In this document: in pieces, positions 1 to 64,000 of the stretch
How the letters are laid out: each line of letters starts with the position of its first letter
How positions within the stretch are numbered: position 1 is the stretch's first letter
Source of the DNA: Hyphomicrobiales bacterium
Lineage (GTDB): Bacteria > Pseudomonadota > Alphaproteobacteria > Rhizobiales > Beijerinckiaceae
Length of the DNA stretch: 64,000 bases
Assembly (NCBI GenBank): GCA_026400535.1
Contig: JAPLOU010000039.1
Location: forward strand, 1-64,000
Direction: 5' to 3'
Notes under the pieces: generated by a model
What the model was told of the DNA's origin: nothing
What the model saw: the letters and a program-made list of their open reading frames with translations, nothing else
Databases searched by the model: none
Made by a program: the position numbers and the translations under genes

Positions 1-11
1 CGGGCGAGGTC

Positions 12-851
12 GTGGGGCACGCCAACATGCGACGCCGCGCCACAGACCTTGCAATTGATGTCATCCTGATGGCGTTCTCGCTGGCGATGCTGCTGCCGCT
101 CGTGCTGCTGGTGGCCAATGCCTTCAAGACGCCGCAGGAAATGCTGGTCTGGCCGCCCACCATCATTCCGTCCGATCCGACCTTGTCGAACTTCACCGCG
201 GTTCTCGGAGAGACGCCGCTGTTGCGCTGGATCTGGAACAGCCTCGCCTTCGCCGTGCTGTCGACCCTGGCGATCGTGTCGACCTCGGCCGTGGCGGGCT
301 ATGTCTTCGGCAAGTTCCGCTACCGCAGCCTCAACGCCATCTTTGTGGTGATCCTCGCCACGGCCATTATCCCGTTCGAGGTCTACATGATACCGCTCTA
401 TTTCCAGGTGAAGTCGCTCGGTCTGCTCAATTCCCTGTGGGGGCTGCTGCTCGGCTATCTGGTGATGAGCTTCGGCATCTTCCTGATCCGGCAGAATGTC
501 ATCCAAGCCATCCCCGACGAACTGCTCGAGGCGGCGCGGGTGGATGGAGCGGGCGAGTTCTGGATCTTCGCCCGCATCGTCCTGCCGCTTCTGCGCGGTC
601 CGCTCGCGGCGCTTGGCGTTCTGGCCTTCTTCCAGGCGTGGACCGCGTTCGCCTGGCCGCTGGTGGTGGCCACGTCGCGGGACACCTACACGATCGAGGT
701 CGGCCTTGCCCTGTTCCAGACCGGGTTCACGGTCGATCTGGGGCGTCTCAGCGCCGCTTCCGCCATCGTCCTGATCCCAAGCGTGACCCTGTTCGTGTTC
801 CTGCGCCGGCAGTTCACCCAGGGCATCGCGACAAGCGGCCTGAAGGATTGA
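12..851 (+). CDS. Sugar ABC transporter permease, MalG-type
   Basis: Inner-membrane permease of a carbohydrate ABC importer (CUT1 family). The 279-residue protein opens with a hydrophobic segment near residues 15-35 and shows several further membrane spans. Near residues 170-190 it has the cytoplasmic EAA loop (EAARVDGAG followed by ARIVLPLL) that contacts the ATPase. Both length and loop fit MalG/UgpE-like proteins. The listed start is a GTG; an in-frame ATG at 27 is equally possible. The gene ends 3 bases before the next one, so it is the downstream part of an operon whose binding protein and first permease should lie left of the window. The family is certain; the sugar is unknown. Confidence 0.9.
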   Translation: MGHANMRRRATDLAIDVILMAFSLAMLLPLVLLVANAFKTPQEMLVWPPTIIPSDPTLSNFTAVLGETPLLRWIWNSLAFAVLSTLAIVSTSAVAGYVFGKFRYRSLNAIFVVILATAIIPFEVYMIPLYFQVKSLGLLNSLWGLLLGYLVMSFGIFLIRQNVIQAIPDELLEAARVDGAGEFWIFARIVLPLLRGPLAALGVLAFFQAWTAFAWPLVVATSRDTYTIEVGLALFQTGFTVDLGRLSAASAIVLIPSVTLFVFLRRQFTQGIATSGLKD

Positions 852-854
852 GCC

Positions 855-2090
855 ATGCGGCAAAGCTTCTATGCGGAGGCCCGACAGCGCTATCAGGAAG
901 CCAACACCGCCGCGCTGCGCTGGCTGGTCGACCGCCCCGTGCCGGCAAGCGGTTTTCTCGACACCAAGATGCACAGCATCACGCTGCGAGACTACGGCCT
1001 TGCGGACGGATGGCGCGGACCCGACTTCACCTATGGCTGGATCCAGGGGCGGGGCCTCGAAGCGCTCACCACCTTTGCGGACGAACTGTCAGGGCGCGAT
1101 TCCGAACTGGCGCGGGCACTGACAGAGCGCGCGCATGTCCTTTACGGGGCGCTTGAAGCCCTCGTGGCGCGGACGGGGCATGTTTACTTCTGTCATGATC
1201 GGCAGCTGCGCCCGGTCTACCCGGGATCCGGTGAGACAGCTGCCCCGCAGGACACGCATGCCGACATCCACACCTATTCCGACGCCTTCGCTGCCAAGGG
1301 GCTTCTGGCCTTCGCTGCCCGCCACCGGCCACAGGACGCCGGACGGCACCTTGATCATCTCGCCCGGACCATCGACGCCATCGAACAAGGCCGCTTCCAG
1401 ATCGATGAACGAAGGCTTTTGTGTCAGGAGGCCCTGGCATGTCAGCCTGACGATCTGGGACCGCGCATGATCCTGCTCGGAGCGGCCAGCCTCGTGGCCG
1501 CAGCGACCGGGCGGCACAACACCGGCTACGCCGTTGGGTTCATCGAGCACGTGCTGTCGCAGCATCTCGACGGGCCGACATCGCTGCTAAGAAACGTACC
1601 CGGCGGGGATGCGTGTAATGTCGGCCACGGCATCGAGTTTGTCGGGTTCGTGCTGGACCATCTGCGATCGGACATCGACCCCGATCTGCTGCGGACGCTG
1701 GAACGCATCCTGGAAGCGTCCTTTGCGGCCGGCTTCCGGGGGCCTGGTCTCGTCCTCTCTGTTTCGGTTGGCACCGGTGCCGTTCTGGCGCCGCATTGCC
1801 CGTGGTGGTCCTTGCCGGAGACGATCCGAGCCGCGGCCCTGCTGCACAGGCTGACGGGGAGCGACGCGTCCCTTGCAATCTGGCGGCAGGCTGACGCAGC
1901 CTTCTTCGGGCGGTACTGGCGCGGCAATCCGCCGATCGCCTACCAGACCATGACCGCGGATGGTCCGGTGGACGTCATTCCGGCGACCCCTGATCTCGAC
2001 CCTTGTTACCATACAGGCCTCAGCCTCCTCGCGGCCTCCCGCGCCGCGGCCGAACTGGCCATAACCTGGCACCCCAGGGCGGGGTCATGA
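855..2090 (+). CDS. AGE / six-hairpin-type (alpha/alpha)-barrel protein, probably sugar-modifying
   Basis: A 411-residue soluble protein with no signal peptide. Its aromatic- and His-rich motifs (FTYGWIQGRGLEAL near residue 55, CHDRQLRPVYPG near 115, NVGHGIEFVGFVL near 255) resemble N-acylglucosamine 2-epimerase-like and related six-hairpin glycosidase barrels. The length of about 400 residues fits the AGE family. It sits between a sugar permease and a Gfo/Idh/MocA dehydrogenase, with ATGA overlap to the latter, so a role in isomerising or trimming the imported sugar is likely. The catalytic type cannot be told from sequence alone, and an unsaturated-glucuronyl-hydrolase-like activity is an alternative. 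Confidence 0.6.
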   Translation: MRQSFYAEARQRYQEANTAALRWLVDRPVPASGFLDTKMHSITLRDYGLADGWRGPDFTYGWIQGRGLEALTTFADELSGRDSELARALTERAHVLYGALEALVARTGHVYFCHDRQLRPVYPGSGETAAPQDTHADIHTYSDAFAAKGLLAFAARHRPQDAGRHLDHLARTIDAIEQGRFQIDERRLLCQEALACQPDDLGPRMILLGAASLVAAATGRHNTGYAVGFIEHVLSQHLDGPTSLLRNVPGGDACNVGHGIEFVGFVLDHLRSDIDPDLLRTLERILEASFAAGFRGPGLVLSVSVGTGAVLAPHCPWWSLPETIRAAALLHRLTGSDASLAIWRQADAAFFGRYWRGNPPIAYQTMTADGPVDVIPATPDLDPCYHTGLSLLAASRAAAELAITWHPRAGS

Positions 2091-3136
2091 GCCGTCTGCG
2101 CATCGCGATCATCGGGCTTGGCGCCGCCGTGGAACCGCATGCAAAGGCGCTTGTCGATCTTCGGGAGCAGATCGACGTCGCTGCCGCTGTGACCCGCAAT
2201 CGGGAACGGGCGGCCGCGTTCGGCGCGCGGTTCCCGTTCAAGGTCAGCACCGATGTCGACGGCGTCATCACTGATCCGGCGATCGACGCGATCCTGCTGC
2301 TGACGACGCCCGACTCTCATCTTCAGCTGGCTGGACGATGTTTTGCCGCCGGCAAGCATGTTCTGGTGGAAAAGCCGCTCGCGATCACGCTGGCTGGTGC
2401 GACCGCGTTGGTCGAGAACGCTGACAGGGCCGGACGAACCCTTGGCGTCGTCCTGCAGAACAGGTTTCGCCCGGCTGTCCTGCGTCTGCATGAACTCTTG
2501 CGGGCGGGCGAACTCGGCGCTGTCGTTCATGCGTCGATGCAGGTGCCATGGTGGCGGCCGCAGAGCTACTATGATGAACCTGGTCGGGGCACGCTGTGGC
2601 GTGACGGCGGCGGGGTCCTGATCACGCAGGCCATCCACACGCTCGACATTTTCCGCAGTCTGGTGGGTGTCAGCATCGTTGAAGCCGCTTGCGTCACTAC
2701 GACGCCGCTCCACAGGATGGAGGGCGAGGATCTGGTGACGGCCCTGGTTCGGCTTGGCAATGGCGCGCCGGGTTCGATCATGGCCACCACAGCGGCCTAT
2801 CCGGGCGCGCCGGAGTCGATCAGCATCCTGGGCACGCTCGCCCGGGCCGAACTGACAGGGGCGTCGCTGAACGTAACCTGGCTGGACGGACGAAGGGAGG
2901 CCACCGGGACAGAAAGCCGTTCGGGGACCGGAGCGGCCGTGATGGACTTTCCGCATGACACGCACCGTGCGCTGATCGCCGACTTTGCGTCAGCGGCCCG
3001 GGAGGGCCGGCATCCGCTTGTGACCGGCGAGGATTGCCTCGCCACCCAACGCATCATCGACGCCGTCATCCGTGCCGGTTCGCATGGCGGTTCGTCCGTG
3101 CCTTCCGTCGCCGTCGCGCCAAGGGGGCCTCCGTGA
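2087..3136 (+). CDS. Gfo/Idh/MocA-family NAD(P)-dependent oxidoreductase
   Basis: A 349-residue cytoplasmic dehydrogenase. The N-terminus holds the Rossmann motif (RIAIIGLGAAVEPHAKAL) and the family motif VEKPLAI lies near residue 100. A C-terminal substrate domain includes WRDGGGVLITQAIHTLDIF near 175-195, whose His and Asp are typical active-site residues. The frame is open further upstream, but the ATG at 2087 overlaps the stop of the preceding gene as ATGA and begins exactly at the Rossmann fold, so it is chosen. It probably oxidises or reduces the sugar or sugar acid brought in by the upstream ABC system. The substrate is unknown. Confidence 0.88.
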   Translation: MSRLRIAIIGLGAAVEPHAKALVDLREQIDVAAAVTRNRERAAAFGARFPFKVSTDVDGVITDPAIDAILLLTTPDSHLQLAGRCFAAGKHVLVEKPLAITLAGATALVENADRAGRTLGVVLQNRFRPAVLRLHELLRAGELGAVVHASMQVPWWRPQSYYDEPGRGTLWRDGGGVLITQAIHTLDIFRSLVGVSIVEAACVTTTPLHRMEGEDLVTALVRLGNGAPGSIMATTAAYPGAPESISILGTLARAELTGASLNVTWLDGRREATGTESRSGTGAAVMDFPHDTHRALIADFASAAREGRHPLVTGEDCLATQRIIDAVIRAGSHGGSSVPSVAVAPRGPP

Positions 3137-3573
3137 TCGCGTGGTTCGGCACGCCGCCTGCGCCGCAACCGGTGAAGCGCCGCCGGTACTGTGCTGCGGA
3201 TCGAGGACGCTGCCGCCGCGTTCGGTCTGCTGCGTGCCTGGCGCCCGCCGACAGCGCAGGGGCGTCTGACCTCTCCGCTGTTACGGGCTTGGATCGCTGA
3301 TTGATGTGCCAGATATCGAAAACCTCGGCAACGGCCTCATCCTCGCCGCGGACGAAACCCATCCGGATGTTGGTGGCATTCTGCCGGTTCTCGGTGAGGG
3401 AATGGACGCGGATGGCGACGATGAGCCGTGAGAACCGGACGAGCACCGGAGTGTCTTACAGATTTCATTGTGTTTGTGGCATGGGACATGCCACTCTCGC
3501 TCAAATCGAAGATCATGTCCGACGCTATCCGGTCCTGGTGGAGACTGCTCTGATGCGGGCGAGCCGCTGAACC
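3137..3573. other. 437-bp gap with no convincing gene; possible relics
   Basis: No complete gene is evident. On the minus strand a short open stretch (about 3301-3450) reads like protein (LIVAIRVHSLTENRQN, then NIRMGFVRGEDEA), but it has no good start and soon becomes Arg-rich. On the plus strand a 42-codon stretch ends at about 3302. Either could be a decayed gene end. No strong hairpin was seen. Confidence 0.4.
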
Positions 3574-4509
3574 ATGACCTTGTTTGCCGAAGCATTCGAG
3601 CAGACGCGCGGACGGTTCAACAACCTGCCGCGCAATCTGCGCGCTTCGGTGCTGGTCATCGTCGCGTTCCTCACCTTTGCCGCCATGGCGGTGATGCTGC
3701 GGGCCCTCAATGGTACCATTCCGATCATCCAGATCATCTTTGTTCGGCAATTGGCTGCTCTGGTCATGATGGTGCCGTTCTATGCGAGCCTGTGGCCCGA
3801 GATCAGGAGACCCCAGCGGCTGCCGCTCCATCTGATGCGCGGGGTGACGGCAAGCGGATCGATGTTCTTCGGCCTGTCGGCGGTCGTCATGCTTCCGCTC
3901 GCGGATGTCACCGCCATCCAGATGACCGAGGTTCTGTTTTCGACCGCCTTTGCGGCCGTGTTGCTGCGCGAGCGGGTCACGCGCGTGCAATGGATTGCGG
4001 CGCTTGTCGGCTTCGCCGGCGTCCTGATCATGATGCGCCCCTTTGCGGGCGGTCTGGCGCTCGGGTCGGTGCTGGCCTTGAGCGGAGCCATGTGCGGTGC
4101 CTTGTCGATGATCGCCATCAGGTTTGGCGCCCATCATGACCGGGTCGAGACCGTGACGTTCTGGCAGGGCCTTGTCGTGATGGCGATCGTGACGCCCATG
4201 GCCGTGCTGTGGTGGGTGCCGCCGACGATGGAGCAATGGCTGTTGCTGGCGCTGATGAGCCTGGCATTCGCTGTCGGCCAATGGCTGTTCACGGCGGGAC
4301 TGAGGATGGGCGACGCAGCCTCCATCGCGCCGCTCGGCTATCTCCGCCTGATCCTGATGACCGTGATCGGCTGGTGGCTCTATGCGGAAATTCCGACACT
4401 CGCCACGGCGGTCGGCGCTGTCCTTGTGATCAGTTCGGCCATCTTCACAATCCGCAACAACGCGAGGCGCAGGGGCGAAGCGATCGCGTCGCCGGAAGCG
4501 CAGTCATGA
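3574..4509 (+). CDS. DMT-superfamily (EamA) transporter
   Basis: A 311-residue membrane protein with about ten hydrophobic helices in two repeats of five, as in EamA/RhaT-type drug/metabolite transporters. Helix-breaking residues and the pattern of each repeat (ALNGTIPIIQIIFVRQLAAL early, GLRMGDAASIAPLGYLRL in the second half) are typical of the S-adenosylmethionine/guanidine/metabolite exporter group. The length fits the family. The gene stands alone after a gap and 148 bases before a DapA-like lyase on the same strand. Export or uptake of a small metabolite is likely, but the substrate and direction cannot be read from sequence. Confidence 0.85.
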   Translation: MTLFAEAFEQTRGRFNNLPRNLRASVLVIVAFLTFAAMAVMLRALNGTIPIIQIIFVRQLAALVMMVPFYASLWPEIRRPQRLPLHLMRGVTASGSMFFGLSAVVMLPLADVTAIQMTEVLFSTAFAAVLLRERVTRVQWIAALVGFAGVLIMMRPFAGGLALGSVLALSGAMCGALSMIAIRFGAHHDRVETVTFWQGLVVMAIVTPMAVLWWVPPTMEQWLLLALMSLAFAVGQWLFTAGLRMGDAASIAPLGYLRLILMTVIGWWLYAEIPTLATAVGAVLVISSAIFTIRNNARRRGEAIASPEAQS

Positions 4510-4657
4510 TGTGCCCGTGGCTCCAGGCGGCAAAGGCATGGCGTCGATGCGCGTCCACGCATGGCTCAGTCCGGGTTTCATGCACGTGAAAACCGCCCCG
4601 CCAAAGCTGTCCGCATGGCACAAATGGTCCTGAAATACTGAGCTGCCGGAGTTTGCG

Positions 4658-5635
4658 ATGCCCCCTGCCATAGCCAGAATCCAGCCATCGGACCTTGTCG
4701 GCGTCCTTGGCATGGTGCCGACACCCTCGACGCCGGATGCGGATCACTGGTCATGCCAGAACTCCGTCGATCTCGACCAGACCGCCTTTATGGCCAGAAT
4801 GGTCGTGGAGGGCGGCGTCGGCATCCTTCTGACCAATGGCAGCCTTGGCGAAGGCGCCAGCCTTCTCGTCCATGAGCAGCAGGACTTCACACGCTGCATT
4901 GCCGACACCATCAAGGGGAAGGGCCTCCTCTTTGCCGGTGTCACGACGTTGAACACCCGCGAGAGCATCGCGCGGGCGCGGGCTGTGCTGGCCGCCGGAG
5001 CCGATGGGCTGTTTCTCGGCCGCCCGATGTGGATGTCGCTCGATCCCGAGGCCATCATCCGCTACTACGCCGATCTCGCGGAAGCCCTGCCCGGCGTTCC
5101 ATTCATCCTCTATGACAACCAGTTCGCCTTCAAGGCCAAGATCGACACGCCGACCTATGCCGCGCTCAGCCGCAACCCGTCGGTCATCGGGTCCAAGCAT
5201 ATTGGCGGGCCGGCGATCGGGGATGATGTGGTCGCGGTCGAGGGCCGGATGCGGATCCTGCCGCTCGACACGCAATGGTCGGCGCTGGCGCAGCGCTTTC
5301 CGGAGGAGGTGGTCGCCTGCTGGTCCGGCAACGCCGCGGACGGGCCGGAGCCGCTGGTGGCGCTGCACCGTGCCGTTGCCGCGCAGGACTGGCCGCGGGC
5401 CGACGCCATCTCTGCGCGCATGGCCTGGGCGCAGGCCCCGATGTTCCCGGGCGGCAAGCTGGAGAACTTCATCGATTACAACATTCCCATCGCCCATGCC
5501 CGGATCGAGGGCTCGGGGCTGGTGAAGTCCGGGCCGCCGCGGCCGCCCTACATCATCGCGCCGGAAGGCCATCGCGAAGGCGGCCGGGAAACAGGGCGTC
5601 GATGGGAAAGCCTGCGCCGCGAGTTTGTGGGCTAG
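4658..5635 (+). CDS. DapA-superfamily class I lyase, hydratase-aldolase-like
   Basis: A 325-residue TIM-barrel Schiff-base enzyme. The family signature is altered to NGSLGEGASL at residues 60-69. Tyr152 (ILYDNQFAF) and the Schiff-base Lys180 (GSKHIGG) are in place. The DNQ/EAFK region and the extended C-terminus (true DapA is about 290 residues) are closer to trans-o-hydroxybenzylidenepyruvate hydratase-aldolases than to lysine-pathway DapA, so a pyruvate-releasing aldolase is the best guess. A GGAG ribosome site lies 7 bases before the ATG at 4658. The gene converges on the minus-strand operon ending at 5662. The substrate is unknown. Confidence 0.75.
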   Translation: MPPAIARIQPSDLVGVLGMVPTPSTPDADHWSCQNSVDLDQTAFMARMVVEGGVGILLTNGSLGEGASLLVHEQQDFTRCIADTIKGKGLLFAGVTTLNTRESIARARAVLAAGADGLFLGRPMWMSLDPEAIIRYYADLAEALPGVPFILYDNQFAFKAKIDTPTYAALSRNPSVIGSKHIGGPAIGDDVVAVEGRMRILPLDTQWSALAQRFPEEVVACWSGNAADGPEPLVALHRAVAAQDWPRADAISARMAWAQAPMFPGGKLENFIDYNIPIAHARIEGSGLVKSGPPRPPYIIAPEGHREGGRETGRRWESLRREFVG

Positions 5636-5661
5636 CGGCCACGCCGAGGATCGTCTCGGAT

Positions 5662-7542
5662 TCACGCCATCGCGTCCAATGTCTCCTGCGCAGGCCCCGA
5701 TGGCGGCCAGGGGCTGTCAAGGTCATCGGGAGGCGCCGCTGCCAGCAATGCGCGCGTATAGGGGTGCTGCGGGCGGGCGAAAATGGCGTCGGTTTCACCC
5801 TCCTCGACCACAAGCCCCTGATGCATCACCAGCATCCGCGTGCACAGGTAGCGCACGACGGCGAGATCATGGGAAATGAACACCAGTCCGATGCCGCGCT
5901 CCGTGCGCAGGTCCAGCAGCAGATTGAGAATCTGGGCCTGGACGGAGACGTCGAGCCCGGAGACGATCTCGTCCGCCACCAGAAGGCGTGGCGTCACGCA
6001 CAAGGCCCGCGCGATGTTGACGCGCTGCTTCTGGCCGCCGGACAGTTGTGCTGGATAGCGGTTGATCAGTTCCGGCGGCAGGCCGGTTTCGGCCAGCAGC
6101 GCTGTTGCACGCGCCAGCCGCTCGGTGTCGCTTGCGCACGATCTGGCTGCTTCCATCGTCTGGGTGACAAGCCGGACGACCGGGCGGCGCGGGTTGAGCG
6201 CCGATTGCGGGTCCTGGAACACCATCTGCAGCGCGCCGAGGCGAATGCTGCGCGTGGCGGTGCTTGCGGCTGTCACATCGTGGCCATCGATCAGGATTCG
6301 GCCAGCAGTGGGAGCCTCAAGACCCATGATGAGTTTGGCCAGCGTCGACTTGCCGGACCCGGACTCGCCGACAACGCCGACGAACTCGCCGGGACGCACG
6401 CTGAGGCTGGCGGTCCTGACCGCGTCAACGCCCTGGCCGCGGCGACCCATCCAGTCACGTTTGCCGGGATAGTGTTTCGCCACGGTGTCAACCACCAGAA
6501 CGGGCTCGCTCGCGGATGCCTCCGCGCTCATGCGCATGATCGACGGTGCAGCCGGCCTGAAGCCGGCGCAGGCGGGCGCGCAGCGGACCCAATGGCCCTG
6601 CGCCATCAGCCTGAGTTCCGGTGAGGCCACCGCACAGGATGGATCCCGCGTCGGGCAGCGGGGCGCGAACCGGCACCCTGTCAGCCCGGCGAGGGCCGAG
6701 AGGCCGGGCATCTGGTCCGGCAGCGTGACGAGGCGGGTCAGCGGGCCGCGCAAGGGCGGATTGGCGGCCTGCAAAGCCCTTGTGTAGGGGTGCTGCGGGT
6801 CTTGCGAGATGATCCGGGCCGGACCGCGTTCAACCACTTCGCCGGCATACAGCACGGCAATCTCGTCGCAGACGCGGGCCGCCAGCCTCAGGTCATGGGT
6901 GATGAACAGCATCGCAGTGGCATGATCGCGCTGGAGCCCCCGCATGATCTGGACGATTGTCGCCTGGGTCGAGACGTCCAGCGCTGTTGTCGGCTCGTCG
7001 GCGATCACAAGAGCGGGATTGCTGGCGAAGGCCATGGCGATCAGGACCCGCTGGCACATTCCGCCCGAAAGCTGGAACGGATAGCGTTCCAGCAGCGATT
7101 GCGGCGCAGACAGGCGGACCTGCTTCAGGGCATCGATGATCCGCGCGTTCCGGTCGCCAGCTGGAACACCGAGCCGTGCCAGGTGTTCGCCAAACTGGGT
7201 ACGGAGGGTCAGCAGCGGGTTGAGGGCCGTCAGCGGCTCCTGCGGAATGAAGGCGATCCGGTCGCCGAGCAGATGGGCGAGCTCAGCGCCGTCCATGGCG
7301 ACGAGATCGCTCACCTTGCCATCCGCGCCGTGAAAATCGAGCGAGCCGCCGCTCACGGCAAAGCCCGATGGCAGCGACCGGGCCAGGACACGCCCGATCA
7401 TGCTCTTGCCGGCGCCAGACTCGCCGACAAGCCCGAGGATCTTGCCGGGCTCTATGGCAAAGTCGAGATCACGCAGCACCGCGACGGCATGCCCTGCCAG
7501 ACGGGCCGAGACGCAAAGCCCCCGTGCTGCCAGCGTCATCAT
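5662..7542 (-). CDS. Peptide-type ABC importer, fused double ATPase (DppD-DppF type)
   Basis: A 626-residue protein containing two complete ABC ATPase domains in tandem. Domain 1 (about 1-310) has Walker [13 protein letters not shown] and signature LSGGMCQRV. Domain 2 (about 345-600) has Walker [13 protein letters not shown] and signature LSGGQKQRV. Each is followed by the oligopeptide-transporter C-terminal extension (PQHPYTRAL), and the first also has the Cys motif typical of DppD ([14 protein letters not shown]). It powers the two permeases encoded immediately upstream (overlap 7539-7542). Such fusions are common in Hyphomicrobiales. It is the last gene of the 13-gene minus-strand operon. 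Confidence 0.93.
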
Positions 7543-8423
7543 GCGGCTTCGGCCCGGCCAAGCACCAGACGCGTGTCGAGCGCGCGGCGCAACCCGTCGC
7601 CGAGCAGGTTGAACGCGAGCACGGCCAGAAAGATGGCGCCGACCGGCAGGACCACGCCCCAGGGGGCCTGATGCATGGTCTGCCGCGCGTCGGCAATCAT
7701 CACGCCCCAGGCGGGCACATCCGGTTCCACCGACAGCCCGACGAAGGACATGATGGCCTCAACGATGACCGCGATGCCCATTTCGATCGACATCATGGTG
7801 ATCACCAGCGGCAGGACGGCGGGCAGCATCTCCTTCAGCATGATCTGGCGATGGCTGAACCCCGCGAGTTTTGCCGCGGCGATGTAGTCGCGCACCATCA
7901 CCACCAGCGCCTCGGAACGGATCACGCGGCAAAATCGGGTCCAGTCGATCACGATGATCGCCAGAATGACCTTGTTGACACCAGCGCCCAGGCCGACCAG
8001 CAGGATGAGGGCGAGCACAACGGGCGGAAACGCCATCCAGACCTCGATGGCGCGGCTGATCAGCCAGTCGACCCAGCCGCCAAAATAGGCGGCGACAATG
8101 GCCAGCAGCGTTCCCAGGATCATCGCACCGGTCGCGGCCACCACGGCGACATAAAGCGCGATGCGCGCTCCATACATCAGGCGCGAGGCGATGCAGCGTC
8201 CGAGCGTGTCGGTGCCGAACGGGAAGCGGCCTTCACCACCGGCCGACCACATTGGCGGCAGGAGGGTGGCCAGCAGGTCCTGTTCCTGGGGATCGTGCGG
8301 GGCGAGCCAGGGGGCGAGCACGGCCATGACCGCCATCAGCCCGATGATGACGCCACCCGTCACCACCCGCGGATTGGTCAGGCAGCGGCGCCAGGCTGCC
8401 TTCGCGCGGGGTGAAAGGCTCAT
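7539..8423 (-). CDS. Peptide-type ABC importer permease, DppC-like
   Basis: A 294-residue inner-membrane protein with about six spans. An N-terminal cytoplasmic tail leads to the first helix (GGVIIGLMAVMAVLAPWLAP), and the DppC-type motif FPFGTDTLGRCIASRLMYG follows near residues 75-95. The EAA-like loop (AAKLAGFSHRQIMLKEMLP) lies near 190. The frame is open upstream, but the ATG at 8423 overlaps the stop of the DppB-like gene as ATGA and begins at a typical N-terminus. It pairs with that permease and the fused ATPase. Peptides are only one possible cargo; this subfamily also moves opines, glutathione and aromatic or sulfur compounds. Confidence 0.92.
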   Translation of the reverse strand: MSLSPRAKAAWRRCLTNPRVVTGGVIIGLMAVMAVLAPWLAPHDPQEQDLLATLLPPMWSAGGEGRFPFGTDTLGRCIASRLMYGARIALYVAVVAATGAMILGTLLAIVAAYFGGWVDWLISRAIEVWMAFPPVVLALILLVGLGAGVNKVILAIIVIDWTRFCRVIRSEALVVMVRDYIAAAKLAGFSHRQIMLKEMLPAVLPLVITMMSIEMGIAVIVEAIMSFVGLSVEPDVPAWGVMIADARQTMHQAPWGVVLPVGAIFLAVLAFNLLGDGLRRALDTRLVLGRAEAA

Positions 8424-9448
8424 CGCGAACCGGCCAGTCGGAGGCGGGGGTTGACGGCCATGTAGGCCACGTCGACCACCGCATTGATGCCCAGGACCAG
8501 CACGCAATAGACCAGTGCGACCGCCTGGATCACCGGCAGGTCATGGTTGCGGACAGCGTCGACCATCAGGTTGCCGATGCCCGGATAGGCAAAGATCATC
8601 TCGACCAGAACCGTGCCGCCGAACATGAAGCCGCCCTGCACGCCGATCAGGCTGATGGCCGGCAGCGCCGCGTTTGGCAGGGCATGGCGCAGCAGGATGC
8701 GGCGCTCGGAGACGCCGCGCAGCCGTGCCTGTGTGATGTAGTCATCCTGTACGGTTTCCAGCAGAGACGAGCGCAAGACCCGCATCACCAGCGGGGCGAG
8801 GCCGATGGCGAGGGCCGTTGCCGGCAGGATCAGGTGCAGCAGCGCGCTGCGCAGGCTGTCCCAGCGGCCGGTCAGCACGCTGTCGACCAGCAGGAACCCG
8901 GTGACCGGCGGCGGCAGCTGGATCCCGGGGCCCAGCCGCCCGATGAAGGGCAGCAGCTGCAGGCTGACCCCGACGAACAGGATCAGCAGGATCGCCCAGA
9001 GGAATTCCGGGATCGCCATCATGATCGTTGTCGCGCCGTCGAGTGCGTGTTCCCCGGCCCCGCCGCGCATGGCGAACATGGCAAGCCCGCCTGCGCCGCC
9101 GATGATGACGCCCAGCGCGAAGCCCGCCGAGACCAACTCCAGTGTCGCGGGCAAGGCCCTGGCGATCAGTTCATTCACAGGCCGACGGAAAAAGATCGAG
9201 CCTCCGAGGTCTCCGCTGAGCAGCTTGCCCAGCCAGATCAGGTACTGCTCGAACAGGGGGCGGTCGAGACCGAACGCCTGCTTCAGCTTTTCATAATCAG
9301 CCGCCGTCGCACCGGGCGGCAGGGACATGCCGACCGGATCAGCCGGCAACAGCCTCAGGATGGCGAATACCAGCGCTGAAACGCACAGCAGGATCGGAAT
9401 CGCCAGAACAAGGCGCCGGAACAGCAGCTGGAGCGTGAGAAAGGCCAT
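8420..9448 (-). CDS. Peptide-type ABC importer permease, DppB-like
   Basis: A 342-residue permease with the usual DppB layout. A first helix (LVLAIPILLCVSALVFAIL) is followed by the periplasmic insert PADPVGMSLPPGAT and five more helices; the EAA loop (ITQARLRGVSERRILLRHALP) lies near residue 230. The ATG at 9448 is preferred over a longer in-frame start at 9493 because it begins just before the first helix and has GGAAG shortly upstream. It forms the membrane channel with the DppC-like protein next door. Confidence 0.92.
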   Translation of the reverse strand: MAFLTLQLLFRRLVLAIPILLCVSALVFAILRLLPADPVGMSLPPGATAADYEKLKQAFGLDRPLFEQYLIWLGKLLSGDLGGSIFFRRPVNELIARALPATLELVSAGFALGVIIGGAGGLAMFAMRGGAGEHALDGATTIMMAIPEFLWAILLILFVGVSLQLLPFIGRLGPGIQLPPPVTGFLLVDSVLTGRWDSLRSALLHLILPATALAIGLAPLVMRVLRSSLLETVQDDYITQARLRGVSERRILLRHALPNAALPAISLIGVQGGFMFGGTVLVEMIFAYPGIGNLMVDAVRNHDLPVIQAVALVYCVLVLGINAVVDVAYMAVNPRLRLAGSR

Positions 9449-9526
9449 GGGCTTCCGATGCTGGGGAAGGGGCCGCGCAATCGGTGCGATCACGCGGCCG
9501 GCGTCATGATGAACAGTCCGGATGCG

Positions 9527-11077
9527 CTAGGACTTGAACGAATAGGTGTTCGGCAGCACCCAGCCATTGTCGTATTTGGTGATGGTGACCTCGTTTCGGT
9601 GAACGATGGTCTTCACCGTCTGCAAGAGCGGAATGGTGAAGCCGCGCTCGGCGGCGAAGCGGTGGGCGTCGCGATAGCCCTGGATGCGCTTGGCCTCGTC
9701 CGTCTCCGTCAGCAGGGGCTGGATCCGCGGCGCAAGCTCGTCGGTCTTGAAGGCAGAGAAGATCGATTTCGGGTCGAGGAGGTAGCCACCATACATTTCA
9801 GGATCGCCGACCGCGTTGCCCCATGAGAACAGGGTCGCCTCGGGCAGCGTGCCGGCCCGTAGCCGCTCCTGGTAGACCGAGAGTTCGATCGGCTCGAGAT
9901 CGGCATTGATGCCGACGCGCCGCCACATCTGCACGATGGCACGGGCCATTTCGAAATCATTCGGAAAGGCGCCATTCGACGAGGCGAACTTGATGGTCAG
10001 CGGGTTCTGGGCGCTGTGTCCGAGTTCGCGCAGCAGCGCCTGCGCGCGTTCGGTACTGAACTGGAACTCGAAATCCGCCGGATAGCCCGGCGTCCCCTTC
10101 GCGGCAGGCACCGAGATCGGTGTCGCGGCGCCCCCGAACAGCGCGCGGGAGATCGCCACCTTGTCGATGGCGTGGTGGGCGGCGAGGCGCGCCCTGTCGT
10201 CGGCGAAGCCGCCATTCCTGGTGATCTGCAGCAGCATGATGTCGGCGATCGGGTCGAGCCGCGCCGTCACCCCCGGCTGGGTTCCGAGGCGCTGCGCTTC
10301 GCGGATCGGCACATCGATGGCGACATCGGCGCGGCGACTTTCGAAGGCTGCGACCCGTGCGGTCGGATCACGGACGATCTCGATGGTGACCTTCGGGATC
10401 GCCGGTTTGCCGCCCCAATAGCGATCATTGGCTTCGAGAACGATGCGGGCACCCTGCTGATACTCGACCAGCTTGTAAGGACCGCTGCCGACCGGCCTGG
10501 CAGTGAACTCCGCGAGGCCAACACGCTCGACATAGGCCTTCGGCACCACGAAGCTGCACAGGAAAGCGAGCCAGGCGATCGCGGAGGGCATCGGCTCGGA
10601 AAACCTCATCACGGCCTTCGTCGGGCTCTGTACCTCAATATCCGTCACCTTGCGCCAGATGAACGCCGTGTCGAGACGGCGGCCGCCTTCGGGAACCGGC
10701 AGCTTTGCGCGCTCAAAGAACGAGAAGCGGAAATCGGCTGCCGTCATCGGGGTACCATCGTGGAACACCACATCCGGGCGGAACTCGAGCGACAGGGTCG
10801 TGGGATTGTCGAAGGCCCATTTGGTGATCAGCGCCGGCTTGATGCTGACATCAGGGTTCTGGGTCAGCGGCTGGTCGAAAACCAGCTTGTAGAGTGACTG
10901 CACGGCGGCGAGGGTGCGCGCGTTCGGGTCCCAGGTCGGCAGGTCGGCCGGAAAGGCGAGCGTCAGCTGGCCCTGCGCGGCGGCCTGGGCCAGAACGTCG
11001 CGCGGCACACCCAGTGCCATCAGGGCGCCGGCGCCTGCGCCGAGTTTGATCAGATTGCGGCGGTCGATCGTTGTCAT
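9527..11077 (-). CDS. ABC importer substrate-binding protein, SBP_bac_5 family
   Basis: A 516-residue periplasmic binding protein of the oligopeptide/opine class. The N-terminus has a twin-arginine-type signal (DRRNLIKLGAGAGALMALG, cleavage near residue 31 after a VLAQA motif). The body shows the family pattern (PADLPTWDPNA, then FHDGTPMTAADFRFSF near residue 110). An AGGGAG site lies about 11 bases before the ATG. It lies between the oxidoreductase subunit genes and the permeases of the same operon, so its ligand is probably the compound degraded by the upstream enzymes. That ligand is unknown and need not be a peptide. Confidence 0.92.
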   Translation of the reverse strand: MTTIDRRNLIKLGAGAGALMALGVPRDVLAQAAAQGQLTLAFPADLPTWDPNARTLAAVQSLYKLVFDQPLTQNPDVSIKPALITKWAFDNPTTLSLEFRPDVVFHDGTPMTAADFRFSFFERAKLPVPEGGRRLDTAFIWRKVTDIEVQSPTKAVMRFSEPMPSAIAWLAFLCSFVVPKAYVERVGLAEFTARPVGSGPYKLVEYQQGARIVLEANDRYWGGKPAIPKVTIEIVRDPTARVAAFESRRADVAIDVPIREAQRLGTQPGVTARLDPIADIMLLQITRNGGFADDRARLAAHHAIDKVAISRALFGGAATPISVPAAKGTPGYPADFEFQFSTERAQALLRELGHSAQNPLTIKFASSNGAFPNDFEMARAIVQMWRRVGINADLEPIELSVYQERLRAGTLPEATLFSWGNAVGDPEMYGGYLLDPKSIFSAFKTDELAPRIQPLLTETDEAKRIQGYRDAHRFAAERGFTIPLLQTVKTIVHRNEVTITKYDNGWVLPNTYSFKS

Positions 11078-11104
11078 CGTCGTTGTGCTCCCTTGTTGTT
11101 GCAG

Positions 11105-12649
11105 TTACGGTTGAGTTCTGGACAGCCGTTGCGCGATGGCGGCCCCGAGGCGGACGCCTGTGTCATCGGCCAGCGCCAGCGTCCGGTAGCTGGCAAGCTC
11201 GGTTGCGGCGGCGGGGCCCTTCAAATCCGGTACGATCGCCATGATGGCCGCATAATTGGCGGCACCGCGGGCGTGGGTATCGCCATAGCCCTTCACAAGA
11301 TTACGCAGTTCAGCAACCTCCGTTGCCAGGACGCAGTCACGCGTTGCCGTTTCGGCCACCGTTGCGAGCCAGGCTGACAGGTCAACCTGTTCCCTCTGGA
11401 AGCGCATCGACCGGCGGCGCCACGGCTTCATCCGGGCGACCGCATACAACAGCACAAAGCCGCGGATGGACGTGGATTCAATGATCCGCCCCGAGCTTGT
11501 GAGGTTCTGGACGAAGGTGCGCGCGAGCTTGTTCTTCAGCAAGAACCGTCCAAGCCCAGCGGGAACCGTTTCCGCGATTTCCTGGAGGCGCGGATGCATG
11601 TATTCGCGGATCTGCAGGATCTGGTCATGTCTGGCGCCAACCTCCGCGGCGACGCGTTCGATCCGTTCGCTGCGGATCTTCAGGTCCGCCACGCGGATCG
11701 GATCCTCGAAGGTCATGCCCAGGGCCAGATAGCGGGCCGTCTCCGTCAGGAGCTTCGCCGAACCATCGCCGTAGAGCCGCTCCATGTCCGCGATCGGCTT
11801 CAGCCGTTCGACATAGAGCGCCGCATACGCCAGATCCTGAAAATCAAGGCAGCGGGCAATGCCGGCCGTGATCACCTGAAGAGCGGCGGGTGCAAACAGT
11901 CTGGCCGCCTCCCGGGCCAGTCCCGCCTCGTCGGCGGGCTTGGTCAAGGGTCCATCGAGGGGCACCGGCTCGATCGCTGGTTGCCGGCCGCTGGCTGTGT
12001 CATAGCCGGCTGCGAAGGCGCGTTTTGAGGCCGCAACGCCCACACCGCCATGGTCGATGGTCGTCTCGAAGGCAGCCCGATCGAAGGGCAGCGCGCCGGA
12101 AGCGGCCAGGGCCCCGAACAGGACCGCCGAGATCACGCTGCCGGTTTTCTCCGCAACCGCCTGCATGTCGAAGCTGACGAGCCGGGCCGCGGCCGCGCGG
12201 GCCGCGTCGATCAGGGCGGACTCGTCAGCCCGGCCATCCGCAAGCGCGATCTTCTCGGCAATCGCGAAGACGCGATGGGTCGAGGCGATGAGCACGGTGC
12301 GGTCCGGTGTGACGATGCCGCGCTGGATAGCCCGGCCTGCTTCCATCAACTCGGAGGCAATAACGATGTCGACATCGCCCGGAACAGGCATGAGCGCCAG
12401 AACCGGCTCGCGCCCGTTGAGTTCGGCGTCCGGAAACATCTCGACATAGTAGATCGTTGCGCCGGTGCGCTGGGCGACGCCGGGAACCGACGTCATCTGC
12501 GCCAGATGCCCGTTGGCCTCGGCGAGTTCGACCAGCCAGTTCGCCAGCACGCCGCCGCCTTCGCCGCCCATGGCCAGAACCGCGATGCGGATGGCCCGCA
12601 CGCTTGTCGTGCCGGGGCGGCTGGCGTGCTGCGCTGCCCGGATGTTCAT
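11105..12649 (-). CDS. Indolepyruvate ferredoxin oxidoreductase beta-type subunit with long C-terminal extension
   Basis: Gamma/beta-type subunit of a thiamine-diphosphate 2-oxoacid:ferredoxin oxidoreductase. Residues about 18-215 match the IorB pattern (AVLAMGGEGGGVLANWLVEL, then MTSVPGVAQRTGATIYYVEM). The protein is 514 residues, whereas archaeal IorB is about 200; the extra 300 residues form a mostly helical C-terminal region seen in a proteobacterial subgroup, whose function I do not know. The gene starts 7 bases after the IorA stop with no clear ribosome site, so translation is probably coupled. Together with IorA it should convert a 2-oxoacid, typically an arylpyruvate, to an acyl-CoA. 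Confidence 0.88.
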   Translation of the reverse strand: MNIRAAQHASRPGTTSVRAIRIAVLAMGGEGGGVLANWLVELAEANGHLAQMTSVPGVAQRTGATIYYVEMFPDAELNGREPVLALMPVPGDVDIVIASELMEAGRAIQRGIVTPDRTVLIASTHRVFAIAEKIALADGRADESALIDAARAAAARLVSFDMQAVAEKTGSVISAVLFGALAASGALPFDRAAFETTIDHGGVGVAASKRAFAAGYDTASGRQPAIEPVPLDGPLTKPADEAGLAREAARLFAPAALQVITAGIARCLDFQDLAYAALYVERLKPIADMERLYGDGSAKLLTETARYLALGMTFEDPIRVADLKIRSERIERVAAEVGARHDQILQIREYMHPRLQEIAETVPAGLGRFLLKNKLARTFVQNLTSSGRIIESTSIRGFVLLYAVARMKPWRRRSMRFQREQVDLSAWLATVAETATRDCVLATEVAELRNLVKGYGDTHARGAANYAAIMAIVPDLKGPAAATELASYRTLALADDTGVRLGAAIAQRLSRTQP

Positions 12650-12656
12650 GCGCGGC

Positions 12657-14819
12657 TCACGCGGCGGCCTGACGCGGCGCGCGCCGTTCGAGGCGCCGCT
12701 GCAGGAACCCGATCACCCTGCGCCGGATATCGGCTTTGATGAGGTCCCAACGGGTCGGATTGTTGATGATCGAGGCCCGGTAGAAGGATGGACACAGGAT
12801 CGCCGCATGGGCGACCTCGCCGCACAGGCCGCAGCCGACGCAGGAATTGATCACCCGGGTGACCGGGTCCTTGCGCAGCGGATCGGGATTGGGAGCCAAA
12901 GTCAGCGAGGGGCAGCCCGAGAGCCGGATGCAGGAGTGATCGCCCGTGCAGGTGTCGGCATCGACGCCATAGCGCTCGCGCACCACGCGTTTGCCGTCGC
13001 CGATGGCCTTCTGCACGAGCGGCTTTTCGCGGCGCTGCCGGTTGAGCATGCATTCCGATTGGGCGACGATCACCTTCGGGCCTTCCGCCGGCGTGGTCAG
13101 CGCCTCGCGCAGCGTGCCCATCATCGTCTTGAGATCGTAGGTGTTGGGCAATGTCCTGGCCCAGGTCACACCGATGCCGCGCACGGCCGTTTCGATCGAC
13201 TGCTGCGTGGCGCGCCGGTCACTGGCATGATGGGACGACAGGATATCCTGCCCTCCGGTCGCGGCGGAATAGCCGTTGTCGACGACGATGATCACGCCAT
13301 CGGCCTTGTTGAACACCGCGTTGCCGACCGAGGAGACCAGGCCGTTATGCCAGAAGCCGCCATCGCCCATGATGGCGATCGACCGCTTCGACGGCCTGTC
13401 GGGCCCCTTGACGTTGAAGGCGGCCGCTCCGGCCCCGCCAAGCCCGTAGCCCATGGTGGTAGCGCCGATGTTGAACGGCGGCAGGATCGAGAACAGGTGG
13501 CAGCCGATGTCGCAGGAGACATGGTGCTGGCCGAGTTCGCGCTCGACAAGCTTCATGGCGGTGAAGATCGGGCGTTCCGGGCACCCCGTGCAGAAGGAGG
13601 GCGGGCGACCATGGACATTGCCGTCCAGCGAGGCCAGCGCCGCCTTGAGCCGGTTGTCACCGGGGTTGGCCACGGAACCTGTGGCCAGGGAGGGATGGTA
13701 GCTCCGGACAAACCTGCCAAAGCCGTCCTTCATCACCTGTCCGGTGTACTCGCCGGCCATTGGCAGCATGTCCTTGCCATGGACCTTCGTCTGCAGATCG
13801 GCGCGGCGCAGGATGGTGCTGATCGCCTGTTCGATGAATTCAGGTTGTCCCTCCTCGACGATCAGGATGGCGCGCTTGCCCGTGGCGAAGCGGATGACCT
13901 CCGCATCAACCAGCGGATAGGTCACGTTGAGCACATAGACCGGCACGCGCGACTGGCCATAGGCGTCGGCAAGCCCCATCAGCTCAAGTGCCCGCATGCC
14001 GGTGTTGTACATGCCGCCCTGCATGACGACGCCAATGTCCGAGACGTCGCCGTCGAAGACTTCGTTGAGGCCGTGCTTCTGCACGAACGTCACGGCTGCC
14101 GGCCAGCGGACTTCGATTTTCTCCTTCTCGTGCAGATAGCTCGCGGGTGGCAGCACGATCCGGTTGACGTCGCGCACCGGGTTCTCGAGCGCATCCTTCA
14201 GCGTGAAGCCCGGCCGGACATTGTCCTTCGTCTTGAATCGGCCGGTGACGTGGCAGGTCCGGATGCGGACCTCGAGCATCACCGGCGTGTTGGTGGCTTC
14301 CGAGAGTTCGAAACCCTTCTCGACACATTCCACGATCTTCGGCAGGTTCGGGCGCGGGTCGAGCAGCCAGATCTGGCTCTTCATCGCGAAGGCATGGCTG
14401 CGCTCCTGCATGATCGAGGAGCCCTCGCCATAGTCCTCGCCGACGATGATCATCGCGCCGCCCTTGACCCCGCCCGAGGCAAGGTTGGCGAGGGCGTCAG
14501 AGGCGACATTGGTGCCCACGGTCGACTTGAATGTCACCGCCCCGCGCAAGGGATAGTGCACGGAAGCTGCCAGCATCGCCGCAGCCGTGGCCTCGCTGGC
14601 GCTCGATTCGAAGTGAATGCCCAGTTCCGCCATGATGTCCTCGGCGTCCGCGAGCACGTCCATCAGGTGCGAGATCGGCGCCCCCTGATAGCCGCCGACA
14701 TAGCTGACGCCGCTTTCCAGCAGGGCCTTGGTGATCGCCAGGATACCCTCGCCACGGAATTCATCGCCGGCGCCGAGCTTCAGCGACTGCACCTCGTCCT
14801 TGAAGGACCGTTCGGCCAT
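12657..14819 (-). CDS. Indolepyruvate ferredoxin oxidoreductase alpha-type subunit (IorA-like)
   Basis: A 720-residue catalytic subunit. It has an N-terminal pyrimidine-binding domain (GYQGAPISHLMDVL, residues about 35-60), the family motif FCTGCPERPIF near residue 400, and a thiamine-diphosphate site (MGDGGFWHNGLVSS to DNGYSAATGGQ, about 485-530). A C-terminal ferredoxin-like domain with Cys clusters (CTGDHSCIRLSGC; CVGCGLCGEVAHAAILC, about 630-690) fits 4Fe-4S centres. The start is supported by a GGAGACGAGG ribosome site. It acts with the IorB-like subunit to decarboxylate a 2-oxoacid oxidatively to acyl-CoA while reducing ferredoxin. Aryl- or indolepyruvate are the known family substrates; the true one here is not known. 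Confidence 0.92.
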   Translation of the reverse strand: MAERSFKDEVQSLKLGAGDEFRGEGILAITKALLESGVSYVGGYQGAPISHLMDVLADAEDIMAELGIHFESSASEATAAAMLAASVHYPLRGAVTFKSTVGTNVASDALANLASGGVKGGAMIIVGEDYGEGSSIMQERSHAFAMKSQIWLLDPRPNLPKIVECVEKGFELSEATNTPVMLEVRIRTCHVTGRFKTKDNVRPGFTLKDALENPVRDVNRIVLPPASYLHEKEKIEVRWPAAVTFVQKHGLNEVFDGDVSDIGVVMQGGMYNTGMRALELMGLADAYGQSRVPVYVLNVTYPLVDAEVIRFATGKRAILIVEEGQPEFIEQAISTILRRADLQTKVHGKDMLPMAGEYTGQVMKDGFGRFVRSYHPSLATGSVANPGDNRLKAALASLDGNVHGRPPSFCTGCPERPIFTAMKLVERELGQHHVSCDIGCHLFSILPPFNIGATTMGYGLGGAGAAAFNVKGPDRPSKRSIAIMGDGGFWHNGLVSSVGNAVFNKADGVIIVVDNGYSAATGGQDILSSHHASDRRATQQSIETAVRGIGVTWARTLPNTYDLKTMMGTLREALTTPAEGPKVIVAQSECMLNRQRREKPLVQKAIGDGKRVVRERYGVDADTCTGDHSCIRLSGCPSLTLAPNPDPLRKDPVTRVINSCVGCGLCGEVAHAAILCPSFYRASIINNPTRWDLIKADIRRRVIGFLQRRLERRAPRQAAA

Positions 14820-14857
14820 CCTCGTCTCCCCCGGGTTCTCGTCAGGTTCCTGCCTTT

Positions 14858-15649
14858 TCAGTCATCGCTGTCAGAAACGAGAGCCAGAACCCTGAGCGGG
14901 CTGCCTGATCCGCCAGCGATCTTGAGCGGCGCCGCAATCAGGACGGCGCCGGTTGCCGGCAACTGGTCGAGGTTGCACAGGCTGGCGAGCCCGAACTTGT
15001 TGGCGCCGTGCATGAGCGCGTGCGCCGGGAAGGCGGGTTCGAACGAAAATGCCTGGCCGGCATCTGTCCCGACCGCTTCGACGCCCCAGCCGTTGACATC
15101 ACGGTCCTCGACCAGGAAGCGGACGGCATCGGCATTCGGGCCCGGCACATGCGGACCGTCTTCCTTCATGTTGAGGAACAGGGCCGGGTCGGTGCGCTTG
15201 GACCAATCCGAGCGCATCAGGACCCATGCCCCCTTCGGGATTTTGCCATGCTCCTTTTCCCAGGCGAGGATGCGCTTGGGCGTGAGCAGGAACTTCTCGT
15301 CTCTGGCGCAGTCCTTCGACACGTCGATCACGCAGGCAGGCGCGATGAAGCGCTGCGGGTCGATCGTGTCCGTGGCACCGTCCTCGAGATCCTTGCCGGT
15401 GACCCAGTGGACCGGTGCGTCGAAATGGGTGCCGGTATGTTCCCCGCAGGCGAAGTTGTTCCAGTACCAGGCCGGACCCTTGTCATCATAGCGCGAGATC
15501 AGGCTGCTCTCGAACGGCTTGGTGGGAGCAAAGGGGGGCGGCAGCTGGATCACGGGTGTGGAGGGCTGCAGCCGCTGTGTCAGGTCGATCACCTTGATCT
15601 TGTGCTTGACGATTGCCTTCGCAAGCTTTGCAAGCGTGTCCTTCGCCAT
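14858..15649 (-). CDS. Cyclase-family metal-dependent hydrolase
   Basis: A 263-residue cytoplasmic protein of the putative cyclase / kynurenine formamidase / isatin hydrolase fold. The metal-binding signature is intact (GEHTGTHFDAPVHW with His71, His75, Asp77 and His81), and GAWVLMRSDWSKR is a typical mid-protein segment. A GGAGG ribosome site lies 5 bases before the ATG. Known members open amide or lactam bonds next to aromatic rings (N-formylkynurenine, isatin). With an indolepyruvate-type oxidoreductase next door this hints at a nitrogen-containing aromatic substrate, but that is inference. Confidence 0.85.
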   Translation of the reverse strand: MAKDTLAKLAKAIVKHKIKVIDLTQRLQPSTPVIQLPPPFAPTKPFESSLISRYDDKGPAWYWNNFACGEHTGTHFDAPVHWVTGKDLEDGATDTIDPQRFIAPACVIDVSKDCARDEKFLLTPKRILAWEKEHGKIPKGAWVLMRSDWSKRTDPALFLNMKEDGPHVPGPNADAVRFLVEDRDVNGWGVEAVGTDAGQAFSFEPAFPAHALMHGANKFGLASLCNLDQLPATGAVLIAAPLKIAGGSGSPLRVLALVSDSDD

Positions 15650-15681
15650 GATGTCCTCCGTCTGTGCGTTGCGGGCCGTGC

Positions 15682-17076
15682 TCAGAAAACGCGGCCTGGA
15701 TTGAGAATGCCTGCAGGATCGAGTGCCGCCTTGATTGTCCGCATCAGCTCCAGTTCCGGGGCGCTGCGGGTTAGCGGCAGATAGGATTTCTTGGCGCGCC
15801 CGATGCCATGCTCAGCGGAAACCGAGCCATTGAAGCGCGCCACGTGGCTGTAGACAAGGTCTTCGACCGCGTGCTTGGTCGCGCCGTCCATACCCGGACG
15901 CGACGCGATCAGGTGCAGGTTTGAATCGGCCAGATGCCCGAAGAACACATGCACCATGTCGGGCCAGCGGGCGGTGATGTCCGCCTTGATGGCAGTGACG
16001 GCCTGATCGATCTTTCCGATCGGGAAGGAGATGTCGAAGTTGCCGCCAGGCGGCAGGATCCGGCCGTATTCATAGGGGCTTTCGCGGTAGGACCAGAAGC
16101 GCGCCCTGTCCTGTCCGGACTGCGCGACGATCGCATCGGCCGCAATGCCGGCCTCGATCTGGTCTGCAAGGAAGCTCTCGAAGGCATCCTGACCTGCCGC
16201 CGTCCCGTCGGTCGGTGTTTCGAGCAGAACCAACAGGGGATGGGTCGTCTCGAACGGCCTTGGCAGTCCGAAGCGGTCGACGGCGACCTGAACGAAGTCG
16301 GCCCACATCGCCTCGAACACCAGAAGGCCGCCGGGCAGGTCGCGGCCTGCGGCGCGCAACAGCCTGATCGCGCCATCCACCGACGCAACGGCGACGATGG
16401 CCGAGGCGATCGCGGCGGGTTTGGGGTGCAGGCCGATCACGACGCGGGTGACGACGCCAAGCGTGCCTTCCGAGCCGATAAAGAGCTGGGTCCAGTCATA
16501 GCCGGCATTGTTCTTCAGCATCTTGTTGAGCGACCGGACGACCTGGCCATTCGGCAGCACAACCTCGAGGCCCAGCACATTGCGGCGCGTCATGCCATAG
16601 CGGATGACCTGATTGCCGCCGGCATTGGTGGCGACATTGCCGCCGATCGTGCACGATCCGCGTGCGCCAAGATCGATTCCGCACTGAAAGCCCGCCTCCT
16701 CGGCTGCGTTCTGGATCAGCAGGAGGGGCGTGCCGGCCAAAGCCGTCAAGGTGCCGGCATCGGCGTCGATCTCCTCGATGCCGCTCATGCGCTCTAGAGA
16801 GAGGGCGATCTCGTTCTTGCCGGGATGGGCGCCACCGGCCAAGCCCGTCATGCCCCCCTGCGGGGCAACCGGCTGAGCGTAGGCATGGCAGATGCGGAGC
16901 GCGGCGGACACCTGTTCGGTGTTGCGGGGCAGCACAAGCGCCAGTGGCCTCGTGGCCGCGACCTTTGTGGCGTCCTGCTGGTTGCGGTCGGGAATGTCAA
17001 CGCCAATCCTCACGCCATCCGCGCCAAGTTCGGCGAGCAGCGCCGCGATCACATCGCCCGCAAGATTTTCCGTCAT
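15682..17076 (-). CDS. FAD-linked 2-hydroxyacid dehydrogenase (GlcD / D-lactate dehydrogenase type)
   Basis: A 464-residue flavoprotein with an N-terminal FAD-binding type 4 domain (PRNTEQVSAALR, GGMTGLAGGAH near residue 80, GSCTIGGNVATNAGG near 140). A FAD-oxidase C-terminal domain ends in the typical VSAEHGIGRAKKSYLP. It should oxidise a 2-hydroxyacid to a 2-oxoacid, passing electrons to a carrier. The ATG at 17076 is chosen because it overlaps the preceding stop (ATGA) and has GGGAGG upstream. The product class matches what the neighbouring IorA/IorB pair consumes, suggesting consecutive steps (inferred). Confidence 0.9.
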   Translation of the reverse strand: MTENLAGDVIAALLAELGADGVRIGVDIPDRNQQDATKVAATRPLALVLPRNTEQVSAALRICHAYAQPVAPQGGMTGLAGGAHPGKNEIALSLERMSGIEEIDADAGTLTALAGTPLLLIQNAAEEAGFQCGIDLGARGSCTIGGNVATNAGGNQVIRYGMTRRNVLGLEVVLPNGQVVRSLNKMLKNNAGYDWTQLFIGSEGTLGVVTRVVIGLHPKPAAIASAIVAVASVDGAIRLLRAAGRDLPGGLLVFEAMWADFVQVAVDRFGLPRPFETTHPLLVLLETPTDGTAAGQDAFESFLADQIEAGIAADAIVAQSGQDRARFWSYRESPYEYGRILPPGGNFDISFPIGKIDQAVTAIKADITARWPDMVHVFFGHLADSNLHLIASRPGMDGATKHAVEDLVYSHVARFNGSVSAEHGIGRAKKSYLPLTRSAPELELMRTIKAALDPAGILNPGRVF

Positions 17077-17579
17077 GACAACACCTCCCGCGGCTGCGCC
17101 TCGAAGCGGCAGTATCCGGCACCCATGGCGGCGCACTGGACTTCATGGGCGTGGCAGGGTGTGTCGAACACCAGCGTTGCGACGGCGCGGACCATGCCGG
17201 TGATCGCTGCGCAGACCGGTGTCGCGGATGCGCCATAGCCCGCCGCAAAGGGGCTGTTCAGGACGTGAAGGGCGAGCACAGTGCCCTGATGCGTGAACTC
17301 CCACAGGCCCCAGCCCAGTTGCGGCGCGGATTGGGCGATGACGTTCAGCAGGGAATCACCGGTTCCGCCCATGGCACGATAGGCCCGCGCGGAATCCGAA
17401 CCCTGTTCGAAGATCGAATCTTCAAGGGCGGCAAGCGCCAGCGCGCGGGGCGCAGGGTCAAGTCGCCGGAAAACGCCCATCAGGGCCTCGGGCCGGATCA
17501 ACATGTAGCGGCGAGTCTGGTCAAACCAGGCGCCGGCCGCCTCATCCAGTTCCAAGCGGTCGCGAAAGCCCTGAGCCAC
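17073..17579 (-). CDS. V4R-domain-like small protein
   Basis: A 168-residue protein, mostly helical in its first half, ending in a segment that resembles the V4R (4-vinyl reductase) domain: Cys123, Cys142, His143, Cys149 and Cys157, with the characteristic CAAMGAGYCRFEA. V4R domains bind small hydrophobic or aromatic ligands or metal and occur in BchJ and in regulators of aromatic degradation. Here it is free-standing. The start is a GTG with GGGAG 8 bases upstream; the stop overlaps the next gene. No DNA-binding domain is visible. It may be a ligand carrier, sensor or assembly factor, but the function is unknown. Confidence 0.6.
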   Translation of the reverse strand: MAQGFRDRLELDEAAGAWFDQTRRYMLIRPEALMGVFRRLDPAPRALALAALEDSIFEQGSDSARAYRAMGGTGDSLLNVIAQSAPQLGWGLWEFTHQGTVLALHVLNSPFAAGYGASATPVCAAITGMVRAVATLVFDTPCHAHEVQCAAMGAGYCRFEAQPREVLS

Positions 17580-17582
17580 CGG

Positions 17583-18389
17583 TCAACTCCCGATTTGCGT
17601 GCGCGAGGGCGAGGCCGCGATCTCGACGCTCGGGGCCGGGGCGGCGGCAAAGCCGGTGCTGGCCTGATTGAAGCCGCGGGCCACCACGTCCATGTCGCTG
17701 GCGGTCACCACCATGCGGTAGCCCTGCGCGCGGCGCATCTTCGCCATGTCGAGGTTCGGGGTGAACACGCCGCACGGTGTCCAGGCTGCCTTGCACGCCT
17801 GATGAACCTCGGCGCAGGCCACCGCATGGTCATGGTGCATCGCCGGAAAGGTGCCGATCGACAAGGCAAGATCGCCGGTGCCAATGAAGACCATGTCGAC
17901 GCCGTCCACGGCTGCGATCTCGGCGGCGTTGGCCACACCCCTGGCCGTTTCGATCATCACCATGACAACGATCTTGTCCGAGCCTGCGACATAGCTGGCA
18001 AAGTCCGCCAGCGGCCGCAGCCCGCCTCCCGAGCGCTCGCCATGCGGCGGGTACTTGGCGAAGGACACGGCCTTCCTGGCCTGCTTGGCGGTCTCGACGA
18101 GGGGCACGATCACGCCTTCCGCACCGGCATCGAGCGCGGTCCCGATGGCGAAGGCCGTGTTCTCGGCGGTGCGGACCAGAACAGGAATCTCGGGAGGCAC
18201 GAGACCGATCGCTGCCTCGAGGTCGCGGCGGTCCCACAAGCCGTGCTGCAGGTCAAGGACGATCGCGTCCGGGCGGGACCGTGCCACGATCTCGACCATG
18301 GCGACCGATCCCATGGCAAGCCAGGCCACGCCCAGGCAGCGGCCCGAGGCGATGCCGTAACGCAGATTGGCCCTGTGCGGATCGAACAT
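17583..18389 (-). CDS. HpcH/HpaI-family aldolase
   Basis: A 268-residue class II pyruvate aldolase of the phosphoenolpyruvate/TIM-barrel fold. Family residues are visible: Asp46 and His49 (VLDLQHG), Arg73 (LVRTAE), Glu147 (VMIETARG) and Asp173 (GTGDLALSIG), with the phosphate-loop-like KYPPHGERSGGG near 112-123. Members cleave or form 4-hydroxy-2-oxoacids to pyruvate plus an aldehyde. The gene starts 3 bases after the flavin reductase stop. In this operon it could release pyruvate from a ring-opened or side-chain-shortened intermediate. The exact substrate cannot be read. Confidence 0.9.
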   Translation of the reverse strand: MFDPHRANLRYGIASGRCLGVAWLAMGSVAMVEIVARSRPDAIVLDLQHGLWDRRDLEAAIGLVPPEIPVLVRTAENTAFAIGTALDAGAEGVIVPLVETAKQARKAVSFAKYPPHGERSGGGLRPLADFASYVAGSDKIVVMVMIETARGVANAAEIAAVDGVDMVFIGTGDLALSIGTFPAMHHDHAVACAEVHQACKAAWTPCGVFTPNLDMAKMRRAQGYRMVVTASDMDVVARGFNQASTGFAAAPAPSVEIAASPSRTQIGS

Positions 18390-18392
18390 GGT

Positions 18393-18914
18393 CTAACCCA
18401 CCGCCCTGTAGTGGCCATCGTGATAGATCAGAGCCTGCTGCTGCGGATCGGCGACATGCACGTCAAAGACCTCGCCGATGACGATATGATGCGTCGCCCA
18501 GTCGCTGACCTGCGCCACCGTGCATTCGAAGGAGACGTTGGCGCCCGCGAGCAGCAAGGCCTCGCTGCTCGCGCGCACCCAGCCGCCGAAGGCAAAGCGG
18601 GCAGCGCCCTTGGCGACGCGCTGGCCACCAAAGGCCTGGGCCACGTCCTGCTGGCTGGCCGCCAGGACATTGACCGTGAAGCGCGCGCCCTCGGTCAAGG
18701 CCGCCGCGATCGACGCGGTGCGGTTGACGCAGACCAGCAGGGATGGCGGTTCGGCCGACAGCGAGGTTACGGCGGTTGCAGTCAGGCCCAGCGGGGCGCC
18801 GTCCGGGCCATCGGTGACGACCACGCAGACGGCGCCGGCGAGGGCGCGCATGCCCTGCTTGAAGGCGGCAGTGGATGCGGGCGGCCGCACCGCAAGGGCA
18901 GGGCGCGTGCTCAT
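18393..18914 (-). CDS. Flavin reductase (FMN/FAD) of a two-component monooxygenase
   Basis: A 173-residue protein of the flavin-reductase-like domain. It has FKQGMRALAGAVCVVVTDG near residue 18, LGLTATAVTSLSAEPPSLLVCVN near 42-65, FTVNVLAASQQDVAQAFGG in the middle and HHIVIGEVFDV near the end. The length is normal. It reduces flavin with NAD(P)H and hands it to a partner monooxygenase. The partner is almost certainly the luciferase-type protein whose gene overlaps it by 4 bases upstream, an arrangement also seen in RutA/RutF-type pairs. Confidence 0.93.
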   Translation of the reverse strand: MSTRPALAVRPPASTAAFKQGMRALAGAVCVVVTDGPDGAPLGLTATAVTSLSAEPPSLLVCVNRTASIAAALTEGARFTVNVLAASQQDVAQAFGGQRVAKGAARFAFGGWVRASSEALLLAGANVSFECTVAQVSDWATHHIVIGEVFDVHVADPQQQALIYHDGHYRAVG

Positions 18915-20011
18915 GTCAGCCTCAATCCGGCCTGCTTCATCAGCGGCAGAACCCGGTCGCAGAAGAAGGGCAGTTCATAGGTGTAGTTGACGAAGGTCAG
19001 CGCTGCGCCGGCATAGCCCTGCGCCGAGATCGCCGCCATGGTCTCGACGATCTTTTCGGGCGTTCCGACCAGAGGAAAGGTTCCGGCCCCGCCGGCGAAG
19101 CGCTTGCGATAGCTGTCGAAGACACGCTTGTCGTGCGAGTTCGCGAACTCCTTCTTCGACGCCATGTGGTAGTCGACCGCGGCGTGGTCCGCATCCGTCA
19201 CGGCGTATCTGTGGTAGTAATCCTCGGCCTCGGCCTGTGTTTCGCGGCAGACCACGTGGCAGACCGTGTAGATGCCGACTTCGCGGCCCACTTTGGCCGA
19301 CCGCTCCTTGATGTCGGCCACGTGCTTGTGACCATCCTCAAGCTCGCTGAAGGTCGAGAACAGAAAGTCGCAGTTCTGCGCCGCGAAATCGCGTCCTGGC
19401 GGACCGAACGCGGCATTCATGGTGACCGGGCGTGGCGCCTGGACGCTCGCGGGACGGCTGACCACGCCCTTCAGGTTGTAGTAGGCGCCTTCAAAGTCGA
19501 AGGGCTGGCGGGTGCCGTAGCAGCGATCGACGATGTCGATCCACTCACGCGCCTGACCGTAGGCATCGTCGCCGAGCTTGACGCCGAACATGGCGAACTC
19601 ATCGGGATTCCAGCCGCACACGATGTTCAGCCCGGCGCGCCCGCCTGCGATATGGTCGACTGTGGCCAGCGCTTTTGCGGCGTAGAGCGGGTGAACCAGC
19701 GGGACATGGACCGTCATGAACAGGCCGATGTTGCGGGTCGCGCTGGCCAGTCCCGCCGCCCAGGTGAAGGTCTCGAAGGAATGCTCGCGCACGCGGTTCT
19801 TGCCGCCAAAGCCGCGCCAGCGGGCGATGGGCAACAAAAACTCGAGACCTGCGCGGTCCGCAATCCCGGCAGCGTTGAGATTGTCTTCCCAGCTCGCGCG
19901 CCACCGTTCCGGAACGTCGGTGATCGCAAGCCCGCCATCGGCATTGGCTGAAAAAACGCCCAGCTTGAAGCGATTGGGGCCCTTGAGCGGATGTGACCTG
20001 CCGGAGATCAT
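18911..20011 (-). CDS. Luciferase-like (LLM) flavin-dependent monooxygenase
   Basis: A 366-residue TIM-barrel monooxygenase using reduced flavin. Motifs typical of the alkanesulfonate/pyrimidine monooxygenase group are visible: FLLPIARWRGFGG near residue 58, the conserved GRAGLNIVCGWNPDEF near 125, and a C-terminal LVGTPEKIVETM. It should insert oxygen into a C-N, C-S or ring bond. The start overlaps the GntR stop (ATGA), and the stop overlaps the flavin reductase start. It resembles RutA in type, but no other rut genes are present, so pyrimidine degradation is not supported. It is the likely first enzyme of the pathway. Confidence 0.9.
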   Translation of the reverse strand: MISGRSHPLKGPNRFKLGVFSANADGGLAITDVPERWRASWEDNLNAAGIADRAGLEFLLPIARWRGFGGKNRVREHSFETFTWAAGLASATRNIGLFMTVHVPLVHPLYAAKALATVDHIAGGRAGLNIVCGWNPDEFAMFGVKLGDDAYGQAREWIDIVDRCYGTRQPFDFEGAYYNLKGVVSRPASVQAPRPVTMNAAFGPPGRDFAAQNCDFLFSTFSELEDGHKHVADIKERSAKVGREVGIYTVCHVVCRETQAEAEDYYHRYAVTDADHAAVDYHMASKKEFANSHDKRVFDSYRKRFAGGAGTFPLVGTPEKIVETMAAISAQGYAGAALTFVNYTYELPFFCDRVLPLMKQAGLRLT

Positions 20012-20772
20012 GATCTGCCTGCCAATCCGGCCTGCCGCGATCTGATCAGACCCTGGTCCGCGCCCGGAATCGCCTGGATTTCGTGTGACCGCACGGCGAA
20101 GAACGCCCGCTCGGCTGCCTTGAGAAAGTTCGTCATGGTGGTGGCCGCCGCCGACGTGTCGCGATCGTGAAATGCGGCGTTGAGGGCCTCGAGGCCTTGG
20201 CAGACAACGCCACGCGTGGCGCGGTCGGCCAGGGTGCTGAGGCGCACGGTCTGCACATGGTCGACAAAGCGGGCGATCGTGTTGGCCAGCCGCTCATTCC
20301 TGACGGCTGAAAGCCAGGCCGTCCGGAAATTGATGTTGGCCAGGATCAGCCGTTCCACGTCATCCGCCGCGACAGCCTTGCGCGCCTGCTCGATGGCTGC
20401 GGCCAGCAAGCCCTGATCGGCGGCGGTCATGTCCCGCGCGGCATTGGCTGCAGCAAGCGGTTCGAGCAGGTGCCGGATCTCGAAAATGTCCCTGATATCG
20501 TCGAGGCTGAGCTTTGGGGTCACAAAGCCGCGCGTGGTTCCGACAAGGTATCCCTCGTTCGCCAGCCGGAGCAGGGCCTCGCGCGCGGGCATCCGCGAGG
20601 TGCCATACCCGGCGGCCACCTCGAGATCGACAAGGCGCTGGTCATGTCCGATGGCGCAGCGCTGCAGCCGGCCCCTGAGATCGAGATAGATGCGCTCGCT
20701 CAGACTGTCGCGCCGGTGCAGGCGACGCACCTCGGCAGTCGCGTCGTTCCGCTCCCAGGAGCTATTGTTCAT
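20008..20772 (-). CDS. GntR-family (FCD domain) transcriptional regulator, first gene of the 13-gene operon
   Basis: A 254-residue regulator with an N-terminal winged helix (LSERIYLDLRGRL, then GTSRMPAREALLRLANEGYL near 50-70) and a C-terminal FCD ligand-binding domain rich in helices (DIFEIRHLLEPLAAANAAR near 110-130). ATGs at 20778 and 20772 are both possible. The palindrome at 20775-20794 lies on the start, so binding would block its own promoter. As the first gene of the operon, coupled to the monooxygenase, it probably represses the whole set until a pathway acid, the usual FCD ligand, binds. Confidence 0.9.
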   Translation of the reverse strand: MNNSSWERNDATAEVRRLHRRDSLSERIYLDLRGRLQRCAIGHDQRLVDLEVAAGYGTSRMPAREALLRLANEGYLVGTTRGFVTPKLSLDDIRDIFEIRHLLEPLAAANAARDMTAADQGLLAAAIEQARKAVAADDVERLILANINFRTAWLSAVRNERLANTIARFVDHVQTVRLSTLADRATRGVVCQGLEALNAAFHDRDTSAAATTMTNFLKAAERAFFAVRSHEIQAIPGADQGLIRSRQAGLAGRS

Positions 20773-20774
20773 CG

Positions 20775-20794
20775 GCATACTGAATACGGTATGC
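20775..20794. promoter_or_regulatory. Probable GntR operator of the 13-gene operon
   Basis: Perfect inverted repeat GCATAC-N8-GTATGC, seen directly. It overlaps the predicted -10 and start region of the minus-strand operon and the first codons of the GntR gene. GntR/FCD regulators typically bind such short AT-core palindromes. It differs in spacing from the four repeats at 32.9-41.7 kb, so a different regulator, presumably the adjacent one, is expected. Confidence 0.6.
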
Positions 20795-20814
20795 AGCCAT
20801 CAACGGCCCGTCAA
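20786..20814 (-). promoter_or_regulatory. Possible sigma-70 promoter of the 13-gene operon
   Basis: Read on the minus strand, TTGACG (20814-20809) is followed after 17 bases by TACCGT (20791-20786). This would start transcription near 20779, almost at the regulator's first ATG, giving a leaderless or near-leaderless message. The -35 is good and the -10 weak. Confidence 0.4.
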
Positions 20815-21006
20815 CAGGCATGACGCGAGGGGTCGCGACCATCGCCGGACCATGCCGGCCGCATCGTCGACATGGTCGCCGTCGCGACTGTCACGGACGG
20901 GCTTGAGCGCCGCCATGGCCGCTGTCGGGAACAGCGCGCCAAGCGGCAGGCGGAAAGGGGCTCGTCCAAGGCTTCGCTGGACGTTGGTCGTCCTGGTCAT
21001 GCGCAT
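20800..21006 (-). CDS. Possible small protein (68 aa), unknown
   Basis: A short frame on the minus strand between the LysR gene and the GntR gene. It has a good ribosome site (GGAGG, 7 bases before the ATG) and codes 68 residues, basic, starting MRMTRTTNVQRS with a short hydrophobic middle (LPLGALFPTAAMAALKP). I recognise no family. It would lie just upstream of the operon promoter on the same strand. It could be a real small gene or only chance; the good ribosome site is the sole support. Confidence 0.3.
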   Translation of the reverse strand: MRMTRTTNVQRSLGRAPFRLPLGALFPTAAMAALKPVRDSRDGDHVDDAAGMVRRWSRPLASCLLTGR

Positions 21007-21069
21007 GGTCTTGCCTCCGGGATCTGACGGTCTGGCGGCCGCGGGATGCCGTGGCTGCATGCTGTCCGG

Positions 21070-21963
21070 CTAGCGCAGGTCCAGCCCCGGGGCGTCGGCC
21101 TGCAGCAGGACCCTCAACAGCGGATTGGGAAACCGCCGCTCGACCGTGACCGCGTAGAAGGTCTCCGCGATGTCCGGCAGGCGGTCGATTTCCACCAGCA
21201 GCCCTGTGGAGAGCTCATCCTTTACCACGATGGGAGGCAAGACCGCCAGTCCGAGGCCCTCGCGCGCCAGAAGGCGCATCATCGCCATGTCGTCGACTTC
21301 GGCCACGATCTGCGGCCGGATGCCGAGGCGGTCCGTCAGCGCGTCGAATCCGGTCCTGATGCTGCTGTCTGACGTTGGCAGGATGACAGGATGCGCCGCC
21401 AGCAGTTCGGGCAGGTCATGTGCGCCGCCGGTTCGTCCCGGCACACCGACGAGGCTCACCCGTTGCTCCGCCAGGCGGTACGAAACAAAGGGGGTCACCG
21501 CGTCGCGCGGCGGCGACTGGTTGACCAGCACCACGTCCAGGCTGAGCGCGGCAAGCGCCCGGAGCAGTTCGGCCGTGCCGGCCGAGCGCAGGATCAGCTC
21601 GACATCGGTGCGGCCCATGACGGGCCTGAGGAAGCCGAGCTGGAAGTTGCGTGATAGGGTGGCCAGCGCGCCGACGCGCAAAGCCTGCCGCGCCCGTCCG
21701 GTTTGCCTCAGCGTGCCGAGCAGCTCCTCGCCCATGGCGAAGATCGAGTCGGCGTGGTCGAGGGCGATGCGCCCGGCCTCCGTCAGGTGCAGCTGACGGC
21801 CGCGTCGTTCGAACAGCGCATGGCCCATGCGCTCTTCCAGTTTGCGGATCTGAACCGACAGCGCCGATTGCGACAGATTCAGCCGTGCTGCGGTGCGCGT
21901 CAGGTTGCCGTCATGGGCGACGGCCCAGAAGTAGCGCAGGTGGTTGTAGTTCAGATCCATCAT
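21070..21963 (-). CDS. LysR-family regulator, likely of dabBA
   Basis: A 297-residue LysR-type regulator. Its N-terminal helix-turn-helix (NYNHLRYFWAVAHDGNLTRTAARL, in part, then LSQSALSVQIRKLEERMG) is of the NhaR/CbbR-like subgroup and is followed by a periplasmic-binding-protein-like effector domain. ATGs at 21963 and 21960 are both possible; no ribosome site is evident. It is transcribed divergently from dabB with a 101-base shared control region containing two inverted repeats. LysR regulators often sit this way beside DAB and other inorganic-carbon genes, so control of dabBA by carbon status is likely but inferred. Confidence 0.88.
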   Translation of the reverse strand: MMDLNYNHLRYFWAVAHDGNLTRTAARLNLSQSALSVQIRKLEERMGHALFERRGRQLHLTEAGRIALDHADSIFAMGEELLGTLRQTGRARQALRVGALATLSRNFQLGFLRPVMGRTDVELILRSAGTAELLRALAALSLDVVLVNQSPPRDAVTPFVSYRLAEQRVSLVGVPGRTGGAHDLPELLAAHPVILPTSDSSIRTGFDALTDRLGIRPQIVAEVDDMAMMRLLAREGLGLAVLPPIVVKDELSTGLLVEIDRLPDIAETFYAVTVERRFPNPLLRVLLQADAPGLDLR

Positions 21964-21966
21964 ATG

Positions 21967-21997
21967 TTCGATAATAACGAATGTTTCAGTCGAAACA
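21967..21997. promoter_or_regulatory. Paired inverted repeats between lysR and dabB
   Basis: Two adjacent palindromes are visible: TTCG-N7-CGAA (21967-21981) and the perfect TGTTTC-N4-GAAACA (21982-21997). They lie directly upstream of the lysR start and end 9 bases before the dabB -10 element. LysR proteins usually bind such a pair as activation and recognition sites. Confidence 0.6.
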
Positions 21998-22006
21998 ATG
22001 AATTTT

Positions 22007-22012
22007 TATAAT
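22007..22012 (+). promoter_or_regulatory. Probable -10 element of dabBA
   Basis: A perfect TATAAT lies 52 bases before the chosen dabB start, predicting a start near 22019. The matching -35 position (21984-21989) lies inside the TGTTTC palindrome and is a poor match to TTGACA, as expected for an activator-dependent promoter. Confidence 0.5.
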
Positions 22013-22064
22013 GACCAATCCCATCGTATGCAGCGCTTGAGACCGCGACACGATGGAGATCCGC

Positions 22065-23636
22065 ATGTCCTTTCAGTTCCTGCCCCTGGCCGCTCCGGCT
22101 GCCCTGCTGGCTGCCGCGGCGCTTGCCGCCGGCTCGCCGGGATTGAGGCCGCTTTCCGCGATCAACGCCTCTGGCCTGGCTGCGGTGGCGGCGCTGCTGG
22201 CCGCTGCCCTGAGCCTTGCCCTGTTGCTGCTCAATGGGCCTGGAACAAGCCCGCTCATCGGCCTGGGCGGCATCGGCATCTCGGTGAGGCTGGATGCGGT
22301 CAGCGCGGTCATGGCCTTTCTTGTTGCATTTGTCGGCTGGGTCGTGCTGCGCTATGCGGCGCACTATCTGGACGGCGAACAGCGGCAGGGCCCGTTCACG
22401 GCCTGGCTGCTCATGACGCTCGCAGCGGTCCTGATGCTGGTGCTGGCGGGCAACCTCTGGCAACTGGTCGCCGCCTGGGTCGCCACCAGCCTGTGCCTGC
22501 ACCGCTTGCTGCTGTTCTATCCCGAGCGCATCGCAGCGCAGCGTGCGGCCCGCAAGAAGTTCGTGACAGCCAGGCTGGGTGATGCCGCCCTGATCGCTGC
22601 AGCCAGTCTCCTCGCCGTCGGTTACGGCACGAGCGATATCGCGACCATACTGGCTCTGGCGCGGACCGGTGCCGCGCCGTCATCGGCGCTCTGGGCAGCC
22701 GCTCTGCTCGCGCTCGCCGCCATCCTCAAATCCGCGCAGTTTCCCCTGCACGGCTGGCTGACCGAGGTGATGGAGACGCCGACCCCGGTGTCGGCGCTGC
22801 TGCATGCGGGCGTGATCAATGCGGGAGGGTTCCTCCTGATCCGCTTTGCCGACGTGCTGCTGCTGGCCCCGGGCATCCTTGCGGTGCTGGTCATACTGGG
22901 CGGTTTCACGGCCCTGTTCGGGAGCCTTGTGATGCTGACACAACCGGCCGTGAAGACCTCCCTGGCCTGGTCGACCGTGGCGCAGATGGGTTTCATGATG
23001 CTGCAGTGCGGCCTGGCCCTGTTCCCGCTCGCCCTGCTCCACATCGTTGCGCACGCGCTCTACAAGGCCCATTCCTTCCTGGCCTCCGGCGGCGCTGTCG
23101 AACGGATCGCCGCCGACCGCAGGCCCGGCGCGGTGGCCATTCCGGGCGCCGGCGCCGTGGTGCGGGCCTTCCTGAGCGCGCTGGTGATCTATGGCCTGTG
23201 CGGTGTGGTCTTCGGCTTCGCCCAGAAATCGCCGCAGGCAATTGCGCTGGGTGCAATCCTGATCCTCGGCGTCGCCTATCTGCTGGCGCAGGGCCTGGCG
23301 GAGGCCGCCCCCCGCGCCCTGACGCAGCGGACCGCGCTCTATGCCATGGCTGCGGCAACCGGGTACTTCGCGCTCCAGACCGCTGCGGAGTGGCTTCTGA
23401 CCGGATCTGCGTCGGCCACTTTGCCGGCGACGCCCCCGCCCGGTCCTCTGGAATGGGCGCTGATCGTGCTTGCGGTCCTCAGTTTCGGCTTCGTCGCCGT
23501 GATCCAGGCGCTGTTCCCGCTCTGGGCTTATCACCCTGCCGCAGCCGGATTGCGGGTCCATCTGGCGAACGGGCTTTACGCCAACGCCATCCTCGACCGC
23601 GTGCTGGGCGGCTGGACCTCATCCAAGACAAACTGA
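22065..23636 (+). CDS. dabB: DabB, NuoL-like membrane subunit of the DAB inorganic-carbon uptake complex
   Basis: A 523-residue polytopic membrane protein of the NuoL/MrpA family with about 13-14 helices. The conserved [17 protein letters not shown] lies near residues 240-256 and a central [12 protein letters not shown] near 335. It is shorter than NuoL and lies alone with dabA, not in a nuo operon. DabB is thought to pass cations or protons to drive the carbonic-anhydrase-like DabA, accumulating bicarbonate in the cytoplasm. The ATG at 22065 is preferred to 22053 because GGAG lies 6 bases before it. Transcription is from the LysR-linked promoter. Confidence 0.92.
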
Positions 23637-23671
23637 GCCCCCATCACGGCCCGACTGAAGGAGCTTTCACC

Positions 23672-26071
23672 ATGACCATCCAGCCGCCCATGCCAGCCTT
23701 TGAGCTGTCGCACGTCACCGTCGCCGCGGACCGGGCAGCCCGCGCCATTCCACCGGCCTGGCCGCTCGCGTCGAGCGTCGCGGTGAACCCCTATCTCGGG
23801 CAGGCCAACGCCAGCCTGGCGGATACCGGCGCGAGGCTCGCGCGCGTGGCCGGCCTGCCCGTCACCTTGCCGCGCGCCCACTATGCCGCGCGGATCGCTT
23901 CGGGCGCGATCAGCGAGGCCGATCTGGCCGGCGCGCTCGCGGCAGCGCCGCCTGCCCTGCGCCCTGCCAGCATTGCAGCGCTCGTCGAACTGGCCAAACA
24001 GCCCGCCAGGTCGGCTGATGCACTGCCGACCGTCGCTGACCTCGCCGCCGAAGCTTCCGGCATCGACTGGCCTGCAATCATCGCCGAGCGCTTCGGAGCC
24101 TGGGCGGCCAGCCATTTCGATGAGGGCCAGGCGCTCTGGTCCGCGCCGCAGGGCAAATCGGTTTATGCCGCCTGGCGGGCCGCCGCGATCCATGACCTGA
24201 CACCGGAGGTGCTGGGGCTGCGCGGTTTCGCGGCCCATGTGGCGCAGAGCCCTGACGACGCGATGGATGCCATCGCGCGGGCGGCAGAGCGCCTCGGGAT
24301 CCAGCCCGGAGGCTTCGACACCACCTTCCACCAGCTCCTCATGACACTGGGCGGCTGGCCGCAATATGCCCGCTATCGCCTCTGGCAGGCCGAACTGGAC
24401 GGCCTGACGGACAGCGCCGTCACGGACATGCTCGCGATCCGGCTTGTCTGGGAAGAGGCCCTGTTCGGGCTTGATGGCCCGCGCATCGCCGGCGCATGGC
24501 AGGCCGCCTGCGCGGCTCATGCCATGCCCGTCGCAGCCTGTGCCGCAATGATCGCCGATGAAATCCTGCAGGAGGCGGCGGAGCGGGCGGCCCAACGGTC
24601 CCTCGCCGCGACACTGGCCGGTCCGGCTCCCGGGGACGGGTATGGCCGGCCCTCCCTGCAGGCGGCCTTCTGCATCGATGTCCGTTCCGAGGTGTTCCGC
24701 CGCGCGCTCGAGGCGGTCGATCCGTCGATCCGCACCCTTGGCTTTGCGGGGTTCTTCGGCATCACGGCCTCGCACCGGCGCTTTGCGTCGGACACGGCAG
24801 AACTGCGCCTGCCCGTGCTGCTCAAGCCGAACGTCTTCACCTGTTCCGGCGGACCGGAGGACGCGCCCTCGGATCAGGCCGCCCGTCTGACAGTGCGCGC
24901 CAGGCGGGCCTGGGGACGCTTCAAGCTGGCGGCGGTGTCATCATTCGCCTTTGTTGAGGCCACCGGTCCGGTCTATGCCGCAAAACTGGTCAGGGACACG
25001 CTCGGCTTGACGGCGAACGCCACTCCGGACGATCGTGCCCCGCGCCTCAATCCGGTGCTCGATCTGGGTGCGCGCACGGAGGCGGCGGAGGCCGTCCTGC
25101 GGGCCATGTCGCTGACCGAGGGCTTCGCACGACTGGTCATCCTGGCCGGCCATGGCACCAATGTCGTCAACAATCCCCATGCCAGCGCGCTGCACTGCGG
25201 CGCCTGCGGCGGCTATTCCGGCGAGGTGAATGCGCGGCTGCTGGCGGCCCTGCTGAACGACCGTGAGGTCCGGGCCGGCCTTGCGCCCAAGGGCATCGCC
25301 ATCCCGGAGGACACGCTGTTTGTCGGGGCCTTGCATGACACGACGACGGATGATGTCCTGCTCTATGCCGCCGACCATGCGGCCGATGGGCATGGCGATG
25401 ACCTGCGGCAGGCGCGCGACTGGCTGGCCAGGGCCGGAACCCTGACACGGGCCGAACGGGCGCTGAGGCTGCCAAGGGCCGGCGGCGAAGCGGATGTCTC
25501 TCCGCGCAGCCGGGACTGGGCGGAAACACGCCCTGAATGGGCGCTGGCAGGTTGCAGGGCCTTCATTGCCGCGCCAAGACTGCGCACAGCCGGCAGGAGC
25601 CTCGCCGGGCAGGCCTTCCTGCATGATTATGACTGGGCAAAGGACCAGGGCTTCGGCGTGCTGGAGCTGATCATGACCGCGCCTGTGGTGGTCGCCAGCT
25701 GGATCAGCCTGCAATACTACGCGTCGACGGTCGCGCCCGGTTTCTTTGGGGCGGGCAACAAGCTCCTGCACAATGTCGTCGGGGGTATCGGCGTGGTCGA
25801 AGGCAATGGCGGATCCCTGCGCACCGGCTTGCCATGGCAGTCTGTCCATGATGGCGAGGCCTTCGCGCACGAGCCCCTGCGCTTGACCGTCTGCATCGAA
25901 GCGCCCATCGAGGCCATGACGGGCATCCTGCGGCATCACGAGGGCGTCAGGGCCCTGTTTGACAATCGCTGGCTGCATCTGTTCGCGCTCGACGAGGCCG
26001 GGCAGATGGCGATGCGCTATGCAGGCGATCTCGCCTGGGAACCCTACGGGGCGCCCGTGGTTCTCAACTAG
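23672..26071 (+). CDS. dabA: DabA, zinc (carbonic-anhydrase-like) subunit of the DAB inorganic-carbon uptake complex
   Basis: A 799-residue soluble, membrane-associated protein (formerly DUF2309). The proposed zinc and active-site residues are all present with the family spacing: Cys334 and Asp336 (FCIDVRSE), His494 (GHGTNVVNN) and Cys509 (LHCGACGG). The frame is open far upstream, but the ATG at 23672 has AGGAG 9 bases before it, begins the typical [16 protein letters not shown] leader, and follows dabB by 35 bases. With DabB it forms an energy-coupled CO2-to-bicarbonate trap. In a heterotroph or facultative autotroph it would supply bicarbonate for carboxylases at air-level CO2. Confidence 0.94.
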
Positions 26072-26697
26072 GGCGGTGCAGCCGCTTGCATGGTGTGGCG
26101 CCGATCCATCCAAGGCGCGGTGCAGCGCTCGTGCGCGTTGTCCTGATCCAGACTGGGTCCTGATCAAGACAAGGATCATCAGGAAGCCCGCAAGCGTCCG
26201 CCGCGCCGGCAAGGGCGGCCTGGACTGCCTTTAGGCCAACGCCGTCGCCGCCGGGAGGCGCCGACGGCTGAGCGCGCCCGCCCTGGGCACGTTCCTCGCC
26301 ATCGCCGATCTCTGGCGCCTGACCGAGGAACAGCGCCGTCTGTTGTTGGGGAAGCGGTCTTCGCGTCCACCCAGGACAGCGCACCGCAAGCCTTCGGGGA
26401 ACGCCTGCTGAGCGAAGGCGAGGCCGGAATTGCCGATGACAGCCTCCGTCTTGCCGGCGGAAGCAACGTCGTTGCCTTCCGACCGGGCCTCATTCGCGCT
26501 GTGGTTCAGACGGATCTTGTCCGGTTTGCCGTGCGCGCCGGCGCGCGGCGCATCGATGTCGTCAGGTTGGCAGGCCCGCAGGCGCTTCGACCATCCGCGC
26601 CTGTCCAGAGGCGAACAGACCAAACCCGTCTTGATCAAGGTCAAGGCTTTGTCCCTGCGGCCGTGCTTCATCTTGGTCCGTCAAACGGCAGCGGAAC
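26072..26697. other. 626-bp gap between dabA and the exporter, relics only
   Basis: No intact gene is supported. Frames in both strands are Arg-rich with poor starts. A fragment resembling an MbcA/ParS/Xre antitoxin is annotated separately within it. The direct repeat-like CTGATCCAGA / CTGATCAAGA (26142-26169) is short and probably trivial. Codon use in the rest looks unlike neighbouring genes. Confidence 0.4.
26235..26411 (+). pseudogene. Possible fragment of an MbcA/ParS/Xre-type antitoxin
   Basis: A 58-codon open stretch after a TAG, with no ATG. It contains LGTFLAIADLWRLTEEQRR followed by LLLG, close in pattern to the helix-turn-helix of MbcA/ParS/Xre antitoxins (F-x-x-IAD-x-W-x-L-x-x-EEQ-x-x-LLG). 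The frame then turns into unrelated Arg/Ser-rich sequence, as after a frameshift, and no RES-type toxin follows. It is probably a relic of a toxin-antitoxin pair. Confidence 0.35.
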
Positions 26698-27960
26698 GTG
26701 ATGCTTCAACGAACAGGGCAGGGTAGCGCCGGTGTGAACAGGGCGGGCGTCGGGGTGTTTCTCTGGACCCATCGCTGGTTCCTCCTCGTGGCGCTGGCGG
26801 TGCTTGGTTTCGCTGGCTGGCAGGGCGCGCGGGCGGCCATCGGTCCCGCCATTGTGGTCGACCGTGTGGCGCGCGGTGATCTCGTGCAGACCGTGGTGGC
26901 CAGCGGCCACGTCGAAACACCCTTCCGGGTTGACATCGGCGCACAGATCACCGGCATCGTCGCGGACGTTCTGGTGCAGGAGGGGCAGCTCGTGCGCGAG
27001 GGCCAACCCCTGATCCTGCTGCAGCCGCACGAGCTGCGCTCGTCCGTGGTTCAAGCCGAGGGGGCCGTGGCGCAGGCAGAGGCCCGCCTGCGGCAGTTAT
27101 CCGAGCTGACCTTGCCCTCCGCGCGGCAGTCCCTGATGCAGACCCAGGCGGCCCTGCGCAGCGCGCAGGCGACCTATGGCCGGACCGCCGAGCTCTACCG
27201 CAACGGCAACGCCACGCGTGTTGCCTATGACGATGCGCAGCGCGCGCTCGATGTGGCGCAGGCGCAGGCGCGGACAGCCGAGCTGCAGGTTTTCACGGCC
27301 GGCCCGGGTGGCAGCGATGAGGTTCTGGCCAGAACGCAGCTCGACCAGGCCCGGGCCAATCTCGATACGGCGAAGGCGCGCCTGGCCTATGCGACCATCA
27401 CCTCACCACGGGACGGCCTGCTCATCTCGCGCAGTGTCGAGCGCGGCGCCGTGGTGCAGCCGGGCCGGGCGCTGCTGGTGCTTGCCCCCGCCGGCCCGAC
27501 ACAGCTCGTTCTTCAGATCGATGAGCGCAATCTGGGGCTGATCAGCCTCGGCCAGAAGGCCGTCGCGTCGGCCGACGCCTTTGCCGATCGCCGCATGGCG
27601 GCGGTGGTGAGCTACATCAGCCCGGCTGTGGACATTGCGCGCGCCTCGGTGGAGGTCAAGCTGACAGTCGATGATCCGCCCGCCTACCTCAGGCAGGACA
27701 TGACCGTTTCCGTCGACATCGAGGTGGCGCGCCGGATCGGGGCGCTGGTCCTGCCGGCCCGTGCCGTGCGCGACATGCAGTCGGGCCTGGGCTGGATCAT
27801 GGGCGTCCGCGATGGCCGTGCGACGCGACAGCCGGTCCGGCTCGGCATCCGGGGGGCGACCCAGATCGAGATCACCGCGGGCGCCAGCGAGGGGGACGCG
27901 GCTGTTCCGATCACAGCCGGCCTGCGGACGGGGCAGCGCCTGCGGCCGGTGTCGCCGTGA
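26698..27960 (+). CDS. Periplasmic adaptor (membrane fusion) protein of an ABC exporter
   Basis: A 420-residue HlyD/MacA/DevB-type adaptor. One N-terminal membrane anchor (WFLLVALAVLGFAGW, about 24-40) is followed by a lipoyl-like half (RVDIGAQITGIVADVLVQEGQ). Then come a coiled coil (residues about 115-215, rich in Ala, Gln and Arg), the second lipoyl half (DGLLISRSVERGAVVQPG) and beta-barrel domains. It links the inner-membrane ABC exporter to the outer membrane or periplasm. A GTG start at 26731 would still leave the anchor intact. The stop overlaps the permease start. The gene order adaptor-permease-ATPase matches DevBCA. The cargo is unknown. Confidence 0.88.
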   Translation: MMLQRTGQGSAGVNRAGVGVFLWTHRWFLLVALAVLGFAGWQGARAAIGPAIVVDRVARGDLVQTVVASGHVETPFRVDIGAQITGIVADVLVQEGQLVREGQPLILLQPHELRSSVVQAEGAVAQAEARLRQLSELTLPSARQSLMQTQAALRSAQATYGRTAELYRNGNATRVAYDDAQRALDVAQAQARTAELQVFTAGPGGSDEVLARTQLDQARANLDTAKARLAYATITSPRDGLLISRSVERGAVVQPGRALLVLAPAGPTQLVLQIDERNLGLISLGQKAVASADAFADRRMAAVVSYISPAVDIARASVEVKLTVDDPPAYLRQDMTVSVDIEVARRIGALVLPARAVRDMQSGLGWIMGVRDGRATRQPVRLGIRGATQIEITAGASEGDAAVPITAGLRTGQRLRPVSP

Positions 27961-29183
27961 ACAGGATTGCCCCGATCGCCTGGATCATGGCGCTTCGTTT
28001 CCTGAAGGACGGGCGGCTGCAGACCTTGTTCATCCTGGGCGGCATCGCCATCGGCGTCGCGGTCATCGTCTTTATGTCGGCCATGCTGGCCGGGCTGGAG
28101 CAAAACTTCCTCAGGCGCGTGCTGACCTCACAGGCGCATATCCAGATTCTCCCCCCTGATCAGGTGGCACGGCCCCTGCCATCCGCCGCCGGCGTCTTTG
28201 CCGACCAGATCATCCAGCGGCCGAGCCAGCGCATCCGCTCGGTCGATCAGTGGCAGAAGGTCATGGATGCCGCGCGCAGCATGGAGGACGTGGCGGTTGT
28301 GTCGCCGAACGCGTCCGGCTCAGCGCTTCTGACGCGCGGCGAAGCCAGCCGCTCCGTCAGTATGACAGGGGTGGTGCCGGAGACCTATTTCCTCGTTGTC
28401 AGGCTGCCCGACTACCTTGTCGAAGGGCAGCCGCGCTTGTCGAGCGAGGACATCCTTATCGGAACGGATCTGGCCCGCGACATCGGTGCCGTCGTCGGCG
28501 GCAAGGTCAATGTGACGGCTGCCTCCGGCGCGCGCCGCACACTGACGATCACCGGCCTTCTCGATTTCGGGAACAAGGGCGCCAACATGCGAGCGGCTTT
28601 TGTCGCCCTGCGGACGGCGCAGTCGCTGATCGGCATGGTGGGAGGGATAACGTCCATCGATGTGACGGTGCGGGACATCTATACGGCCGAGACGATCGCA
28701 CGGCGCATCGCTGCGGAGCATCCTGTCCAGGCCGACAGTTGGATCAAGACCAACGCCCAGTTCTTCTCGGCCATGCGCGCCCAGATCGCGACCAACACGC
28801 TGATCCGCGTCTTTGTCGGTTTGTCCGTCGCCTTCGGCATCGCCGCCGTGCTGATTGTCTCGGTGATCCAGCGCTCGAAGGATATCGGCATCCTCAGGGC
28901 CATGGGCGCGCGGCGCGGACAACTCATGCAAGTGTTCCTGATCCAGGGCGGACTGCTCGGCTTTGCCGGGTCCCTGATCGGGGCAGCGATGGGATTGGGG
29001 GCGCTGGTCTACTGGCATTCGCTTGCCCGGCAGGCGGACGGCAAGGAGCTGTTCCCGCTCGTGCTTGATCCCACGCTTGTGGCCAGCGCAGCCGTGATGG
29101 CGACAATTGTCGGCGTGCTGGCCGCCGCCATGCCGGCGGTGCGCGCCGCGCGGCTCGACCCCGTCGTCGCCATTCGGGGGTGA
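27957..29183 (+). CDS. ABC exporter permease, FtsX/LolC/DevC type
   Basis: A 408-residue inner-membrane protein with the MacB/FtsX layout. It has a first helix near residues 20-45 ([20 protein letters not shown]), a large periplasmic domain to about 270, and three C-terminal helices ([59 protein letters not shown]). The conserved [18 protein letters not shown] lies between them. The GTG start overlaps the adaptor's stop (GTGA). It works with the adaptor and the ATPase as a mechanotransmitting exporter for lipids, peptides or drugs. Confidence 0.9.
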
Positions 29184-29872
29184 GCGGCATGACCGAAGAG
29201 ATCATCCGCCTCGAGGCTGTCACGAAATCCTACAATATCGGGATGACGTCGGAGATCGAGGTGCTTCATGGCATCGACCTGACGATCAATCGCGGCGACT
29301 TCGTCGCCCTGATGGGCCCATCCGGCTCCGGCAAGAGCACGCTGCTGAACATCATCGGCCTGCTCGACAAGCCGACATCGGGGCGGCTTGCAATCCATGG
29401 GCAGGATACCGGCACGCTTGACGACGCGGCCGTCACGCGGCTGCGCGGCCATACGATCGGTTTCGTCTTCCAGTATCACATGCTGATCTCGGCCTTGACC
29501 GCGGCGGAGAACGTGATGATGCCCATCCTGGTGGACAAGGGCCGGTCAAATGCGGCGATCGAGGCGAAGGCGCGTTCCCTGCTCGATCAGGTCGGGCTCT
29601 CGGCGGTCGCCGACAACCTTGCGCCCAACATGTCCGGCGGCCAGCAGCAGCGCGTCGCCATCGCACGGGCGCTCGCCATGGATCCTGATCTCGTCCTGGC
29701 GGACGAGCCTACTGGCAATCTCGACTCCAAATCGGCCGACGACGTCTTCGAGCTCATGCGCCGCGTCAATGCCAGGGGTGGCGCCAGCTTCCTGATCGTG
29801 ACGCACAATCTCGCGCTGGCGCAGCGCTGCGACCGGATCGTCGAGGTCGTCGACGGGCGGCTCAAGGCCTAG
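29180..29872 (+). CDS. ABC exporter ATPase, LolD/DevA/MacB type
   Basis: A 230-residue ATPase with Walker [13 protein letters not shown] near residue 47, signature [15 protein letters not shown] near 150 and Walker [13 protein letters not shown] just after. The LolD/MacB subgroup features [16 protein letters not shown] and the H-loop IVTHNLALA are clear. The GTG at 29180 overlaps the permease stop; an ATG at 29189 is an alternative. It completes the three-gene exporter. About 258 bases without a recognisable gene follow before the convergent PanE-like gene. Confidence 0.93.
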
Positions 29873-30130
29873 CAGCAAGTTCCGTTCCGAAGACCGGATG
29901 CCACGCATGATCGTCTCTCAAGCGACCGCTCGGGATCAGCCGCTGGGCCGCAAGCGCAAGGCCGCCGGCCCGTGGGGGCGCTCCAGGCCTCTTCAGCATT
30001 CTCGGCATGGACCATCACGCATTCCTCTGCTGCTTCGATCAGGCCCACCTCGCTCAGGCGGTCGGTTTTGAACCCCTATCGCGGCACGGCACGGTGACAT
30101 CGCAACAGGTGTCCCCGGCGAGGACTGGTC

Positions 30131-31117
30131 TCAGCGGCCGGGCCATGCGCTCCGCCAGGCTGCTGCCGTCAGTGCGCTGAGGGACTCCAGCATCGGAGTT
30201 GGAACGCCTGTGCGTTGCCCCAGTTCACAGACAGCGTCGACCAGCGCGCCCAGTTCGAGTGGGCGGCCCGCCTCATGATCCTGCAGCATCGAGGTCTTGA
30301 CGCCGGTCATTGCAGGATGGACGCTCAGCCTTGCCTCGACATCGGGCAACTGGCTGATACCGACCGAGCGGGCGACGGCGATGCATTCAAGCATGATTTT
30401 CCGCAGCACCTCCCTGAGCGCCGGGTCGGCGGCCATGGCATCGATGGTCGCACCCGTGAGCGCGGACACCGGGTTGAAACAGGCATTCCCCAGCAGCTTG
30501 TGCCAGATTTCAGCGCGGATATCAGACGTGGCTTCCGCATCGATGCCGCCTTGCCGCAACAGCTGCACCGTGTCCTCAAGACGGGGCGACACCGAACCTG
30601 CGGGCTCTCCGATGACCAGCCGCTTGCGTCCATTCCACCCGATGGCGTCCGGCGTTGTCCTGTTCGCCCCGATATAGACGACGCAGCCCAGCACCCGCGC
30701 GGTGTCGATCGACTGCCCGAGGCGGCCCGCAGGGTCGACCGCTGCGAGGCGCTCGTCGCCGTGCCGTCCACCAAGTCCCTCAAGATACCACCACGGAATG
30801 CCGTTCAGCATGGGAACGATGATCGTTGACGGGCCGATCAGGGGCATCACCAGCACGAGCCCGGCCTCCCAGTCATGGGCCTTGAAACCGACGAGGACGA
30901 GATCCTGAACGCCTGCGGCATGGGCATCATCGCAGACGCGGATCGGCATCGTGCGCGAAAATGCCGGCCCGGTCAGCGTCATGCCGCGGTGTTTCAGGAT
31001 GGCCGCTGTCTGCGGGCGGGCCACGATCAGCGGATCATGGCCCGCCTCCGCCAGATGCCACGCCACGACGCCGCCGATTGCGCCGGCACCAACAACGGCG
31101 ATCCGTCTACAAGCCAT
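30131..31117 (-). CDS. PanE/ApbA-family 2-dehydropantoate 2-reductase-like protein
   Basis: A 328-residue NADP-dependent 2-oxoacid reductase. It has an N-terminal Rossmann motif (RIAVVGAGAIGGVVAWHL), the catalytic-Lys segment LVGFKAHDWE near residue 80, the C-terminal-domain signature GNACFNPVSALTGAT near 210-225, and ELGALVDAVCELGQRTG near 290. It is last in a three-gene minus-strand operon behind a DUF6282-like hydrolase (11-base overlap) and a GlnQ ATPase. A pantothenate role is unlikely in this setting; reduction of a branched or imino 2-oxoacid from the amino-acid-like substrate of the region is more plausible. Confidence 0.82.
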   Translation of the reverse strand: MACRRIAVVGAGAIGGVVAWHLAEAGHDPLIVARPQTAAILKHRGMTLTGPAFSRTMPIRVCDDAHAAGVQDLVLVGFKAHDWEAGLVLVMPLIGPSTIIVPMLNGIPWWYLEGLGGRHGDERLAAVDPAGRLGQSIDTARVLGCVVYIGANRTTPDAIGWNGRKRLVIGEPAGSVSPRLEDTVQLLRQGGIDAEATSDIRAEIWHKLLGNACFNPVSALTGATIDAMAADPALREVLRKIMLECIAVARSVGISQLPDVEARLSVHPAMTGVKTSMLQDHEAGRPLELGALVDAVCELGQRTGVPTPMLESLSALTAAAWRSAWPGR

Positions 31118-32048
31118 TATCCGCTGTCCCTCCTGCTGTTGGTCGTGCCGCGCCGATCCCGAACAGGGCGGCAGGGTTTTGGCTGTTCATGCGCCGGATC
31201 GCCATCTCGTCGAAGTCCTCCGACTCCAGCAAAAGCATGAACTGGCGGAAGCTTTCGACGGGCGGAGCGAGCAGGACGATGCCGGCATCGCTGGAGACGA
31301 TCGCGCGGTCGCCCGCCGCACGGATGCGGGGCGCCAGATCCTGGATGGTCTGACCGGCAATGCGGTGCTGTTCGGGATCGGCATGGGTCAGTCCGACCTG
31401 CGTGGCGTGGGTGAGCGCGAAGAACGAGAATTCGCAGTAACCGCCCAGAGCGGCAATCTCGGCAATGGTCGCGGCATCGTAGCCGCCGCAATGGGTTCGC
31501 AAACGGGTCACGCCCCTGCGCCGGGCCTCCTGCGCCAGTGCAACCGCCTCCTTGCCATCGACATGGCCGCAGTCGAAGACAATGTCGCGTTCGGCGCACA
31601 GTTCCATGATCGCCGGCACAGGCTCGGGAACCCTGCCGCTTGCCGGCACGCAGAAGGTCGTCTCGAGAAAGGCGGGGCTGCGCCGCTCGCGCAGGGCGAC
31701 GGCGCGGGTGTGATGCGTCGGCAGCGACACAAAGCGCGCGCCTGTTCCCGGCCCGTAGCCATAGTCCACGGCATTTCTCGCCGCTTCATAGCTGATGCCG
31801 CCCGCGGTCGGCTGCATGATAAGGCCGCCGAAGACGTCGACGCCGAGATGACCCAGTTCCGCCATGGCCAGCGCGGCGTAGCCGGAAGAGTTCTGGAAAT
31901 TGTCCATGAGCCCGATCGCACGCATGCCAGCGGAAGCGGCCTGGCGGACCGATTCGAGCAGGTTGATGCGACGGCCATTGATGTGGGGGCATGTGTGAAC
32001 GTGGGCGTCGATTGCGCCGTTCAGATGCCGCATGCCATCGGTCATCAC
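31107..32048 (-). CDS. DUF6282-like metal-dependent hydrolase
   Basis: A 313-residue cytoplasmic TIM-barrel hydrolase of the amidohydrolase/PHP type. Metal-site motifs are visible: HxH (AIDAHVHTCPHINGRR near residue 12), VFDCGHVDGKEA near 180, RLRTHCGGYD near 205, and IVSSDAG near 270. This pattern fits proteins annotated DUF6282, whose reaction is not established. Its start lies 12 bases after the GlnQ stop, and ATGs at 32048, 32045 and 32033 are possible. It probably hydrolyses a cyclic amide, lactone or phosphoester in the same pathway. Confidence 0.75.
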   Translation of the reverse strand: MMTDGMRHLNGAIDAHVHTCPHINGRRINLLESVRQAASAGMRAIGLMDNFQNSSGYAALAMAELGHLGVDVFGGLIMQPTAGGISYEAARNAVDYGYGPGTGARFVSLPTHHTRAVALRERRSPAFLETTFCVPASGRVPEPVPAIMELCAERDIVFDCGHVDGKEAVALAQEARRRGVTRLRTHCGGYDAATIAEIAALGGYCEFSFFALTHATQVGLTHADPEQHRIAGQTIQDLAPRIRAAGDRAIVSSDAGIVLLAPPVESFRQFMLLLESEDFDEMAIRRMNSQNPAALFGIGAARPTAGGTADNGL

Positions 32049-32060
32049 GTCGCTCCGGTC

Positions 32061-32798
32061 TCAATGCCGCAGGATGCGGCGCACGAATTCCGCGCAGCGG
32101 GCCGTCTGCGGCGCATCGAAAATTTGCGCCGGCGGACCGACCTCGACCACCCGTCCGTCCGCCATGAAGACGACCTTGCTGGCGACCTCGCGCACAAAAC
32201 CCATCTCGTGGCTGACGATCAACATCGTCATTCCGTCGCTGGCCAGCAGGCGGATGGTGTCGAGGACTTCCGCGACAAGTTCCGGGTCTAGCGCCGAGGT
32301 GACTTCATCGAGCAAAAGGATGTCCGGGTTGAGCGCCAGCGCCCGCGCGATCGCGACGCGCTGTTGCTGCCCGCCCGACATTTCGTCGGGGTAGGCGTCG
32401 ATGCGGTGCGCCAGACCGACCTTGGTCAGCAAGGCCCTGGCCTCGCGCTCGACTTCAGCGGCAGGGCGCTTCTTCACAATGGTCGGCGCGATCGTGACGT
32501 TGCGCAGCGCCGTCATGTTCTGGAACAGGTTGTATTGCTGGAAGACGATGGCGAAACGGTCGCGCACCCGGCGCAGCGCTGCTGCGCTGCCATAGTCCAC
32601 CAGGTCGCCAGCGACTGCGACTGTTCCCGAGCGCGGCTTCAGCAGCCCGGTCAACACCCTGAGCAAGGTGCTCTTGCCCGACCCCGAGGGCCCGATCACG
32701 GCAACGATCTCGCCCCGTTCGACCATGAGGTCAACATCCTGCAGCACGGGGGTCGATCCATAGTCGGCACTCAGGCGCGTGATGGCGAGGTGAGGCAA
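32061..32798 (-). CDS. Amino-acid ABC importer ATPase, GlnQ/HisP type
   Basis: A 245-residue ATPase with Walker [16 protein letters not shown]-loop [16 protein letters not shown], signature [15 protein letters not shown] and Walker [16 protein letters not shown], all typical of polar amino-acid importers. The frame continues upstream without family similarity and no in-frame ATG or GTG fits. A TTG at 32798 with GGAG 7 bases upstream gives the normal family length, so I use it. It is the only such ATPase in the window, so it probably serves the two binding protein/permease sets at 39-44 kb. Its promoter region holds operator O1. Confidence 0.88.
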
Positions 32799-32941
32799 GA
32801 CATGTCTCCGGAGCGGCTCCCGGCGGATTGCCGGCGGGCAAGGATTAGAATCGCGTGGACGGAATGCCCAACTCCCGGTTGGCCGGACATCCCGTCCCGC
32901 TCTGCGGAAGGTGCGGGGGAGGTGACGAACCCGCTTGTCCT

Positions 32942-32962
32942 TTGTATACGTTACGTATGCAA
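32942..32962. promoter_or_regulatory. GntR-type operator O1
   Basis: Near-perfect inverted repeat TTGTATAC-N5-GTATGCAA (one mismatch) in the divergent control region of the GlnQ operon (minus) and the ornithine-cyclodeaminase-like gene (plus). It is the best of four similar sites in this region. Confidence 0.7.
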
Positions 32963-33068
32963 ACCAAGCATTGCCCCGTGGCGATGTCAATTGTGCCAGG
33001 AACAGCTCGGCTTGGCATCCGGCCCGACCGCCGCTGCTGGCATGGCATTGAGAACAAGGCGAAGTCAG

Positions 33069-34046
33069 ATGATGTTCCTGTCGGACCAGGATGTCGATGA
33101 CCTGCTGGACCCGGCGGCGCTGGTCGAGGCTCTAGCGGCGGGTTTCGCACGCCTGGCAGGGGGCGGCATGGCCGAGCCCGATTCTGTCCGCATGAACGGG
33201 CTTGGCGCGGGAAGCGGATACCTCACCCTGTTTCCGGCCCATGACGCGGCGACGGGGCTTGCGACCGCGAAGGTTCTGTTTGGCGATCCCGCCCGGACAC
33301 GCAGCGGCAAGTCGGAGATCGACGCCATTGTGGCTGTTGCCGATGCCCGGGCCGGGGAACTGGTCGCGCTCGTCGAAGCGCGCAGCCTGACGGCGCTGCG
33401 CACAGCGGCGACGTCGGCGCTTGCCGCAAGGGCGCTTGCCCGCCTCACCGGAATCGTCCTGCCGACGCAGGTCGGATTGGTCGGAACGGGCCGGCAGGCA
33501 CGCGCCCATGCCCGCGTCTTCACCGCGACGGGGCTTGCCGCCGGCTTCTTCGTGGCGTCTGCCGCCGGCAACACCGCCCGTTCGCAGGGGATGGTCGATT
33601 ATATCGCCGCCGCGACCGGCTTGCCGGCGCGCCGGCTGCAAGGGCCCGAGGCGGTCGCGGCTGAAGCCACGATCACGGTGACCGCGAGCCTTTCGGACGT
33701 GCCGTTGCTCAGCAAGCCAATCAAGCATGGGCATGTCCTGGCCTGCGTCGGCCCCTTCCTGCCCCAATCCCACGAGATTGCGCCCGAACTCGTTGCCGGT
33801 GCAGCTCTCGTCGTGTCGGATCATCCGCAGCGTCTCAGGCGGCAGTGGGCGGGGCAGCCCGCCGTTGAAAGCCTTGCGCCAGAGCGGCTCGTGTCGCTGG
33901 GGGACCTTCTTGCGGGTGCCGTTCCGGCCCCGCGGGCCGGTCATGTGCTGTTCCTGTCGGACGGGCGCGGGCTTGAGGACAATATCGCGGCCGGCCTGCT
34001 GTTGGCGGCTGCGCGCCGCCACAATCGTGGCCTGCCCCTGCGCTAG
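33069..34046 (+). CDS. Ornithine cyclodeaminase / mu-crystallin-family imine reductase
   Basis: A 325-residue protein with the family's N-terminal substrate domain (MMFLSDQDVDDLL) and a central Rossmann motif (VGLVGTGRQARAHARVF near residue 140), followed by VTASLSDVPLLSKP near 205. Such proteins reduce cyclic imines (pyrroline-2-carboxylate, piperideine-2-carboxylate), deaminate ornithine or make opine-like compounds. The ATG at 33069 begins the typical N-terminus; the frame is open upstream by chance. It ends 4 bases into the convergent dehydrogenase gene. Imine reduction would fit a neighbouring amino- or imino-acid dehydrogenase; this is inference. Confidence 0.85.
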   Translation: MMFLSDQDVDDLLDPAALVEALAAGFARLAGGGMAEPDSVRMNGLGAGSGYLTLFPAHDAATGLATAKVLFGDPARTRSGKSEIDAIVAVADARAGELVALVEARSLTALRTAATSALAARALARLTGIVLPTQVGLVGTGRQARAHARVFTATGLAAGFFVASAAGNTARSQGMVDYIAAATGLPARRLQGPEAVAAEATITVTASLSDVPLLSKPIKHGHVLACVGPFLPQSHEIAPELVAGAALVVSDHPQRLRRQWAGQPAVESLAPERLVSLGDLLAGAVPAPRAGHVLFLSDGRGLEDNIAAGLLLAAARRHNRGLPLR

Positions 34047-36967
34047 CTGCGCGCGCCGGCAAAGCGCGCCAGCGAGAAGATATCACTCGGCAGATCGGAT
34101 CGGCCACGCAACATCAGATCAGCGGTGATCCGCGCCACGACGGGCGCCAGCGAGTAGCCGTTCGACGTCACGCAATTGTAAAAGCCCGGTGCTCCCGGCA
34201 TCTCGCCCAAGATGGGCGCCCCGTCGATGTGGATATTCATGGCCGCCCAGACGCGGACAATGTTGAACGCCGCTGCCGCTGGCAACACATGCGCCGCAAC
34301 CCAGGCATTGCCCTCGATGCTTGCCATCTCGACCCGGCTGGCCCCGGTTTCGGGATCCATGGCGGCAGGCCAGGCCCCGCCGATGATCAATCCGCCGGTA
34401 TCCGCCTGCTTCAGACTGAGATGCCGGCCGGCATGGGCGATGAGATGACTGACCAGCTTCGGCCCCGGCTCAGTCACGATCATCTGCAAGGGCGCGCCGG
34501 AGACGGGAATCGGCGCTGCGGCCATGGCCGCGATCCGCGAAGCCCAACCGCCCGCGCAATTCACAACGCGGCGCGCCGCCACCGTGCCTGCCTCGGTCTC
34601 TATCCGCCAGCGCGTTCCGTCATGGGCCAGTCCGGTGACGCCGGCAAAGCTCTCGAAGCGCGCGCCCGCCAGCTGCGCCAGCCGGACCACGGCAAGCGTC
34701 GCCGTCAGTGGATTGATCTTGCCCTCGTCGCGGCAATAGGCGGCGCCGAGAAAGCGGGTTGCGAGATGCGGCTCAAGCGCACGAAGCTCGTTGGCGCCGA
34801 TGATGTTCGCATCAATGCCATAGCTGCGCTCAAGCTCGACCTTCTGGCGCAGGAAGCTCATCTCGTCTTCGGTCTCGCCGACCATCAGGCCGCCAGGGGT
34901 CGAGATCTCGAAATCCTCGGCTGCTGCCGCCTCGATGTCCTTCCACAGGCTGATGGCGGCAGGGGCGATTCGCAGAACCTCCGCTGCGGGTTGGCCGCCC
35001 GCCTCCGCCTTCTTGCCAAAGTCGAAGGACAGCAACTGCACATGCAGGCTGCCGGCATTGGCGCCGGAGGCCTGCACATTGGGCTCGTGGCGGTCGACCA
35101 CCACGACGCTCTCGCCAGCGAGAGCCAGTTCGCGCGCGACGCAGGCCCCGACCACGCCGGCTCCGATCACGACAGTGTCAGCCGTGAGCTGACCGAACGG
35201 CGCGCGTTGCAAGGCGATGCGCGGCGATCGCGCCGGTGGAACCGTCTGGCGATGGCCGCCCCATTCCGGCTTCTCAGCGGCGATCGCGCCCAGCGGCATC
35301 GGGCGCGCCGGCGGTCTGGGCGCAAAGAAGGCCGCTATGGCGGGGGCGGGACCGCCTTCCGCGTGGACAACACGCGTCAGCGTCGCCGCACAGAACCGGC
35401 CCTGGCAACGGCCCATGCCGGCGCGGGTCAGCCGCTTGACCGTGGCGAGTGTCGGCGAGCCGTTGCGACAGGCCTGGCGGGCGGCCCCAGCGGTCACCTC
35501 CTCGCAGCGGCACAGGATCGTGTCGTCGTCCAGCGCCGCGGCGTCGAAGGGCGCCTGCCGGAACACGTGCCACAGGCTCGCCTGGAAGGATTCGGCCCGG
35601 GCCAGCCTGATCCGGGCCCCCGCCAGATCGCCCACCTGTGGCAGGCCAAGGTCCCTCCTGATGGCGAAGGCTGCGAGTTCCGCACGCGCCATGGCAACCT
35701 TGGCCCCGGCGATTTGCGCACCGTCGCCGATCGCGTAGACGCCCGGCAGGCTGGTGAGGCCGTCCGCGTCGGTCACCACCATCAGGCCTCCGACATGGGT
35801 GTCGACGTGCCGCAATTCGCAACCAAGCTGGCGCGCCATCTCGGCCTGGGGGATGAAGCCGGCGTTCAGCGCGACGATATCGCAGGTGAGCTCATGGTCA
35901 GTGCCACCGTGGCTGACTGTGACGGCGCTCGCCTGATCCGTGCCATTGATGCGGCGCAGCCTTGCGTTCCACAGGACAGGCACACCTGAGAGCCGGAGGC
36001 GCGCGAGATAGCCAAGTCCGGTCAGGGTCGCAGTCGGATCGGCCTTGGCCATTCCGATCACGTGCGGAAGACTTGCGACAGAAGGCCCCGGTCCCTCATC
36101 AACCACAGCAACCGGTTTGCAGCCAAGCTTCAGCAACTCGACGGCCGTCTGCAGATTGAGCGGCCCCGAGCCGGCAATCACGATCCTCGCGCCGGGCACA
36201 ACCTGCTGCGAGCGCACCAGCCCCTGTAACCCGCCGGTCGTCATGACGCCGGGCACTGTCCAGCCGGGCAGGGGACATGGCCTTTCGGATGCGCCGGTGG
36301 CCAGAACCGTGATCCGCGGTTCGATGACATGGGCGCGGCCGTCATGAACGATGCCGATGCCGTCTTCCGCCGCTGCGAACCATGCCGTCGCGCCAGTCCA
36401 GATTTCGGCGCCGGAAGCGGCCAGTCGCCGCGCGAGCTCTTGCCCTTCCCGGAACTGCCTGTCCGGCTCTGCTTTTGCAGCGACCATAAGCGGCTTGTGG
36501 TACTGGCCGCCCACGCTGCCGCGCTCATCGCAGACCAGCACCGAGGCCCCGGCCTCGGCCAGCGAACTGGCAACCATTGCCCCGGCCGGCCCGGCACCGA
36601 CCACCAGCACGTCCACCTTGCGCCGGGGCAGCGGGGCGACTGGCATGGTGGCCAGCGGCAGGAGCTGGTCTGGCTCGGGCGCGGCGCTGGCGACGGTCAG
36701 CCCGGGTTTCGCCTTTTCGAGGCAGGCGCGCGTTCCGGCCCGCCCGTCGACCGTGACAATGCAGTCAAAGCATGCCCCCATGCCGCAGTGCAGTCCGCGG
36801 GGGGCGCCATTCCTTGTCTGCCGAAGGCTGATGACGCCGTTCTCGGCCAGAGCAGCCGCGATGGTCTGGCCGTCCCTGGCTGCAATCCTCCGCCCATCGA
36901 ACGCAAAGCTGAAGTGCGGGCCGGTCCTGGCTTCGGGGCCGTCCCCGAACGGCTCACTGTCGACCAT
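34043..36967 (-). CDS. Fused HcnABC-type flavin/iron-sulfur amino- or imino-acid dehydrogenase
   Basis: A 974-residue protein joining three subunits that are usually separate. Residues 15-100 form a 2Fe-2S domain (Cys61, Cys66, Cys69, Cys82). Residues 118-450 form a pyridine-nucleotide/FAD domain (GAGPAG at 124-129, YAIGDGAQIAG near 411), followed by a BFD-type 2Fe-2S motif (Cys486, Cys488, Cys521, Cys526). A D-amino-acid-oxidase-like FAD domain runs from 597 (GAGVVG at 602-607) to the end. Separate-gene relatives are hydrogen cyanide synthase, octopine/nopaline oxidases and D-hydroxyproline dehydrogenase. The last two fit better here, next to imine-reductase and DapA-like genes. It is divergent from the DapA-like gene across operator O2. 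Confidence 0.88.
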   Translation of the reverse strand: MVDSEPFGDGPEARTGPHFSFAFDGRRIAARDGQTIAAALAENGVISLRQTRNGAPRGLHCGMGACFDCIVTVDGRAGTRACLEKAKPGLTVASAAPEPDQLLPLATMPVAPLPRRKVDVLVVGAGPAGAMVASSLAEAGASVLVCDERGSVGGQYHKPLMVAAKAEPDRQFREGQELARRLAASGAEIWTGATAWFAAAEDGIGIVHDGRAHVIEPRITVLATGASERPCPLPGWTVPGVMTTGGLQGLVRSQQVVPGARIVIAGSGPLNLQTAVELLKLGCKPVAVVDEGPGPSVASLPHVIGMAKADPTATLTGLGYLARLRLSGVPVLWNARLRRINGTDQASAVTVSHGGTDHELTCDIVALNAGFIPQAEMARQLGCELRHVDTHVGGLMVVTDADGLTSLPGVYAIGDGAQIAGAKVAMARAELAAFAIRRDLGLPQVGDLAGARIRLARAESFQASLWHVFRQAPFDAAALDDDTILCRCEEVTAGAARQACRNGSPTLATVKRLTRAGMGRCQGRFCAATLTRVVHAEGGPAPAIAAFFAPRPPARPMPLGAIAAEKPEWGGHRQTVPPARSPRIALQRAPFGQLTADTVVIGAGVVGACVARELALAGESVVVVDRHEPNVQASGANAGSLHVQLLSFDFGKKAEAGGQPAAEVLRIAPAAISLWKDIEAAAAEDFEISTPGGLMVGETEDEMSFLRQKVELERSYGIDANIIGANELRALEPHLATRFLGAAYCRDEGKINPLTATLAVVRLAQLAGARFESFAGVTGLAHDGTRWRIETEAGTVAARRVVNCAGGWASRIAAMAAAPIPVSGAPLQMIVTEPGPKLVSHLIAHAGRHLSLKQADTGGLIIGGAWPAAMDPETGASRVEMASIEGNAWVAAHVLPAAAAFNIVRVWAAMNIHIDGAPILGEMPGAPGFYNCVTSNGYSLAPVVARITADLMLRGRSDLPSDIFSLARFAGARS

Positions 36968-36983
36968 TGCGCGTCACCTTGCG

Positions 36984-37004
36984 TTGCATACACACGATAT
37001 ACGA
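36984..37004. promoter_or_regulatory. GntR-type operator O2
   Basis: Inverted repeat TTGCATAC-N5-ATATACGA in the 78-base divergent region between the fused dehydrogenase (minus) and the DapA-like gene (plus). It has the same half-site and spacing as O1, with two mismatches in the right half. Confidence 0.55.
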
Positions 37005-37045
37005 CATAAGAGTTCCGGTGGTGAAGCGCTGCGGGGAGAACAGGC

Positions 37046-37951
37046 ATGCGACGTTTTCGCGGGACATACACGGTTCTGGTGACGCCGTTCACCGCTGACG
37101 GGAAAGCGGTCGATCTCGCGGCGCTGAAGCGGCTCGTCGAGTTCCAGATCGCCGAGGGCATCCACGGGCTGATCCCGCTTGGGTCAACCGGCGAGTTTCT
37201 GTCGGTGACGCCTGACGAACGCACCGCAATCGTCGAAACCGTGGTGCGCACGGCGGGCGGACGCGTGCCGGTGCTGATCGGCACCGGGGCGGAATGGACG
37301 CGCGACGCCATCGCGACCTCGCGTGAGGCGGAGGCGCTCGGCGCCGATGGCGTGATGATCATCCCGCCCTTCTACAGCGTCCCCACCGAGGACGAGTTGT
37401 ATGAGCACTACAAGGCGGTCGCAGACGCCATTTCGATCCCGATCATGGTCTACAACAATCCCGCCACGGCCAATGTCGACCTGAGGCCGGATTTTGTCGC
37501 GAGATTGTCGAACATCCCGAACTGCAGCTACATCAAGGAGTCGACGCTGGACGTCACGCGCGTCCGCGACATCGTGCGCCTGTGCGGCGACCGGATGACC
37601 GTGTTCGCGGGCGTGCTGGGCTTCGAGTCGTTCTGGCTCGGCGCCGAAGGCTGGGTCGCGGTCTGCTCGAACGTGGCGCCGCGGCTGTCGGCGCAATTGT
37701 TCGAGGCGTCCGTCGATCGGCGTGATCTGGATGAAGGCACCGCCGTGCACCGCAAGCTTCTGCCATTACTGCCCCATGTCGGAGGCCCGCGGTATGTCTC
37801 CGGGACAAAGGCCGCCTTCGAGATGATGGGCATGCCGATGGGGCCGCCGCGCGCTCCGCGCCTGCCCCTGCCCGAACGCGACCGTCCGGCGCTGCGGCAG
37901 GTTCTGGCCGGGATGGGCCTGTTGCCGGCGGCGTCGGCTGCGGCCAACTAG
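37046..37951 (+). CDS. DapA-superfamily lyase (DHDPS/NAL-like) A
   Basis: A 301-residue class I aldolase or deaminase. It has the typical N-terminus RGTYTVLVTPF, the signature PLGSTGEFLSV at residues 44-54, catalytic Tyr136 (MVYNNPAT) and Schiff-base Lys164 (SYIKEST). Length and motifs fit N-acetylneuraminate-lyase/DapA relatives, including 1-pyrroline-4-hydroxy-2-carboxylate deaminase of hydroxyproline breakdown. It is transcribed from the O2 region, divergent from the fused dehydrogenase. A role downstream of that dehydrogenase is likely, since deaminase or aldolase action on the oxidised imine is known in the hydroxyproline pathway. The stop overlaps the convergent hydrolase gene by 4 bases. 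Confidence 0.85.
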   Translation: MRRFRGTYTVLVTPFTADGKAVDLAALKRLVEFQIAEGIHGLIPLGSTGEFLSVTPDERTAIVETVVRTAGGRVPVLIGTGAEWTRDAIATSREAEALGADGVMIIPPFYSVPTEDELYEHYKAVADAISIPIMVYNNPATANVDLRPDFVARLSNIPNCSYIKESTLDVTRVRDIVRLCGDRMTVFAGVLGFESFWLGAEGWVAVCSNVAPRLSAQLFEASVDRRDLDEGTAVHRKLLPLLPHVGGPRYVSGTKAAFEMMGMPMGPPRAPRLPLPERDRPALRQVLAGMGLLPAASAAAN

Positions 37952-38985
37952 GCGGAAATGGTCAGCAGACGGCGCGGCGTGTCGACCAGCAAGGTGTCGA
38001 TCTCGCTCTCCTGCCAGCCGCGATCCCGCATCAGCGGGCGCAGATTGGCGAGGATATGCCGGTAGCCATGGCCGCCATGCGCCAGAAGCCGCGTCAGTGT
38101 GCAGATGTCATGCGAGATGCAGACACGGTCCTGCAGGCCGGCGTCGAACAGCGCCCGCAAGGCCCTGATCCGCATCCAGTCATTCGGCAGGTCGACGATC
38201 CCCATCCAGTAGTTCGACGTCTCGATGCCGAAGAAGTCGTATTCGACGACGCAGCGCCGCGCGAGGGCGAGCACGGCGTCGACGTCCTCCGGATGGGTGC
38301 GATCCATGTGGCTCATGATCACCCGCGACAGGTCCGCGCCGGCGCGCTCCAGCACATCGCAGATCTGCATACAGGCCAGCGGATGGCGGCCCGGATGCAC
38401 GTTGATCGCTGCGCCCGTGGCGCCTTGCGCCTGCGCTGCCGCCGTGAGACTGCGTTCCTCGAACTCCGTCATCGGCCATGACACACCGATCTCGCCGATG
38501 ATGCCGCAACGGATCGATGTGCCCCATGCTCCTTCGCTCACCTGTCCGATGATCGTCTCGGCCAGTCGCTCGACCGGCCAGGCCTTGATGTCGTCGCTCG
38601 CATAGCTGTCGGTGTAGAAGCCGGCCCCCAGAACGATGGTGACACCGGTGCGCTCCGACAGGCGCTTCAGGCCTTCTGGGTTCGGACCGATGCCGCCCGT
38701 TGTCAGATCGACGACCGTGCCGCCGCCGGCCTGCCGGAAGGCCGCGAGGTCCATGGCCGCGACATCCTCGTCATGCAGGCGATGATGGCCCGGCACCATC
38801 GGTCGGTAGTCGAGCGCGAAGCGCGTCGACAGTGTGATGTCCAGCACAGGTGGCGGATCGGCGCGCCAGGCTGGGTTGGTGAGGTCGCACAGCACATGTT
38901 CATGCATGAGGACATGGCCGAGCTGCTCAGGGGCGACCGGTCCGGCAACGGAAATCGCCTCGGCCCGTCTGCGCGGTCTTGTCAT
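37948..38985 (-). CDS. Phosphotriesterase-family metal-dependent hydrolase
   Basis: A 345-residue TIM-barrel amidohydrolase of the PTE/lactonase family. The binuclear metal motif LMHEHVLCD (His28, His30) is near the N-terminus. GAAINVHPGRHPL, VIMSHMDRTHPED and RVCISHDICT supply the later His and Asp ligands. Members hydrolyse lactones, phosphotriesters or N-acyl compounds. The frame is open to 39060, but the ATG at 38985 begins the conserved part. It is divergent from the binding-protein gene, with operator O3 between them. With dehydrogenases and imine enzymes nearby, a lactone or amide intermediate is the most likely substrate. Confidence 0.83.
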   Translation of the reverse strand: MTRPRRRAEAISVAGPVAPEQLGHVLMHEHVLCDLTNPAWRADPPPVLDITLSTRFALDYRPMVPGHHRLHDEDVAAMDLAAFRQAGGGTVVDLTTGGIGPNPEGLKRLSERTGVTIVLGAGFYTDSYASDDIKAWPVERLAETIIGQVSEGAWGTSIRCGIIGEIGVSWPMTEFEERSLTAAAQAQGATGAAINVHPGRHPLACMQICDVLERAGADLSRVIMSHMDRTHPEDVDAVLALARRCVVEYDFFGIETSNYWMGIVDLPNDWMRIRALRALFDAGLQDRVCISHDICTLTRLLAHGGHGYRHILANLRPLMRDRGWQESEIDTLLVDTPRRLLTISA

Positions 38986-39039
38986 TGTCTGCCGTCTTTC
39001 TCGTTCCGGGGTGATCCTGCTTGCCCATCGCATCCTATT

Positions 39040-39060
39040 CGGCATACGCTGTGCATACAA
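39040..39060. promoter_or_regulatory. GntR-type operator O3
   Basis: Inverted repeat CGGCATAC-N5-GCATACAA between the phosphotriesterase-like gene (minus) and the binding-protein operon (plus). The right half is close to consensus; the left half matches five of eight positions. Confidence 0.5.
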
Positions 39061-39199
39061 TCATCCCGAACCGGGCGAGCGCTGGCGCATCTTCCGGTTC
39101 CGGGCAGGTTTTTGACGTCGCCGTCGCACTGCGCGCGGGCCTGCTTCGGCTCCAGTCGCGTGTTTTTGTTTCACATCCAACGATCACGGAGGCTACCAC

Positions 39200-40057
39200 A
39201 TGACCAAGACCCTTTCCGGACCATCAGGCTTGATTTCCCGCCGCGGCCTCATGCTCGCGGCCGGCGCAGCCGGACTGCTGCCGCGCGCCGCCATGGCGCA
39301 GGCGAAGGTGGCTGCGGCCAATCTGATCAAGCCTGGCACGCTGGTGATGTCGATGAACCCGACCCTTCCGCCGTTGCAGTTCGTCGATGACCGGGGTCAA
39401 CTGCAGGGCATGCGCTGGGAACTGGGCAATGAAATCGCCAAGACCCTTGGCCTCACGCCGGAATATGTGCGGATCGAGTTCGCCGCCATGGTTCCGGGCC
39501 TCGCCGCCAAGCGCTGGGACATGATCAACACGGGCATCTTCTGGACCGAGGAGCGCTCAAAGCTGATGTACATGGTGCCCTATGAGCGCGCGGCAGTCAG
39601 CTTCCTTGCCGCGCGCGGCAATCCACTCAAGATCGAGAAGTGGGAAGACCTCGCCGGCAAGGCGGTCTCGGTCGAACTCGGCGGGATCGAGGAGCGGCGG
39701 ACCCGGGAAGTCGACGCCATGCTGAAGGCCAAGGGACTGGCGGGCATCGACATCCGCACCTTCAACAACTTTGCCGAATCCTTCCAGGCCCTGCGCGCCG
39801 GGCAGGTGCAGGCCGCGACGGCCATCGACGCGACGGCCATGTTCATGCAGACGCGCGGCGACTTCACGCGTGCGGTCGCCGGCCTGTTCCCGCAGGTGGC
39901 AACCTTTGCCTTTGCCAACAAGGTGCTGGCAGAAGCCGTCGTGGGTGCGCTCAATGACCTCAAGACGTCTGGATACTACGACACGCTGTTCGACAAGTAC
40001 GGCGTGCTCAAGATCGAGGGATCAGCCTTCAAGATCGACGGTCCGGGACCAGTCTGA
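39200..40057 (+). CDS. Amino-acid-type ABC substrate-binding protein 1
   Basis: A 285-residue periplasmic binding protein of the SBP_bac_3 family. It has a Tat-like signal (ISRRGLMLAAGAAGLLPRAAMA, cleaved near residue 33). The mature part shows MSMNPTLPPLQFVDDRGQLQGM near 48, WDMINTGIFWTEERSKLMYM near 98 and WEDLAGKAVSVELGG near 150. It delivers an amino acid or similar small ligand to the permease encoded 102 bases downstream. Expression is probably controlled at O3. The ligand is unknown. Confidence 0.9.
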   Translation: MTKTLSGPSGLISRRGLMLAAGAAGLLPRAAMAQAKVAAANLIKPGTLVMSMNPTLPPLQFVDDRGQLQGMRWELGNEIAKTLGLTPEYVRIEFAAMVPGLAAKRWDMINTGIFWTEERSKLMYMVPYERAAVSFLAARGNPLKIEKWEDLAGKAVSVELGGIEERRTREVDAMLKAKGLAGIDIRTFNNFAESFQALRAGQVQAATAIDATAMFMQTRGDFTRAVAGLFPQVATFAFANKVLAEAVVGALNDLKTSGYYDTLFDKYGVLKIEGSAFKIDGPGPV

Positions 40058-40093
40058 CGCCGCAGTCCGACAACTCCGGCAGCGACCTGATGC

Positions 40094-40122
40094 GGGATCG
40101 ACGGGGCAAGGCCCTCGATCCC
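40094..40122 (+). terminator. Hairpin between binding-protein and permease genes
   Basis: GGGATCGA (40094-40101) pairs perfectly with TCGATCCC (40115-40122), and an inner GGG/CCC extends the stem around a GCAAGG loop. No U-tract follows, so it is better seen as an attenuator or an mRNA-stabilising stem that raises binding-protein over permease levels. Confidence 0.45.
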
Positions 40123-40159
40123 CTGTCGGTCGCGCCTCCAGACACGAAGGAGCGGCTGC

Positions 40160-40867
40160 ATGCGCGTATGGAACTGGGAGGGATTTTTTGGCTATTTCGC
40201 CAATCCCTATCTGCTGCAAGGTGCTCTCGTCACCCTGTTTCTGACCGCTTCGACACTGCTGTTCGGCTTCATCCTTGGACTGGTCCTGACCTTGATGCGG
40301 TTGTCGCCGAACAGGTTCATCCAGGGGGTGGCCAAGACCTATGTCTGGGTGTTCCGGGGCACACCCTTGCTGGTGCAATTGATCATCATCTACACCGGAC
40401 TGCCGCAGCTGGGCCTCGTCAGGCTCAGCGTGCTGCAATCGGCCATGGTGGGTCTGGCGCTGAACGAGGCGGCCTACCTGTCGGAGATTCTCCGCGGCGG
40501 CATCCTTTCGGTTGGCCAGGGCCAGCGTGACGCGGCCCGCTCCCTCGGTCTGAAGCGCGCGCAGGGCTTCTATCTCATTGTCATGCCCCAGGCGCTGCGG
40601 GTGGTGATCCCGACGCTCGGCAACTCGGTGAACGGACTTCTGAAGACCACCTCGATCGCCTCCGTGATCTCGATGGAGGAGCTGCTGCGTCGTGGACAGA
40701 TCCTCATGCAGCAGCGCTTCGAGGTCCTGGAGGTCTTCATGGTGGTGGCGATCCTCTATCTGGCGATGACAACGGTCTGGGATGCGGTGCAGCGCCGGAT
40801 CGAAGCGCATTACGGCAAGGCCTATGGACCTGTGATCAACAAGCTGCAGACCCGCGATGACCATTGA
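40160..40867 (+). CDS. Amino-acid ABC importer permease 1
   Basis: A 235-residue HisM/GlnP-type permease with about five helices. The start of the transmembrane core shows YLLQGALVTLFLTASTLLFG, the family motif TYVWVFRGTPLLVQL lies near residue 72, and the EAA loop (QRDAARSLGLKRAQGFYLIVMPQALR) near 115-150 has been split here for clarity. It lies after binding protein 1 and the hairpin, and before the GntR gene. Only one permease accompanies this binding protein, so it probably works as a homodimer with the GlnQ ATPase encoded at 32 kb. Confidence 0.9.
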   Translation: MRVWNWEGFFGYFANPYLLQGALVTLFLTASTLLFGFILGLVLTLMRLSPNRFIQGVAKTYVWVFRGTPLLVQLIIIYTGLPQLGLVRLSVLQSAMVGLALNEAAYLSEILRGGILSVGQGQRDAARSLGLKRAQGFYLIVMPQALRVVIPTLGNSVNGLLKTTSIASVISMEELLRRGQILMQQRFEVLEVFMVVAILYLAMTTVWDAVQRRIEAHYGKAYGPVINKLQTRDDH

Positions 40868-40917
40868 CATGAGGCTGTCGCAACGTCTTGGGTCGAGCTA
40901 TCACAAGGTCAAAGCCG

Positions 40918-41604
40918 ATGAACACCACGCGGGCGACTGAAGATCAGGACCATCAGCCAGACGAACAGCGCTTCATGGCCGGCCTTAACCTGTCCAATCT
41001 TGCCTACCGCGCCATTTCCGAGATGATCCGGGATCGGCGCCTCAAGGGTGGCGAGCAGATTGTCGAGGCAAGACTGGCCGATGTGCTTGGAATCTCGCGC
41101 ACGCCTCTGCGTGAGGCGCTCCAGCGACTGGAAGGCGAGGGGCTTGTGCGCAAGTTCGCCAACCGCTCCTATCTGGTGCGCAGCGTGGACCTGGCCGAGT
41201 ACCTCCACAGCCTGAAGGTCCGCGAGATCCTCGAGGCGGAGGCGGCCGCGCTTGCCATCGGGCGCATTCCCCGGGAGCTGATGGCGGTTGTCCGCCATGA
41301 AATCGTGGAGCTTCGCGCCTCGACGACCTACCACACCGCATCGCATTGGCAGTCCGACGATAACCTGCATGGCGCCTACATCAACCATTGCGGCAATCCG
41401 GTGATCGGCGAACTCATCAACGCCCTGCGCGTGACGACGCGGCTTTTCGAGATCGCCAAGCTGAAGGATCGTCTCGAGCCTGATTCCGTCGAGCACCTGG
41501 CGATTCTCGGCACGCTTGAAGCGGGTGACGCCAAGGCCGCGCGTCAGGCCGTGACAGCCCATATCCGCAGCCTTCGGGATTTCGCGCTCGCAACCGTCCG
41601 CTGA
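40918..41604 (+). CDS. GntR-family (FCD domain) regulator of the amino-acid region
   Basis: A 228-residue regulator. The winged helix (residues about 25-85) contains RRLKGGEQIVEARLADVLG, then ISRTPLREALQRLEGEGLV. The FCD domain follows with metal-ligand-like residues (LHGAYINHCGNP near 145, AHIRSLRDF near the end). The ATG at 40918 is preferred to an upstream GTG-type frame start because the conserved part begins soon after it. It is co-transcribed with binding protein 1 and permease 1. It is the best candidate to bind operators O1-O4, which would make it autoregulated through O3. Confidence 0.9.
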   Translation: MNTTRATEDQDHQPDEQRFMAGLNLSNLAYRAISEMIRDRRLKGGEQIVEARLADVLGISRTPLREALQRLEGEGLVRKFANRSYLVRSVDLAEYLHSLKVREILEAEAAALAIGRIPRELMAVVRHEIVELRASTTYHTASHWQSDDNLHGAYINHCGNPVIGELINALRVTTRLFEIAKLKDRLEPDSVEHLAILGTLEAGDAKAARQAVTAHIRSLRDFALATVR

Positions 41605-41654
41605 CGGGCAGCGGACGTTCAGCGTCCGCGAAAGCGCTTGCCGTCCTGCGCGGA

Positions 41655-41675
41655 TTGTACAACAATCGTATACAA
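41655..41675. promoter_or_regulatory. GntR-type operator O4
   Basis: Inverted repeat TTGTACAA-N5-GTATACAA, 24 bases before the second binding-protein start. The right half is the exact consensus. This is the fourth site of the shared set, here controlling the eight-gene operon that runs to 48988. Confidence 0.6.
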
Positions 41676-41698
41676 AGTTGCCAGAGAAGGACCTTGCC

Positions 41699-42541
41699 AT
41701 GACTGATCACATCACGCAGCGCGTTTCGCGCAGGAGCCTGCTCGCAGGCGTCGCCGCGGGGACGGCGGGGGCCCTTCTCGGGCTTGAGGCGATGGCCAAA
41801 CCGCTGGCCGACGTGCTCGCCGGCAAGAAGCTGCGGGCCGGCATCAATCCGACCCTGCCACCGTTCGGCGTCTTCAACGCCCAGAACCAGATTGACGGCT
41901 TCGATGCCGACATTGCCCGCGAGATCGCGCGGCTGATGAAGGTCGAGTGCGAGATCGTGCAGGTCGGCAGCCCAGACCGAATCCCGTTCCTGCAAGCCGA
42001 TCGGATCGACATCGTGCTTGGCGCCATCACCCGCACGGTCGAGCGCGCCCTGGTGATCGACTACACGGTGCCGCTGCACACCCAGAGCGTCGTGGTTCTG
42101 ACCAAGGCCAGCGGCACGAGCGTGCCGATCAACAAGCCGGCAGACCTTGCCAATGCCCAGGTCAAGCTGGTTCAGGTGCGCGGCACTGTCGGCATTCCCT
42201 GGATTCAGGCCAATGCTCCGCAGGCGCAGGTCACCTTGCTCGACAATTACCCCGATACGTTCCGCGCGCTCCAGCAGGGCCGGGCGGATGCCATGGTCGA
42301 CGTGCTGGAATCGGTCGTCGTACCGATGAAGAACTTCCCGGGTGTGCCCTGGAAGGTGCTCGACGAGGTGCTTGCCAGCACATGGGTCGGCATCGGGGTG
42401 CAGAAAGGCAACACGACGCTCAAGGACGTGCTGAACGTCGTGCTGTTTGAAATGCACCGCAACGGCTTTGTCGGCACCACCTGGGAGAAGTGGTTTGGCG
42501 TGCCGATGAAGACACCGGTTCCCGTCAACCCGATGTTCTGA
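41699..42541 (+). CDS. Amino-acid-type ABC substrate-binding protein 2
   Basis: A 280-residue SBP_bac_3 protein with a Tat-like signal (VSRRSLLAGVAAGTAGALLG). The mature protein shows KLRAGINPTLPPFGVF, then ARLMKVECEIVQVGSPDRIPFL and a LPLHTQSVVVL-like hinge region. The ATG at 41699 is preferred over 41678 because AGAAGG lies 8 bases upstream. It is the first gene of an operon with two permeases and the three-gene dehydrogenase, so its ligand is probably that enzyme's substrate. It is divergent in sequence from binding protein 1, suggesting a different or related ligand. Confidence 0.9.
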   Translation: MTDHITQRVSRRSLLAGVAAGTAGALLGLEAMAKPLADVLAGKKLRAGINPTLPPFGVFNAQNQIDGFDADIAREIARLMKVECEIVQVGSPDRIPFLQADRIDIVLGAITRTVERALVIDYTVPLHTQSVVVLTKASGTSVPINKPADLANAQVKLVQVRGTVGIPWIQANAPQAQVTLLDNYPDTFRALQQGRADAMVDVLESVVVPMKNFPGVPWKVLDEVLASTWVGIGVQKGNTTLKDVLNVVLFEMHRNGFVGTTWEKWFGVPMKTPVPVNPMF

Positions 42542-42572
42542 TCAAGGCAGGCGCGACACGGCGGGCGCTTCA

Positions 42573-43241
42573 ATGCAGCTGCAGTACGGACAGGTCGTCG
42601 GCTACGTTCCCGATTTCCTTCTGGGTGCGGCGATCGCGCTCAGCATCGCCTTTCTCGCCTTCGCCCTCGGCATGCTGATCGGCCTCGCCGGAGCAAGCAT
42701 CAACGCCTATGGACCAAGGCCCGCGCGGCTTGCCGTCAGGGCCTATGTCAGCTTTTTCACCAATACGCCGCAGCTCGTGCAGATCTTCTTCCTGTTCTTT
42801 GCCCTGCCGGAGTTCGGCATCCTGCTCACCCCGATCCAGGCCGTCCTGATCGGCATGACGCTGAACGCCGGCGCCTATCTCACCGAAATCCAGCGCGCCG
42901 GCTTCCAGTCATTGCCGCAGGCCGAGATCGAGGCGGCTGAGACGCTCGGCTTCTCACGGTTGCAGACCATCCGCCATGTGATCGCGCCCCATATCGTCAA
43001 GGCGCTCTATCCATCCCTCTCGAACCAGTACATCATCATGACGCTCGGGACCTCGATGGCGGCGATCTTTGGCGTGGAGGAGCTGACGGCGCGGGCCTTG
43101 AACGCCAATGCTGTGAGCTTCCGCTCGATCGAGATCTTCACGCTGACGGCCGGCATCTACATCGTCCTGACGATTGTTGCCTCCGCTCTGCTCTACAGCG
43201 TCGGCCGCGGCCTGTTCCGGGTCAAGGCGAGGGCGTTCTGA
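42573..43241 (+). CDS. Amino-acid ABC importer permease 2a
   Basis: A 222-residue HisQ/GlnP-type permease. Motifs are LLGAAIALSIAFLAFALG, then RAYVSFFTNTPQLVQIFF near residue 58 and the EAA loop AEIEAAETLGFSRLQTIRHV near 105-125. About five membrane helices are visible. The stop overlaps the next permease's start by one base. Together the two permeases would form the heterodimeric channel for binding protein 2. Confidence 0.9.
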   Translation: MQLQYGQVVGYVPDFLLGAAIALSIAFLAFALGMLIGLAGASINAYGPRPARLAVRAYVSFFTNTPQLVQIFFLFFALPEFGILLTPIQAVLIGMTLNAGAYLTEIQRAGFQSLPQAEIEAAETLGFSRLQTIRHVIAPHIVKALYPSLSNQYIIMTLGTSMAAIFGVEELTARALNANAVSFRSIEIFTLTAGIYIVLTIVASALLYSVGRGLFRVKARAF

Positions 43242-43960
43242 TGGGTGCGCTGCAGCAACTCGCTCAGGAAGCGCCGCGTTTCTTCACCTACTGGAACATG
43301 ATGTTCCTGGGGCAGGCGGCGCTCAACACCTTGCTGGTGTCCTTCATCGGTTGTGCTCTTGGCTATCTGATCGGCTTCGTGATCGCGACGCTGAGGCTGC
43401 CGAGGGTCATGCCGGTTGCCCCGGTCAGGGCTGTGCTGATCGCCTGGACAGAAGCCATCCGACGGATCCCCTTCCTTGTGCTGCTGATGTGCGTCTTCTT
43501 CGCCTTTCAGCTGTCCGGCGCCAACCAGACCCTGTTCGTGATCGCCGTTGCCGCTGTCACCCTGCGCATGTCGGCCCTGGCAGCCGAGAATGTCCGGGCC
43601 GGCTACGAGGCCGTTCCGGCACGGCAGTGGGAAGCCGCGGAGGTGCTGAACATTCCACCCGTCCAGACGCTGTTCCGCATCATCCTGCCGCAAGCCTGGA
43701 AGGTGATCCTGCCGCCATCGACCATCCATGCCGTCAGCATGATCAAGGAGACCTCGCTGGTTTCGCAGATCGGGTTCCTGGAGCTGACCTTCGCAGCCCG
43801 CATGCTGAATCAGCGCGGGTTCTCGGCCTTGATCTGCTTTGGCACCATCCTGATCCTGTACTTCGTCATTTCCTGGTCGTTCGGACGGATCGGTCACTAC
43901 GCGGAGCGCCGGCTGGTCACGCAGGCGCGCGGCGCGCGGCATCTGGCCAGACCGTTGTGA
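43241..43960 (+). CDS. Amino-acid ABC importer permease 2b
   Basis: A 239-residue partner permease with QAALNTLLVSFIGCALGYLI near the first helix, IRRIPFLVLLMCVFFAF near residue 75 and the EAA loop ARQWEAAEVLNIPPVQTLFR near 125-145. The usual GTP/RTP motif of the family is weaker (AIRRIPFL), as is common in the second permease of a pair. It ends just before the small 2Fe-2S subunit gene, so transport and oxidation are coexpressed. Confidence 0.88.
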   Translation: MGALQQLAQEAPRFFTYWNMMFLGQAALNTLLVSFIGCALGYLIGFVIATLRLPRVMPVAPVRAVLIAWTEAIRRIPFLVLLMCVFFAFQLSGANQTLFVIAVAAVTLRMSALAAENVRAGYEAVPARQWEAAEVLNIPPVQTLFRIILPQAWKVILPPSTIHAVSMIKETSLVSQIGFLELTFAARMLNQRGFSALICFGTILILYFVISWSFGRIGHYAERRLVTQARGARHLARPL

Positions 43961-43962
43961 CC

Positions 43963-44226
43963 ATGCAGGAGACCGACACATCGATCGAACTCGTGCTTGA
44001 CGGTCAGCCGATCCGTGTCAGCGCCCATGGTAGCGTGGCCGGCGCCCTGCTGGAAGCCGGCGTCGCCTGGCTCCGGTCGAGCCCGCGCGCGCACGGGCCG
44101 CGCGGTGCCTTCTGCTTCATGGGGGTCTGCCAGGAATGCGCGATCGTGATCGACGGTCGTCGCCAGCAGGCCTGTCTCGTCACCCCGCGCGCGGGAATGA
44201 CAATCGAGCGCGGCGGTGTGCGATGA
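43963..44226 (+). CDS. Small 2Fe-2S subunit of an HcnABC-type dehydrogenase (HcnA-like)
   Basis: An 87-residue plant-ferredoxin-like protein with Cys51, Cys56, Cys59 and Cys71 (AFCFMGVCQECAIVIDG, then QQACLV), the spacing of sarcosine-oxidase-alpha N-terminal / HcnA-like domains. It corresponds to residues 15-100 of the fused protein at 34-37 kb. A GTG at 43957 overlaps the permease stop and is an alternative start. It carries electrons between the two flavin subunits encoded next. Confidence 0.88.
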   Translation: MQETDTSIELVLDGQPIRVSAHGSVAGALLEAGVAWLRSSPRAHGPRGAFCFMGVCQECAIVIDGRRQQACLVTPRAGMTIERGGVR

Positions 44227-45620
44227 CGTTCCCGCAACGGTTCGATCTGATCGTGCTTGGCGCGGGGCCTGCCGGCGGACGCGCCGCCCTGACCGCCGCG
44301 GCTGCAGGCTTGACGGTCATCCTGATCGACGAGCAATCCGCGGCCGGGGGGCAGGTATGGCGCAAGCCCCGGGCGGAGCGGGTTCCGGCACGGACCGATG
44401 GCCAGCATGGCGAAGGCCTGCGCGCCGCCCTCGATGCGTCCGACGTAACGCTTGCCCTTGGCCGCCGCGTCTGGTCGGTGACCGAAGGCTTCCGGGTCGA
44501 CAGCCTCGGTCCCGAAGGCTCCATGTCCTGTGTTGCCGATCACCTGATTGTCGCCACCGGCGCCCATGAGCGGGTGATTCCGTTTCCGGGCTGGACGATG
44601 CCAGGCGTGATGGGGCTTGCCGCCGCCACGATCCTGCTCAAGTCCGAGAGCCGCCTGCCCGGCAAGCGTGTCGTGGTTGCCGGGCGGGGTCCGCTGATGG
44701 CGCAGGTGGCGGCCGGCATTCTGGCAAAGGGCGGCCGCGTCGTTGCCGTGGTCGACCAGATGCGGCTCACCGGATGGCTCGGAGCGTTGCCCGCGCTCGC
44801 CACACAGCCTCGGCTTCTGGCACAGGGCGGCGGCTGGATGGGCCGCGTTCTCGCGAGCCGCACGCCCTGGCTTTTCAATCATCGTGTTGTGGAGGCGCGC
44901 GGCGCGGATCGCGTCAGCGAGATTGTCGTCACATCGGCTTCCGGTGATCGTCGCGCGCTGTCCTGCGACGCTTTGGTCATCGGCGATGGCCTCGTTCCCG
45001 GAACCGAAGTGCCCCGCCTTCTGTCTGCAAGAATGTGGTTCGACCGCCTGCACGGCGGTTGGATCCCCGAGTTGACCGCCGATTTCGAGACCAGTGTTCC
45101 GGGCCTGTTCTGCGTTGGGGACGGTGCCGGAATCAGGGGGGCCCTCCAGGCCGGAACCTCGGGCGAACTGGCGGCCCTCGCCGTCGCGCGGCAGCTGGGG
45201 CGGAAGACCGAGCCCGCTCGGCTCGCCCGTCTGCGCCGGGCATTCGCGCGCGCCAGCTGTTTCAGCGATGCGGTGGCGGCCATGCTGTCGGGACAGACGG
45301 CCGATGTGGCCCGGATCGGGCCAGACACGATCGTCTGTCGCTGCGAGGATGTGAGCCGCAGCGAGATTGACGCGGCCATGGCCGAGGGCATTCGCGACAT
45401 CAACCAGATCAAGCATGTCACGCGCTGTGGCATGGGCCCCTGTCAGGGCCGGATGTGCGGCGATACCGTACAGGAACTGGTGGCGCTCGGGTCTCGGCGC
45501 TCGCGTGAAGAGGTTGGCGCGTGGACGGGCCGGCCGCCCCTGCGGCCGGTGCCGCTCGGTGATCTCGTCGGCTCCTTCGACTATGGCGACATTCCCGTCC
45601 CGGAGCCTGCGCCGCTATGA
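44223..45620 (+). CDS. FAD/NAD-type subunit with BFD 2Fe-2S motif (HcnB-like)
   Basis: A 465-residue flavoprotein with an N-terminal FAD motif (LIVLGAGPAGGRAALTAA) and a central second dinucleotide motif (KRVVVAGRGPLMAQVAAG). A C-terminal BFD-like iron-sulfur motif has Cys372, Cys374, Cys407 and Cys412 (TIVCRCEDV; CGMGPCQGRMC). It matches the middle of the fused 974-residue protein. The start overlaps the HcnA-like stop (ATGA), as does the next gene. It passes electrons from the oxidase-like subunit to the respiratory chain. Confidence 0.9.
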   Translation: MTFPQRFDLIVLGAGPAGGRAALTAAAAGLTVILIDEQSAAGGQVWRKPRAERVPARTDGQHGEGLRAALDASDVTLALGRRVWSVTEGFRVDSLGPEGSMSCVADHLIVATGAHERVIPFPGWTMPGVMGLAAATILLKSESRLPGKRVVVAGRGPLMAQVAAGILAKGGRVVAVVDQMRLTGWLGALPALATQPRLLAQGGGWMGRVLASRTPWLFNHRVVEARGADRVSEIVVTSASGDRRALSCDALVIGDGLVPGTEVPRLLSARMWFDRLHGGWIPELTADFETSVPGLFCVGDGAGIRGALQAGTSGELAALAVARQLGRKTEPARLARLRRAFARASCFSDAVAAMLSGQTADVARIGPDTIVCRCEDVSRSEIDAAMAEGIRDINQIKHVTRCGMGPCQGRMCGDTVQELVALGSRRSREEVGAWTGRPPLRPVPLGDLVGSFDYGDIPVPEPAPL

Positions 45621-46735
45621 GCGCCCGGTACGACCTGTGTGTGGTTGGCGGCGGCATCCATGGCTGCACCGTGGCCCTCTTTGCCGCGCGTGGCGGGATG
45701 ACTGTCGTTCTGGTCGAGCGCGGAAGCCTCTGCCGCGAGGCGTCCGGGGTGAATGCCGGGACCTTGACCATGCAGATGACACGCGTGGCGCTGATCCCGT
45801 ACGCGCTCGAGGCCCATGCGATGTGGGCGAGCGCGGCGACATGGCTTGGCCATGACGTCGGCGTCGTCGTCTGTGACGGGCTGTCGCTGGCGTTCACGCA
45901 GGCCGAGGCGGAACTGCTGTCCTATCGCGCCGGCAAGCGCCGTGAGGCCGGCGCTCCGATCGACCTCGTCGATGCGAAGGCCGCCCGGCTCGTCGAACCG
46001 GGCCTCGGGCCGGGCGTGATGCTGGCGGGGCACTGCAAGATCGACGGTTTCGCCAATGCCTACCTGACGGGACTGGCCTATCGCCGTGCGCTGATCGAGG
46101 CTGGTGTGACGATTCTCGAGGAGACGGCGGCCACTGCCGTGCAACGCGTGCAGGGCTGCTTCGAGGTCGATACGACGGGTGCTCCGGTCAAGGCGGCCCG
46201 GCTGGTCATCGCGGGCGGCGTCTGGATCGAGAGTATGCTGGGCTGGCTCGGCGTGACCGTGCCGATCAAGGTCCTGGTCAATCAACTCGCCGTCACCGAG
46301 CGCCAGCGTCCAGTAATGCGGACAGTGATCGGGATCGCCAGCGGCCTTCTGTCACTGAAGCAGTATCCGCACGGAACGACCGTCATCGGCGGTGGCTGGC
46401 AGGCGCGTGGCGACCGTGAACGCGGCGGTTACGAACTCCTGCCCGACCGGCTTGTCGGGAATGTCCGCCTTGCCTGTCATGCCATCCCGGCGCTGAAGGA
46501 GGCCCGGCTGGCGCGGGCCTGGGCAGGGCTGGAGGCCGAAACCCGTGATGCGCTGCCAGCGGTCGGTCCGGTCCCTGGCGTGCCGGATGCCTATGTTTGT
46601 GGCAGCGTCCACTCCGGCTACACCAGTGGACCCTACCTGGCCAGATTGCTGGCCGAGCGCATCCTGGGCCGCGAGCCGGCCATGCCGCTCTTCCCGATCG
46701 ACCGCTTGCTTGATCCCTTCGAGAGGGCCGCATGA
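45617..46735 (+). CDS. D-amino-acid-oxidase-like catalytic subunit (HcnC-like)
   Basis: A 372-residue DAO-family flavoprotein with the N-terminal FAD motif CVVGGGIHGCTVALFAARGG and the C-terminal motif DALPAVGPVPGVPDAYVCGS, then HSGYTSGPYLARLLAE. This is the likely substrate-oxidising subunit of the three-gene complex, acting on a D-amino acid, opine, hydroxyproline or glycine-like compound. The start overlaps the HcnB-like stop (ATGA), and its stop overlaps the DapA-like gene. It is the separate-gene counterpart of residues 597-974 of the fused protein. Confidence 0.9.
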   Translation: MSARYDLCVVGGGIHGCTVALFAARGGMTVVLVERGSLCREASGVNAGTLTMQMTRVALIPYALEAHAMWASAATWLGHDVGVVVCDGLSLAFTQAEAELLSYRAGKRREAGAPIDLVDAKAARLVEPGLGPGVMLAGHCKIDGFANAYLTGLAYRRALIEAGVTILEETAATAVQRVQGCFEVDTTGAPVKAARLVIAGGVWIESMLGWLGVTVPIKVLVNQLAVTERQRPVMRTVIGIASGLLSLKQYPHGTTVIGGGWQARGDRERGGYELLPDRLVGNVRLACHAIPALKEARLARAWAGLEAETRDALPAVGPVPGVPDAYVCGSVHSGYTSGPYLARLLAERILGREPAMPLFPIDRLLDPFERAA

Positions 46736-47688
46736 CACAGATCACGGCATCGCGCCTGTCCGGGATCCACGCCGCCACAGTGGTACCGATGACGGAGAAT
46801 TTCGCCATCGATGAGGCCCGCCTTGCCCAGCATGTGGCCGAAGTGTCCCGCGTGCCTGGCATTCGCGGCCTGCTGATCAACGGCCATGCTGGTGAGAATT
46901 TTGTGCTCGGGGCGGCCGAGAAGCGCAGGGTCATCGAGATCGCCCGCGCCAGTGTCCCCGCGGCCTGTCTGCTGTGCGCGGGCGTGAATGCCGAATCCAG
47001 CCTCGATGTGGCCCGCGATGCGGCCACAGCCGAGGACGCCGGCGCCGATCTTGTTCTGGTGTTCCCGCCCAACAGCTTCGCACTCGGCCACGATCCCGAG
47101 GCTGCCCTGATCCATCACCGCCATGTGCTGGCTGCCTGCAACCTGCCGGTTCTGCTCTATGGCGCGCCGGTTGGGGCTGGTCATCTCGCCTATGACCGAC
47201 CGACCTTGCAGGCGCTTGCCTCGATGCCACGCATCATCGGTATCAAGGAGGGCAGTTGGGAGATCGCCGCCTATGAGGAACACTTGCGGATGCTCAAGGG
47301 CGATCGTCCTGAATTCATCGTTCTGGGGTCGGGCGACGAGCACCTTCTCACCAGCTATATGATCGGCAGCGCCGGCAGCCAGGTCAGTCTTGCTGCAATC
47401 GTTCCGGATCTTGTGGTGGCGCTCTGGGACGCGTCGCAGCGGCAGGACTGGACCGAAGCCATGCGGGTGCACAATCTGATCTATCCGCTGTCAGTCGCGA
47501 TCTACCGCGATGCGCCCGGCGGGCGGGCAACAGCGCGCCTCAAGGCCTGTCTGGTGCTGATGGGAAAGCTGCTATCGGCAACCGTGCGCCCTCCGCAGCC
47601 GCCTGCTGGCGCCGCCGAATTCGCAAGGCTCCGGGCAGCCCTTGTCCATGCGGGGGTCACGCTGAACGGGTCTGGCCATGGCGCATGA
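46732..47688 (+). CDS. DapA-superfamily lyase B
   Basis: A 318-residue Schiff-base TIM-barrel enzyme with signature INGHAGENFVL at residues 49-59, Tyr143 (LLYGAPVG) and Lys172 (IGIKEGSWE). The signature has GHAGE rather than the usual GTTGE, so it is outside true DapA. It is translationally coupled (ATGA) to the HcnC-like subunit. In hydroxyproline-type pathways this family deaminates the cyclic imine formed by the dehydrogenase, so it may act directly after it. Aldolase action is the alternative. Confidence 0.83.
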   Translation: MTQITASRLSGIHAATVVPMTENFAIDEARLAQHVAEVSRVPGIRGLLINGHAGENFVLGAAEKRRVIEIARASVPAACLLCAGVNAESSLDVARDAATAEDAGADLVLVFPPNSFALGHDPEAALIHHRHVLAACNLPVLLYGAPVGAGHLAYDRPTLQALASMPRIIGIKEGSWEIAAYEEHLRMLKGDRPEFIVLGSGDEHLLTSYMIGSAGSQVSLAAIVPDLVVALWDASQRQDWTEAMRVHNLIYPLSVAIYRDAPGGRATARLKACLVLMGKLLSATVRPPQPPAGAAEFARLRAALVHAGVTLNGSGHGA

Positions 47689-48988
47689 TTCTGAACGTCT
47701 GGCAGCCCATCTGGTCGCGACGGCGGAGAGCCGCGCTGGCGCCGCCCTGTCGTTTCTGAAGGACCTGATCGCCCTGTCGCGCCATGGCGAGGCAGCGGTC
47801 CAGGATCATGTCGCGGCGCGACTTCAGGCACTCGGCTGCACTGCCGAGCGCCTTGTCTATCGCCCGGAGGATGTGCCGGTCCGCCATGAGTTCGCCTCTG
47901 CCGCGGTCATGAATGCCGCGCCGCGCGAGAGCATCGTGGCGCATTTTGGCGGCGCGGGGAAAGGCCGCAGCGTGATCTTCTTTGCCCATCCGGATGGCGA
48001 GCCGGTCAGGGATGTGGAACGTTGGTTGCATGACCCCTTTGCCGGCATCATCGAGAACGGACGGCTCTACGGTTGGGGCGTTGCGGACGACCTCGCCGGC
48101 GTGGCCGGATTTGTCGAAGCCCTGGCCACGCTTGTGGCTGCCGGCGTCACACCGGCGGGCGCCATCACACTTGCCTCGACCCCGAGCAAACGTCATGCCC
48201 GCGGGGTGTTCCAGGTCCTGCATGCCGGCTTCCGCGCCGATGCCGCGGTATACATGCACCCGGCGGAGTCCGGCGTCGGGATGCGTGAGATCAAGGCTGT
48301 CGCTTCGGGTCTGCTGGAGCTGAAGGTCACCGTGTCCGGCCGGTTGCCGGAGACGCGCGAGCCTTGCCACACGGCATTCGCCCATCGGGCGGTGAACCCG
48401 CTCGACAAGGCCATTCCGCTCATTGCAGCCCTGCACAGGCTGGGCGAAGAGCGTGCCGCCCGGACCCATCATCCGGCCCTTGACAGGGCTGTCGGGCGTT
48501 CGACCAACATCCTCGTCGCAAACCTGATCTGCGGCATGGTGGGACAGTCGACCCGGATTGCGGAGCAATGCAGTTTCGGCGTCTCGGTCGCCTTTCCGCC
48601 CGGAGAGCGGCTTGAGGATGTTCAGTCCGAGGTGGCCGACGCGCTGGCGGCGGCGGCGCGGGCCGATGAATGGCTCTGCACCACCCCTCCCAGGATCGAC
48701 TGGATCGCCGGTGTGACGGGGGCCGAAGTCCCTGACAGCCACCCGCTTTACCAGACGGTCAGCGACGCGGTGACGCTGGTCACGGGTCAGGCTCCCTTCG
48801 TCAACCCGCTTCACACGTCCAGCGACATCCGGGTGCCGATGGTCCAGGCGGGCATCCCGACGGTCGGCCTTGGTCCATTGGGGGGCGATCTGACGCAGAA
48901 CGGGGCCCATGACGAATGGGTCGATGTGGCCGACTATCTGCGGTCGGTAACGGTCGCGGCGCTGGTCATGGCGGAATGGTCGGCCTGA
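47678..48988 (+). CDS. M20-family peptidase-like protein lacking the Glu-Glu pair
   Basis: A 436-residue cytoplasmic protein of the ArgE/DapE/M20 fold. The first metal motif is kept (His104 and Asp106 in FFAHPDGEP), as is the bridging Asp near 137-138 (GWGVADDLAG), and the C-terminal GAHDEWVDV is typical. The usual catalytic/metal Glu-Glu pair (normally DEE after the VTLAFT-like strand) reads TPSKRH near residues 168-173. Activity is therefore doubtful or differently catalysed. The gene overlaps the DapA-like gene by 11 bases and ends the eight-gene operon. Confidence 0.8.
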   Translation: MAHDSERLAAHLVATAESRAGAALSFLKDLIALSRHGEAAVQDHVAARLQALGCTAERLVYRPEDVPVRHEFASAAVMNAAPRESIVAHFGGAGKGRSVIFFAHPDGEPVRDVERWLHDPFAGIIENGRLYGWGVADDLAGVAGFVEALATLVAAGVTPAGAITLASTPSKRHARGVFQVLHAGFRADAAVYMHPAESGVGMREIKAVASGLLELKVTVSGRLPETREPCHTAFAHRAVNPLDKAIPLIAALHRLGEERAARTHHPALDRAVGRSTNILVANLICGMVGQSTRIAEQCSFGVSVAFPPGERLEDVQSEVADALAAAARADEWLCTTPPRIDWIAGVTGAEVPDSHPLYQTVSDAVTLVTGQAPFVNPLHTSSDIRVPMVQAGIPTVGLGPLGGDLTQNGAHDEWVDVADYLRSVTVAALVMAEWSA

Positions 48989-49078
48989 TGCGATCGGCGC
49001 TCAAGGCTGCATGCCGCATTCACAACTCGACTTTGGAAATCAGGGCTCACATGATCATCGGACAAGGCGGGGGTGTTC

Positions 49079-50899
49079 ATGGGGTATGAAACGAAACGCG
49101 ATCTCGCGGCCATGCCGTTATCATCCGATCCGGTGACCGTCGAAATCGTGCGTGGCGCGATCTCTGCCGCCCAGACTGAAATGGAAGCGCTGATCGAGCG
49201 CACCGCGATTTCGGCCTTCATCCGTGAGAAGAAGGATTTCTACACCGCGCTGTTTGATCGTGATGGCGTGATGGCGGTGGGATCCAACGTGCCGATCTTC
49301 GGCGACATGACGACCCCGGTCATCACGTCCTTTCCGCTCGACAGCATGAAGCCCGGCGATGTCTACTGGTACAATGACTGCTACGGTTCGCGTGGCGCGA
49401 TCTCGCACTCCAATGACCAGGTGCTGATCGCGCCGGTCTTTCTGGACGGCCGCCGTTCGGCCTTCGTTATGGCATGGGCCCACTTTGCCGATATTGGCGG
49501 GCTCAGACCCGGCTCGATTAGCCCTGACGCGACTGACATCTTCCACGAAGGCATTGTTGTCCCGCCGACCAAGCTGATCGATCAGGGTGTCACGAACGAG
49601 GCGGCTCTGGCGATTTTCCACCGCAACTCGCGTTATCCCGGCCAGAGCCAGGGCGACATGCGCGCACTGATGGCCAGCATCGATCTGGGCGTCAGGAGAG
49701 TTGAAGAGATCCTTGCCCGATTTGGCCCCGACACAGTCCAGGATGTGCTGGAGCAACTGCTGGAGCGCACGCGGCGGCTCGTGCGCACGCGCCTGTCGGA
49801 AACCTTCGCCTACGGCACGCACCGCTTCACCGACGCGATCGACTCCGATGGCCATGGCAGCGGTCCGTTCCGGATCCGCTTCGCTCTGACGCGCGAGGCC
49901 GGCGCGGATGGAGAGGACCGCTTCATCTTCGACGCGACGCAAACCGATGATCAGGCCTATGGTCCGGTGAATTTCCTGATGAATCCCGGCGTGCCGGGGA
50001 TGGCGCTCGGGCTATACTATCTTGGCGGCGATCCGTCGCAGGTCTGCAATGCGGGTGGGCCGCGTGCGCTCGACGACGTGCGCCTGCGCGAGGGTTCGCT
50101 GCTCTGGCCAAAGTTCCCGGCGCCACTCGGCATGCGCGGGCTGACCATGATGCGTGTTCTGGCGGCTCTCAACGGGCTGGTCAATGCCGCCGGCGGTAGC
50201 GCCCCGGCGGCTCATTCCGCCTATGTGATCACCATGATGCGCGGCGTTTATCGCGATCATACTGGCGTGCGGCAGCCGTTCCTTCTCGCAGACGGCATCG
50301 GCGTCGGCTATGGCGCACGTCCGACGGCGGATGGCATCGATGCGGTCTATTTCGTTGCCCAGGAGAACTACCCGGTCGAGTTTCTCGAACTTGGCTACCC
50401 GGTCCGGCTGCGCGCCTATGGCGTCGTCTCGGATTCCGGCGGCGCGGGTCGCCACCGGGGCGGCTGCGGCATCCTGCGCGAATACGAAATCCTCGCCGAT
50501 GAAGCCACCTTCGGCGTGCGCATCGACAGCGTCAAGAATCCGCCCTGGGGCATCGCCGGGGGAATGGGCGGCGGCGTGGGCCGTGTCACGGTCAATGCCG
50601 GCCTGCCGTCCGAGCGTGTGCTGCCGCCCTTGTCCGATGGCCATGTGCTCAGACGGGGCGATATCCTCAGGATCGAGACCGGTGGCGGTGGCGGTCATGG
50701 TCACCCCCATGACAGACCTTCCGCAGAGGTGCTTGAGGATGTGCTTGGCGGCTATGTCAGCGAAGCTGCCGCCCGGACCTTGTATGGCGTCGCCATCGTC
50801 GATGAAGCGGTAGATGAGGCCACGACCGCGCGGCTGCGCGCGAACCGGCCCAAGGCGGGCGCCTTTCACCGCACGGAGTATGTCGATGCGCTCGTCTGA
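49079..50899 (+). CDS. Hydantoinase/oxoprolinase subunit B (HyuB-type)
   Basis: A 606-residue protein of the hydantoinase B / N-methylhydantoinase family. It has DPVTVEIVRGAISAAQTEM near the start, NDCYGSRGAISHSNDQVL near residue 100, HFADIGGLRPGS after it, and the glycine-rich VSDSGGAGRHRGGCGILREYE near 450 (given in part). The C-terminal GGGGHGHPHDR is typical. The listed ATG is preceded by a G-rich ribosome site; a GTG at 49073 is an alternative. With HyuA it opens hydantoin, 5-oxoproline or acetophenone-like substrates using ATP. It starts 90 bases after the M20-like gene. Confidence 0.92.
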   Translation: MGYETKRDLAAMPLSSDPVTVEIVRGAISAAQTEMEALIERTAISAFIREKKDFYTALFDRDGVMAVGSNVPIFGDMTTPVITSFPLDSMKPGDVYWYNDCYGSRGAISHSNDQVLIAPVFLDGRRSAFVMAWAHFADIGGLRPGSISPDATDIFHEGIVVPPTKLIDQGVTNEAALAIFHRNSRYPGQSQGDMRALMASIDLGVRRVEEILARFGPDTVQDVLEQLLERTRRLVRTRLSETFAYGTHRFTDAIDSDGHGSGPFRIRFALTREAGADGEDRFIFDATQTDDQAYGPVNFLMNPGVPGMALGLYYLGGDPSQVCNAGGPRALDDVRLREGSLLWPKFPAPLGMRGLTMMRVLAALNGLVNAAGGSAPAAHSAYVITMMRGVYRDHTGVRQPFLLADGIGVGYGARPTADGIDAVYFVAQENYPVEFLELGYPVRLRAYGVVSDSGGAGRHRGGCGILREYEILADEATFGVRIDSVKNPPWGIAGGMGGGVGRVTVNAGLPSERVLPPLSDGHVLRRGDILRIETGGGGGHGHPHDRPSAEVLEDVLGGYVSEAAARTLYGVAIVDEAVDEATTARLRANRPKAGAFHRTEYVDALV

Positions 50900-52916
50900 T
50901 ACCGCACTGTCGGTCGCGGTCGACATCGGCGGCACCTTCACGGATGTGGCGCTGCAGGACCGGGCAACCGGTGCTGTCTGGCGCGCCAAGACGCCAAGCG
51001 TGCCGTCCGATCCCTCGCAGGCTTTCGTGGCGGGCGTGCTTCTGGCTCTGGCCCAGTCCGGCCGGGCGCCCGACCAGCTCGACCGCGTGCTGCATGGCAC
51101 CACGGTTGCCACCAACATGATTCTCGAAAACAAGGGCGCACGGGCGGCTCTGGTCACAACGGCGGGATTCCGCCATGTGCTGTCGATCGGTCGGCAGGAC
51201 ATTCCGCGCCGCGCCAATCTCTACGCCTGGATCAAGCCGACCCGTCCGGTTCCCGCCTCGCGGGTGTTCGAGGTGACCGAACGAATCGCAGCCGGCGGGG
51301 CCGTGCTTGAGCCGCTTGATGAAGCGAGCGTGCGCCGCGCGGCCGAGGCCTGCCGCAAGAGGGGTGTGTCGGCTGTCGCGGTGTGCCTGCTGCACGCCTA
51401 TGCCAATCCGGTCCATGAGCGGCGCGTGGCGGAGATCCTCACCGAGGAACTGCCGGGCGTTTCCATCACGGCCTCGATTGATGTCCTGCCTGTGGTACGC
51501 GAATACGAGCGAACCCTTGCGACCGCGCTCAACGCCGTCGTGACGCCCGGCGTCTCGACCTATGTCGGCCGACTGGAGGACCGTCTGAAGGACATGTCGG
51601 TTGCCGCTCCGCTGATGTTGATGCAATCCAATGGTGGCGTGGCCGGTGCGCCGCGCATTCGCCAGGCAGCGGTCACGACGGCGTTGTCAGGCCCAGCGGC
51701 GGGTGTCGTGGGCGCTCGGCAGGCTGCCGCCGCCTGCGGGATCGACAACATCATCACGGTCGACATAGGCGGCACGAGCGCCGACATCTGCCTGATCGAG
51801 GCCGGCCGCATCAAGCTGACCCAGCACGGGCAGGTTGGAAACTGGCCGTTGCCGTTGCCCATGGTGGATATGGTCACCATCGGTGCCGGCGGCGGCTCAA
51901 TCGCCCGCGTCAAGAATGGCGGGCTGGTGGTCGGTCCGGAAAGCGCTGGCGCCGTCCCGGGTCCCGCGGCTTATGGCAGGGGCGGACAGGTCGCGACGGT
52001 CACCGACGCCCATGTGACACTCGGCCATTTGCCCGACAGCCTGCTCGACGGGGGCATGGGTCTAGATGCGTCGGCAGCCCGCGATGTGGTCGCCAGGACA
52101 GTTGCGGAACCTCTGGGCCTGTCGCTGGAAGCCGCCGCGCGCGGCATCCTCTCGGTGGTCGACAACCACATGGTTGGCGCCTTGCGCGTGGTTTCGGTCG
52201 AGCGCGGGTACAATCCGCGCGATTTCACGCTGGTGCCCTTTGGCGGAGCCGGTCCCCTGCATGGCTGCGCTCTGGCCAGCCTGCTGGGCGTCACGCGTGT
52301 GATGATTCCGGTTGCGCCGGGCGTTCTGTGTGCCGATGGCCTTCTTGGTGCCGACATCCGCGCTGAATTCAGCCGTACGCTGCCGCGCGCCGGCACGGTC
52401 GACATCGCGGTCGCGGAGGCGATCTTCGCGGAGCTCGACGCCAAGGCGGAGGCGTGGCTGGTCGGCGAGCGGGTCGCTGTCGATCAGCGCAGTTCGACGC
52501 GGACGGCGCTGATGCGCTACCGCGGACAGGGCGGCGAGGTTCCGACGCAGTGGATTGGCGAGGCCCGTGCGCTCGAATCAGCCTTCGAGGCGACGCACAA
52601 GGCGCTTTACGGCTTCACGCTTGATGCGCCGATCGAGTGCGTCACGTTGCGTGTCGAGGCGGTGGGCGCTGTCGCCAATCCGCCGCGACAGACCTGCCCT
52701 CCCGGAAGCGGCGCAAAGCCCGCTGCGCATCGCTCCATGCTGGTCGGCCAGGCCTTGGCCATGGTCCCGGTGTATGATCGCGGAACGCTGGGCGCCGGAG
52801 ACCATTTCAGCGGACCTGCCATCATCACCCAGCTCGATGCGACCACGCTGGTCGAGCCGGGATGGCTGGTCACCGTGCACGACAGCGGCGCCTTGCTGTT
52901 GACCATCCCCGCCTAG
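50886..52916 (+). CDS. Hydantoinase/oxoprolinase subunit A (HyuA-type)
   Basis: A 676-residue ATP-using subunit with the actin-fold phosphate motif VAVDIGGTFTDVALQD at the N-terminus and a second one (ITVDIGGTSADICLIE) near residue 290. The middle contains LMLMQSNGGVAGAPRIRQA and the later part VPFGGAGPLHGCALA. ATGs at 50880 and 50886 are both possible; GGAG lies 7 bases before the second. It overlaps HyuB by 14 bases. N-methylhydantoin, hydantoin and 5-oxoproline are known substrates. Carbamoyl or oxoprolyl groups from peptides would suit the neighbouring peptidases. Confidence 0.93.
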   Translation: MRSSDTALSVAVDIGGTFTDVALQDRATGAVWRAKTPSVPSDPSQAFVAGVLLALAQSGRAPDQLDRVLHGTTVATNMILENKGARAALVTTAGFRHVLSIGRQDIPRRANLYAWIKPTRPVPASRVFEVTERIAAGGAVLEPLDEASVRRAAEACRKRGVSAVAVCLLHAYANPVHERRVAEILTEELPGVSITASIDVLPVVREYERTLATALNAVVTPGVSTYVGRLEDRLKDMSVAAPLMLMQSNGGVAGAPRIRQAAVTTALSGPAAGVVGARQAAAACGIDNIITVDIGGTSADICLIEAGRIKLTQHGQVGNWPLPLPMVDMVTIGAGGGSIARVKNGGLVVGPESAGAVPGPAAYGRGGQVATVTDAHVTLGHLPDSLLDGGMGLDASAARDVVARTVAEPLGLSLEAAARGILSVVDNHMVGALRVVSVERGYNPRDFTLVPFGGAGPLHGCALASLLGVTRVMIPVAPGVLCADGLLGADIRAEFSRTLPRAGTVDIAVAEAIFAELDAKAEAWLVGERVAVDQRSSTRTALMRYRGQGGEVPTQWIGEARALESAFEATHKALYGFTLDAPIECVTLRVEAVGAVANPPRQTCPPGSGAKPAAHRSMLVGQALAMVPVYDRGTLGAGDHFSGPAIITQLDATTLVEPGWLVTVHDSGALLLTIPA

Positions 52917-52973
52917 GGCATCGGGTGCCCGGTCGCCGCGCGTCAGCCCCACAACGAAAAGAAGGCATTCCCG

Positions 52974-54374
52974 ATGGCGCCACCGGTTGATCTTTCCGCG
53001 GCAGACCGTTCCGAAGCGGTTCTGGCGGACGTCTTCGCCCATATCGACGGGCACCGTGACAGCTTCGTTGCGCGGGTCATGGACTATGTCCGCCATCCAA
53101 GCATCAGCGCCCAGAACATCGGCATTGCCGAGGTCGGCGCCATGCTGCTTGAAATGCTGACCAGGCTCGGGCTGGATGCGCAGTCGATCCCGACGGCGCG
53201 GCACCCGATGATACTGGGGCGCTGGGACAAGAAACCCGGCGCGCCGACCGTGCTGCTTTACGGACATTATGACGTGCAGCCGCCGGAACCGCTTGAGCTA
53301 TGGCTCAGCCCACCATTTGAACCGACGATCCGGGATGGCCGGATCTGGGCACGCGGCATCGGCGACAACAAGGGTCAGCATTTCGCCCAATTGCTGGCGA
53401 TCGAGGCGCATCTGGCGGTGACCGGAACGTTGCCCTGCAACGTCGTGGTCCTGCTCGAAGGGGAGGAAGAGATCGGAAGCCCGCATATTGCCGACTTCGT
53501 GCGGGACCATCGCGAGCTGCTGAAAGCGGATCTTGTTGTCACCGCCGATGGGCCGCTGCACGCGTCGGGCAAGCCGGTCGTCACCTTCGGCGTGCGCGGG
53601 GTCGCATCCTTCGAGCTGCGGGCCAGGACGGCCAGCCGCGACATGCATTCTGGCAATTTCGGCGGCGTTGCCCCCAATGCCGTCTGGTCATTGGTGCATC
53701 TGCTTGCGACGATGCGCGATGCGAGCGGCAAGATCACCATCGACGGGCTGCACGACAGGATCATTCCGCCGACGAATGCGGAGCGGGAGATCGCGGCCGG
53801 GCTGCCGCTTGATCTGGCCGGAACCATGGCGGAGCTTGGCCTCAAGCGCCTGGATGCGCCGGCGGACAGGCCCTTCTATGACCGGCTCATGTTCCATCCG
53901 ACGCTGACGATCAACGGGCTTCATGGCGGTTATGGCGGGCCGGGCAGCAAGACCGTGCTGCCCTGCGAGGCGGTCGCCAAATGCGACATCCGCCTTGTCG
54001 AGGCCATGACGCCGGACGACGTGTTCGGCAAGGTCGCGGCGCATGTGAAGCGGCATGCGCCCGATGTCGCGTTCATCGCCCTGGGCGGCATGTTGCCATC
54101 GAAGACCTCCTTCGAGAACCCGTTCGCGCCGGCCGTCATCGAGGCTGTGCGGCTTGGCAACGGCACGGATCCCCTGCTCTTCCCGGCGCTGGGCGGGAGC
54201 CTTCCCGATTATGTCTTCACCAAGATCCTCGGTCTGCCGGCCTTCGGAACGCCCTATGCCAACGCCGACGAGGCCAATCACGCGCCCAACGAGAACCTGA
54301 GCCTCGACTGCTTCCACAACGGCATCCGGACCGGGGCAGCGCTTCTCGCGACGCTGGGCCGGATAAAGGTCTGA
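52974..54374 (+). CDS. M20-family dipeptidase / deacylase
   Basis: A 466-residue cytoplasmic zinc peptidase with all canonical motifs: VLLYGHYDVQPPEP near residue 100, ARGIGDNKGQ near 125, EGEEEIGSPH near 160, and NHAPNENLSLDCF near the C-terminus. A dimerisation domain (ASFELRARTASRDMHSGNFG) sits in the middle. It belongs to the PepV/carnosinase-like dipeptidase group. It follows HyuA by 57 bases on the same strand, so it may act on N-carbamoyl or dipeptide products of HyuAB. It is convergent with the M28 genes. Confidence 0.92.
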   Translation: MAPPVDLSAADRSEAVLADVFAHIDGHRDSFVARVMDYVRHPSISAQNIGIAEVGAMLLEMLTRLGLDAQSIPTARHPMILGRWDKKPGAPTVLLYGHYDVQPPEPLELWLSPPFEPTIRDGRIWARGIGDNKGQHFAQLLAIEAHLAVTGTLPCNVVVLLEGEEEIGSPHIADFVRDHRELLKADLVVTADGPLHASGKPVVTFGVRGVASFELRARTASRDMHSGNFGGVAPNAVWSLVHLLATMRDASGKITIDGLHDRIIPPTNAEREIAAGLPLDLAGTMAELGLKRLDAPADRPFYDRLMFHPTLTINGLHGGYGGPGSKTVLPCEAVAKCDIRLVEAMTPDDVFGKVAAHVKRHAPDVAFIALGGMLPSKTSFENPFAPAVIEAVRLGNGTDPLLFPALGGSLPDYVFTKILGLPAFGTPYANADEANHAPNENLSLDCFHNGIRTGAALLATLGRIKV

Positions 54375-54387
54375 GCCGTCAACGCCG

Positions 54388-56127
54388 TTACAGGGCGGTG
54401 TCGACCACGCGGATCGCCTCCCGCATCGCTGCGGTAAAGCGGTTCTGGCCGCGCATCAGTTGGGTCTTGGCAAAGCCGGCCTTGACCGGCTCCTCGCCGG
54501 AGAGCTTTGTGGCGTGCGCCAGCATCGGCAGGGGTGGGAGCGCATAGGCCGGGTCATGCCGGAAGCGGGCTTCAAGCGTGAAGTTTACCGGCACCAGGAT
54601 GCGCGCCAGGCGCATCAGGGTGTCATTGACCCGTCTTTGGTCCAACGTTCCGGACGCGATCTTTGCATGCAGGGTGTCAAGTCGTGCCGCGAGGGCCGCC
54701 GCCGCCGCGCGTGAGGGGCCAAGATCAAATGCGGCTCCGGCCGCTTTGGCATAGGTGTCGATCGTGGCCTGGAACTCCGCGACAGATGCGCGCCAGTTCA
54801 CCGGAAGGACATCGGCGTTGGCATGCCGCAGAACCGACAGCAGATAGATTCGCATGTCGGTCATCAGCACGTCGCGGTCGGCGATCTCGATCGTATCATT
54901 TTCGGTGTGCCATGCGATGTTCCCGCCGCAGCCAGACACCGCATAGTAGTTCTTCTCGGCCCTGAGCGCGTCCGGCATGGTCGAGGACAGCATGAAATAG
55001 CTCGAGATGCCGATATTGTTGAACGAGTAGTCACCGGCCTGGTTGGGCCGCTTGAACACCGGCATCTGGCCGGTGATCTCGCTGATGACGGCCGCCACAT
55101 GATCCCGCGTTTCGGTCATGGCTGTGGTCTGATGATAACTCGTGGCCCAGCGGCAGCCCGGCGAATCACAATTGATCTGCGCGACACAGGCTTCATCGAG
55201 ATCCGCGGCGAAGTGGTCGGCAAACCATGTCGAACCGGCATAGCGCCCGGTCGAATGGCCCGGCCACCATGCGATGCGAACCGAACGCCTGAGCTTGCCC
55301 CGGTTTGCATGCAGTACGCGCGCCAGTTCCAGCAAGGTCGCATCGCCCGTGGCATTGTCGCCGACGCCGACATCCCAGGAGTCGTAGTGTCCATGGACGA
55401 GGACGAAGCGATCCGGCTCGACGCTGCCGGGAATGGTTACGACGGGCACTTTCTGCGGATACCAGCCCTCAATCAGTTCCGTCGCCACCCGCGCCCGCTG
55501 CCCTGCCTTCGCGGCGGCGATCAGGCTCTGGCCATCCGGATTGCTGACCGCGACGACCGCGATGTTCGGCTTGCGCGGCAGATCATCGAGGTCTGGCGAA
55601 CCCCAGACCGTGGTGCATGTTCCCCAGTGGATATCAACCCCGGGATTGATCGCGATGGCGGCAATCGCACCCCATTCCTCCAGCAGCGAGCAAGTGCCGG
55701 GGTTGGCGAAGCCGTTCAGGATGGCGATCTTGCCGCCGACCCGCGTCGGGCCGTCAACACCGCCATCCTTGAAGATTTCCTTCGGGTCACGCGTATAGGA
55801 CCGGAACTTCTCCTCATCGGCATCGAGATAGACCAATTCGCCCTCGACGCCGCCAGGTGCCGAGAAGGACATGGACGGCGGCTTGGCGCGCAACACCTTG
55901 CCGCCCAGCGTGACCGATGCGCTGACGGGAACAGACAGGTAGATCGATGGCTCATGGACATCGACGGGAATGCCGCGTTTCTTCAGCCGCTCGACGATCG
56001 CGTCGGCGCCCGTATTGACCTCGTCGGGCAACCAGCGCGGCATGCGCGAGAAGGTTTCGACAAGCTCCCAGGGTGTGTCGAGCGAGATATCGCCAAGAAC
56101 GGCGGCTTCGGTAGGGGAAAGGGGCAT
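54388..56127 (-). CDS. M28-type zinc peptidase-like protein A (no Glu-Glu pair)
   Basis: A 579-residue protein of the M28 fold with a PA insert domain (about 135-200). His247 and Asp257 (LVHGHYDSWDVGVGDN) and Asp321 (INCDSPG) are in place, and a late His follows (IAWHTENDTIEI). Where M28 enzymes have the catalytic Glu-Glu pair, this protein has His291-Ser292 (WWPGHSTGRYAGS). No signal peptide is visible, so it is cytoplasmic, unlike most M28 aminopeptidases. It is the last gene of the peptide-uptake operon and a tandem paralogue of the next gene. Confidence 0.85.
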   Translation of the reverse strand: MPLSPTEAAVLGDISLDTPWELVETFSRMPRWLPDEVNTGADAIVERLKKRGIPVDVHEPSIYLSVPVSASVTLGGKVLRAKPPSMSFSAPGGVEGELVYLDADEEKFRSYTRDPKEIFKDGGVDGPTRVGGKIAILNGFANPGTCSLLEEWGAIAAIAINPGVDIHWGTCTTVWGSPDLDDLPRKPNIAVVAVSNPDGQSLIAAAKAGQRARVATELIEGWYPQKVPVVTIPGSVEPDRFVLVHGHYDSWDVGVGDNATGDATLLELARVLHANRGKLRRSVRIAWWPGHSTGRYAGSTWFADHFAADLDEACVAQINCDSPGCRWATSYHQTTAMTETRDHVAAVISEITGQMPVFKRPNQAGDYSFNNIGISSYFMLSSTMPDALRAEKNYYAVSGCGGNIAWHTENDTIEIADRDVLMTDMRIYLLSVLRHANADVLPVNWRASVAEFQATIDTYAKAAGAAFDLGPSRAAAAALAARLDTLHAKIASGTLDQRRVNDTLMRLARILVPVNFTLEARFRHDPAYALPPLPMLAHATKLSGEEPVKAGFAKTQLMRGQNRFTAAMREAIRVVDTAL

Positions 56128-56172
56128 GGCTGGTCTCGTGCGTTGTCGGCTTCGGGTTGGGTTGTGGTGCGC

Positions 56173-57885
56173 TTAGCCTGCCGCGGCAACCAGCGCTTCC
56201 GCCTCGCGCAGGGCGGCGATGTATCGGTTTTGTCCGCGAACCAATTGGGTCTTGGCGAAGCCGAGGGTGGTCTTGTCGAGACCCTTGAGGTCAAGCGCTG
56301 TCGCCAGCGTCGGCAAGGCCGGCACAGGGACTGCGGGATCATGCCTGAAGCGCGGCGCGCGCGTGTAGTTGATCGGCACGAGGATGCGTGCGAGGCGCTG
56401 GATCGCGTGATTGGCTGACCGCGCGCTGATCTTTCCTGTCCGTGCCGCCGCGTAAAAGCCGGTCAGCGCCTTGCCGAGGCTCGCCGTCGCAGCCGCAGCG
56501 GGTCCAAGATCGAAGGCCTTGCCAGCTGCCTTCTGATAGCGGGCAATCGTTGTGCTGAATTCGGCGACCTGTGCTGTCCAGTCGAAGGGCAGGATTTCGG
56601 CATCGGCAATGCCCGCCACCACTTCCAGATAGACCTTCATGTCACGCAGCAGGATGTCCTTGTCGGCGATCTCGATCGTGTCATTTTCGGTGTGCCATGC
56701 GATGTTCCCGCCGCAACCGCCGACCGTGTAGTAACCCTTCTGTGCCCTCAGATCATCCGGCATGGTCGAGGACAGCATCAGCAGGCTCGAAATGCCGATG
56801 TTGTTGAACGAGTAGTCTCCGGCGCGGTGGGGCCGCTCGCCATGTGAGGCCAGCCCGGCCACCGATTTGATGACGTCCTGGGCAAACCCTTCGGTTTCCT
56901 TCATCCACGAGACGTCCTTGAACTCGGTCGCCCAGCGGCAGCCCGGCGAGTCGCAGTTAATCTGCGCCACGCAGTTGGCGTCGAGATCGAGACCGAAGTG
57001 GTCGGCGAACCAGGTCGAGCCGGCGTAGCGGCCGGTGGAATGGCCCGGCCACCAGGCGATCCTGACGGACCGCTTGAGCTTGCCGGCATGTTTCGTCAGC
57101 ACGCGGGCGATCTCGAGCATGGTGGCGTCGCCGGTGGCGTTGTCACCGACCCCGACATCCCATGAGTCATAGTGCCCGTGGAGCAATACGAACTTCTCCG
57201 GTTCCTCGCTGCCGCGGATCTCCACCACGGGGACTTTCTGCTTGTACCATCCCTCCTCCAGATCTGTGGCGAGGGTCACTGTCTTGCCGGTTCCGGCCAG
57301 CGCGATCAGGGCCTTGCCATCGGGATTGTTGACCGCAAGCACGGGAATGCCCGGCTTGCGTGGCAGGTCGTCGAGGTCAGGCGTTCCCCAGATCGAGGTG
57401 CAGATGCCCCAGTGGATGTCGATGCCGGGGTTGACTGCGATCACGCCGACGGCCCCCGCAAGCTCGAACTCCCTGATTTTCTGAGGGAAGGCGAAGCCTT
57501 CGGAAATCGCGATCTTGCCGCGCAAGGAATCAAGATCGGACTGCTTCTGGTTCTTCTGGAACAGGGTTCCGATCGAGGCGGAATAGGCGGCCGGGACATA
57601 GACGATTTCGGCCGTCACGCCCTTGGTCGGGCGTGAATAGGCTGGCGGCTTGGCCCGTATCGTGGTCTTGCCCACGGTCACGGACGCCCCGAACGGCACG
57701 GAGAGATAGATTTCAGGCTCGTGGACGGTCACGGGCACGTTGTGAGCCTTGAGGCGCGCCACGATCATGTCGGCTCCCTTGTTCACATCCTTCGGTTTCC
57801 AGCGAGGCGTCCTGGAGAACAGCTCGACCAGGTCCCATGGGGCATCGAGGCTGACATCCTTCAGCAGGTCCTTGTGTGTTTTCAT
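56173..57885 (-). CDS. M28-type zinc peptidase-like protein B (no Glu-Glu pair)
   Basis: A 570-residue tandem paralogue of the downstream gene, about half identical by eye. It keeps the PA insert, His238 and Asp248 (LLHGHYDSWDVGVGDN), Asp312 (INCDSPG) and the late IAWHTENDTIEI. The same His282-Ser283 (WWPGHSTGRYAGS) replaces Glu-Glu. It starts 26 bases after the DppF-like ATPase stop. Retention of the altered site in both copies suggests function rather than decay. Hydrolysis of imported peptides or amides is inferred. Confidence 0.85.
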   Translation of the reverse strand: MKTHKDLLKDVSLDAPWDLVELFSRTPRWKPKDVNKGADMIVARLKAHNVPVTVHEPEIYLSVPFGASVTVGKTTIRAKPPAYSRPTKGVTAEIVYVPAAYSASIGTLFQKNQKQSDLDSLRGKIAISEGFAFPQKIREFELAGAVGVIAVNPGIDIHWGICTSIWGTPDLDDLPRKPGIPVLAVNNPDGKALIALAGTGKTVTLATDLEEGWYKQKVPVVEIRGSEEPEKFVLLHGHYDSWDVGVGDNATGDATMLEIARVLTKHAGKLKRSVRIAWWPGHSTGRYAGSTWFADHFGLDLDANCVAQINCDSPGCRWATEFKDVSWMKETEGFAQDVIKSVAGLASHGERPHRAGDYSFNNIGISSLLMLSSTMPDDLRAQKGYYTVGGCGGNIAWHTENDTIEIADKDILLRDMKVYLEVVAGIADAEILPFDWTAQVAEFSTTIARYQKAAGKAFDLGPAAAATASLGKALTGFYAAARTGKISARSANHAIQRLARILVPINYTRAPRFRHDPAVPVPALPTLATALDLKGLDKTTLGFAKTQLVRGQNRYIAALREAEALVAAAG

Positions 57886-57911
57886 CGTGCTCTTCCCTGT
57901 GCAGGCTTTTT

Positions 57912-58907
57912 CTAGGCGAGATGGCAGGCGACCCGTCTGCCCTGGCCGCAGTCGCGCAGCGGCGGCTCCTCTTCTGCGCAGCGCGCGACGGCCATGGGGC
58001 AGCGCTCACGGAAGCGGCAGCCCCTGGGTTGGCCTCGTGCATCCGAGACGTTTCCGATGATCGGCAGCGGTTCGTGGCTCTGGTCGACGCGCGGCACGGG
58101 AACGGCATTGACCAGTGCGCGGGTATAGGGATGCAGCGGCGTCTTCAGAAGGTCGGCTGTCGGCCCCTGCTCGACGATCTTGCCGAGATACATCACCAGC
58201 GTGGTGGAGCAGACATAACGCACCAGTGCGAGATCATGGGAGATGTAGAGCGCGGCGAGGCCGAGCGTGGCCCTGACCTCCCGCATGACGTTGAGCACAC
58301 CGGCGCGGACCGACACATCCAGCATGGAGACTGGCTCATCGGCCACGATGAAGTCCGGCTCCAGCACCAGCGCGCGGGCAAGGACGATGCGCTGCAACTG
58401 CCCGCCGGAGAGCTGGTGCGGAAACAATCCCTCAAACCTCGACAGCGGCGGCAGCCTGACTTGCGCCAGGGCTTTCTCGACCTTGTCGCTGTGGCTCGCC
58501 CGCTCGACGCCGGTGTTGACCAGCGGCTCCGCCAGCACCCGCTCGATGGTGAACCGCGGGTTCAGGGCATCGAACGGATTCTGGAAGACAAGTTGCGCGC
58601 GCTTGCGAAAGGCCGTGAGAGCGTTGCCCTTGAGCGTGTCGATGGCGACGCCGTCAAAGGCGATGCTGCCGGCGGACGGTTCGGTGAGTTTCAGCAGCAA
58701 CCGGCCGGTCGTGGTCTTGCCGCAGCCTGACTCCCCGAGCAGTCCGACGCTCTCGCCCCTGGCAATGCGCAGATCAATCCCGTCGACGGCGTGAACATGC
58801 GGCTGATGCCCGCTGAACATGTCCGACAGGCTGCGCGGCGCGGCGAAGCGTTTGGTCAGGCCGCTGGCTGCGACAAGCGGATGTGCCGATGTTTGCGCCG
58901 CGGTCAT
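57912..58907 (-). CDS. Peptide ABC importer ATPase, DppF/OppF-like
   Basis: A 331-residue ATPase with Walker [13 protein letters not shown], signature LSGGQLQRIVLARAL and Walker B FIVADEPVSMLDV, followed by the C-terminal peptide-transporter extension HPYTRALVNAVPV and a Cys-containing tail (CRFRERCPMAVARC). The ATG at 58907 overlaps the DppD-like stop (ATGA) and is preferred to 58922. It powers the importer of this operon together with the DppD-like ATPase. Confidence 0.93.
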   Translation of the reverse strand: MTAAQTSAHPLVAASGLTKRFAAPRSLSDMFSGHQPHVHAVDGIDLRIARGESVGLLGESGCGKTTTGRLLLKLTEPSAGSIAFDGVAIDTLKGNALTAFRKRAQLVFQNPFDALNPRFTIERVLAEPLVNTGVERASHSDKVEKALAQVRLPPLSRFEGLFPHQLSGGQLQRIVLARALVLEPDFIVADEPVSMLDVSVRAGVLNVMREVRATLGLAALYISHDLALVRYVCSTTLVMYLGKIVEQGPTADLLKTPLHPYTRALVNAVPVPRVDQSHEPLPIIGNVSDARGQPRGCRFRERCPMAVARCAEEEPPLRDCGQGRRVACHLA

Positions 58908-59923
58908 TGCGGTCTCTGCCATGTGGCGATGTCACGCGACTGGCGCCGGAGCATGTCGCTGTCCGCATGGCGATGACAGGCGAAGCGCGTGCCGGACCCG
59001 GCAGTCTTTGTTTGCGGATCATCGCTGCTGCAGACCGGCAGGGCAAAGGGACAGCGCGGCTGGAAGCGGCAGCCGGCCAGCGACTGGGACAGATCGGGCG
59101 GGCTGCCGTCGATCGGGACGAGATCATGGGCCGCGCTCTCGAGATCGGGAAACGCGTTGGTCAGCCCCATCGTATAGGGATGGCGCGGCCGTTCGAGGAC
59201 ATCGCGGGTGCCACCGCTTTCCACCACGCGGCCAGCATACATGACCACCACCTGATCGCACAGGTAGGCCACCACACTGATATCGTGCGTGACGAGGATC
59301 ATCGACAACGACAGCCGCCGCTGCAGATCACGGATCACGTCGAGGATCTGGCGCTGGACGATGACATCGAGCGCCGTCACCGGTTCGTCGGCGATCACGA
59401 GGCTCGGGTTGAGGGCCAGCGCCAGCGCGATCGCGACGCGCTGGCGCATGCCGCCCGAGAACTGATGCGGATACTCGTCCAGCCGTCCTGGGTTGAGGCC
59501 CACCATCTCGAACAGGGTGCTGGCGCGTGCCCTTGCCGCGGCCCTTGTCTTGCCGCCGCGATGGATCAGAACCTCCTCGATCTGGTTGCCGATGCGATAG
59601 ACCGGGTCCAGCGAGTTCATGGCGCTTTGCGGCACGAAAGAGATTTCGCGCCAGCGCGCGTCGAGCCATGCCTTGGGCGGACCGCTGACGAGGTCGCGGC
59701 CATGCAGCAGGAGTTCACCGCCCGCGATCCTTGCGCTCTGGTGCAGGACGCCGGTGATGCTGCGCGCCACGGTCGTCTTGCCGCAGCCGGATTCACCGAC
59801 AAGGCCGAGGATTGCGCCCTTTGGCACTGAGAAACTGATCCCGTCCACCGCGCGCACGACGCCGCGGGCCGTCCTGTATTCGACGCTCAGGTCCCGGACA
59901 TCAAGGACAGGCTGATTCGACAT
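58904..59923 (-). CDS. Peptide ABC importer ATPase, DppD/OppD-like
   Basis: A 339-residue ATPase with Walker [17 protein letters not shown], signature [15 protein letters not shown] and Walker [14 protein letters not shown], plus the C-terminal [14 protein letters not shown] and [14 protein letters not shown] typical of DppD, where an Fe-S-like or structural Cys set occurs. The ATG at 59923 overlaps the permease stop (ATGA), so the longer open frame is not used. It pairs with the DppF-like ATPase; here the two are separate, unlike the fused version at 5.7-7.5 kb. Confidence 0.93.
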
Positions 59924-60822
59924 CACGACCTCAGCTTCGGGAAGAGGACATCTTCCGCCCCGCGCGCGATGAAGAAACCGGCGATGACGACAAGAATGAT
60001 GCACAGGCCCGGTGGCACGAACCAGTGCCAGCTGCCCCGCGACAAGGCCTGCGACACGAACGCATCCTGCAGCATGTAGCCCCAGGAGATGTTCTTGGCG
60101 TCGCCAAAGCCGACAAAACTGACCGCGGCTTCGGTGAGAATGGCCCAGCCGATCGCCACCGAGCCGTAAAGGAACGTCAGCGGCAGGATGTTCGGTGCGA
60201 CATGGACGAACAGGATGCGGGCGTCGGATGCGCCGGTGACGCGGGCTGCCTCGACATAGGCACGCTCCTTCACGGTCAGGACCTGCGCACGGATGACGCG
60301 GGCCGTATTGGGCCAGAGCAAGAGCACGACGGCCACGATCACGTTGGTGGTGCTGGAGCGGGAAAAGCCTGCCAGGACAATGGCGAATGGCAGGAACGGG
60401 ATCGCCAGCGCGAGATCGGCGAGCCGCATCAGAATGGCGTCGAGCTTGCCGCCGAAGTAGCCGGCCAGCAGCCCGATCAACGTGCCGAAGGCTGCCACAC
60501 AGATTGCAGCGGTGAACCCGACAACGAGTGCGATCCGGGAGCCGCCAATGAGTTGCGAGTAGACATCCCGCCCCAGATTGGTCGTCCCGAGCAGGTAGGC
60601 GGCGCTGGGAGGCTGGTTCGCGGCGACCCGCCCGTTGGCGCGGAACAGGATTTCGCCCGGATCATGGGTCATCAACAGGTCGGCGAATACGGCGACGATG
60701 ATCAGGACGGCGTAGATTGTCAGCCCTGCCACAGTGAACGGGTCCCGCAGCAGGCGCGCCAGCTTGCTGGCCAGGCCAGATGCCACTGTCGTGCGGCGCG
60801 CTGCCATATCAGGAGCGGCCAT
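59923..60822 (-). CDS. Peptide ABC importer permease, DppC-like
   Basis: A 299-residue permease with a first helix (FTVAGLTIYAVLIIVAVFADL), the DppC motif LLGTTNLGRDVYSQLIGGS near residue 85 and the EAA loop VEAARVTGASDARILFVHVAP near 195. ATGs at 60822 and 60807 are possible; the first gives a typical tail and a 14-base overlap with the DppB-like gene. It forms half of the channel of the second peptide importer. Confidence 0.9.
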   Translation of the reverse strand: MAAPDMAARRTTVASGLASKLARLLRDPFTVAGLTIYAVLIIVAVFADLLMTHDPGEILFRANGRVAANQPPSAAYLLGTTNLGRDVYSQLIGGSRIALVVGFTAAICVAAFGTLIGLLAGYFGGKLDAILMRLADLALAIPFLPFAIVLAGFSRSSTTNVIVAVVLLLWPNTARVIRAQVLTVKERAYVEAARVTGASDARILFVHVAPNILPLTFLYGSVAIGWAILTEAAVSFVGFGDAKNISWGYMLQDAFVSQALSRGSWHWFVPPGLCIILVVIAGFFIARGAEDVLFPKLRS

Positions 60823-61783
60823 GCGACACCCGCGGGTCGAGGAGGCCATAAAGAACGTCCACCACCAGGTTCAGAACGATCAGCACAACCGCGATGACGA
60901 AGAACGCGCCCTGCGCCAATGGATAGTCGCTCTGGGACACGGCCGTCACCAGCAGTCTGCCGAGCCCGGGCCAGGAGAACACGGTCTCGACCACCACATT
61001 GCCCCCCAGCGTGGCGCCGAGACCCAGCGCAAAGGCTGTGACCACGGGCAGCAAGGCGTTCCGGGCCGCATGGTGCAACGTGATGCGCCATTCCGACAGG
61101 CCCTTGATGCGCGCCATGGTCACGAACTCGTCGTGCAGGACTTCAAGCATGGTGGACCGCATCAGCAACAGCGGCAGGCCCTGCAAATAGAGCGCAAGTG
61201 TGACGGCAGGCAGGATCAGGTGCAGCAGGAAATCCCGGCTGAAGATCCTGTGCAAGTCGCTGTCGAAGAACATGCCGGCGCTGTTCGCGCCGCCTGCCGG
61301 CAGCCAGCCAAGGGAGAAGGCGAAAACAGTCAGCAGGATCATGCCAAGCCAGAACTCCGGCGCAGCGCGCGTCGCCAGCGCCATCGGGACGAGGATGCCT
61401 TCCGCCAGCGTTCCGCGCTTGGTCGCGAGCCAAGCGCCGGCGAGGATCCCGAAGGCATAGGCCAGCACCAGCCCGGTCATGGTCAGGACCAGCGTGTTGG
61501 GCAACGCCGACAGGATGATCGACCAGACCGGTTCGCGCCGGAAGAACGATGTTCCCAGATTGCCCTGGGCGAGGTTCCAGACATAGATCAGGTATTGTTC
61601 ATGGAGCGGCCGGTCGAGGCCGAACTGCGCCATGATCAGTTGCTGCTGTTCGTCGTTGAGCGCCTCGCTGATATAGGCGGCCATCGGATTGCCCGGCATC
61701 AGCCGGAACATCAAGAACAGGATCGTGACCACCGCCCAGAGCAGCACAAGACTGTGGGCAAGGCGCTGCAAAAGATAGCTCAA
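60809..61783 (-). CDS. Peptide ABC importer permease, DppB-like
   Basis: A 324-residue permease beginning MSYLLQRLAHSLVLLWAVVT, then LFLMFRLMPGNPMAAYI, the usual DppB N-terminus. A periplasmic insert contains QFGLDRPLHEQYL, and the EAA loop VTMARIKGLSEWRITLHHAA lies near residue 220. It starts 39 bases after the binding-protein gene. It forms the other half of the channel. Confidence 0.92.
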   Translation of the reverse strand: MSYLLQRLAHSLVLLWAVVTILFLMFRLMPGNPMAAYISEALNDEQQQLIMAQFGLDRPLHEQYLIYVWNLAQGNLGTSFFRREPVWSIILSALPNTLVLTMTGLVLAYAFGILAGAWLATKRGTLAEGILVPMALATRAAPEFWLGMILLTVFAFSLGWLPAGGANSAGMFFDSDLHRIFSRDFLLHLILPAVTLALYLQGLPLLLMRSTMLEVLHDEFVTMARIKGLSEWRITLHHAARNALLPVVTAFALGLGATLGGNVVVETVFSWPGLGRLLVTAVSQSDYPLAQGAFFVIAVVLIVLNLVVDVLYGLLDPRVSHGRS

Positions 61784-61822
61784 GTCAGCGTCCTCGCCCT
61801 GTCCGGTTCCATGAACCCTGCA

Positions 61823-63514
61823 TCAACCCGGAGGCTGCAGGGTTTCCTTGACACCGGCGGGATAGCGCAGGCGACCGCCTTCGACCTTGTATCCGGCCTG
61901 TTCCAGCATGGTTCTGGCGGTGGCGATGCCGCCTGCCGCCGGCTTCACATCGGCCGAATGCCAGAAGCCGATCGCGGGCGAGATGTGGCTGACCGACCTG
62001 ACCGCGTAGCCGTTCCATGCCGCGGAGACCAGAACGTTTCGGTCAATGGCCGCCGAGAGTGCATTGCGGAACTTCACGTCCGAGAAGGGCAGCCGGCGGT
62101 TGTTGAAGGCGAGAAACTCGATGCCGACATCGGTTTCCTGCGTAAGCTTGATGGTGGCATTGTCCTTGGAGAGCTTTTCGAGCACATCCGGATCGCCGCC
62201 ATACTCCGACAACAGGTTGATGTCGCCGGAGCGCAACATGCCGACGACGGCTTCCGCGTTGGGGATGACCCTGAGCACGAGACGGTCGATCTTGGGGGCG
62301 GCCCAATGTTCGGCGAACTTGTCGAGAACGATCTCCTCGTTGAGGCGCGCGCGGACCTGCTTGAACGGACCCGAGCCGACGTTCATCGCGTCGCGGATGG
62401 ATTCAAGGTTTTCCGGCTTGCCCTCGACGCTCTTCAGGTGTGGCTCCCAGATGTGCTTGGGCACGACATAAACGCGTCCGAGCGCGGTGGTGGCGAAGGC
62501 GGCGTTCGGCCGCTTCAGGTGGAAGCGCAGCGAGAACTCGCCGGTGCGCTCAACGCGGTCAATGTCCGTGACGAACGGCTTGTACATGGGCGACTTGTCG
62601 GTCGTCATCGGCGCTTCGTAGGAGAAGATCACGTCCTCGATGGTCACCGGCTTGCCATCATGGAACTTCATATCCTTGCGGATCACGATGTCCACGGTCT
62701 TGTCGTCGGTGAACTTGAAGGACTCCGCCGCCCAGGGCCGTGGCAGCCCGTCCGGCCCGATCCGGACGAGGCGGTCCCAGATCAACTCGTTCATCCAGCT
62801 GTCCGGCGCGCCGGCAATGTAGAGCGGATGGATCGCCTGCAGGGCCGTACCGCTGTTGATGATCATGGTTTTCTGGGCAGCAAGCGGCGCAGCGCCGATG
62901 AAGGTCCAGAAGTTGCGGATGCCGACTCCCTTCTGCACCACGATGCTGGCGGGGTCGAACACCGACTGGTTGAAAGCCTGCAGCGTGTTCGGATGCACCA
63001 GGAAGGCGTAGGGCTGGTCGCGGTTGACGATCTCCTGCGCTGTCCGCACGAGCTTCTGCCGCGCAGCCGGATCGACCGTCTGACGCTGCTCTTCGGCGAC
63101 CTTGTCGTATTCGGGACTGTTGTAGCCGACGAAGTTGAATCCGCGCGGGGCGGTCGACGAGTGAAACAGGTTGAAGGTCATTTCATCGGGGTCGCTTCGT
63201 TCGGGCCGGCCCACCATGCGCCACATGGTGGTGTCCCACTTGTCGCGGTCGAACCAGACAAGCTGGGTCTGCGCCTGCCGCGCCATCGGACGGACTTCGA
63301 CGTCAAGACCGAGTTGCTTCCAGGCCTGCGCGATGAGCTGGGCGGCCTGGAACGCCTGCGGCACGGCACCTTGCGTGTCGGAGATCAGCACGATCTTGCG
63401 GACCGGATCGCCGGCGCCTTGCGCCACGGCGAGATGCGCCGGACCCAAGGTGGCCATCATCACCCCGGCACCGATTGAAATGGCAGTCTGACGGCGTGAA
63501 AGTTTCTGCACCAT
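61823..63514 (-). CDS. Peptide-type ABC substrate-binding protein, SBP_bac_5 family
   Basis: A 563-residue periplasmic binding protein. The frame is open far upstream, but the ATG at 63514 begins a Tat-like signal (LSRRQTAISIGAGVMMATLG, cleaved near the VAQG site at about residue 35), so that start is used. The body shows MKFHDGKPVTIEDVIFSYE near residue 290 and the SBP_bac_5 ending. Residues 45-200 form an unusually long N-terminal part with Gln-rich segments. It delivers ligand to the DppBCDF-like system. Peptides or derivatives are likely given the downstream M28-type genes. Confidence 0.92.
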   Translation of the reverse strand: MVQKLSRRQTAISIGAGVMMATLGPAHLAVAQGAGDPVRKIVLISDTQGAVPQAFQAAQLIAQAWKQLGLDVEVRPMARQAQTQLVWFDRDKWDTTMWRMVGRPERSDPDEMTFNLFHSSTAPRGFNFVGYNSPEYDKVAEEQRQTVDPAARQKLVRTAQEIVNRDQPYAFLVHPNTLQAFNQSVFDPASIVVQKGVGIRNFWTFIGAAPLAAQKTMIINSGTALQAIHPLYIAGAPDSWMNELIWDRLVRIGPDGLPRPWAAESFKFTDDKTVDIVIRKDMKFHDGKPVTIEDVIFSYEAPMTTDKSPMYKPFVTDIDRVERTGEFSLRFHLKRPNAAFATTALGRVYVVPKHIWEPHLKSVEGKPENLESIRDAMNVGSGPFKQVRARLNEEIVLDKFAEHWAAPKIDRLVLRVIPNAEAVVGMLRSGDINLLSEYGGDPDVLEKLSKDNATIKLTQETDVGIEFLAFNNRRLPFSDVKFRNALSAAIDRNVLVSAAWNGYAVRSVSHISPAIGFWHSADVKPAAGGIATARTMLEQAGYKVEGGRLRYPAGVKETLQPPG

Positions 63515-63621
63515 GACCCTGGACACTCCCCATGTTTCGACGTTGTCTGACCGACAGAAATCGGAAATCTGCGCCTGATTGAAGCACACCCCGGCAATTT
63601 GTAAATCCGTATTCGCGGCAC

Positions 63622-63642
63622 TGTGTAGACAGTCTGTACACA
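63622..63642. promoter_or_regulatory. Inverted repeat upstream of the peptide-uptake operon
   Basis: TGTGTA-N9-TACACA with an inner AGAC-A-GTCT, seen directly, 108 bases before the binding-protein start. It differs from O1-O4 and has no local regulator gene. It is a plausible operator. Confidence 0.45.
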
Positions 63643-63791
63643 ATCGGCGCAGTCGGCCATGCGCGCAACGCAGCACCATCCGGTTCCCGGGCGCTTGGCG
63701 AAGCATCCTGTGCCGAACGGGCGCCTCGACACGGGCGCCTCACAGCGCAGGAAGGTCCGGCATGGCGGCGAGGAGCATCCGTGTGTCGATG

Positions 63792-64000
63792 TCAGGGGTC
63801 CAGGCCGAAGGGATCATCCACTGAATGGGCGGGCTCGGTGAACCAGCGCGCACCTGCTGCTGTGACGAGCATGTGGTCCTCGAGCCGGACGCCGAACTCG
63901 CCATAGATGCAGATCATCGGCTCATTGGAGAAGGTCATGCCGGGCTGGAGCACGGTGCGGTCGCCCTTCACCAGATAAGGCCACTCATGCACGTCAAGGC
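63792..64000 (-). CDS. M24-family (Xaa-Pro dipeptidase/creatinase-like) peptidase, C-terminal part
   Basis: Only the last 69 or so residues are in the window; the gene continues past 64000. The segment VLQPGMTFSNEPMICIYGEFGVRLEDHMLVT (given in part: MTFSNEP, GVRLEDHMLVT) carries two metal-ligand Glu residues of the M24 pita-bread fold, typical of creatinase/Xaa-Pro dipeptidase. It is on the same strand as the peptide importer and upstream of it, so it may belong to the same functional unit, though the palindrome and a 277-base gap separate them. Confidence 0.85.
   Translation of the reverse strand, partial: LDVHEWPYLVKGDRTVLQPGMTFSNEPMICIYGEFGVRLEDHMLVTAAGARWFTEPAHSVDDPFGLDP

Follow-up and report, generated by a model that had tools for sequence, protein, structure and literature searches.

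Operators of the GntR/FadR subfamily share the consensus TKGT/ACMA, with GT and AC 2-3 nt apart, often accompanied by additional, weaker boxes at 7-12 nt from the centre (PMC4494728). In Agrobacterium fabrum, the VanR-type FCD repressor Atu1419 represses a catabolic region and binds a 10-bp site, ATGTATACAT, with a GT-N2-AC box, binding being lost when G3 is altered; a tetramer loops together two palindromes of its own promoter that lie 190 bp from each other (PMC7797058). NanR of E. coli places several dimers on three close GTATA-type repeats (GGTATA) and has an N-terminal stretch before its DNA-binding domain (PMC8012715), while HypR of Sinorhizobium meliloti heads an amino-acid catabolic GntR regulon of a type that is often autoregulated (PMC5343134).

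The stretch analyzed here (the window) comprises 64,000 nucleotides of a contig from a Hyphomicrobiales bacterium and holds a catabolic gene cluster with four predicted operators of 21 bp (Table 1). These share the GT-N2-AC box with Atu1419, but at a distance of 11 bp between boxes instead of 190 bp, and they follow the consensus of FadR-subfamily operators, except that the two boxes differ little in strength and are conserved as a pair. As in NanR, the repeats in the DNA are close together, here two near-palindromic boxes instead of three GGTATA repeats. The Streptomyces HypR operator, as far as the cited excerpt describes it, is unlike the paired-box site (PMC6608401). A local GntR/FCD control circuit of ordinary type is very probably real at this locus, and we consider it likely, from comparative sequence evidence, that the four sites are paired-box operators through which the FCD regulator encoded at 40918-41604 represses the cluster until a ligand binds. 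Local GntR/FCD catabolic regulons are a known kind, of which this regulator, operator and gene set is a new member; among the titles listed by searches of the open-licence PMC literature, none describes the regulon.

The gene cluster and its FCD regulator

Pfam agreed in outline with the gene names given earlier, and NCBIfam yielded mostly matches below cut-off, DapA-like 1 being an exception. The fused and split dehydrogenases have their main domains in common, namely Fer2, an FAD-NAD reductase with SO_alpha_A3, and DAO. The best solved relative of the phosphotriesterase-family hydrolase is 9efa, named phosphotriesterase-related protein. Importer 1 consists of SBP1 and perm1 and importer 2 of SBP2, perm2 and perm3; an ATPase gene follows neither of them in the window. 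Operator 1 instead stands ahead of a GlnQ-type ATPase gene, so importers and ATPase would be raised together by a shared operator. In relatives, GlnQ directly follows perm3 (loci L043, L044 and L047) or perm1 (L052).

Table 1. Genes and predicted operators of the cluster, with positions in the window
Feature	Position	Strand	Remarks
Ketopantoate-reductase-like protein (ApbA)	30131..31117	-	likely in GlnQ operon
DUF6282 amidohydrolase-like protein	31107..32048	-	likely in GlnQ operon
GlnQ-type ABC ATPase (GlnQ)	32061..32801	-	under the listed equivalog cut-offs
Operator 1 (predicted)	32942..32962		TTGTATAC-N5-GTATGCAA; between GlnQ and OCD
Ornithine cyclodeaminase / mu-crystallin family (OCD; earlier "imine reductase")	33069..34046	+	under all listed NCBIfam cut-offs
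Fused [2Fe-2S] / FAD-NAD / DAO dehydrogenase (fused DH), 974 aa	34043..36967	-	
Operator 2 (predicted)	36984..37004		TTGCATAC-N5-ATATACGA; at the fused DH/DapA-like 1 junction
DapA-superfamily lyase 1 (DapA-like 1, DapA1)	37046..37951	+	NCBIfam dapA 213.8 bits, above cut-off of 206.15
Phosphotriesterase-family hydrolase (PTE)	37948..38985	-	Pfam PTE 6.4e-70
Operator 3 (predicted)	39040..39060		CGGCATAC-N5-GCATACAA; between PTE-like gene and SBP1-perm1-FCD
Substrate-binding protein 1 (SBP1; SBP_bac_3)	39200..40057	+	
Permease 1 (perm1)	40160..40867	+	
GntR regulator with FCD domain, 228 aa	40918..41604	+	proposed binder; Pfam GntR 1.5e-13, FCD 1.6e-16
Operator 4 (predicted)	41655..41675		TTGTACAA-N5-GTATACAA; upstream of SBP2
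Substrate-binding protein 2 (SBP2; SBP_bac_3)	41699..42541	+	
Permeases 2 and 3 (perm2, perm3)	42573..43960	+	
Split dehydrogenase: Fer2, FAD-NAD, DAO subunits	43963..46735	+	
DapA-superfamily lyase 2 (DapA2) and M20 deacylase	46732..48988	+	after split dehydrogenase, same strand

The regulator belongs to the GntR/FadR subfamily by its domains, scoring 50.6 bits for PF00392 and 61.3 bits for PF07729, both above cut-off, and falls under every NCBIfam cut-off. A six-helix effector domain marks the VanR group, and the AlphaFold2 model (mean pLDDT 86.7) has six effector-domain helices (residues 92-112, 119-134, 140-156, 161-181, 190-202 and 205-227), by which the protein, as modelled, fits that group. 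Residues D147, D148, H151, H193 and H215, which we take to be putative FCD metal ligands, are invariant in 12 orthologues. About 20 residues precede the DNA-binding domain in the model at low confidence, a likeness to the N-terminal stretch of NanR. The lowest-E fold match is the Atu1419-DNA complex, 6za3 (24% identity, TM-score about 0.6), with 3ihu scoring higher at 0.75/0.83. Orthologues were found in 11 of 60 relatives at 81%, 65-70% and 55% identity, the next match below being 38%, and a genome collection gave 63 loci with regulator matches, including Bosea, Phreatobacter, Methylobacterium, Roseomonas, Rhizobium, Agrobacterium, Stappia, Devosia, Azospirillum and Marinibacterium. One of the 63 is a distant spirochaete match (29%).

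Specificity and recurrence of the sites

A preliminary description of the window had reported four 21-bp sites as a local regulon of the FCD regulator, and their letters, with the given half-sites and spacing, proved exact at all four coordinates. The described placement was confirmed as well, all four sites being intergenic and three of them divergent (GlnQ/OCD, fused DH/DapA-like 1 and PTE/SBP1), with the fourth (41655) between co-directional genes, the FCD regulator and then SBP2. A search of the window with TTGYATAC-N5-RTATRCAA at up to 3 mismatches gave 10 strand hits at 5 places, compared to a mean of 0.25 in 100 dinucleotide shuffles; the fifth place, 63623, is within an SBP_bac_5 coding sequence. 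Across the organism's whole genome, 100 contigs totalling 3.79 Mb at 93.66% completeness, the same search returned 11 places, 4 of which are the described sites, with 9 forward and 9 reverse strand hits compared to 5 and 4 for a reversed control pattern. At up to 2 mismatches this pattern found three of the four sites and nothing elsewhere, the site at 39040 having 3. The pattern TTGYATRC-N5-GTATRCAA at up to 2 mismatches matched 5 places, with 1 and 1 for the reversed control; equally good matches are not scattered through the genome, the four sites making up all of these places except C28:39152. The latter comes after a thiolase-like reading frame, and no FCD match was present in the 3 kb searched there.

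The sites are imperfect, and leave-one-out matrices ranked 32942, 36984, 39040 and 41655 as third, fourth, fifth and fourth among the 21-mers of the window; held-out sites were topped by training sites alone, except that 63623 scored above 39040 and came close to 41655. Two collection loci with FCD proteins 95% and 94% identical (L055 and L056) carry all four sites at the same junctions. Junction alignments show operator 2 kept in L055, L056, L042, L058 and L060, operator 3 in L042, L058 and L060, and operator 4 in L042, L058, L059 and L060, in each case as a conserved site within poorly conserved flanks. Operator 1 has equivalents at a like junction in L055, L056 and L042, with alignment rows too alike overall to show a footprint.

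For a wider comparison, a scoring matrix built from the four window sites alone, with the spacer ignored, was applied to a clade set of 41 loci (754 kb; regulator 50-81% identical), consisting of the 11 orthologue loci (L042-L052) and 30 of the 63 collection loci. Left out were 33 loci, namely L055 and L056, which are all but identical to the window, 7 that duplicate loci of the 11, L076, L117, 18 Rhizobium/Agrobacterium/Stappia-type loci with an adjacent second FCD gene, and 4 loci at 44-45%; L106 and L114 were kept despite a second FCD gene. At a score of at least 14, the clade set contained 69 sites (19 in the 11 loci and 50 in the 30) compared to 0 in 400 kb of control, and 37 of the 41 loci had at least one site, 4 having none, compared to 0 of 20 controls. 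These controls were arbitrary 20-kb stretches from seven of the genomes that supplied the clade set (G009, G020, G033, G008, G015, G019 and G057), a choice that does not extend to the genomes of the 30 collection loci, and they gave one site at threshold 12 and none from 14 upwards. In the window itself, beyond 30-50 kb, a score of 14 was reached once, at 63623 within coding sequence.

These controls took the place of an earlier set of 23 loci (L004, L005, L008-L011, L026-L041 and L053; 95 kb), the majority of which had been selected because they matched the pattern or held an FCD gene. At thresholds of 12, 14, 16, 18, 20 and 22 the earlier set gave counts, scaled to the size of the clade set, of 87.6, 55.8, 47.8, 23.9, 8.0 and 0 compared to 96, 69, 45, 30, 19 and 14 clade sites observed, with no separation below threshold 20. 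Matrices with permuted half-site columns reached the observed count in 0 of 200 trials at all six thresholds, and at score 16 the N5 spacer gave 45 hits compared to 0 to 10 for sixteen other spacers (0 to 16). A wider merging distance yielded 66 sites, 58 of which precede the start of a cluster-gene homologue by no more than 350 bp, most of them by no more than 110 bp; the remainder are 4 sites inside matched coding sequence and 4 away from any cluster gene. Their targets were SBP2 (23), FCD (15), DapA1 (6), DH_A (6, all at more than 320 bp), HydA (6), PTE (5), SBP1 (5), fused DH (5), GlnQ (4), M20 (3), and OCD, DapA2 and Fer2 (1 each).

Regulator and pathway also occur together, as the same 11 of 37 genus genomes have the regulator orthologue and the split dehydrogenase. 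A DAO subunit of at least 76% identity was present in 11 of 11 genus genomes with a regulator orthologue (own included, the other 10 at 76-82%) and in 0 of 26 without; in these 26, three DAO subunit matches of 46-47% were found at E 1e-80 or better. One genome from another family (G045, 84% complete) has a DAO subunit at 71% and no close regulator match. Because the regulator and DAO subunit genes are linked, this co-occurrence shows joint travel, not regulation. Near-exact sites (0-1 mismatch) occur in the cluster of 8 of the 11 regulator-bearing genus genomes, and elsewhere in 2 of the 11 (G009 and G034) and 3 of the 26 others (G013, G023 and G028), where they are of a shared, different-looking type. 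Given the common ancestry of the loci and the linkage between regulator and pathway genes, site counts and co-occurrence are not independent events. Taken with this reservation, the recurrence of the sites in orthologue loci, their position upstream of the same gene types and the co-occurrence of regulator and pathway support the proposed local regulon of the FCD regulator.

Operator architecture and the probable binder

A matrix-free dyad count covered 198 upstream stretches of non-coding DNA from the 41 loci, 37.7 kb in all. GTATAC was the top inverted dyad, with 38 occurrences compared to 1.1 expected, in 29 of the 41 loci; TTG-N15-CAA occurred 21 times compared to 5.8 expected, in 17 loci, and was outranked by some AAA/TTT pairs (3-6 loci) and by TAC-N13-GTA. 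The cross-box dyads TTG-N11-TAT, TTG-N12-ATA and GTA-N12-ACA were enriched and among the best dyads overall. In 55 collected sites, conservation was 97% for the box G, 86% for the box C and 70-74% for the outer T, with A at position 0, a column absent from the matrix, in 62%, frequencies that are partly circular because the sites were hand-picked and chosen by a matrix. Each half of the 21-bp site, such as TTGTATAC, is a GT-N2-AC unit of about 10 bp, the boxes reading GT-AT-AC or variants in agreement with the FadR-subfamily consensus, and the two centres are 11 bp apart. Two side-by-side dimers are preferred because of the Atu1419 10-mer, this consensus and the conservation of the box G and C, and the operator is probably a pair of GTATAC dimer sites one helical turn apart. 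What had been described as one inverted repeat therefore stands as to sites, spacing and half-sites and is re-read as two GTATAC boxes 11 bp apart.

Taken literally, the earlier wording would have one dimer on the whole 21-bp inverted repeat, held by the outer TTG/CAA ends, and the enrichment of TTG-N15-CAA by itself and the conservation of the outer T fit such binding. We regard it as rather unlikely, as the strongest element is the GTATAC box, the inner C is not less conserved than the outer T, and the relative solved with DNA uses a 10-bp site per dimer (PMC7797058). Chance palindromes in intergenic DNA have a negligible probability even though GTATAC is a short palindrome itself, given the dyad enrichment and footprint conservation; chance matching was rejected on the shuffles, permuted matrices, arbitrary control loci and spacer test. 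The paired boxes do occur near other FCD genes. Most of the 18 Rhizobium-type loci with a second FCD gene have TGGTATACCA-type boxes with partner boxes 11 bp away, which were attributed to neither FCD gene, while L078, L079, L092 and L116 have no TGGTATACCA-type sites. GCATAC-N5-GTATAC and ATATAC-N5-GTATAC occur in the S. meliloti region that, by location and gene content, we take to be hyp, and in G034 GTATGC-N5-GCATGC lies between another FCD gene and an amidase-like gene. The two-box shape alone is thus not diagnostic of this regulator and seems, from these sequences, to belong to a wider FCD group.

This breadth lends some weight to a paralogous FCD/GntR protein as the owner of the sites, with the regulator at 40918 answering to something else, as do the 14 matches to the regulator in its own genome (itself included), another of which could bind some sites. 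In relatives, however, sites stand 6-172 bp upstream of the estimated start of the regulator gene itself in 15 cases; a search of the window and of genus loci L042-L051 for a second FCD gene returned none at the limits used; and the regulator's next relative in this genome is 36% identical, lies on a different contig and has no two-box site in the 10-kb stretch around it (L144), all of which makes a paralogue improbable. Identity with HypR, which would make the cluster one for 4-hydroxyproline utilization, is more improbable still. In its favor, the DAO-type dehydrogenase, DapA-type lyase, amino-acid ABC importer and ornithine-cyclodeaminase-family gene resemble members of the HypR regulon (PMC5343134), and the presumed hyp region shares the N5 spacing of the two boxes through GCATAC-N5-GTATAC. 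Against it, similarity to the FCD protein of S. meliloti extends over just 96 residues, at 36% identity, the DapA-like protein of that species is 31% identical (DapA and DAO enzymes together about 25-31%), and the cluster has no racemase or epimerase; the genome's sole proline-racemase-family gene (PF05544), 74% identical to a racemase-family gene of the S. meliloti hyp region, is on contig C88, with no two-box site in the 20 kb around it. HypR identity was rejected on low similarity and gene content, neither orthology by similarity nor an epimerase in the cluster having been found. The FCD regulator encoded within the cluster is retained as the likely binder.

Direction of control, substrate and meaning

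The centre of operator 2 is 27 bp from the start of the fused DH and 52 bp from that of DapA1, operator 3 is 65 bp from PTE and 150 bp from SBP1, operator 4 is 34 bp from SBP2, and operator 1 is 151 bp from GlnQ and 117 bp from OCD, short distances that favor repression by blocking of the core promoter. Operators 3 and 4, like the relatives aligned with them, are preceded at 18-20 bp by a CTTG element, presumably an alphaproteobacterial -35 box, and at that distance a -10 box would fall in the first GTATAC box. A consensus sigma-70 promoter scan gave a single hit by the operators, near operator 1 and not overlapping the site, and nothing adjoining operators 2, 3 or 4, so the repression model rests on the distances and the CTTG element. 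We infer that two regulator dimers would bind each operator side by side on one DNA face and that, as the sites lie in or near core promoters, the regulator most likely represses its own operon, the position of operator 3 ahead of SBP1-perm1-FCD being one that would give autoregulation. Repression would extend to the two importers and the ATPase that serves them, to the fused and split dehydrogenases, and to the DapA-like lyases and hydrolases, until the regulator releases DNA on binding the imported compound or a catabolite.

Gene content suggests that the substrate is an imported amino-acid-like or cyclic-ureide compound. A hydrolase may open it, the DAO enzymes oxidize it and a DapA-type lyase cleave or deaminate it. 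Solved-structure searches with DapA1, the fused DH, PTE and SBP1 named no substrate; PTER is reportedly an N-acetyltaurine hydrolase (PMC11374699). A homologue of the hydantoinase gene of L044, whose protein is over the NCBIfam cut-off for dihydropyrimidinase, is present in 19 of the 41 loci, six with a site upstream, and a carbamoylase-family amidase like that of L050 in 4 of the 41. Plasmid relatives in Aureimonas and Azospirillum have an annotated dihydropyrimidinase gene in the cluster, and the window has HyuB/HyuA-type genes downstream instead. It is possible, though tentative, that an undescribed alphaproteobacterial FCD family uses paired full-size dimer sites at one-turn distance to control an undescribed catabolism of natural cyclic ureides or N-acylated amino acids, made up of importers, fused or split DAO-type dehydrogenases, DapA-type lyases, phosphotriesterase-family and M20 hydrolases and often a hydantoinase.

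The regulon would join roughly a dozen genes of loose annotation in a single pathway, present in varying subsets in 41 loci across many alphaproteobacterial genera. The paired-box operator may serve as a model for side-by-side binding of FCD regulators, and regulator and operator together would provide a handle for an inducer assay with which to find the substrate.

Genes following the cluster

Beyond the M20 deacylase gene, the window continues with the genes listed below, among which the HyuB/HyuA-type genes possibly belong to the same operon and pathway as the cluster genes that precede them. The motif matches weakly at a fifth place, 63623-63643, within the 5' part of the SBP_bac_5 coding sequence.

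Genes in the window downstream of the cluster
Position	Strand	Feature
49073-52916		HyuB/HyuA-type hydantoinase/oxoprolinase genes, after the M20 deacylase gene
52974-63706, start	+	M20 dipeptidase-like gene
52974-63706, remainder	-	M28 peptidase gene, oligopeptide-type ABC importer genes and SBP_bac_5 gene

A second FCD gene and a different palindrome

A second FCD gene (33-39% identical), divergent from the regulator's orthologue, is present at 18 loci (such as L082 and L087-L095) and also at L138 and L139, and most loci having this gene contain TGGTATACCA-type sites. Around the recognition helix, glycine in place of glutamine (ALGRL rather than ALQRL) mostly accompanies TGGT in place of TTGT in the sites. 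Several genomes of the window's genus without the regulator encoded at 40918 carry another recurring palindrome, approximately TTGCATACG-N3-CGTATGTCA (for example G012:C1:2348638, G022:C17:837134 and G025:C1:390259), which is perhaps the operator of some other regulator.

Paired boxes beside other FCD regulators

In L145, a locus on contig C8 of genome G034, a two-box site (7952-7976) adjoins an FCD gene other than the regulator's orthologue and falls at or within the 5' end of a reading frame that is amidase-like; the paired-box shape may therefore be common to other FCD regulators. The S. meliloti pSymB region that we call hyp from its location and gene content (L141) contains the box pairs GCATAC-N5-GTATAC and ATATAC-N5-GTATAC at positions 11623 and 13411, and these sequences suggest that HypR, the hydroxyproline GntR regulator of S. 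meliloti, uses the same operator architecture.
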